A stretch of 34,982 bases of DNA from a virus. Made by a program: the position numbers and the translations under genes. Under the pieces are notes generated by a model that was not told the origin of the DNA, did no database searches, and worked only from the letters and a program-made list of their open reading frames with translations. The first letter of the stretch is position 1, and every line of letters starts with the position of its first letter. Below are positions 1 through 34,982 of the stretch, piece after piece. The stretch is from positions 1 to 34,982 of the IMG/VR virus record IMGVR_UViG_3300033571_026741; one strand, given 5' to 3'.

Positions 1-119
1 AAGCAAGTTCAAAGATCTTACAAAGCAATTATGCTGATGTCATAAACGTTCAGCAACAGAATGCTCCAGCTCCAACACCGTTAAATCTCGGAAGAGTTTA
101 TCCACGTACAGATCAATAA
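1..119 (+). CDS. C-terminal end of an upstream gene (5' partial)
   Basis: An open frame enters from the left edge, with codons starting at base 3, and stops at TAA 117-119. The 38 visible residues end in PLNLGRVYPRTDQ and include a Gln/Pro-rich stretch (VQQQNAPAPTP). No start codon is in the window, so the gene begins upstream. The next gene, the gp5-like spike, starts 34 bases later on the same strand, so this is probably another tail or baseplate gene of the same cluster. Too little is visible to name a family. Confidence 0.6.
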   Translation, partial: ASSKILQSNYADVINVQQQNAPAPTPLNLGRVYPRTDQ

Positions 120-153
120 GAAACTCATCAGTATTTCAAACATATAACTTATT

Positions 154-996
154 ATGATTGTAACAAGAGACAAACTGGTAAAAAAAGATTTGGGAGGAGG
201 TCACTATCTTGGAGTGGTGGTTGACAATAAAGATCCAGAATTTAGAGGAAGGGCCAAAATAAGAGTGTTTGGAATATTTGACGATCTTGCTGATGTAGAT
301 CTTCCATGGTCCCACCAAAGGTTTGAGATGAGTTACGGCTTGGCAGGGGGTTCTGGGAGAATGTCCGTTCCCAAATTGGGATCAGTCGTTCATGTGCACT
401 TTAATAATGGAAATTTCTATAGTCCAGAATACAAAGCTGTCCAAGAACTTTCACCCGATCTAGTAGATGAGATTCGTGCAAGCTATGACGGAGCCCATTC
501 CCTGATTTACGATGGAATTGAAAGGCTGAAGATCTACTACACGGTTCAGAAGGGTCTTGTGATTGATTTAAAGGAGTCTAAAATCATCATTAGGAACGAT
601 AATTCGATTCTAATTACCCATGCTGATGATTCATCTTCAATAGAACTAAAAGGCGGTAAAATAACAAAATATGCAGACCAAGAAATTGAGAATACTGCCG
701 TGACTCGAATCAAGCATTCATCTGAAGAGGTTTGGATGGATGGTAAAACAACCAATCTAGGACACTCCCCTGTATTTTCTGCTGTGTGTGCTGAGCCTCT
801 TTGGGATTTCTTGAAAAAACTTGCAACAGCGGTGGATGCTAAACTTCCAGCATCTCCAAGTGTGAATTCAACACTCGCTTCAAGCTTTGAACAATTATCA
901 ACTAGTCAAACAGTAAGAGTCACAAGAGAAAACTCTCCGGAGCTTCCAACCACTCCAGCAGAAAATAATTTCCCAGTTGCTCTTCCAGGTGGATAA
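154..996 (+). CDS. gp5-like baseplate spike/hub protein (OB-fold plus beta-helix, no lysozyme)
   Basis: Residues about 17-100 match the OB-fold of the T4 gp5 / gpV tail-spike family. YLGVVVDNKDPEFRGRAKIRV recalls the 'GVVEDRxDPxxxGRVRVRV' start of T4 gp5, followed by LPW, a Gly-rich turn and a VPKLGSVVHVHF strand. Residues about 130-200 are short alternating strands (DLKESKIIIRND, SSIELKGGKI) like the spike's beta-helix needle. The last ~70 residues look like the usual Ser/Thr-rich tail. The lysozyme domain of T4 gp5 is absent; the protein is 280 residues, shorter than T4 gp5. The role would be the central membrane-piercing spike under the tail tube. The start ATG has no Shine-Dalgarno, but a TATAAC element ends 5 nt before it. 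The next gene begins 6 nt after the stop, so the two are cotranscribed. Family assignment is fairly secure; the needle role is inferred. Confidence 0.85.
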   Translation: MIVTRDKLVKKDLGGGHYLGVVVDNKDPEFRGRAKIRVFGIFDDLADVDLPWSHQRFEMSYGLAGGSGRMSVPKLGSVVHVHFNNGNFYSPEYKAVQELSPDLVDEIRASYDGAHSLIYDGIERLKIYYTVQKGLVIDLKESKIIIRNDNSILITHADDSSSIELKGGKITKYADQEIENTAVTRIKHSSEEVWMDGKTTNLGHSPVFSAVCAEPLWDFLKKLATAVDAKLPASPSVNSTLASSFEQLSTSQTVRVTRENSPELPTTPAENNFPVALPGG

Positions 997-1002
997 TCTC
1001 TT

Positions 1003-4000
1003 ATGGCAGAAGAAGACATCATATCCAGTAAAATAGACCAATTATTGGGTGCAGATTTTGAGCAGCTAACTACAGAACAAATTCTGCAAACTATCACTGG
1101 AGGTCAAGTAACCATTCCATATGACGATCTTCAATCTGAAGAGGGATTTGAAAAGGAGCTTCAACAAACACAAAAAAAGGTTGACGAGCTTGTCAAAAGT
1201 TTAGAGCCTCAACCTCCTCCAATTCCAATTGAGAAAATAGAAGAGCTGGCTTGTAACTTTGAGGGAGATGCTCTTTATGCACAAATTCTTTTGGAAAGTG
1301 TACGCACAACAAATCCTTCCCTTTTTGCTGAATTAAGAGATTCTAATGCTTTACATGATAGAACACTAACACCTTCTGATCTAGGAATATCTAGTGCTAT
1401 TCCCTCTCTAAAAGATGACAGTAAACTCAGTTCCGCAGGAATTGTAGATTTTTTGAATGACAAAGATCCATCATTTTTAGAACAAACAAACGAGAGAATT
1501 TTCGACAACCTTGATCCTCTTCTGGTTGGAAAACCTTCAAATTCAGGTGCTAGGAAAAAAAGAGATTTGAGTGTCCTGGGATTTAACATGCCTCTCGAAT
1601 TCATCATGTCGGGCAAAACAATAGCACACGTTAAAATATCAGGACCCAAGATTTCAAACCAAGAAGCACTAGATAAGATTAATGAAACCTTGAAATTACA
1701 ATATCAAAACAGTAAACCTTGTGATTTTAAGGATCTAGATTTGGTTTCCCAGGATGATGAGGAGAATGTAGGGAACACAACTTCAAGAAGAGTTGATGAC
1801 TACGACTCTAACTTTTTCCCAGAAGGAGATGATCCTGTGCTAGATCAAGATTGTGCTCCTGGTCTGCCAGAAGACCCAATAACTGGTGATGTCATAGCAA
1901 CGAAATCAAATTTTGATGACATTCAGGATGAATTTTGTGATCCCCCTGCATATGATTTCTCTGGCCTTAATCCAGATGAACCAGAACCAGAAGCTCCTGA
2001 AATAGATGTCGACGCTATTGATGCTTGTATAGGTTCAGCACTAGACAAAGCCAACAAAATTGACGAGAAAAACAAACTTCTCGGAAGATGGTCAATGATT
2101 GAAAGGAACCTAGAAGAGGTTCTCTACCATTATGAAATCATTTGGGAGTTTCAAAAGAATTTCGCATTAACCTGGGTAAACAAAGTTCCCTTCAGAGGTT
2201 CTGGGGATCCTACTTCTCCCCAAGCTGTTATACAAGCATTGACTCTAAATGACCAAGCTAAAGAACTAGATGGTGAAATTGCACAAACGGTGGAGTCATT
2301 TAAAGTTGACAAGAAGATTTTTCTTGATAACAACCAAACTTTTACTCAAAATCTTTTCAACCTGACTGTAATAGATCTTGAACAAATAGAATCTTTTACC
2401 CAACAGGAAGCCTACACATACATAAGAGAAATCAACGCATCAGGCAATTCATTTCTTCGCTTTGATGAACAAATTGGTGATTGGAGAGTTGCAGAAGGAT
2501 ACACTGCCTTAATAGACAATCTTCCCGCAATTAGAGAGATCTTGATTAAAGGAAATTTCATTGACGTTCTTAGACTTCAGAAACAAGAGATTATTGCTCA
2601 AAGAGACCAAAACTTGAATTATCTTGGTGATCTCAAAGGAAAAACAATCACCATCAATAACCTCCAACAGTCTTTAGAAACTGGATTGACCTTCGACCTA
2701 TACAATTACGAGTTCGAGAGAGTATTCCAAAATGTTCCTGTCCCCTCTGGATATGATTCATATGGATGGGAATTTATAGACACACTAAAAGACTTTTCTG
2801 CTAGATTTACTGGAACGAATTTAGAAGTCAATTTTTCCCAGTTGAATTTCGAAGTGACCTTCATGAACAATCTTGGTCAGCCTTTACCATACAAGACTGT
2901 CCAGAAGCCTGGGAAGATTTCCCTTAAAAGTTCTGGGGATGGAGGATTGAAAGATATCCTTGAACCGGATGTTGAAAAAATCAAGCTAGGAAATGAATTC
3001 GCCAGTAACGGGGGTCTTTTGTCCAACTATCCTAAGAGCATTTTGAATAGCTCAAGATTTTTATCCATCACAAATCTAAATGACACACAAAATGACATAG
3101 CAGATTTCTATGATTTCGTAGAGAAAGTTATCGATACCAATCAAAGCAAGTCACAAATAATCAATGATATAGTTGACGATAGAGGCGTCCTGTATGGGCA
3201 ACTAATAGAAAAATCTGGCTCTAACTGGCTTTTCTTTAGTCCTGAAGAAAGAGGAGACAACGACGCTAGAAACCCATCCAAACTTAGACCATCGAGTTTC
3301 ACTCCAGAGGGGGAGCCTAATCCGGTCTTCACTGAATTCTATGGCAATTTCAAACCAAAATGGGATGCAAAATACCAACTTAACAAAACCCTTTTTGTTG
3401 ACCCTTTAATACAAAGATTAAAGGCAGAAGCTAGAAGAGCAGCAGAGGGAGCAGCACAAACTGCTTTTGTATCTGATTTCATTGCTGCACGTGTTTTTGG
3501 CAACTACTTCGAGATGAAGAATAAGATGGAGCAGATAGAGCAAATCATTCTCTTCGTCGCTGAAAAAAGGCAAGAAATGGAGGAATCTCTCCAGCCTGCA
3601 GCAGTTGAAAAAGAATTCTCTGACATCAAGTGTGCGGCAGATGTTCCAGCTCCTACAGACCAAAACGACCCAGAAAATTGTCCTCCCCCATGTTGTGGTG
3701 AAGCGGGTTCCGATTTCAAATCAGGAGGGAACTTCTTATTATCTTCCCCCCCAAGCTCAGATTGTCCAACGATATTTCAAAGGTGTTGGTGGAAGCAGTT
3801 TTGTAGAGATGTCACTAAAGTTGGATTGCTTCCTTATCCTAATGGTTTGCCTCCAATCGAAAAAACATCTTACTTTTTATCTCCTGGTCCTTCAGTGAGA
3901 CTTGGATTGAAGTACTGGCCTGTTGGTTATTTACCCCCTGCCTTTATCCCAATTCCTGTTCCAAATCCAATAGATGGACTTCCCTACATCCGAATTCCTC

Positions 4001-6111
4001 TTCCGATGATTTGGACAATTATTCCACCCATCGTAATTCCTTTGCCTTTCAATTTGGGAATCCTTGTCATCTTTATTCCCTTAATCGGTGGCTTCATGCC
4101 AACCCCTTTAGTTTACTTGAAAGAGTTTATCACTGGGAGCTCATTGTTTCTTACTGGCATAAGAGGTCCAAGATTTATTCCTAGAAAGTCAGATCCAACT
4201 TTGAAGGATCCTCTGGAGAAAATCAAACAAGCTCTTTCATTTGGAATTCCTGACAAACTTATTCCCTTACCTGGCTTTGGTAAGGATAATATCGACGCTA
4301 TTCCTCGTATTCTCACGGACATCCAACAGAACTTTACTAAAATTTTAGATAATATTCCAGAGCCAGGAGATATAGACATTCTTAGAGAAGTTCAGGGACA
4401 AGAACTTGGGATCAAGGAGCAAATTTTGTCACAACAGAAAGAATTTGACAAAGTCGCTGCTCTTTTAGACGAACCCTTGCCTAATTTTGATAGTCAAAAA
4501 ACACAGTTAAATCAGTTGGTTGCTCAAAGAAAGTCCGCCCTAAAACAGGTGATTCGAGACTACCTCAATAAAGGGATACCCAATCCTAAAACGATTTATT
4601 TTCCAAAAGAAAAAGATAGTTTGAAAGTTGACATTCCAGGAATCATTAAAGCTCTTAGAATTTTGAAAGAGTTGAAGGCAAGTCTTGTACCTATAACCTG
4701 TGGTGGTGATATCAACTTCAAAGACGAAATCAGAGAGGTTCTTAAACTAATTAAGATACCAACCTCACCAATTTACATCCTTGATAATTTTGGTGTATCT
4801 AATCCAAATAAGATCTTTTATAGAAACACAAAGGATCCAAGATTGATGACTGATGATGAGTTCAGCGATCTTGTGAAAGAAATCAAAGCCACATCATTGA
4901 TAATAACTCACATTCTTTTGAAAGGAAATAAATTTTCTGTAATAAAGAAAGTTAGAAAGGGTGCATTCTCAATAATAGACGGATGTGAGCTGCAAGGAGA
5001 CTTTGCTTTTCCACCTGTTAAATTGACTAATGCGGCACCAAGTCCACTCAAGTTTCTGAAAGTTCCTAACCCCATCCTAACAGCGATGTACCTAAGAATA
5101 ATGGAGGGAATGTCAAGAGCAACTTATACCCCAGAAGACTTTTCAAGATATGTCAGATATAATGGGGAAAATCCTCTATTGGTCATAAGAGTTAAAGACC
5201 TCAAAAAATTAATCTCAAAAAAACTTGGACTTAGTAGAAGAGGACCGTTTGATCCAGAGAGACCTTTGGATAGAGAGGAACCCCAAATTTCTAAGTTTCC
5301 CCATCCTGAAGGTCCCCTTTGTTGTCTTGAGTCCTTGAATGGATCTTTTGGAAAAGCCATAGCTGCATTTGAATTACCAACAGTGTTCCCACCAAAATCT
5401 GACCAGATCACGCAATCTCAAGGAGCAGGTGGCATAATTCAAATCACAATTCCTGGAGCTATCATTAAGAATTTTGCAGTCGACTTGATCACTAGAAATC
5501 TGGATCGACTGATCGATGACATCTTTCCAGAAATTGGAGATATAAATTCTCCAAAATTCATAAACTTGCAACCTGGGGACATCCAGAAAATGGCAAGGAC
5601 GATGTTGAGAGGAACGTTTGATCCTGAATCACCAAATCTGCCAGATTTCCTTAAGGCTGCTCAGATCCCTATAATTCCCGCCAGACCGACTGACTTGGTT
5701 GAACAGGCTCTTATCGGTCTTGGAGCTCCCCCACCCGCGCGAATCGTCTATTCTCTTTTTTGGAAGTATTATAAGGGACTTCCAAAAACCCCTTTGCTGG
5801 AAAAAATATCAAGACCTCCAATCGACTTGGCCGCAAAGATCCTTCCCAAAATACCTTGGCCCTTAACTGTACTTCTGGGAAGAAATTTGATCAACCTCAT
5901 CAATCCAATTGCGATGTCTGATGACCATCCTGCTTGGAGAAGAATGAGCCTTAAAAACACGTATTATGTGATTTACATCGATGAATTTTTAAGGAGTGCT
6001 GCAGATGTTTCCGGTTTGTTCAAGTTCTTCCTAGGCTCGGCCGATCCTGTTTATCCAGTACCAGAATTGCCAAGTGAGCTTCAGAAAGCATTTAACATCA
6101 AAAAATATTGA
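1003..6111 (+). CDS. Very large virion protein, unknown family (1702 aa)
   Basis: I do not recognise the family. The protein is acidic and helical in its first ~600 residues, with coiled-coil-like stretches around 365-400 and 530-565. A further helical stretch follows at about 800-875. Residues 877-934 hold seven cysteines, including PPPCC and RCWWKQFC. Residues 977-1038 are strikingly Pro-rich and then hydrophobic (IPIPVPNP, then IWTIIPPIVIPLPFNLGILV). A further helical region (about 1125-1190) is followed by a Pro-rich C-terminal part. It starts 6 nt after the gp5-like spike gene, so it is probably a baseplate, hub or tail component. A membrane-active role for the hydrophobic belt is speculation. 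There is no sign of frameshift or truncation. Alternatives are a tape-measure-like or giant hub protein. Confidence 0.75.
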   Translation: MAEEDIISSKIDQLLGADFEQLTTEQILQTITGGQVTIPYDDLQSEEGFEKELQQTQKKVDELVKSLEPQPPPIPIEKIEELACNFEGDALYAQILLESVRTTNPSLFAELRDSNALHDRTLTPSDLGISSAIPSLKDDSKLSSAGIVDFLNDKDPSFLEQTNERIFDNLDPLLVGKPSNSGARKKRDLSVLGFNMPLEFIMSGKTIAHVKISGPKISNQEALDKINETLKLQYQNSKPCDFKDLDLVSQDDEENVGNTTSRRVDDYDSNFFPEGDDPVLDQDCAPGLPEDPITGDVIATKSNFDDIQDEFCDPPAYDFSGLNPDEPEPEAPEIDVDAIDACIGSALDKANKIDEKNKLLGRWSMIERNLEEVLYHYEIIWEFQKNFALTWVNKVPFRGSGDPTSPQAVIQALTLNDQAKELDGEIAQTVESFKVDKKIFLDNNQTFTQNLFNLTVIDLEQIESFTQQEAYTYIREINASGNSFLRFDEQIGDWRVAEGYTALIDNLPAIREILIKGNFIDVLRLQKQEIIAQRDQNLNYLGDLKGKTITINNLQQSLETGLTFDLYNYEFERVFQNVPVPSGYDSYGWEFIDTLKDFSARFTGTNLEVNFSQLNFEVTFMNNLGQPLPYKTVQKPGKISLKSSGDGGLKDILEPDVEKIKLGNEFASNGGLLSNYPKSILNSSRFLSITNLNDTQNDIADFYDFVEKVIDTNQSKSQIINDIVDDRGVLYGQLIEKSGSNWLFFSPEERGDNDARNPSKLRPSSFTPEGEPNPVFTEFYGNFKPKWDAKYQLNKTLFVDPLIQRLKAEARRAAEGAAQTAFVSDFIAARVFGNYFEMKNKMEQIEQIILFVAEKRQEMEESLQPAAVEKEFSDIKCAADVPAPTDQNDPENCPPPCCGEAGSDFKSGGNFLLSSPPSSDCPTIFQRCWWKQFCRDVTKVGLLPYPNGLPPIEKTSYFLSPGPSVRLGLKYWPVGYLPPAFIPIPVPNPIDGLPYIRIPLPMIWTIIPPIVIPLPFNLGILVIFIPLIGGFMPTPLVYLKEFITGSSLFLTGIRGPRFIPRKSDPTLKDPLEKIKQALSFGIPDKLIPLPGFGKDNIDAIPRILTDIQQNFTKILDNIPEPGDIDILREVQGQELGIKEQILSQQKEFDKVAALLDEPLPNFDSQKTQLNQLVAQRKSALKQVIRDYLNKGIPNPKTIYFPKEKDSLKVDIPGIIKALRILKELKASLVPITCGGDINFKDEIREVLKLIKIPTSPIYILDNFGVSNPNKIFYRNTKDPRLMTDDEFSDLVKEIKATSLIITHILLKGNKFSVIKKVRKGAFSIIDGCELQGDFAFPPVKLTNAAPSPLKFLKVPNPILTAMYLRIMEGMSRATYTPEDFSRYVRYNGENPLLVIRVKDLKKLISKKLGLSRRGPFDPERPLDREEPQISKFPHPEGPLCCLESLNGSFGKAIAAFELPTVFPPKSDQITQSQGAGGIIQITIPGAIIKNFAVDLITRNLDRLIDDIFPEIGDINSPKFINLQPGDIQKMARTMLRGTFDPESPNLPDFLKAAQIPIIPARPTDLVEQALIGLGAPPPARIVYSLFWKYYKGLPKTPLLEKISRPPIDLAAKILPKIPWPLTVLLGRNLINLINPIAMSDDHPAWRRMSLKNTYYVIYIDEFLRSAADVSGLFKFFLGSADPVYPVPELPSELQKAFNIKKY

Positions 6112-6151
6112 AAAAAATAATTGGAAATTTTTCCAAATTTCAAGACTATCA

Positions 6152-6157
6152 TATATA
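6152..6157 (+). promoter_or_regulatory. ATATATA element upstream of the S1-like gene (candidate late promoter)
   Basis: TCATATATAC lies 22 nt before the ATG at 6180. The core recurs upstream of four other genes in this window and resembles a T4 late -10 box without a -35 element. If transcription starts about 6 nt after the box, the leader is about 17 nt and A-rich. Confidence 0.5.
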
Positions 6158-6179
6158 CTAAAACCAAGAAAAAAAGTAA

Positions 6180-7292
6180 ATGAAAAGTAACAGGTATTCC
6201 TACTTTGATTACGAAGTGGGTGAAAGAGAAACACTAGAAAAAAAATACTCTCAATATTTTCCAGAAGAAACCAGTAACAATTGGGCAGGAAAAGACTTAA
6301 CTGACAATAGTTCTGTTAGAGTTAGAATCTCTCAATTCGATAACAAAACTGGACTTGCTTTGGGTGAAACTTCGTTTGGACAAACTATTGTCATTGACAC
6401 AAACAAAGAGGAGAAGAACCTACGAAAATTAGGATATCCCTCGATCGAGATGTCTAGAGGAGATGTCTTAGAAGTGGTCGTACATAAAGATTCTTCTGGT
6501 AATTTCAATGGTTCAGTTTCGGCAGGATATGAAAAATCATTGAAACAAGAACTCCATAAATCTATTGTAAAAGATGATTGTGCTTACAAAGTCAAAGTGA
6601 AGTCAGTTTGTAATGGTGGATTCATGGTTGATCTCTCGGGAATTGAATGTTTCCTGCCAGGAAGTTTAGCCGCTGCAAACCGCATCATCAATTTCGCTGA
6701 TTATGTAGGCAAAGAAATCAACGTTATGGTAGAGGTTTATGACCAAAAAAGAGAAATATTCGTCGTGTCTTTCAAAAAATATTTGAAGAAAATCATCGAT
6801 TCAGAGGTTCAGAATCTGTCTTTCGCAAATCAATATGAGGGGATCGTAACTGGTTCTTCAAACACTGGAGTTTTTGTTGAATGGAATAGTATCTTTACTG
6901 GGATCATTCCTTTCGATGAGAAGGCCAAGGAATCTTTGGACAATTTGAAACCTGGTGATCTGGTAAACTTCTATGTGATCGACATCAAAAATCCCCAAAG
7001 AGTGGCTCTTTCGATGACTGAGCCAAATCAAAAACTTAAAAATATACAGGATTTAAAAGATTCTTCCCTTGAAGTATTAGGTGACTCATCAAATCCGAAA
7101 AGCTTCAAGGGAGAGGTTACCAAAACAAAAACATTTGGGGTCTTTGTAAAATTAGAAAATGGCCTAGTGGGACTGGTTGAAAAAGAAAAACTTTCGAATC
7201 CTATTAAAGAATACCAAGTAGGTCAAGTGATAAATTGTACTGTTTTGAGTGTCGACTCAGCTACGATGAAAGTCCAACTTTCACAGATTTAA
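6180..7292 (+). CDS. S1-domain RNA-binding protein (three S1/OB repeats), ribosomal protein S1-like
   Basis: Three S1 RNA-binding domains are visible. Domain 1 is about 134-204 (YKVKVKSVCNGGFMVDLSGIECFLPGS). Domain 2 is about 219-282 (YEGIVTGSSNTGVFVEW, then TGIIPF, LKPGDLVNFYVIDI, RVALSM). Domain 3 is about 309-370 (FKGEVTKTKTFGVFVKL, GLVGLV, YQVGQVINCTVLSV). The pattern of G-V-F-V strands, G-[LI]-[IV] and a closing 'G..v...V..vd' is diagnostic. The first ~125 residues look like a further degenerate OB-like module. Ribosomal S1 recruits mRNA, especially U/A-rich leaders, to the 30S subunit; bacterial S1 usually has four to six repeats, so this is a short relative. It sits alone between the 1702-aa gene and a strong terminator, with an A-rich leader. 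The role could be favouring phage mRNA in translation or RNA protection. Domains are near certain; the function is inferred. Confidence 0.9.
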   Translation: MKSNRYSYFDYEVGERETLEKKYSQYFPEETSNNWAGKDLTDNSSVRVRISQFDNKTGLALGETSFGQTIVIDTNKEEKNLRKLGYPSIEMSRGDVLEVVVHKDSSGNFNGSVSAGYEKSLKQELHKSIVKDDCAYKVKVKSVCNGGFMVDLSGIECFLPGSLAAANRIINFADYVGKEINVMVEVYDQKREIFVVSFKKYLKKIIDSEVQNLSFANQYEGIVTGSSNTGVFVEWNSIFTGIIPFDEKAKESLDNLKPGDLVNFYVIDIKNPQRVALSMTEPNQKLKNIQDLKDSSLEVLGDSSNPKSFKGEVTKTKTFGVFVKLENGLVGLVEKEKLSNPIKEYQVGQVINCTVLSVDSATMKVQLSQI

Positions 7293-7320
7293 TAGACACT
7301 GTTTTTTTTTGTTTGTTTTG

Positions 7321-7348
7321 AAAGAGCTTTACTTCGGTAAAGCTTTTT
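7321..7348 (+). terminator. Strong intrinsic terminator after the S1-like gene
   Basis: AGCTTTAC (7325-7332), loop TTCG, GTAAAGCT (7337-7344) form a perfect 8-bp stem with a stable cUUCGg tetraloop. A G-T pair and three A-T pairs extend the stem into the following TTTTT. A run of nine T lies just upstream (7302-7310). It ends transcription of the S1-like gene and is the only convincing terminator in the window. Confidence 0.9.
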
Positions 7349-7377
7349 CTGTATGGATGAATAATTAATTTTTCGAA

Positions 7378-7383
7378 TATATA
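7378..7383 (+). promoter_or_regulatory. ATATATA element upstream of the amidoligase-like gene (candidate late promoter)
   Basis: GAATATATAC ends 5 nt before the ATG at 7389 and lies just after the terminator, so a new transcript is expected to begin here. With T4-like geometry the first transcribed base would fall at or next to the A of the start codon, giving a leaderless mRNA. There is no -35-like hexamer at normal spacing. Confidence 0.55.
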
Positions 7384-7388
7384 CATCT

Positions 7389-8828
7389 ATGGATATTAGG
7401 ACAAGAGATTTTTTTTATTCCACTGTCATAGGTTTTGAATTTGAATTCTATAGTAATTTGAATAGGAATGAAATAGTGGAAAATCTAGGAAAATCAATTG
7501 GTAAGAAAATTATTCTTTTCAAGAATTACCATTCCAAGTTTAAGCCTACTAAAGACATATTCAAACTTGAACCTGACTATTCAGGGGGATCTAAAATGGT
7601 GGAACTTATTACAGGACCTATTCCTTACTTTGAAGCTATCCCAGTTCTTATTAGAATCTTAAAATGGATAGATGAATATGGATACACTGATAAAAAATGT
7701 GCTTTCCAATTTGGTGTAAGTATAGACACTTCAATCTTCCCTGAAATATCTCCGGTCAATAAGCTAAACATGCTTAAGTTCATATTGGGATTCGATGAAA
7801 ACTTCATTTATAGAAGATTTCCTGAACGTGCAAATTCCCTATATGCTAAATCTATAAAAAGAGTTACTCCCACAAACAAGTTTGTTGACCCAACTAACAT
7901 ATCATTTATTGATAAGAATCTTTTCAATGTTCCTGTTGAAAAGAACATGGGAATCAACTTTCTCAAACTTCCTGAAGGCTACTTTGAGGTCCGATACTTG
8001 GGAGGCAAAGACTACCAAAAGAACTACGTTGGAATTAAAGAGGTTATAGATTATATCATTTCATACACCTTCGAGACTCTGAAATCAAATGAATTGTACA
8101 CCGACAATGATCTCAAAATACTTAAAAGTTTTTTATCAGAAATCTACAAGAGTGCTTCAACTTTCATAGATCCTGAAAATTTTCAGAAAAACTATCCTCA
8201 CATGCAAATCTTAGTAGACCTAAGATCCGATCCACAAATTTTAAGAACGTTTTTCTTGAATATTAGGGAGGTACTATATGATCTAATCGTTGAAAATAAC
8301 ATCAAAGAAGGTCAAATCAACTACGACAGCAACTTAGGCAAATATCAATTAAAGGACGTCAAAACCTCAAAAGCTTACTTGATGAAGGACTATGATATTC
8401 TTGACAGTGAGGTTTCAGGAAATCTTTTAAATTGTCGATTATTCTCGAGTAAGATCTCAGACAGCACCCTCGAAGATTGTGATTTAGTTGTCAGTAACGA
8501 GGTTTACAGATCGAAGTTGATGTTTACTGACATAATGTTTAGTAACGTCGTACACGATAGTTATATTGATAATAAAGATAAGGAAATCAATTGTGAGGTA
8601 TTTGGGGGAATCATCAGATCTGGGTTTGTTGGCCAACTAGCAACAATCTCCCCAGAAACTGAGATTGTAGAGGATCCAGAAGATGATAAAAAAATGAAAG
8701 GGTCATCGAAGAAGAGACTATTTCCAAATAGGAACGATAACCAAGATTCTCCCCTCCAAACTCTCTTCAAAGACAACAATATGAAGCCTTCTGGGATACC
8801 GGGGGCTAGATTCAATCAAAATAATTGA
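7389..8828 (+). CDS. Amidoligase-like (COOH-NH2 ligase, GCS-fold) protein with pentapeptide-like C-terminal region
   Basis: The N-terminal ~230 residues follow the pattern of the Amidoligase_2 / glutamate-cysteine-ligase-fold family. GFEFEF gives E17 and E19; EPDYSGG then MVELITGP gives E61, D63 and E72; CAFQFGVSID spans 104-113; YFEVRYLGG gives E200 and R202. This family joins carboxyl and amino groups with ATP, often in peptide tags or cell-wall-like linkages. At the usual 'C-G-x-H-V-H-V' strand both histidines are replaced here (Q107 and S111), so activity may be altered or lost. Residues about 335-400 show short repeating units (DSEVSGNLLNCRLFSSKISDS) like a pentapeptide-repeat or beta-helix region. 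The last ~60 residues are charged and low-complexity. The next gene, a structural protein, starts after a 1-nt gap, so they are cotranscribed. A virion or envelope target is plausible but unproven. Confidence 0.65.
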   Translation: MDIRTRDFFYSTVIGFEFEFYSNLNRNEIVENLGKSIGKKIILFKNYHSKFKPTKDIFKLEPDYSGGSKMVELITGPIPYFEAIPVLIRILKWIDEYGYTDKKCAFQFGVSIDTSIFPEISPVNKLNMLKFILGFDENFIYRRFPERANSLYAKSIKRVTPTNKFVDPTNISFIDKNLFNVPVEKNMGINFLKLPEGYFEVRYLGGKDYQKNYVGIKEVIDYIISYTFETLKSNELYTDNDLKILKSFLSEIYKSASTFIDPENFQKNYPHMQILVDLRSDPQILRTFFLNIREVLYDLIVENNIKEGQINYDSNLGKYQLKDVKTSKAYLMKDYDILDSEVSGNLLNCRLFSSKISDSTLEDCDLVVSNEVYRSKLMFTDIMFSNVVHDSYIDNKDKEINCEVFGGIIRSGFVGQLATISPETEIVEDPEDDKKMKGSSKKRLFPNRNDNQDSPLQTLFKDNNMKPSGIPGARFNQNN

Positions 8829-8829
8829 T

Positions 8830-9609
8830 ATGACTGAACAAGATCTCATCCAAGAAATAAAAGACGAGATTTCACATTCTTGTGCTCTACCTTATAATCT
8901 CAATGATCAGGAGATCAAAAGGATTATTAAACGTGCTCGTGCCTACTTTTATGACAACTACCAGTATGCAGTAGAGGATAGGATCTTTGTTTTAGGAAAG
9001 GAACTCTTCTCAGCTGCAGCTTTCAGAGCAACTAGACAAATACAACTTCCACAATGTGTGGTTTCCGTCTATGATGTGAGAGAGGTCAATGGCTCAGGTT
9101 TGATTGGTACACCAGATAAGGACTTTGGTGACTCGAAACTCCTTGGTTCCGAACTCATGCTTTCTCCTTTTGTTGGGGACAATCTAGTTTATAGAACAGT
9201 TCTGTATTCATTCTTTGATCTGGCTAAAGCTTATTTGCTTGAGAGCTATGCCTTTAACTTTAATAAAAACACGAAGAAACTAACTATTAACGGTAGGGAT
9301 CCTGCAAGAACAAACACAACTATGGGAGGGTCCGATACAACTCTCTATGCAGGTGTTGATGTAGGAGTGAGGGCTTATATAGCGATTCCTGAAGAAAGCT
9401 TGTATGACGATGAGCTCTTTGTCAGATTTTGTCTCGCCGAAGCTAAAATTAATATCGGTAGATTGCTGGGAACATTCGAATACAATCTTCCTGGGGGTGT
9501 AAGGATCAACTATAATAACATACAAACTCTAGGTACCTCGGAGAAGACAGAGATCATCCAAATGATCAAAGATGAGAACACTCCAAGTTATTTTTTGCAG
9601 TGGAATTGA
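8830..9609 (+). CDS. Putative virion structural protein (259 aa), neck/connector or baseplate type
   Basis: No named family is certain. The first ~50 residues are helical and acidic (LIQEIKDEISHS, DQEIKRIIKRARAYFYDNY). A beta-rich middle follows (QIQLPQCVVSVYDVREV; ELMLSPFVGD). A helical region then leads to a conserved-looking end (AKINIGRLLGTFEYNLPGGVRI). This helix-then-sheet layout and its place just before the gp25-gp6 cluster suit a small connector, neck or wedge protein of a contractile phage. It is translationally close to the amidoligase-like gene (1-nt gap) and could be that enzyme's partner or substrate, which is inference. Start ATG, no Shine-Dalgarno. Confidence 0.65.
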   Translation: MTEQDLIQEIKDEISHSCALPYNLNDQEIKRIIKRARAYFYDNYQYAVEDRIFVLGKELFSAAAFRATRQIQLPQCVVSVYDVREVNGSGLIGTPDKDFGDSKLLGSELMLSPFVGDNLVYRTVLYSFFDLAKAYLLESYAFNFNKNTKKLTINGRDPARTNTTMGGSDTTLYAGVDVGVRAYIAIPEESLYDDELFVRFCLAEAKINIGRLLGTFEYNLPGGVRINYNNIQTLGTSEKTEIIQMIKDENTPSYFLQWN

Positions 9610-9651
9610 AATAAACACAGGTCTTGGATATTTCCGAACAATTTTCAACAT

Positions 9652-9984
9652 ATGGGACAACAACTTATTAAAGAAGTCAAATCTTCTAAAATTTTAAATG
9701 GCTATCACACTATAGTGAAGTGGTCAAAAATATTTATTGAACCATTCAAGGTTATTGCCTCATTTCTTTTTTTCTGGGCCCTTTTTGAGACTTTCCTACT
9801 AGGTGATCCTACTAAATTATGTTTAGGTCTAAATGTAGCAATTTGGATTCCTGGATTTTTGTTTGCGATTGTTTTTCTGATTTTTCACTTTTTAACTGGA
9901 ATCAAACTAAGAAAAATGAGTATTAAGTATAACAGGAGTCAAACTGACATTCAAAAGGACGTTGACTCTATTCTAAACACGTAA
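9652..9984 (+). CDS. Small two-helix membrane protein, unknown function
   Basis: The 110-residue protein has two clear hydrophobic helices, about 34-51 (VIASFLFFWALFETFLL) and 59-82 (LNVAIWIPGFLFAIVFLIFHFL), joined by a short loop. The Lys-rich N-terminal segment and the charged C-terminal tail (KLRKMSIKYNR) suggest both ends are cytoplasmic. The layout would fit a class II holin, but no lysis gene is adjacent and the hydrolase lies 23 kb away. It is followed 5 nt later by the YegP-like gene, so the two form a small unit between structural genes. Function is not assigned. Confidence 0.65.
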   Translation: MGQQLIKEVKSSKILNGYHTIVKWSKIFIEPFKVIASFLFFWALFETFLLGDPTKLCLGLNVAIWIPGFLFAIVFLIFHFLTGIKLRKMSIKYNRSQTDIQKDVDSILNT

Positions 9985-9989
9985 ATAGA

Positions 9990-10346
9990 ATGATAGATTT
10001 TTTAACAAGCATTTTTTATAAAGGCAAATATGAAATTGCCATAAATAGAGTGGGAGAACATTATTTCAGATTGAAAGCTTCTAATGGTGAAATAATCCTG
10101 TCCTCTGAATCCTACAAAACTTTGCAGGGGTGTGAGAACGGAATCGCATCAGTCAGAGAAAATTGCATTGATGAATCAAACTTCGACGTTAGAGTATCCA
10201 AGGACAGAAAAAGATATTTTGTTTTGAAAGCTCAGAATGGGGAGACTATAGGGAAAAGTGAAACCTACAACTCTTTAGCCAACACCATAAATGGAATAAA
10301 TTCTGTCAAAAGATTTGGACAAACACAAGAGGTGGTCTTCCTCTGA
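9990..10346 (+). CDS. YegP/UPF0339 (DUF1508) family protein, two tandem repeats
   Basis: Two copies of the DUF1508 module are plain. Residues 14-56 carry YFRLKASNGEIILSSESY and GIASVR; residues 65-107 carry YFVLKAQNGETIGKSETY and GINSVK. E. coli YegP has the same two-repeat design with closely similar motifs and almost the same length, so family membership is confident. The biochemical role of the family is not established. The gene starts 5 nt after the membrane-protein gene with no promoter between. A fresh ATATATA element follows before the gp25-like gene, so the pair looks like cargo inserted in the late cluster. Confidence 0.93.
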   Translation: MIDFLTSIFYKGKYEIAINRVGEHYFRLKASNGEIILSSESYKTLQGCENGIASVRENCIDESNFDVRVSKDRKRYFVLKAQNGETIGKSETYNSLANTINGINSVKRFGQTQEVVFL

Positions 10347-10396
10347 AACTCATTTGTTGATTGAGGGAAAAAATAACAATAGATTTATTTGCTGAA

Positions 10397-10402
10397 TATA
10401 TA
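10397..10402 (+). promoter_or_regulatory. ATATATA element upstream of the gp25-like operon (candidate late promoter)
   Basis: GAATATATAG ends 5 nt before the ATG at 10408. Its context (GAATATATA, then 5 nt, then ATGG) matches the 7378 copy almost exactly. It would drive the gp25-gp6-82aa-2253aa operon with a near-leaderless mRNA. Confidence 0.55.
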
Positions 10403-10407
10403 GAGCA

Positions 10408-10779
10408 ATGGCAAGATATTCAGAAATCTATCCTAGGAATCCTGACGATCCTAATTACAAAGTTGGACAAATGCACACTGACGATGAGGTTGAGATCCTA
10501 ATCGGGATGATAAAACAATGCATGTTGACTGCTCCGGGGGAGGTGCTTGGTGATCCATATTTTGGTATAGACTTAGAATCTCTTCTATTCGATTTTGAGG
10601 TTGATCAAACCACGCTCGAAAGAGCAATTAGACTGCACCTTGTAACCTATGTTCCTTTGGCGGGAACAAAATATGATGTGGACTTCAAGGTGGGATTTTT
10701 CAAGGGTGAGGTTAGAGATGCTTGTGTGATTGACTTTGCCATTAGGGGAAACCCAATTTTAGGCATCAAAATAATTTAA
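10408..10779 (+). CDS. Baseplate wedge protein, T4 gp25 / P2 gpW-like
   Basis: The 123-residue protein has the gp25/GpW layout: an N-terminal helix (DDEVEILIGMIKQCML), then residues 40-63 LTAPGEVLGDPYFGIDLESLLF, corresponding to the family's 'tRpGeR..rPdfG..l...lFe' core, then a helix (DQTTLERAIRLHLVTYVP) and closing strands. It is a small bacterial-lysozyme-unrelated wedge subunit that joins the sheath to the gp6 ring. The gp6-like gene starts 1 nt after its stop, the standard W-J order. Length is normal for the family. Confidence 0.88.
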   Translation: MARYSEIYPRNPDDPNYKVGQMHTDDEVEILIGMIKQCMLTAPGEVLGDPYFGIDLESLLFDFEVDQTTLERAIRLHLVTYVPLAGTKYDVDFKVGFFKGEVRDACVIDFAIRGNPILGIKII

Positions 10780-10780
10780 G

Positions 10781-12478
10781 ATGGATTTACTACAAAAGAA
10801 CAAAGCTAAAATATCAGACCTAATTAGTCAAACCTTTGATTTGATACAAGCAAGGTACTCGATGAGCAACCAATTGTTTACTGTTGCTTCTGTTTGGGGA
10901 CAAATTATTTTTGTTCTTGACAATCTTTCACAATTTATTCTCTACTTCATTGAGGATTCAATCACAGAATTAAACATCAATCAAGCCACACGTGAATCAT
11001 CCATTTATGGCTTGGCAACATTGGCTGGACACAATCCAACACGGGCAATTTCTGCAAAAGGTGAAGTTGTCATAACATGGAACGGTAAGGGATTTGAAAA
11101 TGTTGGAGGTGGTGCGATTTTGATTCCTAACAACAGCGAGATTCAGTGTGTCAACAACGGTAAAACTTACCTCATTAAACTAGCCCAAGAATACATCAGA
11201 TTGAATTTAGATCCTGGAGCAAAAATAATTGCTTCTATTGTAGAGGGAACAATTAGAACCAATCAATATACAGGCGACGGGTTGAAGCTCCAAAGTTACA
11301 ACATCTCTTCAAGGGGTACCTCAGGAATAGAAAATTTCGAGGTGTCTGTCAAGGTGAATGGGGAAGAATGGAGAAAGTACGATTCTCTCTACGACATTCC
11401 TCGTAACGCAAGAGGTTTTCTAGTAAAGAGTTCGTTAATTTCCGGAATAGATATTTTCTTTGGTACAAATGACTTTGGATTTCCTCCAGCTGAAGGCTCA
11501 ATTATTCAAGTAGAATACCTCGAATCTACTGGTTCGTTTGGGAACCTTCTAGTTGATGATGCAAGACAAGCACTTTTTAGATTCAATTCTGATGGAACAG
11601 ATCTTTTTGGCAGAACCCTAACTCTTCAAGACTATTTACAGGTGACTTGTTCGATCGCTCCACAACTTGGTGCCAATCAAGAATCAGTCGATTTGACTAG
11701 ATTAATTGCTCCGAAAACTTCGAGAAGTTTCGTGCTTGCTAATCCAACAAACTACATCACCTTCTTTGAAAAATTTGGTCAATTCTCCATCATCGAAGCT
11801 TTCACAACTTTTGATGATGAATACCTTGATGATGACAATATCATCTATTTAATTCTTGTTCCAGACATATCTTTGACTTTGAAATCAAATGAAACATATT
11901 TTGATGTTCCCTTATCGAGATTCAAATTGACAAAGACCCAAATCGACAGGATTTATCAACTACTAGATGAGAGCGGTCAAAAAATCGTAACAACGGTTGT
12001 TAAGGTTTTAGATCCTATCCTTGTAAGATTTGTGATTAATATCGCGATCACAATATTCGAAGGCAAAGATCCGGACACAATCAAAGCAGAGATAGTAAGT
12101 AAAATGAGTGACTACTTCCTAAATATTAGAAGAAGGGACAAAATTCCAAGGTCAGACTTGATTGCGACAATCGAGGGAATTGATGGGATAGATTCAGTTT
12201 CTTTGTATTTTGTTGGAGAACAAAATGAGGCAGCTAAGACACAAGATGCAAAAGCTCCAGAAATAGGATTCGATGAATTTGGTGACATAGTTATTGGCAA
12301 AGACCAAGTGGTAGTGATTTCTGGGGGCTGGGAAGATAGAAATGGAATTTTCTATGATCTTGGAGCCAGTATGCAAACTCTTTCTTCTGTAAACATAGAC
12401 GTCAGAGCCATTGTCCCAATGACCTATAATACAAGGGTCAATACCATTCTGAAGAACTCTTTAAAAACAAACAATTAA
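10781..12478 (+). CDS. Baseplate wedge protein, T4 gp6 / P2 gpJ-like
   Basis: Residues about 71-130 (ESSIYGLATLAGHNPTRAISAKGEVVITW, read in parts) fit the N-terminal baseplate-J region, where a helix and a 'G..a..g..p..a.a..G.v.ft' strand occur in gp6/gpJ. A beta-rich middle follows (FEVSVKVNGEEWRKYDSLYDI; FGTNDFGFPPAEGSIIQVEYLE). Residues about 420-500 hold the 'ik..i...l..yf' and 'RRRDKIPRSDLIATIEGIDGIDSV' helices typical of the family's C-terminal part. The role is the wedge ring that holds the baseplate together and transmits contraction. It sits between gp25-like (1-nt gap) and an 82-aa gene (1-nt gap). Length is close to T4 gp6. Confidence 0.85.
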   Translation: MDLLQKNKAKISDLISQTFDLIQARYSMSNQLFTVASVWGQIIFVLDNLSQFILYFIEDSITELNINQATRESSIYGLATLAGHNPTRAISAKGEVVITWNGKGFENVGGGAILIPNNSEIQCVNNGKTYLIKLAQEYIRLNLDPGAKIIASIVEGTIRTNQYTGDGLKLQSYNISSRGTSGIENFEVSVKVNGEEWRKYDSLYDIPRNARGFLVKSSLISGIDIFFGTNDFGFPPAEGSIIQVEYLESTGSFGNLLVDDARQALFRFNSDGTDLFGRTLTLQDYLQVTCSIAPQLGANQESVDLTRLIAPKTSRSFVLANPTNYITFFEKFGQFSIIEAFTTFDDEYLDDDNIIYLILVPDISLTLKSNETYFDVPLSRFKLTKTQIDRIYQLLDESGQKIVTTVVKVLDPILVRFVINIAITIFEGKDPDTIKAEIVSKMSDYFLNIRRRDKIPRSDLIATIEGIDGIDSVSLYFVGEQNEAAKTQDAKAPEIGFDEFGDIVIGKDQVVVISGGWEDRNGIFYDLGASMQTLSSVNIDVRAIVPMTYNTRVNTILKNSLKTNN

Positions 12479-12479
12479 T

Positions 12480-12728
12480 ATGACCCATAAGAAAAGTTGG
12501 TACGAGTTCATCAGGGAACAAAATGATGTAAGATCCAATGTTGGATTTGATTATGAGGGGAAGATATTTGAAAAAACACTCTCGAACCAAATCTTGGCAG
12601 GGGACGAAAACAGAACTCTAATTCTTGCTAGTTTAGAAAGAATAGTTCACCAATTGTTTGAGTCTACTAAATACATCAAGAACTATATAAATTATACGGT
12701 TCCAAAAAATAACAAGTACGTAAGATAG
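12480..12728 (+). CDS. Small protein in the baseplate operon, unknown (82 aa)
   Basis: This hydrophilic, mostly helical protein (WYEFIREQNDVRSNVGFDYEG; LASLERIVHQLFESTKYIKNY) is packed with 1-nt gaps on each side between the gp6-like and the 2253-aa genes. That tight spacing supports it as a real gene and as a baseplate accessory or chaperone. No family is recognised. Confidence 0.7.
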   Translation: MTHKKSWYEFIREQNDVRSNVGFDYEGKIFEKTLSNQILAGDENRTLILASLERIVHQLFESTKYIKNYINYTVPKNNKYVR

Positions 12729-12729
12729 G

Positions 12730-15700
12730 ATGACAACTCAGAATCTTTTATTTTTCAATAAAAAGGGGGAACAATACAATTTCAAATGGAACGGCACATA
12801 TTGGGAAGGATCAGTCCTCTTCGGAATAGTTTCTGAGAAACTCTTTGAGATAGAACACATCTTTGTTATTGAAAAATTTCTCAACAACGTGGGTGATGTT
12901 CTTTATGGATTTCCCCATAGTTATGGGGTGAGTCCAGGTTTGCCAGTTTGGAGAACAAGATGGGAATCTGATTTCGATCAAAAAATCAATGTTTCTTCAA
13001 TCATCTACACTTACGATCTTGGAATTGATCCAGAGTTGGACGCTCCTTTTCTTGTTAAAGCACAGAACGTAGAATTCTACCCAGAGGTAGTCCCAGGAGA
13101 CACAATCAGTTCCCCGGAAGGATTGGTGGTAACAACTGATGTCACGTCATCCTCAATGCAAATCAATATAGCATTGAATTCAGATTCTGAGGGTGTCTAT
13201 GATAGAACTTTAATTTTGGAGGATTACACCGATCCTAACAATCCTGTTAAAATTCTTCAAGTTAATTTCCATGGTGAGGTGGAGGGCGAAGATTCAAGAC
13301 TCTCAGTTCTTCTTGATAACTTTGGACGATCTTTCATTCAATCAGATTCTTTCATTTCAAGAGATACAGATATCAAAGAACCCTTTCCCAATTTCGAAAT
13401 CATCAACAAAAAAAGAAAGGAGCTTTTGTTAACAGGCGAAAGTATTTTTCCTTATTTAGGTTCCTACAAATCTTTGTTCAATGCTATTCGTTTCTTTGGA
13501 TATTATGATCTTAGGATTAAGGAGTATTGGTTGAATGTAAAGATTGACTCAGCCGATGTTTTAACACCCCTACAACAAAATTCACAAATACTAAGACAAT
13601 TAGCAAAGCCAAATCTTCAAGGACAAAATTCTTTGGAGCTAATTAGTAGTTTGCTCCAAGATGAAAACAAAGGAAAGTTTAAACACGTTGAAATTTATGG
13701 CAAACGTAAAGACGGAAGCTTTGGTCTAAAAAAACAATTCGAAGAGGTTTTCCCATCCAAGTCTTACAAGAAGACTTCTTTGTTTGGACTTTTCTATGAT
13801 ATCAATCGTGTTGTAGAGGATCAAGAAGAAGACATTTACGGCTATCCCGTTGTGGAAGATGCTTTCATGTTCAGTCCGGAGGAAGTTCTCCTAAAGCTCT
13901 TTGGATTGAAAGAGAGATTGAAGAGAGACTATCTACCACTCAATGCTAGAATAGTCGATATCACTGGTGAAGGCGTTTATTTCAATATCTACAAAACCAG
14001 AGGTTGGGTTGATCAACTAGGAATAGATGAGGTCCAAACAGGGATCACTGTTGATTTCAATGTTTTTCCAAACAATGGTTACATCGAGGATTTAAGACCA
14101 TTCTATCTCAAGCCCAATCAAGATTCGTTGTTATATCCTGCAGTTAATGGTCCTGAGCCTGGACTAAGCTATTATGGGAACACAATAGAACCCTATTCTT
14201 CATTTCAACAATATCCTATTTCCAAGATCCCTTCGCTTACAGAATCCATCCGTAAGTTTTACACAGATATAGAAACCGGTGCAATGCCTAAGTTCCTTGG
14301 TGATGGTGATTTCGATCCCCCTGGATATAAACTTTTTGCAACTGGTGAGGATTATGTTTTTCCTGCAGGTTGTCCCATCATAATCAACAATGACACTTTT
14401 GATTTAGCATGGGATGAAATCAACGCTGTTTGGGACAATTTAGGCTCAACCATCACAACTGATTTGTTCGATGTTGCAAGTTACACGAGTACTTTGGCTC
14501 CTAACCCTGGAACACCTTTACAATCGGTAACAAGTTCTACAAATTTCACTTTAGATGGATCCTTACCACAAACTGCAAATTTCAACATTGGACTAGGAAA
14601 CACTTGGTTCAACCCAGTTGGAGCTGAGGTTATCTTTGTAAGAATCGAATCTCAATCATCCCCTGGAAATTTGGTTCTAGGCTATTGCATAGACACTGAC
14701 TATAATCCTGCTACTGGAAATTTAATCGTCCAGGTCATCTCAGTGAGAGGCGGGGGAACTTATTCTGATTGGAAAGTGTCTCCAACCAACATTAGGAAGG
14801 ATACCTATGAATACACATATTTCTTAAACTATGTGCAATCTGGTGGTTTCTACTCATGGGATAGGTTGCCATTTCTAGATTTCTATGAAATTGAGTGGAC
14901 TATTTATAAAAATGATGATAGACCATACTATTTCCAAATTAGAGGTAATCTCCCGGATCTAGAAACTCTCCCACATTTCCTTCCATACACAGGGGATTAC
15001 AACATCCAATGTCGTGTATGGGACACCTTAAATTCTATTTCTTTAGGAATTAAAAGAAGCATCGTCAAGGTTGAAAAAAGACAAATTGAACTCAACACAA
15101 TCACAAGATTTAGAGAATCCGAGAAATATGATTGGAACAACATGCCTCTCAAATGGGAAAGCTATCCTTCTCAATGGATTTGGCCAGTTGAAAGCACAGA
15201 CATTGTGAACAACATCTCGGACTTTATTGCAAACTTTCCTGAATACTCTAACAACTTCAATGAGGGACAAACCTGCGAGGTACTAAGTAAAGTTCCAGAG
15301 GTCAAGGCCTTGACAACATTTGACGCTTATGCAACATCGATTTCAATAGTCGACATTCAAAGCCTATTTGTTGGTGGGGGATACTCTTTTGCTGTGGTCA
15401 CAACATCTACGCCCCATGGTTTCTCTTCTGGAGGCACAGTTTGGATAAAAGACACTCCCAACCCAGGAGATTTCTATGGGCAGTTTCCTATCACCGTTCT
15501 TTCACCAACAACTTTTGAGATCCCCCAAATAGAACTAGTTCCTATTCTTGGTGGCATCGTCTTTGGAGATGGAACAATCAAAGTTATAGCTGATGGAATC
15601 GAAATCGCGAGTTCTCTTTTTCTAGGAGATCTTTCAACAACATTGGCTTCTGTTTATAGCCAAATAAATAACTCCTCATTAGATCCTAAATATAAAATCA

Positions 15701-18700
15701 TAAGTCTGGTTGATTCAATAGTGCCTGGCAGCAAGACATTCACTGTTCAAGCACCAAACAATAAAGGAGATTCTTGGAATGGGAAGATTCTTCAGGTTCA
15801 AACTACAGGATGTTTAACTGGCACACCGGCTAGTAACATATTTACTGGTGGTGCCAATGAGTATGAGGCATATTTGCCTTATGACTTTAACACTCCTCCC
15901 AATCCCGTCATGAAATATTGGGGAACGAAGAAGTTGTGTTGGGACACTTTTGAGGACTTTGAGTTCGCTAAAGCGTATGCCCACACTTGGGACATGTACG
16001 ACTATCACAATGATTGGCTAGGAGGATTTGATCTCTACTCTCTCCAATATGGTGATAGGGTAAGGGTTTCTTCACAAACTAATGGGATCGTATTCCATGA
16101 GACATCATCTCCAGGTAACAACTATCTTGGACTTTGGGAAGCTGCAGAACAATTGAACACTTCCACTGATGAAAATATTAGAAGATTTGACTATGAGGTA
16201 AGAGGTTTCTCTAAACTTCCTAATAATTTCTATCCCAGCTCAAATCCGATTTCTCCTGAACTAGAGACTGATGTAGGTCCCCAAAATTTCACAACCACTT
16301 TCTTTCAAAGTCCCAAGCTTGTTCCTTTTACAGGAATAGGATTCGATGGGAATGGTGATATTTGGCTGACCGGAGAGGATCTAATGAAATTTGATGGTGC
16401 AACTTTCACTGTTTTTGATTCATCAAATAGTATCATGCCAGCTCCAGGCACCTTGACCAACTGCATTAAGATAGACAAGAATGATAATCTTTGGATTGGA
16501 GTGGAACAATCGACAACTCCTTTGATCAAAATAGATCAAAAAGATTCCACACAAAGTGTTGTCTTTGATGCTAATGATTTTGTGGATAACCAAGGCAATC
16601 CGGTTCTCCCAGGATCAATCGGTTCTGTTTACGATATAGAAATAAACTCACGGAATGGTGATATTTTTCTTTCTTACATACAACCGTTTTCACCACTAGA
16701 ACAAGGGTTCTTATATTACGATGGAGCGGCCCATTCTTGGAAATTCTTTGATAGCACCAATTCAAATTTGCCACAAGGATTAATTTCTGATCTGAAATTA
16801 GAATATGTGTCCATCAACAAATGGTACCTTTGGATTGGTACACCTGATGGATTGTCTAGATTCGATGGGGTTGATTTTAAAAATTACACGACCACCAATT
16901 CTGGACTTCCAAACAACGACATCAAAACAATTACCATCGACAAATTGGGACACAAATGGATTGGGTGCAACCAAGCTCTAGTTTATTGGGACAACACAAG
17001 ATGGAAAGTATGGAACGCAACAAACACTCCAGCTGTTTCTTCTGTAGCTGCCTTTTATGAAAATTTAGATTCTGGAAATTCTAACATTTGGTCATTTGGA
17101 AAAGGCCCAGATTCTCTTTGGAGTTTCGATGGATACAATTTCAAAGAATTTCTCTACAGAAATGATGGAATAACTCCCATCCAGCCCAATGTTGGTACAA
17201 GTGGAAATTTGCTGCTTATAGCTCCTTGGAAAGTAATCAAGGAGGGATTCACAATTTATCCAAAAAATCTTATTTATGGAACGATTCTAGGGGAGTTGGC
17301 CATAAGTGACTACGTCATTCCTCACATCCACGCAACATCTACTACTCCTGGAATAAATGGATGGGATTTCGTTTATCATGAAACATCAGTTCCTTTACCT
17401 CCAATTAATTATCTCTACAATGCTGAGATTGGAGCTACAACACTTGGATTCAACTTCATAATTGGACCTTTAAATGACAACTTAACTCTAGATTCCGATT
17501 ATACAAGACCATCCATGGCTCATGTTGACAGATATTCTTGGTACAAACCTATTTGGCAAAGGTACCAGATAAATTATCTCAAGGACCAGTTTCCATATCT
17601 TGACCTTGATGATGTTTTCTTATATGCTCCTTTAAGGGACATTCTAAACGGAAAGGCAACAAAAGAAAGCTATTGGAGAAACCCAATCATAGAAAGAATC
17701 GCCAATAAAAAGTCGAGAGAGTTATTTCAAAATTTTGAGTGGATCATTGCTCTAGGAAATTCTAATCCTGGTATGGGCATTAAAATCACGGTAGACAATG
17801 AAGGAAACAATATAGTTGTTGGTAACTTCGAGGGACTATTATTCATGGGTGCTGTGAATAATGTCGCAGCTCAAGATGTTTTCTTGAACACAACACAGCC
17901 AAATGTTTTTGTGGCCAAATACAACCAAGGAGGAGTTCTTCAGTGGGCAACTTCGACAGCTCCATCTCCTTCTTTGGGTGAAGTTGCTGCTAGCTTAACC
18001 ACTGATCAATATGGTAACATATATGTTGTTACAAACACATTAACCACTTCATTCAATTTTTATAAGTATAACTATTCTGGAGACCTGGTCAACTCAAATA
18101 CGATCACATCCACCAATCTTGAAATAACTGATATCAAAGCCGACAAGTACGAGGCACTCTACATAAGTGGTGGATTTATAGGCTCATTAGTACTGGGACC
18201 AGTCACACTAACAAATCCCGGTGCAAACCAAATTGGCTATATTGTTAAGCTTGATTCACAATTGGATGCTGTGTGGGGAAAGAGTATTGGAGACGGAACC
18301 TACGCAAACAAGGTTACAAGCATTTCTTTGCTCGGAGAGGAGTTCGTTTATTCGACAGGAACGTTCGACACTCTAGCGGACTTTGGAAATGGAGTACAAC
18401 TTCCTGGATTGGGAGCGCCTGATGCTTTCATTTACAAACAAGATGTAGCTAATGGAAATTCAATTTGGGCGAAGTCTCTTGCCAAAGATGCTCTAACTTC
18501 TTTTACAAATTCCACTCTATCCTTAGATCCAAAAGGACACATTCTTGTAGCTGGTTCATTTGATGGCACGATCACCTTAGAAGGCAAGGATCTCTCATCC
18601 TTCACAGGAACAACAGACATCTTCGTCATCAAGTTGACACCAACAGGAAAACTAATTTGGATGAAGATGTGTGGAGGCAATGCCGGAGACTATGCTTATG

Positions 18701-19491
18701 ATGTGAAGTCTGACTCTGATGAGGATGTTTATGTTATCGGATCATTCACTGGTTTAGCTTACTTTTCACCAGAAGAACAAAATTCAAGAGGTGGGAAGGA
18801 CATCTATCTGGTAAAATTCAACAAGTCTGGATTGTTAGTTGATGTGGTAACTGCAGGAGGAAATCTGGAGGATGAGGGTCTGAGTTTGGTGTTAGACGTT
18901 GAGGAAAACATCTACATCACTGGTTACTTCGAGGGTAATGCAGACTTTTCCCCATGGGTGGTAGCTTCTCCTCCGGGGGGAAACAATATGAATGCTTTTA
19001 TTGGCAAAATTCCAAAGCAGAGATTTCATCCAGGTTTATCAATAGGAGGTGTGCAATCTTGGCTTGGTTCACATTCTTGGTCTTGGAGGGAGGAGATATT
19101 CTATAAGGAAGAGTTTGAAATTCCTTTAGCCTCAACAATCTTCATCAATCCAATTGACTCTTTGATTCCTGGTAAGAAGGAGCATTTGTGGACACTAACT
19201 GATACGGAGACAGGTGCTGTTATAGCGAAGATAAGAAAGACCCCTTATTTCATCTGGACATTTACTAATCCAGGTTTTTACAGCGTAGAATGCTCGCTAC
19301 AAGACGCAAATGGAAATCTATATGAAACACAACACAAGGGGAAAATACGGGTTATAGATCACAAGACGCCTTTTGCGGGAGATTTAATTCCAGATATAGT
19401 TAATCCAGAAGACTATTTGATAAGGTCAATCTACTACGACAGAAAAGTCCTGGGCTTTCCTCCTTTGAATCCTTTCGAGGTGACTGATTAG
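12730..19491 (+). CDS. Giant baseplate-associated protein with two kinds of beta-propeller (2253 aa)
   Basis: It occupies the slot after gp6 where a gp7/gpI-type wedge subunit is expected. Residues about 235-280 (SIFPYLGSYKSLFNAIRFFGYY) suggest the baseplate-attachment end. Beta-sandwich segments follow: an Ig/PKD-like stretch near 718-781, and a 'TTSTPHGFSSGGTVWIKD' module near 889-935. Residues about 1195-1480 hold repeated 'GNGDIWLTGEDLMKFDGATF', 'NDNLWIGV' and 'LWIGTPDGLSRFDGVDFKNY' units, like two-component-regulator propeller (Reg_prop) blades. Residues about 1668-2090 hold SBBP-type blades ('DIFVIKLTPTGKLIWMK', 'DEDVYVIGSFTG', 'ENIYITGYFEG'). Residues about 2126-2214 resemble a PKD domain (LWTLTDTETG, GFYSVECSLQDANG). 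Propellers of these types bind glycans or partners in Bacteroidota sensors and surface proteins, so receptor binding is the likely role. Its TAG stop abuts the PhoH-like gene's stop with no gap. Wedge identity is inferred from position. Confidence 0.75.
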   Translation: MTTQNLLFFNKKGEQYNFKWNGTYWEGSVLFGIVSEKLFEIEHIFVIEKFLNNVGDVLYGFPHSYGVSPGLPVWRTRWESDFDQKINVSSIIYTYDLGIDPELDAPFLVKAQNVEFYPEVVPGDTISSPEGLVVTTDVTSSSMQINIALNSDSEGVYDRTLILEDYTDPNNPVKILQVNFHGEVEGEDSRLSVLLDNFGRSFIQSDSFISRDTDIKEPFPNFEIINKKRKELLLTGESIFPYLGSYKSLFNAIRFFGYYDLRIKEYWLNVKIDSADVLTPLQQNSQILRQLAKPNLQGQNSLELISSLLQDENKGKFKHVEIYGKRKDGSFGLKKQFEEVFPSKSYKKTSLFGLFYDINRVVEDQEEDIYGYPVVEDAFMFSPEEVLLKLFGLKERLKRDYLPLNARIVDITGEGVYFNIYKTRGWVDQLGIDEVQTGITVDFNVFPNNGYIEDLRPFYLKPNQDSLLYPAVNGPEPGLSYYGNTIEPYSSFQQYPISKIPSLTESIRKFYTDIETGAMPKFLGDGDFDPPGYKLFATGEDYVFPAGCPIIINNDTFDLAWDEINAVWDNLGSTITTDLFDVASYTSTLAPNPGTPLQSVTSSTNFTLDGSLPQTANFNIGLGNTWFNPVGAEVIFVRIESQSSPGNLVLGYCIDTDYNPATGNLIVQVISVRGGGTYSDWKVSPTNIRKDTYEYTYFLNYVQSGGFYSWDRLPFLDFYEIEWTIYKNDDRPYYFQIRGNLPDLETLPHFLPYTGDYNIQCRVWDTLNSISLGIKRSIVKVEKRQIELNTITRFRESEKYDWNNMPLKWESYPSQWIWPVESTDIVNNISDFIANFPEYSNNFNEGQTCEVLSKVPEVKALTTFDAYATSISIVDIQSLFVGGGYSFAVVTTSTPHGFSSGGTVWIKDTPNPGDFYGQFPITVLSPTTFEIPQIELVPILGGIVFGDGTIKVIADGIEIASSLFLGDLSTTLASVYSQINNSSLDPKYKIISLVDSIVPGSKTFTVQAPNNKGDSWNGKILQVQTTGCLTGTPASNIFTGGANEYEAYLPYDFNTPPNPVMKYWGTKKLCWDTFEDFEFAKAYAHTWDMYDYHNDWLGGFDLYSLQYGDRVRVSSQTNGIVFHETSSPGNNYLGLWEAAEQLNTSTDENIRRFDYEVRGFSKLPNNFYPSSNPISPELETDVGPQNFTTTFFQSPKLVPFTGIGFDGNGDIWLTGEDLMKFDGATFTVFDSSNSIMPAPGTLTNCIKIDKNDNLWIGVEQSTTPLIKIDQKDSTQSVVFDANDFVDNQGNPVLPGSIGSVYDIEINSRNGDIFLSYIQPFSPLEQGFLYYDGAAHSWKFFDSTNSNLPQGLISDLKLEYVSINKWYLWIGTPDGLSRFDGVDFKNYTTTNSGLPNNDIKTITIDKLGHKWIGCNQALVYWDNTRWKVWNATNTPAVSSVAAFYENLDSGNSNIWSFGKGPDSLWSFDGYNFKEFLYRNDGITPIQPNVGTSGNLLLIAPWKVIKEGFTIYPKNLIYGTILGELAISDYVIPHIHATSTTPGINGWDFVYHETSVPLPPINYLYNAEIGATTLGFNFIIGPLNDNLTLDSDYTRPSMAHVDRYSWYKPIWQRYQINYLKDQFPYLDLDDVFLYAPLRDILNGKATKESYWRNPIIERIANKKSRELFQNFEWIIALGNSNPGMGIKITVDNEGNNIVVGNFEGLLFMGAVNNVAAQDVFLNTTQPNVFVAKYNQGGVLQWATSTAPSPSLGEVAASLTTDQYGNIYVVTNTLTTSFNFYKYNYSGDLVNSNTITSTNLEITDIKADKYEALYISGGFIGSLVLGPVTLTNPGANQIGYIVKLDSQLDAVWGKSIGDGTYANKVTSISLLGEEFVYSTGTFDTLADFGNGVQLPGLGAPDAFIYKQDVANGNSIWAKSLAKDALTSFTNSTLSLDPKGHILVAGSFDGTITLEGKDLSSFTGTTDIFVIKLTPTGKLIWMKMCGGNAGDYAYDVKSDSDEDVYVIGSFTGLAYFSPEEQNSRGGKDIYLVKFNKSGLLVDVVTAGGNLEDEGLSLVLDVEENIYITGYFEGNADFSPWVVASPPGGNNMNAFIGKIPKQRFHPGLSIGGVQSWLGSHSWSWREEIFYKEEFEIPLASTIFINPIDSLIPGKKEHLWTLTDTETGAVIAKIRKTPYFIWTFTNPGFYSVECSLQDANGNLYETQHKGKIRVIDHKTPFAGDLIPDIVNPEDYLIRSIYYDRKVLGFPPLNPFEVTD

Positions 19492-20163
19492 TCAAGTGGT
19501 GTATTCCCTGTAAACGTCCAAAATTGAAGGCACGATAGGGTGTCTGTGATTTTGTTTTAGTGAGATAACCTTTACTCCTTCGACTCTTGCTGCAAGAGTG
19601 TTCATGAAATCCAGTCCAGACTCCTTTTTGTTCTTCAAATCTATCTGGGAAGTGTCTCCGCAAATAATCATTTTCGAACCAATCCCTAGGCGTCCCAAAA
19701 CCATTTCCATTTGTCCCATTGTAACGTTTTGGGCCTCGTCAACAACCACACATGAGTTTGTTAATGTCCTTCCTCTCATGAAGGCAAAGGGAAGTATTTC
19801 GATAATGCCGTCAGTCAAAAGCTTTTCAATTTTTGGCTTATCATAGAGCATTTCAAGATTTGAATAAATGGGTGCTAACCACGGATCCATTTTTTCTTTT
19901 AAGTCCCCAGGAAGCCAACCAATATCTTCCTTTGCTACTGTTGGTCTGGTGATAACCACCTTTTCTATCTCCCTTGTGAACAATAGATCTAGTGCAATTT
20001 GAACTGCCAATAAGGTTTTTCCTGATCCAGCTGCTCCTTTTAACACATTCACGTGATTCTCAAGGATGATTCTTTTGGCCTCTTTTTGCTCCTCATTCAA
20101 AGTCATCTTAAACTTGATGGGATTTTTAGGCTTTCTCTTTTGAGTCCAATTGTTTTCTGACAT
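19492..20163 (-). CDS. phoH: PhoH-like P-loop ATPase
   Basis: The 223-residue protein has the PhoH core in order: N-terminal QKEAKRIILENHVNVLKG, Walker A GAAGSGKT (43-50), the family motif GWLPGD (82-87), DPWLAPIYSNL, FMRGRTL, Walker B VVVDEAQN (139-146), and MIICGDTSQIDL with the C-terminal LKQNHRHP. PhoH proteins are ATPases linked to RNA metabolism and phosphate stress; the exact reaction is unsettled, and many marine and large phages carry one. It is the only minus-strand gene. Its stop TGA (19492-19494 on the plus strand) directly abuts the stop of the 2253-aa gene. The ATG at 20163 is followed upstream by a 112-nt region shared with the divergent fibre gene. No minus-strand promoter is obvious there. 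Confidence 0.95.
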   Translation of the reverse strand: MSENNWTQKRKPKNPIKFKMTLNEEQKEAKRIILENHVNVLKGAAGSGKTLLAVQIALDLLFTREIEKVVITRPTVAKEDIGWLPGDLKEKMDPWLAPIYSNLEMLYDKPKIEKLLTDGIIEILPFAFMRGRTLTNSCVVVDEAQNVTMGQMEMVLGRLGIGSKMIICGDTSQIDLKNKKESGLDFMNTLAARVEGVKVISLKQNHRHPIVPSILDVYREYTT

Positions 20164-20250
20164 ATGAAAGATTGATTTTTTGTGGAAACTACTTTGTGTT
20201 TTATAGTTTAATATACGGCTTGTACTTTTCCTATTAAAACATGTACAGGA

Positions 20251-20256
20251 TATATA
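20251..20256 (+). promoter_or_regulatory. ATATATA element upstream of the fibre operon (candidate late promoter)
   Basis: GGATATATAT lies 19 nt before the ATG at 20276. The expected leader is about 13 nt of nearly pure A and C (AAAAAAACAAAAAACAA). It lies in the divergent region between the PhoH-like gene and the fibre genes and would start the 20276-32513 run. Confidence 0.5.
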
Positions 20257-20275
20257 TCAAAAAAACAAAAAACAA

Positions 20276-21172
20276 ATGGCAGTTACAATCACTGAAATCC
20301 TTGGAACCGACTCAATTTCTGGTTCTAGATTGACAATCAATGCGAATTTTTTACTACTCGAGAATGCTTATAATGATTTAGAGAACACTTTTAATATAAA
20401 TGTTCTTACCGGATCTATGGATGTCTCTGGAGCATCAAGTGGACAAATAAAGGCTAAAAGCTTAATTGCAAATAGTCTTGTCATGCCTTCTTCGGGATCT
20501 CCAACAATCGAGATTTATGGAACTGGTGCTTCAGCAGGTTTTATGGTGGCTTCAAGCACGGTGGCAGGAGCCACTGGCATCTTTTCAAATGTTCTTCAAG
20601 TTAATTCTCTATCAGTAACTGGTGCTGCCACATTTGGGGCAACTGCTTCTTTCCAAGCTCCCGCTGTCATGAATGGAGCACTCACAATTGGAGCTTCTGG
20701 TTCTTTTGTAAATCAAAATAGAAAAGCAAGCGTGGGGTCAACCACAGCCTTTCCTGCAGCTCCTGCATCTGGTGTTACTGGAACATACTCGAACCCATAC
20801 CAACTAACTTTCACAGAGAACGTGATTTACATTCAATCAGATTACGTTGATGGTGGTTTCCAAGGATTTTTCTTTTATGCCACAACTGGACAAGGAGCAA
20901 CAGCCTCTGATATCCCTGCAGGTTACACAGTCACGCTTATCGACACAGCTACCTCTACGGGTGTAATTGCAACAGGAGTTACTGGTGCAGGAGTTCAATA
21001 TTATACTGGCTTCAACACTGCTGATGGTCAGTTCTCCTCACCGATTGCAACCACTCCAAATCAATACAAATCCTCAGTTACTTTGATGTGGGAGCCAAGA
21101 CTTTCCCAAGGTGATGCCCAAGAGAAGGGATCGTGGGTGGTTTTGTCTAGTACAACGAACTGGACATTCTAA
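20276..21172 (+). CDS. Putative tail fibre/appendage protein (298 aa)
   Basis: This is a low-complexity, Ser/Thr/Ala/Gly-rich beta protein. The N-terminal segment (LGTDSISGSRLTINANFLLLENA) resembles the start of the collagen-like fibre at 33327 (DNQSTIVDKLNYNFDQIL), a short helix with the pattern N-x-N-F that often opens phage fibre proteins and may dock to a common site. The middle is repeated short strands (GAATFGATASF; GALTIGASGSF), as in trimeric beta-helix shafts. The C-terminal ~120 residues look like a globular domain (VIYIQSDYVDGGFQGFFFYATT). The leader is A-rich with no Shine-Dalgarno; the next gene starts 20 nt after the stop. The exact receptor is not predictable. Confidence 0.65.
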   Translation: MAVTITEILGTDSISGSRLTINANFLLLENAYNDLENTFNINVLTGSMDVSGASSGQIKAKSLIANSLVMPSSGSPTIEIYGTGASAGFMVASSTVAGATGIFSNVLQVNSLSVTGAATFGATASFQAPAVMNGALTIGASGSFVNQNRKASVGSTTAFPAAPASGVTGTYSNPYQLTFTENVIYIQSDYVDGGFQGFFFYATTGQGATASDIPAGYTVTLIDTATSTGVIATGVTGAGVQYYTGFNTADGQFSSPIATTPNQYKSSVTLMWEPRLSQGDAQEKGSWVVLSSTTNWTF

Positions 21173-21192
21173 TAAACAATAACTCTTAAGTA

Positions 21193-23376
21193 ATGGCAAA
21201 AACACCATACATACGTCCAATTTCTGTACAAGGTGGGACGTTCTATACATTTTCATCAGCAGCAGAAGATTTATCTTTGACTTTCAATAACTCATTAAAG
21301 AAGTTTAAGTTCTCGAAGTATGCTCTTCTTAAGCTTCCTGAGTTTGGAAGACCAACCTATGGGGAAAATACATTTCAGTTTGATGCCATAGATACAACAT
21401 TCTTGGATGCCGCTTTCGGTGACTTCATTCTATCAAACCCAAACAACTTAAGTCCATCACCAGAGATTTCATTTCAGAATTACTGTCTGAATTTTGAATC
21501 TACAATTCTTTCCGATCCAAACTACAATCCAGAACTCAAAAGAAACGTTTCTGAAAGGGTGTTTTGGAAATGGGTGAAGGAACTAGGAGGGATCAGATAT
21601 AGAACAGCAGATTCAAATGAGGTGGTTGCTTCTCTAAATCAAGTCAATACAACCACAGTTGATGGACTTCCCTATTCAGATAAAAGATGGGTTGAAGAAA
21701 ACACTTATCTAAGTGGTAACGGAACTCCCACCCCAAGATATGAAAGGATAGTTCAATATATTGGTGAAATCGATGTTGTAAACTCAGTCCAAAATTCAGA
21801 CAACTCATACTCTGAGGTCTACATTCACGTACCAACAAGCGATGGTGCAACCCCTTATGTTCTTTTCAAAACCATTGCAGACGAAAACTACTTTCCCGAC
21901 AGAACGTGGACACACAACCCTCCAGACCCATTAGATACTGAATATTTACAAGGTAGAGATTCTGCTAGTGGGCTCTATGGACCAAATGGACTTCCAAAGT
22001 TAGCAATCTTTGACCAAGACGTTCTAGGAGAACCAGGTATCAGTGGAACATCACCGACGGGGCCTTTCACTAACAATTGGTACTCACCAAGAGATGAAGC
22101 CAACTCTTATTTTAGTGATCCCTCGTTCTTTGACAGTACAAATCTCGAAATTGAAAAATACGTTGCAGCTAGTGGACCAGGAGGTTACACAGTAACATAT
22201 AAAAGAAGTAATTTGGATGGGGTTCAGATTGACTTTGAACCCTCGTCTTATAGAGGAATTCAAAACTATGTTGGAATCACAACTATTGAGGAGTGGAACG
22301 GAACACCCCTAACAACCTCTTTTGAGTTCAACACAATCCTAGTTTACTACGATGTGTATGATCCAAACAACCCAACTGATTCTGAAACTAATCTTTATGG
22401 AATTCTTTTCCTAAATGATCCTGAACCAGTTTCTATCAATGCTGCAAGACTACCAAATTTCAAGAAGTTCAAGCCAGATCCAATCACCAAACTCAATGGT
22501 AACTCTTATGGTTTCAAGCTCAATCTAAAGTTTGATACTGACGTTGAGAGCACTGGGGTTGAACAAGCAATCAACGACTACTCTTCATTCTCTCTTTCAA
22601 TCTTTATGGATGCAGCAACAGTGCTACAAGATGCTGCAAAGAACCTGAATGATAGAACACTTGAAATCATGAGAATGCAGGATGAAGTCGCTGCGTTAAA
22701 GGACCTCATCATCAACACTGACGATAGCGAAGAAATCAAACAAAGATTAACTGTTGTTGAGAACTCTTTACAAGCGAATCAATCTCTGTTTGAAAACACA
22801 CAAGACATTTTGAGCCTTATTGAGAAGAACAGTGATACAATCCAGGACATCCTGCAGAATCAAACATCAATCACTCTTTCTTATAATTTGGATCTCCTTA
22901 AAGAGGGCAACGGAACCTCAGTGGACAGATCAACACCAAACATCTTGAGAGTTAATGTCACACAACAGGATTACAATATAACTGGAAATTCCCTATTCAC
23001 AATCAACCCTGTAGCTGGTAATACAGTTCCTTTGGAAATCTACACTAACTACCTCAAGCACAAGAACAATGGCTTGTCTATTACTGCCACAAATGATATC
23101 ATAATCAGAATAGATGATGGTTTGGTTAAGTGGAAACAAGGACAAGTTCTGAGATTGGTAATTGGTGATGATTTAGACCTAGGAAACTATTCCTTGGTGA
23201 TCTTGACTGATGCTTTAGGGGAATATCCAAAAGAAACTCCTTCAGGAATACCTTACTCAACTGTTGTAGCAGGTTTCACAAATGCAAGTTTCTCTTCTGC
23301 AGCTTTCAAACCAATTTTTGATATTGTTTGTATTGACGATATTAATTTAATATTTGAAGTGGATCAAATAAAATAA
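21193..23376 (+). CDS. Putative tail appendage/baseplate structural protein with coiled coil (727 aa)
   Basis: No named family is recognised. The N-terminal ~470 residues are mixed beta with many Tyr, Asn and Pro. Residues about 479-560 form a heptad-like coiled coil (LEIMRMQDEVAALKDLIINTDD; RLTVVENSLQANQSLFENTQD; LIEKNSDTIQDIL). The last ~165 residues are beta-rich again (GNSLFTINPVAGNTVPLEIYTNY; LRLVIGDDLDLGNYSLVIL). The rod-between-globules design fits a trimeric tail fibre or baseplate arm. It lies 20 nt after the 298-aa fibre gene and 7 nt before the 1160-aa gene, so all are probably cotranscribed. Confidence 0.65.
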   Translation: MAKTPYIRPISVQGGTFYTFSSAAEDLSLTFNNSLKKFKFSKYALLKLPEFGRPTYGENTFQFDAIDTTFLDAAFGDFILSNPNNLSPSPEISFQNYCLNFESTILSDPNYNPELKRNVSERVFWKWVKELGGIRYRTADSNEVVASLNQVNTTTVDGLPYSDKRWVEENTYLSGNGTPTPRYERIVQYIGEIDVVNSVQNSDNSYSEVYIHVPTSDGATPYVLFKTIADENYFPDRTWTHNPPDPLDTEYLQGRDSASGLYGPNGLPKLAIFDQDVLGEPGISGTSPTGPFTNNWYSPRDEANSYFSDPSFFDSTNLEIEKYVAASGPGGYTVTYKRSNLDGVQIDFEPSSYRGIQNYVGITTIEEWNGTPLTTSFEFNTILVYYDVYDPNNPTDSETNLYGILFLNDPEPVSINAARLPNFKKFKPDPITKLNGNSYGFKLNLKFDTDVESTGVEQAINDYSSFSLSIFMDAATVLQDAAKNLNDRTLEIMRMQDEVAALKDLIINTDDSEEIKQRLTVVENSLQANQSLFENTQDILSLIEKNSDTIQDILQNQTSITLSYNLDLLKEGNGTSVDRSTPNILRVNVTQQDYNITGNSLFTINPVAGNTVPLEIYTNYLKHKNNGLSITATNDIIIRIDDGLVKWKQGQVLRLVIGDDLDLGNYSLVILTDALGEYPKETPSGIPYSTVVAGFTNASFSSAAFKPIFDIVCIDDINLIFEVDQIK

Positions 23377-23383
23377 CCAAGAA

Positions 23384-26300
23384 ATGTCTAACACAAAAAA
23401 TTCTTTTTCCTCTTTAATTGCTCAATTTCTTAGACTTCAGAAGAACTCTCTAGAAATCATCAACAAATTAAATGATGTTGCTACAACACCAAAAGATTCT
23501 GTTGAGATAGAATTTTTGATGGATGACAACACATCTGAAAACATCCAAATTCCCTCTTATGGTTTCTTAAAATCCGAAATTAACAGGCTAGATCAAAACA
23601 TCTTGGCTCTGTCTGGGATGGAGGACAACACAGCCAACATCAGAAAATCAGACGGTACAGTGGCCAAGATCTATCAGGCTTCTGTTTTAAAAGATCCAAA
23701 TTCTCCAACTAGTCTACAGGTACCTGCAACCTTTCAAGCAAAGAACAATTGGTTTTTTGAGTCATTTTTGAATCCTTTGCTTTACATTTCTGTTGATGTT
23801 GAAAATCAAATTCCCACTAACTCTGAAAGAGTCTTAGTTAAAAGAATCATAGCCAACACGCAATCAGATGTTCAGAAACAATATTTCGATGCCAACATCA
23901 AAGGTCGAAACGATTTATCTGACGAAGATTACATTGCAGCTCTTGAAAGCCAAGGAATTCAATATTTTATTGATGAGCAAATCAATGAACTGGATTTACG
24001 CACAATTCGTTACACAGGTTCGTTTGGTGTTCTAAGAATCTTTGATGAGGAAACCACCACATCAGAAAATGGAATTACAACCACAAACACTGTTCGAAAG
24101 TATAAGCTCAATGGCTTTAGATACACTGATACTCTGGCAACAACCACAGATTCACGCACACTTGCAAAAGGTGACCAATTGATTACAGCTGGAGGAACTA
24201 AATACGAGATCTCCTCGATTGACTTCTCCGACTTCACTGTGTCTTTGAGAAGACTCTTTGGATTTGAGGCGATTCAAATTGGTGATTCATCTTTAACCAT
24301 TTTCTCAAACACCCTATCAAATCGAACAGTGGAGATCAATGTGGGATTCGATGAGAGACAATCTATTTTCATCAAATCCATTGATGGAGACTTTAATGTT
24401 GCCTCTAGTACCTACAGTCCGGGAATCACCTTTTGGACAAACGAGTTACAGATTAACACTTCAGATGGGGTTCAAACTCTTGCAGATTTCTACAATGCCC
24501 AAGTTTCAGACTTTGGTCAAATATTCGTGGCAGCTGCGAAGGAAAAAACAATTCCTGCTGTTTATGGTCAGGTGCCTGCTGCTCCAATCGTTTCTGTGGA
24601 CAATTTCAAAGTTGTCCAAGTCAATGCCCAAATAACAGACTCGAATGAAAACGTGGCATTCAAGGAGAAAATTCAAGTTAAAACTTCTCTTAAAAATGAG
24701 ATTTCTTCTATTGATCGAGCTATAGATCAAACTAGAAAACAACTATCTGAACTCACCACAACAGCCACTAAGAAGGCACCTACAGCTGAATTCAAGAAAC
24801 TTAGTGATAAAATTGCAACCCTAACGAAAGACAAGTCAACTAAAACTGAATTACTGTCAACTACGATCACGGATCTCAACAACATCACGACAACAACTCC
24901 CTCTTTGGTTGAATCCCCTAAATACAGAGTTAGAGGTTTCTGGCCTATTCCACAACCTTTGAGCGATCCCAAAACTGGCGAACAAAATATCATTCAGTTC
25001 AACGTTCGTTACAGATATCTTTCTCTTGCTGGAAATCCTAATGGAACAACCCAAATTGACTTTGTTGATAACGATGGAGTAACCAGAGCAGGACAATTCT
25101 CCAATTGGACACAATTCAAAAGTGATCTGAGAAAGAAAGTTTACGATGAAACAACTGGAACTTATGCATGGGAACTCGAAGATGTTAGTGATGCAAACAC
25201 AGTTAATATCAACCAATTAGACATCGCAATCACTAGAGGTGAAAAGGTTGAGATTCAAGTACAAGCAATTTCTGAGGCTGGCTGGCCAACTAATCCATTG
25301 ACCTCAGATTGGTCAACTTCAGTTACTGTTGACTTTCCAGCAGACTTGGCAGTTCAGATTGACAACACTCCATTCATCACTCAAAACATGAGTGACCAAA
25401 CATTGGTTCAAATTCAAAGTGAACTTCAAGCAAAGGGATTGGATCAACATCTCTCTACCCAATTCACATCAGGTGACAAATACTATGCTCACACATCAAG
25501 CACCATTTCCTCCGGATTCTTTGATGCAAGTGGAGGTGCAATTGATCTTTTTCAAAAGCTCACACAAATTGACAACGAACTTCAGGCACTTAGAGCTCTA
25601 GTAGCCAAGGCAAAAGGCACTCTTGGAGTCTACATCAGATCTGGAAATACAACAACAAAAATCAATCCTGGCAGTACCGTCAATCTCTTTGCTGGATATT
25701 ACGATCAGTTGATCGACCTGTCCAACCCTAACAACAAAGGCAAGATTGCTACTGTGACTTATTACCTTGAACTAAGAAATGAGGCTGCAACTCCTTTGGA
25801 GCTTTCTTCTTTAATACCAGGAGGCCAAGGTGTTAAAGCACCGAATACATTTGGACCTACTGGATCAGACTATAATGAAAACAGAAAGTATGGAAATACA
25901 CCTCTTCAATTATCTGGGGTGGTCGCATCTCAAGTTGATACAACAACGCCTGGTGATTTTGTTCAAGCGCTTGGATATCAAAGTGGAAATGCTTATTCTC
26001 AATTTGTTTATCCTAGATATAAGAGCGTAGGATTGGACGAGAATCTATATTTTACACCATTGACAAACATGTCCTGGAACGAGAATAATGGGACGAGCAA
26101 TCTTCCAATCAACAATTATGGAATCTTGATGCCATATAGACCAGACACAACTTCAGTGATTGGTGCTGGTACAAACATCAATATATGGAAGGGAACATAC
26201 ACAGGAGTGGTTCCTGATGGGGCTGGACAGCTCAACGAGTTTTGTGTGCATGTTTCCCATCCAGCTCTCAGTGGAAGCTCATTCCAAGACTTAGAAAGAC

Positions 26301-26866
26301 CGCTAATCACGGGATCGGCTATGGTTTATCCAGCTTTTAGACATGCATTAGGATTTGAGGTTGATGCAAATTCTTCAAGCTCACCAACTGGAGGGACACA
26401 ATCACTTTACCTCCAACAGCTTGAGTTTTATCCTGCAAGTACTGGTGCCACTTTTGGTACTGATGATGATGCTTATCCTAACAAATTAGGTTTTGTTGAA
26501 TCTGATGAATACCTTTGTGGTAAATATTCCTGCGGATCTTATCTCTTTATTGCACCAACAAATCATTCTGCTATTCAAGTTGAAGGTTCGACCCAACTCG
26601 CGAAGAAGACATTAGAATTTGGTCAAGAGAATTCAATCACAGTCCCTGTTATTTTCCAAATGAGATCTTTGGATAAACTTGGATTTATTGGCGGATGGAG
26701 AGCAGCTGGTAATTTGAAAAACATAACTTACAGCAAGAAAATAGGAATAGATGTTCAAGTTAAAAACGAGGATCTCTTTTCCTTCGACTTGCTTGTTACT
26801 GGAAGCCACACTAAGACATCTTTGGTTTCGCCTGCTTATTCTCAAACAGTTATCACCTCAAACTAA
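23384..26866 (+). CDS. Large tail appendage protein with coiled coil and FN3-like domain (1160 aa)
   Basis: The first ~420 residues are mixed helix and strand (FFESFLNPLLYISVDVENQI; FGVLRIFDEETTT). A coiled coil lies at about 427-503 (LKNEISSIDRAIDQTRKQLSEL; KLSDKIATLTKDKS). Residues about 508-652 look fibronectin-III-like, with 'FNVRYRYLSLAG' and 'VEIQVQAISEAGWPTNPLTSDWS'. The last ~500 residues are beta-rich with a CGKYSC pair near the C-terminal third. FN3 folds are common in phage tail proteins that touch the surface. It follows the 727-aa gene by 7 nt. The family name is not recognised; attachment or display is inferred from domain type. Confidence 0.65.
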   Translation: MSNTKNSFSSLIAQFLRLQKNSLEIINKLNDVATTPKDSVEIEFLMDDNTSENIQIPSYGFLKSEINRLDQNILALSGMEDNTANIRKSDGTVAKIYQASVLKDPNSPTSLQVPATFQAKNNWFFESFLNPLLYISVDVENQIPTNSERVLVKRIIANTQSDVQKQYFDANIKGRNDLSDEDYIAALESQGIQYFIDEQINELDLRTIRYTGSFGVLRIFDEETTTSENGITTTNTVRKYKLNGFRYTDTLATTTDSRTLAKGDQLITAGGTKYEISSIDFSDFTVSLRRLFGFEAIQIGDSSLTIFSNTLSNRTVEINVGFDERQSIFIKSIDGDFNVASSTYSPGITFWTNELQINTSDGVQTLADFYNAQVSDFGQIFVAAAKEKTIPAVYGQVPAAPIVSVDNFKVVQVNAQITDSNENVAFKEKIQVKTSLKNEISSIDRAIDQTRKQLSELTTTATKKAPTAEFKKLSDKIATLTKDKSTKTELLSTTITDLNNITTTTPSLVESPKYRVRGFWPIPQPLSDPKTGEQNIIQFNVRYRYLSLAGNPNGTTQIDFVDNDGVTRAGQFSNWTQFKSDLRKKVYDETTGTYAWELEDVSDANTVNINQLDIAITRGEKVEIQVQAISEAGWPTNPLTSDWSTSVTVDFPADLAVQIDNTPFITQNMSDQTLVQIQSELQAKGLDQHLSTQFTSGDKYYAHTSSTISSGFFDASGGAIDLFQKLTQIDNELQALRALVAKAKGTLGVYIRSGNTTTKINPGSTVNLFAGYYDQLIDLSNPNNKGKIATVTYYLELRNEAATPLELSSLIPGGQGVKAPNTFGPTGSDYNENRKYGNTPLQLSGVVASQVDTTTPGDFVQALGYQSGNAYSQFVYPRYKSVGLDENLYFTPLTNMSWNENNGTSNLPINNYGILMPYRPDTTSVIGAGTNINIWKGTYTGVVPDGAGQLNEFCVHVSHPALSGSSFQDLERPLITGSAMVYPAFRHALGFEVDANSSSSPTGGTQSLYLQQLEFYPASTGATFGTDDDAYPNKLGFVESDEYLCGKYSCGSYLFIAPTNHSAIQVEGSTQLAKKTLEFGQENSITVPVIFQMRSLDKLGFIGGWRAAGNLKNITYSKKIGIDVQVKNEDLFSFDLLVTGSHTKTSLVSPAYSQTVITSN

Positions 26867-26876
26867 TAATTAGACA

Positions 26877-29800
26877 TTGGCAAGGAAAATAATAAAACAG
26901 ACTGCCTCTTTTGGGGTTTTAAGAGCTAATCCAAGAATTTCTGGAAATGTAAAGATTACAGTTGATTCCAATGACGACATTTGGCTCAATTCTATTGATT
27001 CGAACCAGGAAATGTCCAACCAAGCCTACAAGGGATTTAGAATCTCTCCTGAATCCTCCTATGATAGGGATTTGTACACTTTCTTCAATGACGGACAAAC
27101 CCCATCACAGTTCATCTTTGGATTGATTGGAGAGGGTGATCCTATCCAAAACCAAGTTCAGAATCTTGCAGATTCCTATAATTTCTACTATAGTGCTGGG
27201 GTAACACCATTGGTTTCTGATAAATATTCGGAGGATTTTTCATATCTTGCTCCATTATGGCTTGGTGAGGACATCCCAGATTATTTTGTGATCTTCAGAG
27301 TGAATGACCCCATCGACTTTCCTTATCAGGTTCCAGTCACCGCCATCACACAAAACAAAAACTACAAGGTCCTGGAAGATCCATTAGTAGATAAGCAGGA
27401 TCCCAATTATTTACCTTTTGTGGTTGACTATCAAGGAACAAATTATACGGATGGTAACATATTTAGTGGTGGAACCTTTCCCATATTCACCATTCTACAA
27501 GGTCAAGGAACTGTGATTCTTTTAGACCCATTGTACAACTTGAATGAAATTCGAGATGTTGAATCCCACTTCTCGCAGAAGATTCTCAACAAATCCACGG
27601 CTATAGCCACGTTTAATCTCAAGGAATCATCTAAAATAGGAAAATACTTAAGAAAGATCAAAGAGACGACAGGATATACAGATAGTTTAATCGATGTTAG
27701 ATTCGAAGAGAACCAGTTGACTACGTTCAATGGTGTGAACTACAATGTGGGGATCTTTGATAAAAAAGGTGATTTTCTTATTGACTTCTATCAAGATCCT
27801 TCTTCTCAAATAGGATTTGAGGAGTACATGACAGATGGCTTTAGAAGAAATGGAATCTTGAGCTATAAACTGTTGAATTTAGAGTTTCTTTTTAATGATA
27901 ACGATTCTGAAAATTACAGCATCAATAGATATTTTGGATTGTATGTAAATGCAGAAACTGTGTCCACATTCAAGCTTGATGGCAATGCTCTATTTCAAGA
28001 TGGAGGTAATTCAGGAAACATCCCAGCTCCAACACGAAATGACAAGGGATATTACTTTCAAAGCTTTCCCTACTTCCAATATAATGACAATGGCGTAAGA
28101 CTTTTCTTAGATCCTGATTTCACAAAAGGGGTCATTCCCACTTCCGAGGATGTGAACGAATCAGAAAGCGAAAAGTTGTTTTGGATTCAAGACAGAAATG
28201 GAGATTTCTATTCTTTGAAAAGAGATGAAAACTATTCGTTAACATCTCCCACAAATCCAGTCTCCACGTATGGCCTCTCTGAAACAGAAAACCAACTGGT
28301 TATTCAAAATAAATCTCTAGACCTCTCGTTGCTTACTGGAGTTGAACCAAACACAACCAAACAATACTATGGTGTGTCCACAGGTGAAAAGGGGAGAGGA
28401 TATTTCGTTATTAGAGTCGCAGGTCCGTTAACAAATACAAATGAAGACACAATAGTCTTCTATCACCCATTAGGAACCATAGGTCCTCCAGGTGGAAAAT
28501 ACGATTTAATTAAAACCTCAGACATGTCATCCTTGGTAGACGAGTGGGGACCTGGAAGTTTTTACTCCCAAGATGCTGCTTTCTATATACATCCTTTTGG
28601 AACGAATGAGGAGATAGCACGAGCTTTAACAGGCATCTTCAATAGCTTCAACTACAATTCATTTGAGGCTTTCCAATCTGGTGATGAGGTTGTGATACGA
28701 ACCAGAGCGACAGGTAAGCAAGAGAACACCAAATATTATTTAGATTTCTTCCAGAATTTCACAACACAAACTCGAATGCCAGAGGCTCGAAGGGGTGCTC
28801 TGTTTTTCAACGAAATTGATGTTTGTGATATCAACAGGAGACAATCTTTTTTAGGTGGCTCAAACTATGCGAACACTAGAGTGAAGGTAAAACTCGAGGA
28901 TCTTAACAAAATAGAAATTGGTAAAACATTTCTAGAGACGGTCAAGCCAACGGGTACTGATTCCTTTGTTGGACTTGCAGAATATTCCAACAAGAGCTCT
29001 TCGATGGTGGTTGGCAAATTTAGATTTGTTGATCAATACGCCAAAGATACGAAAGGTGAAATCGTAGGGCTGAAAGATTTTGAAACACATGGGACAATAG
29101 AGATTTCCAATTTTACAGAAAGAGTGGCTATTGGATCTGTGAACAAAATTTCTGCTTTCAATAGTTTCAATGTTCCTCTTGGAATATTTTCATTCTATGG
29201 TCTTAGAGAAATAGATTGTGATTTCTGGTATAGTCAATATGGTTACACACCCACACAAGAATATTATAAATATCTTGACACGCAATCAGATGGGGTCACC
29301 CTCATAATTCCTGGTAAGTCATATTTTGTAAGTGCTGGGACTGTTATCATCTACAATTCATTAACAATAACTGGACCTGATTTTTTTGAAGGAGTTGCTG
29401 GTGAAGATTCGTATACACTAGTTTCTTCATCAATTGGATCAGGTTTTTTAACAGTGGAATCTAATGTCTATCCCACCTTAAGCTCTCGGGGAAATATCAC
29501 AGGATCTGTCATAACTTCCACTTTTGACATAGCATTTTATCCAGATCTTGATGCCTTTCCTGGATTTTTTGGAATACAAGAGCTTAAATTTGTAGATAGT
29601 GGTGTAACATCTAATAGCAAATTTGCACAGCTTAATTTTGGTAAACTCGCTTCAGAATACGATTATACCCAGGACAATTTCAATCCAAGCTTTGCAACAA
29701 ACAGTAGAGTTGTACCCTACATAACAAAATGGGTATACAATAGGGGAACTGATGTGAGAGGAAATGGATACAGGTTGAATGCGAATTTAGCTTTCAGTCC

Positions 29801-32513
29801 CTTGAACTTTTCACCAAGCTTCTTTAGAAATAGCCAAGATCCACAATATTTCACACACGAGTGGTATCAACTACAAAAACCACCGTTCTCATTACCAGAA
29901 GAAAACCTACATTTTGATAAGAGCTATTTGTCAGGGGAGATTTCAGAATCGGGCTTGATCAATGCAAACCCAGCCTTAAGAGATTACTTTCTAGATTACT
30001 TTAGTGTTGAGGGGGAAGATCTTTCTATATACTACCCAAACAGTACAACAATAGACAAGATCAATCTCACTGAAAGATACACAACATTTAATTTTGTTGC
30101 TGGAGCTGGATTTTCTGAAACATTATTTAGAGGTGCGAAGGTTAGAGTCAAAAGAAGTTATACTGATTTTGGTCAAAATGAATCAATTAAGTTTTTGACC
30201 GATGACAGGTTTTATGATGAGTACAAATTTTCTTGTGTAATCGTTCCCATCAAGAACATCAAACAAACAATTCAGGCTCCCATCAAACTCAAGTTCATCG
30301 AGAACAGAACCTTCAAAAACATCACCTTGATAATAGAGGTACTCATAGATGATTCTAGAGTCTTAAATTTTGAAGAGGTTAGTCCAGAAACTCAATACTC
30401 AGATCTTGATTACTTCCTACTATATTCTCTAAGAGATAAACTCACAAAACAAACTGCAACTGCTCCTATAACAGCAGAGCTTCCTTCTGGAACTATCGAG
30501 CTTCCTAAAGTTGGAGATGTTAAACTCTCTTCAGCTTTAAACATTTCTTCGGTGCCAGGACAATCGGGGATTATTTCGGTGGTTAATAACTTCACATTTG
30601 GAAATGAGGGAGAAGTTTACATCATTCCAAATCCTAATTATGAAACGGATCTCCGTGATGAGATCAATTTTGTTTATCTTCCATCTACTGACCCAGCCAC
30701 CCTTCCTCTTGGATCTACTGGGCCTGGTTCATTCTATGGTGTGATTGGTACGACTGCAGGTGGACCAACTGGAGGATACACCCTGCCATGGCCCACAGGA
30801 GTTGGTCAAGGGGTAGTAAATTTCACCAACGTTGGGCCTGACTATGAGTTTGATTTCGTTGATATTGGATTACCAGGGCCAACCAGCATACCCACATCAG
30901 CATTCTTCAACACCATCAAACAAATTCCAATTTATCAAAGAGAAGGAGGTATAGGATATTGGGGAAACATATTAGAAAAAATCTCATTTGCAAATCTTTC
31001 TTTGTGGATAAACACTGGATATCCTTACATTGATTACAAGACATACGTTTGGAACGAGACAACAAAAACAACTGACGTCCTTTCCAATCAGTTCAAAGTG
31101 GAGTTGTTGAGACCTTCAGCTCTAGAACAAAACGCAATCTTAGTAACACAAGAGGATCAAAACAAACCCCCAGAACTGTCTCTCTTTAATGTTGGATACA
31201 CTTTAGAGGAAGTTCCAGGAGAGACTGAGTTATACAGATATAGTGGAGAGTATATTCCAAGTTTTAGAGAGGTCTTGAAATTTCAGAATGTCAAATATGA
31301 CATGGCATTTTGGACTATGCCTTCTGCCCAAACATTCTTTGTAACGATTATTGATAAGCCTGAAACCTCTCCAGAATACGAAATTGGAAGTCTTCTTTGT
31401 TATGCAATCGACGGGGTAGTCCAAAAAGAGGTTTCATTAACTAAAGGCACCACTTATTACTTTGATTTGGGTGATGCAAGCAACACAGGTTACCAACTCT
31501 ACTTCTCAACAAGTAACAGAGGAAACTCTTTCTCTACTGATGCTATCACTCAAGGATACACACTTGTTGGTACACCAGGAACACCAGGTTCATATGCTGA
31601 ATTTTCGGTTCCCTATGATTTTCCGTCATCTGTTTATTACGTAGCGGAGGGTGACAAATTCATGGGTTCTTCAATCAGAGTTATTGAACCAATTGAATAT
31701 TCCTATTGCTCTTTTGGCCCGGCAAAAGATGATTTTTCCATAGCGAAGAACGTGAATTTTTACAAGTACTCAACAGAATGGATTTTCAGGATTTCAAAGG
31801 ATTCTCCTTTCAATCCAGTCTATAATTTGATAGGAGAAACCCCAGTTGATAAAAGAGACGTTTCCATTTTTGAAAGTTCGTGGGATCCTGGATTTTATAG
31901 ACAATATTCAGACCCTACCACATATGAGGATTTGCCAGGTACTAGAAGTATGAAGGAACAAAAATCTTTCTTTGGTAGTAAAGCCATGCAAACTCCTGAC
32001 CTTATCAATAGTCAAAAACAGAGCATTTATTCCTCATCAATTCCGGACGTGGTCAATGTAAATTTTGAAAACTTCCCAGATTATGAGATTCTTTGGGAGG
32101 AGACCACAACAGAGATTAGGGGAGTTCTTCTTATGGATAGAATGTTGATTAGATATTTTCTCGATGACGGAGCCAAGCAAACCTTCCAACAGTTTATCGT
32201 TCCGGAATTCGGGTTCGGGACTCTGAGTGACATTAATGATGACTTCAACGAATATATGAAATTAAATGTTATTCCAATATTCCAATCTAGAAATAATGGA
32301 GCTTACTTGAAAAAAGTCCCCGTCTCGAATCCAGCTTCTCTTCCTGTAATCGTGGGAAACTTGGCTGATTATCAAAAATTAATCAATGGATATTTTCAAT
32401 CCTCTGAGATTAGATTCACGAAAATCAATGAGTTGAGATACCAATTTACAGTGCCAAAAGATCCAGCTTTCAACTATTCTCTAGCATTTTCAATTCAAAT
32501 TGCAAAAATTTGA
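26877..32513 (+). CDS. Giant virion structural protein, unknown family (1878 aa, TTG start)
   Basis: Start: an in-frame TAG lies at 26871-26873, and the reading frame then offers TTG at 26877 as the first plausible start, giving MARKIIKQTASFGVLRANPR. The next in-frame ATG is over 100 nt further in and would delete this conserved-looking N-terminus. The protein is long, acidic and beta-rich, with many Tyr/Phe/Asn/Pro and repeated strand motifs. Gly/Pro-rich loops occur near 1265-1320 (GSTGPGSFYG; GGPTGGYTLPWPTGVGQG). No catalytic motif is visible. Position after the other appendage genes suggests a tail fibre or baseplate arm, possibly the largest exposed virion part. Family not recognised. 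Confidence 0.65.
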   Translation: MARKIIKQTASFGVLRANPRISGNVKITVDSNDDIWLNSIDSNQEMSNQAYKGFRISPESSYDRDLYTFFNDGQTPSQFIFGLIGEGDPIQNQVQNLADSYNFYYSAGVTPLVSDKYSEDFSYLAPLWLGEDIPDYFVIFRVNDPIDFPYQVPVTAITQNKNYKVLEDPLVDKQDPNYLPFVVDYQGTNYTDGNIFSGGTFPIFTILQGQGTVILLDPLYNLNEIRDVESHFSQKILNKSTAIATFNLKESSKIGKYLRKIKETTGYTDSLIDVRFEENQLTTFNGVNYNVGIFDKKGDFLIDFYQDPSSQIGFEEYMTDGFRRNGILSYKLLNLEFLFNDNDSENYSINRYFGLYVNAETVSTFKLDGNALFQDGGNSGNIPAPTRNDKGYYFQSFPYFQYNDNGVRLFLDPDFTKGVIPTSEDVNESESEKLFWIQDRNGDFYSLKRDENYSLTSPTNPVSTYGLSETENQLVIQNKSLDLSLLTGVEPNTTKQYYGVSTGEKGRGYFVIRVAGPLTNTNEDTIVFYHPLGTIGPPGGKYDLIKTSDMSSLVDEWGPGSFYSQDAAFYIHPFGTNEEIARALTGIFNSFNYNSFEAFQSGDEVVIRTRATGKQENTKYYLDFFQNFTTQTRMPEARRGALFFNEIDVCDINRRQSFLGGSNYANTRVKVKLEDLNKIEIGKTFLETVKPTGTDSFVGLAEYSNKSSSMVVGKFRFVDQYAKDTKGEIVGLKDFETHGTIEISNFTERVAIGSVNKISAFNSFNVPLGIFSFYGLREIDCDFWYSQYGYTPTQEYYKYLDTQSDGVTLIIPGKSYFVSAGTVIIYNSLTITGPDFFEGVAGEDSYTLVSSSIGSGFLTVESNVYPTLSSRGNITGSVITSTFDIAFYPDLDAFPGFFGIQELKFVDSGVTSNSKFAQLNFGKLASEYDYTQDNFNPSFATNSRVVPYITKWVYNRGTDVRGNGYRLNANLAFSPLNFSPSFFRNSQDPQYFTHEWYQLQKPPFSLPEENLHFDKSYLSGEISESGLINANPALRDYFLDYFSVEGEDLSIYYPNSTTIDKINLTERYTTFNFVAGAGFSETLFRGAKVRVKRSYTDFGQNESIKFLTDDRFYDEYKFSCVIVPIKNIKQTIQAPIKLKFIENRTFKNITLIIEVLIDDSRVLNFEEVSPETQYSDLDYFLLYSLRDKLTKQTATAPITAELPSGTIELPKVGDVKLSSALNISSVPGQSGIISVVNNFTFGNEGEVYIIPNPNYETDLRDEINFVYLPSTDPATLPLGSTGPGSFYGVIGTTAGGPTGGYTLPWPTGVGQGVVNFTNVGPDYEFDFVDIGLPGPTSIPTSAFFNTIKQIPIYQREGGIGYWGNILEKISFANLSLWINTGYPYIDYKTYVWNETTKTTDVLSNQFKVELLRPSALEQNAILVTQEDQNKPPELSLFNVGYTLEEVPGETELYRYSGEYIPSFREVLKFQNVKYDMAFWTMPSAQTFFVTIIDKPETSPEYEIGSLLCYAIDGVVQKEVSLTKGTTYYFDLGDASNTGYQLYFSTSNRGNSFSTDAITQGYTLVGTPGTPGSYAEFSVPYDFPSSVYYVAEGDKFMGSSIRVIEPIEYSYCSFGPAKDDFSIAKNVNFYKYSTEWIFRISKDSPFNPVYNLIGETPVDKRDVSIFESSWDPGFYRQYSDPTTYEDLPGTRSMKEQKSFFGSKAMQTPDLINSQKQSIYSSSIPDVVNVNFENFPDYEILWEETTTEIRGVLLMDRMLIRYFLDDGAKQTFQQFIVPEFGFGTLSDINDDFNEYMKLNVIPIFQSRNNGAYLKKVPVSNPASLPVIVGNLADYQKLINGYFQSSEIRFTKINELRYQFTVPKDPAFNYSLAFSIQIAKI

Positions 32514-32530
32514 TGGCTTTTAAATCATGA

Positions 32531-32536
32531 TATATA
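32531..32536 (+). promoter_or_regulatory. ATATATA element upstream of the peptidoglycan hydrolase gene (candidate late promoter)
   Basis: ATGATATATAAT ends 4 nt before the ATG at 32541, in a 27-nt gap. It is the fifth copy of the element and the geometry again predicts a near-leaderless mRNA. Confidence 0.5.
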
Positions 32537-32540
32537 ATCC

Positions 32541-33314
32541 ATGAGGTCGCTAAAAAACTATGAAGATTTTCTAAACGAGGGGTTTACAGACCAATATCTC
32601 GATAAGGTTATAGATTCTTTCATAAAAGCTGTAACCTCAGCCCAAGAAGCTGAAGAATCTCCAAGAGGAAGCAACAAAGGTAAGAAGGTTGAAGCAATGC
32701 AAAAAAAAGTGGGAACAGAGCCAGGTCAACCATGGTGTGCAGCTTTTCTTTACGATGTTGCAAACAAAGTTGAAATTCCTACTGGAATGAAGTCTAAGAT
32801 AGTTAAAACAGCAGGAGTGAAAGTTCACTGGGAAAATTCTACACAAAAGAAAATACTTGCGGAAGATATTAGAAAAAATCCAACTCTTCTGAAGCCAGGG
32901 ATGGCTTTCTTTTATCTTGTTAAATCCCCTAATGGCTCATATCCTGGACCGGGTCACACAGGCATAATCCTCCAAGTTGACCCAGCAAAAAGAACGTTCA
33001 CCGCAATTGAGGGAAACACTAATCCGTATGATGGCTCTAGGGAAGGATATGGTTCTTTTTTGGTTACCCGAAGTGTGGATGATCCTAGCATTTCTAAAGA
33101 CCAATCCACACGTCCAGCAAAACTTTTGGGAGCTATCGATTACTTTTCCGGGATTAGAACCCCTTACTTCAATCAAAAAATCAAGGAAGAGGTTGATAAA
33201 CTTATCAAAACAACTCTTTTGCCAAAAACTCAAAAAGAGATACAATTTCTTAAATCTAATCCCCAAGTGCTCAAGGATTACGATCGAAATTACAAACAGA
33301 GAAACAAAAAATAA
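32541..33314 (+). CDS. Peptidoglycan hydrolase (CHAP/NlpC-P60-like cysteine peptidase) with T4-internal-protein-like N-terminus
   Basis: Catalytic-core signatures are present: PWCAAF with Cys66, KPGMAFFYL, GHTGII with His139, and EGNTN with Glu157/Asn159, the Cys-His-polar order of the CHAP/NlpC fold, so it should cleave wall peptide or amide bonds. The protein is 257 residues, so the enzyme domain spans roughly 50-190, with a Lys-rich helical tail (KIKEEVDKLIKTTLLPKTQKEI). The N-terminus, LKNYEDFLNEGF, closely resembles the capsid-targeting leader of T4 internal proteins (MKTYQEFIAE), including an L-x-E site after which T4-type prohead protease cleaves. If so, the enzyme is packaged in the head and ejected with DNA. 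Otherwise it is a tail-associated or lysis endolysin; there is no signal peptide. It precedes the collagen-like fibre by 12 nt. Confidence 0.8.
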   Translation: MRSLKNYEDFLNEGFTDQYLDKVIDSFIKAVTSAQEAEESPRGSNKGKKVEAMQKKVGTEPGQPWCAAFLYDVANKVEIPTGMKSKIVKTAGVKVHWENSTQKKILAEDIRKNPTLLKPGMAFFYLVKSPNGSYPGPGHTGIILQVDPAKRTFTAIEGNTNPYDGSREGYGSFLVTRSVDDPSISKDQSTRPAKLLGAIDYFSGIRTPYFNQKIKEEVDKLIKTTLLPKTQKEIQFLKSNPQVLKDYDRNYKQRNKK

Positions 33315-33326
33315 AATTCAAGATAA

Positions 33327-34982
33327 ATGCCTCAAATAAATATCCTTAACGTCCTCCAGGGAGACAATCAATCAACCATTGTAGACAAACTGAACTACAA
33401 TTTTGACCAGATTCTCAGTGCTGGTGGAGGACCCCAAGGCCAACAAGGACTCCAAGGAGTAACTGGACCAATCGGTCCACAAGGTGCACAAGGCGTTCAA
33501 GGCGTTCAAGGACCATCTGGAACTAAATGGTTTGTCCAGGATTCATCACCTGCTTCTGGTGGTGTTACTGGCTCTAACCCATGGACTTTTCCAACACTGG
33601 GAGACTACTGGTTGGATCCAGATTCATCAAACCAGGACATCTATGTCTTCACTGCTACTGGATGGACCTACACTGGTTTTGGACTAGCAGCAGGGGACAT
33701 CTTCCAAAATCTGAGTCCAATTGATTTAGCTGGCGGTGGTACGGCAGCTGGAATTTTGATTGCTGGCACTGCTTCCAATAAATCATTGATTCTTTCAGAT
33801 AGTTCGATTGCAGAATACACTCCAGGTGGTGTTACAGCTGAAAATATCAATTTTGAGAACTCTAAACTTAAAATTGCGACCACTGGAGACAGACAAAAAT
33901 TGATCAGTTTCGGTCGATCTAATTTTGATTCGACAAGTGAAACAGGGGGATTATCAAGTAACAACAACCCATCAATCCAATGGACTAGTTCAACACCAGC
34001 AAGCACTGGTGACTATGACTTAACTTTCTTAAATCCAAAAGGAAGTCTGTATATAGCTTCTAATGGTACTGGACTTTCTGGGGGAATAAATTTGTTTGCT
34101 GAAGAAGAGATTTCAGCTCAATCTGCACAAAACAACATCCAGCTTAAAACAAATGCTACAGACAAAGGAATCTTCTCTGACGTGGCGACAAATGGTGGAT
34201 TCGTAGAAGTTTCAAATCAACCAAGCTCATCACCATCAAATCAACTTAACCCATACTTTTTTGTCAATTCAACTGGAGCTGGAGTTGGAATAGGCACGGG
34301 CCAATTCTTACAATCTGGTCTCGACAGTCGCAAATTGTCTGTTCTAGGAAATGTCAGCATTGGAACTACAGGGACTGCTCACACAACTGGACTTTTCGTT
34401 GGAGGTTCTCCATCAAACAAATTTAATAAGGGGGTTCTGTACGTTGAAGGCAACACTCTTTTGGGCATAACGAGCCCAATACTTTCTTTTGGGACAGGAG
34501 CTCCTAATTCAACAGGTCCTTCTGAAGTTTCAGGTATATTCCCACAGCTCGTTGTCACATCTCCAGATTACGGACCAGGAATACAAATCAAAACACTAGG
34601 AGGCTCAAGTTTTAGTTCAAGAACAATTATTGGAGACGGTGTTTACGATAGAATTGGGGTCAAGGGAGATGCTTCTCTCACACTTGCAGCAACTGGACCT
34701 GACATCAGCCAAGAATTCTTTGTGAATGCCCACACTTTTGCAGCAAAAGCTCCTGTGATGAGTTTTCAGCAGAAGATCTCCACTTCTACAAGCACGACAG
34801 GGAAATCTCCAGTCTTTGCTATCACCACATTTTCTTCTGCAGGAGTTTATAATCCTGCCTCAACAACAGGATTCGAAACTAGAATTCAAACACGAAACAG
34901 CAACAACCTTCTATCCCTGAATGCGAATTCGTCGAATGACATCCCTGGGAACAAGGTTAGATTAGGAGCAAGTGATCAATAT
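33327..34982 (+). CDS. Collagen-like tail fibre protein (3' truncated by the window edge)
   Basis: The frame stays open for 552 codons to the window edge. It starts MPQINILNVLQGDNQSTIVDKL, sharing the N-x-N-F opening with the 298-aa fibre gene. Residues 35-67 are eleven collagen-type G-X-Y triplets. The rest is Ser/Thr/Gly/Asn-rich beta-strand repeats (GGVTAENINFENSKLKIATTGD; KLSVLGNVSIGTTGT), as in phage fibre shafts that hold trimers together. Such fibres end in receptor-binding or chaperone domains, which would be beyond the edge. It starts 12 nt after the hydrolase gene. No Shine-Dalgarno. Confidence 0.85.
   Translation, partial: MPQINILNVLQGDNQSTIVDKLNYNFDQILSAGGGPQGQQGLQGVTGPIGPQGAQGVQGVQGPSGTKWFVQDSSPASGGVTGSNPWTFPTLGDYWLDPDSSNQDIYVFTATGWTYTGFGLAAGDIFQNLSPIDLAGGGTAAGILIAGTASNKSLILSDSSIAEYTPGGVTAENINFENSKLKIATTGDRQKLISFGRSNFDSTSETGGLSSNNNPSIQWTSSTPASTGDYDLTFLNPKGSLYIASNGTGLSGGINLFAEEEISAQSAQNNIQLKTNATDKGIFSDVATNGGFVEVSNQPSSSPSNQLNPYFFVNSTGAGVGIGTGQFLQSGLDSRKLSVLGNVSIGTTGTAHTTGLFVGGSPSNKFNKGVLYVEGNTLLGITSPILSFGTGAPNSTGPSEVSGIFPQLVVTSPDYGPGIQIKTLGGSSFSSRTIIGDGVYDRIGVKGDASLTLAATGPDISQEFFVNAHTFAAKAPVMSFQQKISTSTSTTGKSPVFAITTFSSAGVYNPASTTGFETRIQTRNSNNLLSLNANSSNDIPGNKVRLGASDQY
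33429..33527 (+). repeat. Collagen-like G-X-Y triplet tract (eleven units)
   Basis: Eleven consecutive Gly-X-Y codon triplets lie inside the fibre gene, many with Gln at Y (GPQ, GQQ, GLQ, GPQ, GAQ, GVQ, GVQ). Two adjacent nine-base units GGCGTTCAA are identical (33492-33509), so the tract could vary in length by slippage. Confidence 0.85.

Follow-up and report, generated by a model that had tools for sequence, protein, structure and literature searches.

The locus and its gene complement

The stretch of DNA analyzed here (hereafter, the window) is a 34,982-base IMG/VR virus record, which probably comes from a large phage that infects Bacteroidota; the moraphages (PMC12619734) are a possible home for its clade. 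The window contains an intact open reading frame with an ATG start (12730-19491, plus strand) that encodes a protein of 2253 aa, delineated by both the reading frame and the orthologues. On the same strand, this gene is preceded, in this order, by a gp25/gpW-like baseplate gene (10408-10779), recognized through a weak match (PHROG 261, E 0.0035, with the Pfam family GPW_gp25 under its cut-off); a baseplate wedge gene of the gp6/gpJ, or BaseplateJ, type (10781-12478; PHROG 219, 'baseplate wedge subunit', E 7.5e-27); and a gene for an 82-aa protein (12480-12728) that is kept in the clade and whose slot is occupied by one or more small genes in several named relatives. The sequence-only reading of this DNA had placed the large gene directly after gp6, in the slot of the next wedge protein; the slot past gp6 stands, but the 82-aa gene intervenes. 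Downstream of the large gene lie several large fibre-type genes, encoding 1160-aa, 1878-aa and collagen-containing proteins, which are themselves conserved.

Several other genes of the window merit brief mention. The last fibre-type gene (33327-34982, plus strand), which has a collagen-like segment close to its beginning, is truncated by the window end and shows 57-64% identity in most of the relatives compared. In the records L078 (G003:C1:38921-44379) and L079 (G008:C1:37491-43048), stops or shifts of frame apparently interrupt the downstream gene for the 1878-aa protein, which may reflect assembly errors. Adjoining the 3' end of the 2253-codon gene, on the opposite strand and within the tail cluster, is a PhoH-like gene (19492-20163, minus strand; PHROG 170, E 1.2e-64) that is present in 29 relatives. 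The tail-gene region also encodes a 370-aa protein (6180-7292, plus strand), found in the loci of 47 relatives, in which three stretches match S1 RNA-binding domains (PF00575, E 8.5e-23). Two small genes precede gp25 (9652-10346, plus strand) and are shared, among the fetched relatives, by L016 only; one of these matches the functionally unannotated PHROG 1422 (E 5e-21). A gene for a 1702-aa protein (1003-6111, plus strand) matches no family and, with about 59% identity to many relatives over a partial alignment, is more variable than the gene of interest.

Domain organization of the 2253-residue protein

The most conspicuous feature of the protein is the pair of predicted seven-bladed propellers in its C-terminal half, both encoded on the plus strand, as are all the regions described below. 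The first, of the Reg_prop/HTCS type (residues 1185-1540; 16282-17349), is supported by Pfam, profile comparison, structural modeling, Foldseek and internal repeats, and the second, of the SBBP/CylK type (residues 1665-2095; 17722-19014), by Pfam matches of orthologues, profile comparison, modeling and repeats. Alignment and model place between them a partly helical linker (residues 1541-1664; 17350-17721). Reg_prop (PF07494) scores 22.6 bits in the window protein, against a Pfam cut-off of 20.4, and is also above the cut-off in L036 and L057. The Pfam scan of the window protein alone yielded no above-cut-off match to SBBP (PF06739; cut-off 20.5), which is exceeded in the orthologues L002 (22.7) and L036 (21.9). 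A profile of residues 1060-2253 constructed from 19 sequences matched CylK (7fh8; 4.1e-22) over the second propeller, the HTCS protein BT4663 (4a2l; 1.8e-20), with the strongest stretch in the first propeller, and 3v9f (7.2e-13).

AlphaFold2 modeled two propellers, at residues ~1185-1537 (model residues 126-478, with seven repeats) and ~1671-2069, with most blades at pLDDT 75-92; flanks and linkers bring down the overall confidence of this model, which is low (64.5). The top 20 Foldseek matches of the model in the PDB are exclusively HTCS-type extracellular domains or CylK (E 1e-19 to 1e-18), with an identity to the HTCS structures of ~11-13%. Repeat motifs number seven per propeller, and alignment of each propeller half against the other half gave scores of 77 and 100, each versus a maximum of 65 among 300 shuffles; the same procedure applied to the core region described below detected no internal repeat signal (31 versus a maximum of 58). 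Taken jointly, the sequence profiles and the model confirm two separate predicted propellers of seven repeats each, at residues ~1185-1540 and ~1665-2095. The claim of Reg_prop-like and SBBP-like propellers, made from the sequence alone with the blade count left to fold prediction, is thereby borne out for both.

The rest of the protein is less readily classified. A beta-rich N-terminal region (residues 1-180; 12730-13269), seen in the alignment and the model, begins with ~50 residues that are conserved even among the huge phages of 635-642 kb. This region overlaps the conserved core (residues 145-461; 13162-14112), which is common to 18 divergent phages and bears the gpI-like motif KRKELLL...PYLGSYKSLFNAIRFFGYYDLRIKEYW at residues ~228-267. 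Farther along are a conserved domain with a PKD-like pattern (residues 706-790; 14845-15099), identified from the alignment and lacking a Pfam match; one or more variable beta domains (residues 861-1045; 15310-15864), confidently modeled with no clear fold match; and, past the propellers, a C-terminal PKD-like domain (residues 2096-2253; 19015-19488) that also occurs in relatives lacking the propellers. The PKD-like domains announced by the sequence-only reading find weak, sub-threshold support in the orthologues but were not detected in the window protein. The model of the N-terminal half (pLDDT 46.8) is too poor for a meaningful Foldseek search.

The resemblance of the propeller region to the sensor domains of Bacteroidota hybrid two-component systems (BT4663, BT3049 and BT4673) consists in the tandem arrangement of propellers, the first of which is of the Reg_prop type. 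However, the second propeller of the window protein belongs to the SBBP/CylK type and the pair is fused to a phage baseplate core; moreover, no Pfam match to kinase, receiver or AraC-type output domains was found in this protein, nor is a signal peptide or membrane span evident (maximum 19-residue hydropathy 1.66, N-terminal 1.46). The SBBP-type propeller of CylK is similar to the second propeller in both profile (E 4e-22) and Foldseek (1.9e-18) comparisons, whereas the N-terminal part of CylK has no counterpart in the window protein. Reg_prop propellers had been taken as a mark of HTCS glycan sensors; HTCS domains are indeed the top structural matches, but the next one after HTCS and CylK is PorZ, a type IX secretion component located at the surface. 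Because such propellers also occur outside HTCS, their presence alone does not imply glycan sensing. Two 'phage' matches to the propellers, MT838419 and MT836126, were excluded as phage relatives; L015 is bacterial, with SusC/D-type genes beside an HTCS, and L014 looks bacterial as well.

Probable wedge identity and distribution among phages

The core (residues 145-460) is shared with the Flavobacterium phage MaF61, the Chryseobacterium phages MA9V-1/2, the Tenacibaculum phages PTm1/5, the Lak phages of Prevotella, PAU and uncultured phages of 462-735 kb. Each of the 18 cores in the alignment matches PHROG 28177, a family with unannotated function, and a search of NCBIfam with the core gave no match. 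The order gp25, gp6, small gene(s), slot protein is also found in the Chryseobacterium phage MA9V-2, PAU, LR756500 and the Tenacibaculum phage PTm1, with gp6 identified by size and position in the first three and by annotation in PTm1, in which the large gene preceding the slot protein is annotated as a baseplate wedge subunit. MaF61 differs, with a sliding clamp and a neck gene as the neighbors of the slot protein.

The same order is seen in P2, where W (gp25) and J (gp6) precede I. When the core profile was compared using hhalign with a profile built from seven gpI proteins, the two aligned over 47 columns, exactly over the KGT motif, with a score of 25.9 (E 0.008, probability 5%); none of the 300 column shuffles scored as high (the best reached 18.1), and the reversed profile scored 14.5. 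The aligned patterns are KRKElLl..I.pyiGsYK.LiNaI.fFGY.DL.iKEYW in the core and KR..ik.a..Ihr.kGT..Av...l..lG..i.i.EWfe in gpI, the shared motif being KR...I..kGT/GsYk..L..lGy..i.i.EWw. Unlike the window protein, gpI of P2 is only 176 aa long and has no propellers, and PF09684 (Tail_P2_I) was not hit in the nine relatives tested at E<=10. No sequence similarity to T4 gp7 was found (hhalign probability 0.2%, E 0.32), nor did the N-terminal half and the core match solved baseplate chains or any other PDB chain. Given the profile match over the KGT motif and the W-J-I gene order, the window protein is likely a baseplate wedge component with a gpI-like role, an assignment based on position and weak homology. 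The baseplate location proposed from the sequence alone likewise appears likely, given the conservation of this protein after gp25-gp6 in several phages.

A scan of viral contigs recovered 52 loci. In all 31 full-length orthologues, the protein is ~2250 aa long and contains both propellers in register, with gaps amounting to ~1.5%; no domain swapping was seen among these proteins. Other relatives have a different organization. The distant relatives L062, L064, L065 and LR756500 encode proteins of 998-1146 aa that combine the core with the C-terminal PKD-like region and are devoid of propellers, as is L003, so that the propellers are inessential to the slot. In L057 (9572-19591), the core gene (1386 aa) terminates just ahead of the propeller position and is followed by genes for a 764-aa PKD protein and then for a 1179-aa protein that consists of the Reg_prop propeller, a region at the position of the second propeller and the C-terminal domain. 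Because the propeller-less relatives retain the C-terminal domain together with the core, this difference is more likely due to a split in L057 than to a fusion arising late in the clade of the window. The core gene of L057 additionally contains an insertion near residues 22-150.

Different modules occupy this slot protein elsewhere. In L011, the core is immediately followed by a CBM_5_12 domain that exceeds the cut-off (26.5 bits); the corresponding match in L009 is under the cut-off. In these two loci (L009, 7642-13374; L011, 7624-13299) and in L010 (7678-13011), all from huge phages of 635-642 kb, ~1400 residues with no convincing Pfam family separate the first ~50 residues from the core. 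In PAU, the slot protein gp21 (L006, 9665-12520) carries yet another module, a C-terminal DUF5977 (E 1.3e-19). A relative with 47% identity is encoded on L096, a contig assigned to a Bacillota MAG that probably represents phage DNA binned in error.

Evolution and possible function of the propellers

The propellers are less conserved than the core, with a mean pairwise identity of 0.65 versus 0.81-0.85. For close pairs, dN/dS is 0.055-0.058 in the propellers, 0.015 in the core and 0.039 in gp6; with synonymous differences near 0.5 per site, these ratios are approximate, and all three are under purifying selection. Trees built from residues 1-860 and from the propellers both unite the window, L016 and L048 (support at least 95/95). 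In these three members, the end branches are 0.72, 0.39 and 0.57 for the propellers versus 0.13, 0.05 and 0.12 for the core, that is, the propellers evolved ~5-8 times faster than the core, whereas the ratio is ~0.7-2.4 in most other members. The window and its sister L016 differ most over residues ~1701-1900, where identity is 39-40% compared to 79-94% over the first 500 residues. This lineage-specific acceleration is expected for an exposed recognition surface or a changed recognition partner, but also under relaxed constraint.

The weak correlation between propeller and core distances would suggest recombination of the propellers between phages, as would the SBBP part of L016, which resembles that of other members more closely than that of the window. 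Such recombination is made less likely by the fact that both trees join the window, L016 and L048; exchange of smaller propeller parts is possible. Because the architecture is fixed in 31/31 full-length orthologues and the core and propeller trees agree, the propellers seem to have been inherited vertically for a long time within the window's clade. The same observations argue strongly against their recent capture, and the capture of host-type modules invoked by the sequence-only reading finds no support as a traceable event, the likeness to HTCS being one of fold and repeats. A scan of bacterial genomes used peptide patterns from outside the propellers and is uninformative with regard to the donor.

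We give roughly even odds to the reading that the protein is the post-gp6 wedge protein of a large myophage of the Bacteroidota type, enlarged by two propellers that contact the host surface. Under this scenario, the slot protein would correspond to P2 gpI by position and weak homology, and occupy the slot of T4 gp7, with the propeller pair inserted between the conserved N-terminal half and the C-terminal PKD-like domain. The N-terminal core would seat the protein in the wedge beside gp6, and the anchored copies, at a wedge-type copy number extrapolated from gp6-type wedges generally, would arrange the propellers as a ring along the rim of the virion baseplate. Exposed outward, these would most likely contact the host surface during adsorption, alongside the separate fibres; the ligand would probably be a glycan or another cell-surface polymer, a host glycan being a guess. 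A role in surface recognition is in line with the fast divergence of the propellers and with the presence of CBM_5/12 at this position in other lineages. For most clade members, however, the propellers evolve at about the core rate and under strong purifying selection, unlike a hypervariable receptor-binding tip.

The latter pattern would fit a role of the propellers as internal discs that hold fibre proteins or widen the baseplate with no host contact, which we rate as a serious contender with somewhat less than even chances. Propellers are common platforms for protein-protein interactions, the architecture and register are constant among the full-length orthologues, and the large fibre-type genes downstream are conserved. 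A purely structural disc is harder to reconcile with the CBM found elsewhere in the slot and with an acceleration that is confined to one lineage and concentrated in the propellers: between the window and L048, the 1878-aa protein is 71% identical and the SBBP propellers only 53%. That one of the propellers, with the CylK-like one as the best candidate, has an enzymatic activity that opens the host surface, for example, by cleaving or modifying a polysaccharide, appears improbable: the best sequence match, CylK, is an enzyme with an SBBP-type propeller in its structure, but the alignment is limited to the propeller repeats, the respective stretch evolves fast in the window's clade, and Pfam scans of the window protein and its orthologues gave no match to hydrolase or lyase families. 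Least probable is a recent acquisition from a host Bacteroidota HTCS gene with retention of glycan sensing or mimicry of glycan signaling. The best structural matches are periplasmic domains of HTCS proteins, which also have two propellers ahead of an Ig-like domain; nevertheless, only the first propeller is of the Reg_prop type, the signal peptide and the signaling domains are missing, sequence identity is low, and the propellers are old, occurring throughout the clade and, in L057, in a gene of their own.

The search for host-recognition determinants of phages normally centers on fibres and spikes. The notion that the modules are built into the baseplate rather than placed on separate fibres agrees with the fusion in the window's clade, but in L057 the propellers are in a separate gene, and separate large fibre-type genes are kept downstream. 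Extending the surface-contact reading, one could imagine, as a tentative and on balance unlikely proposal, that a Bacteroidota phage lineage has made the wedge protein itself a receptor-binding device, with sensor-type propellers ringing the baseplate and the pair merged, separated (L057) or omitted. If recognition propellers are indeed part of wedge proteins, the gene following gp6 may be where huge Bacteroidota phages encode receptor-binding modules; the family, with no, fused or split propellers or a CBM, provides a natural series for the study of how binding modules enter the baseplate.

Propellers in phage tails are already known; the window adds two within a post-gp6 wedge-slot protein. 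Our literature search found no paper linking Reg_prop propellers to a phage tail, and two large jumbo-phage papers make no mention of propellers; the search likewise turned up neither virion proteomics nor a structure of any member of the family. Nozzle propellers of T7 and SU10 are cited in PMC10607447. The RBP of Staphylococcus phage phi11 (PMC4901313) and the eBAP3 fibres of eCIS (PMC12923769) present a propeller at the tail tip that binds the target surface, but these are separate receptor-binding or fibre proteins. Foldseek also matched the window model to propeller proteins of the T4-like cyanophages S-PM2 (Q5GQG3, E 5e-16) and ACG-2014h (V5USF6, E 1.5e-15), in which, unlike in the window, the propellers belong to separate large proteins.
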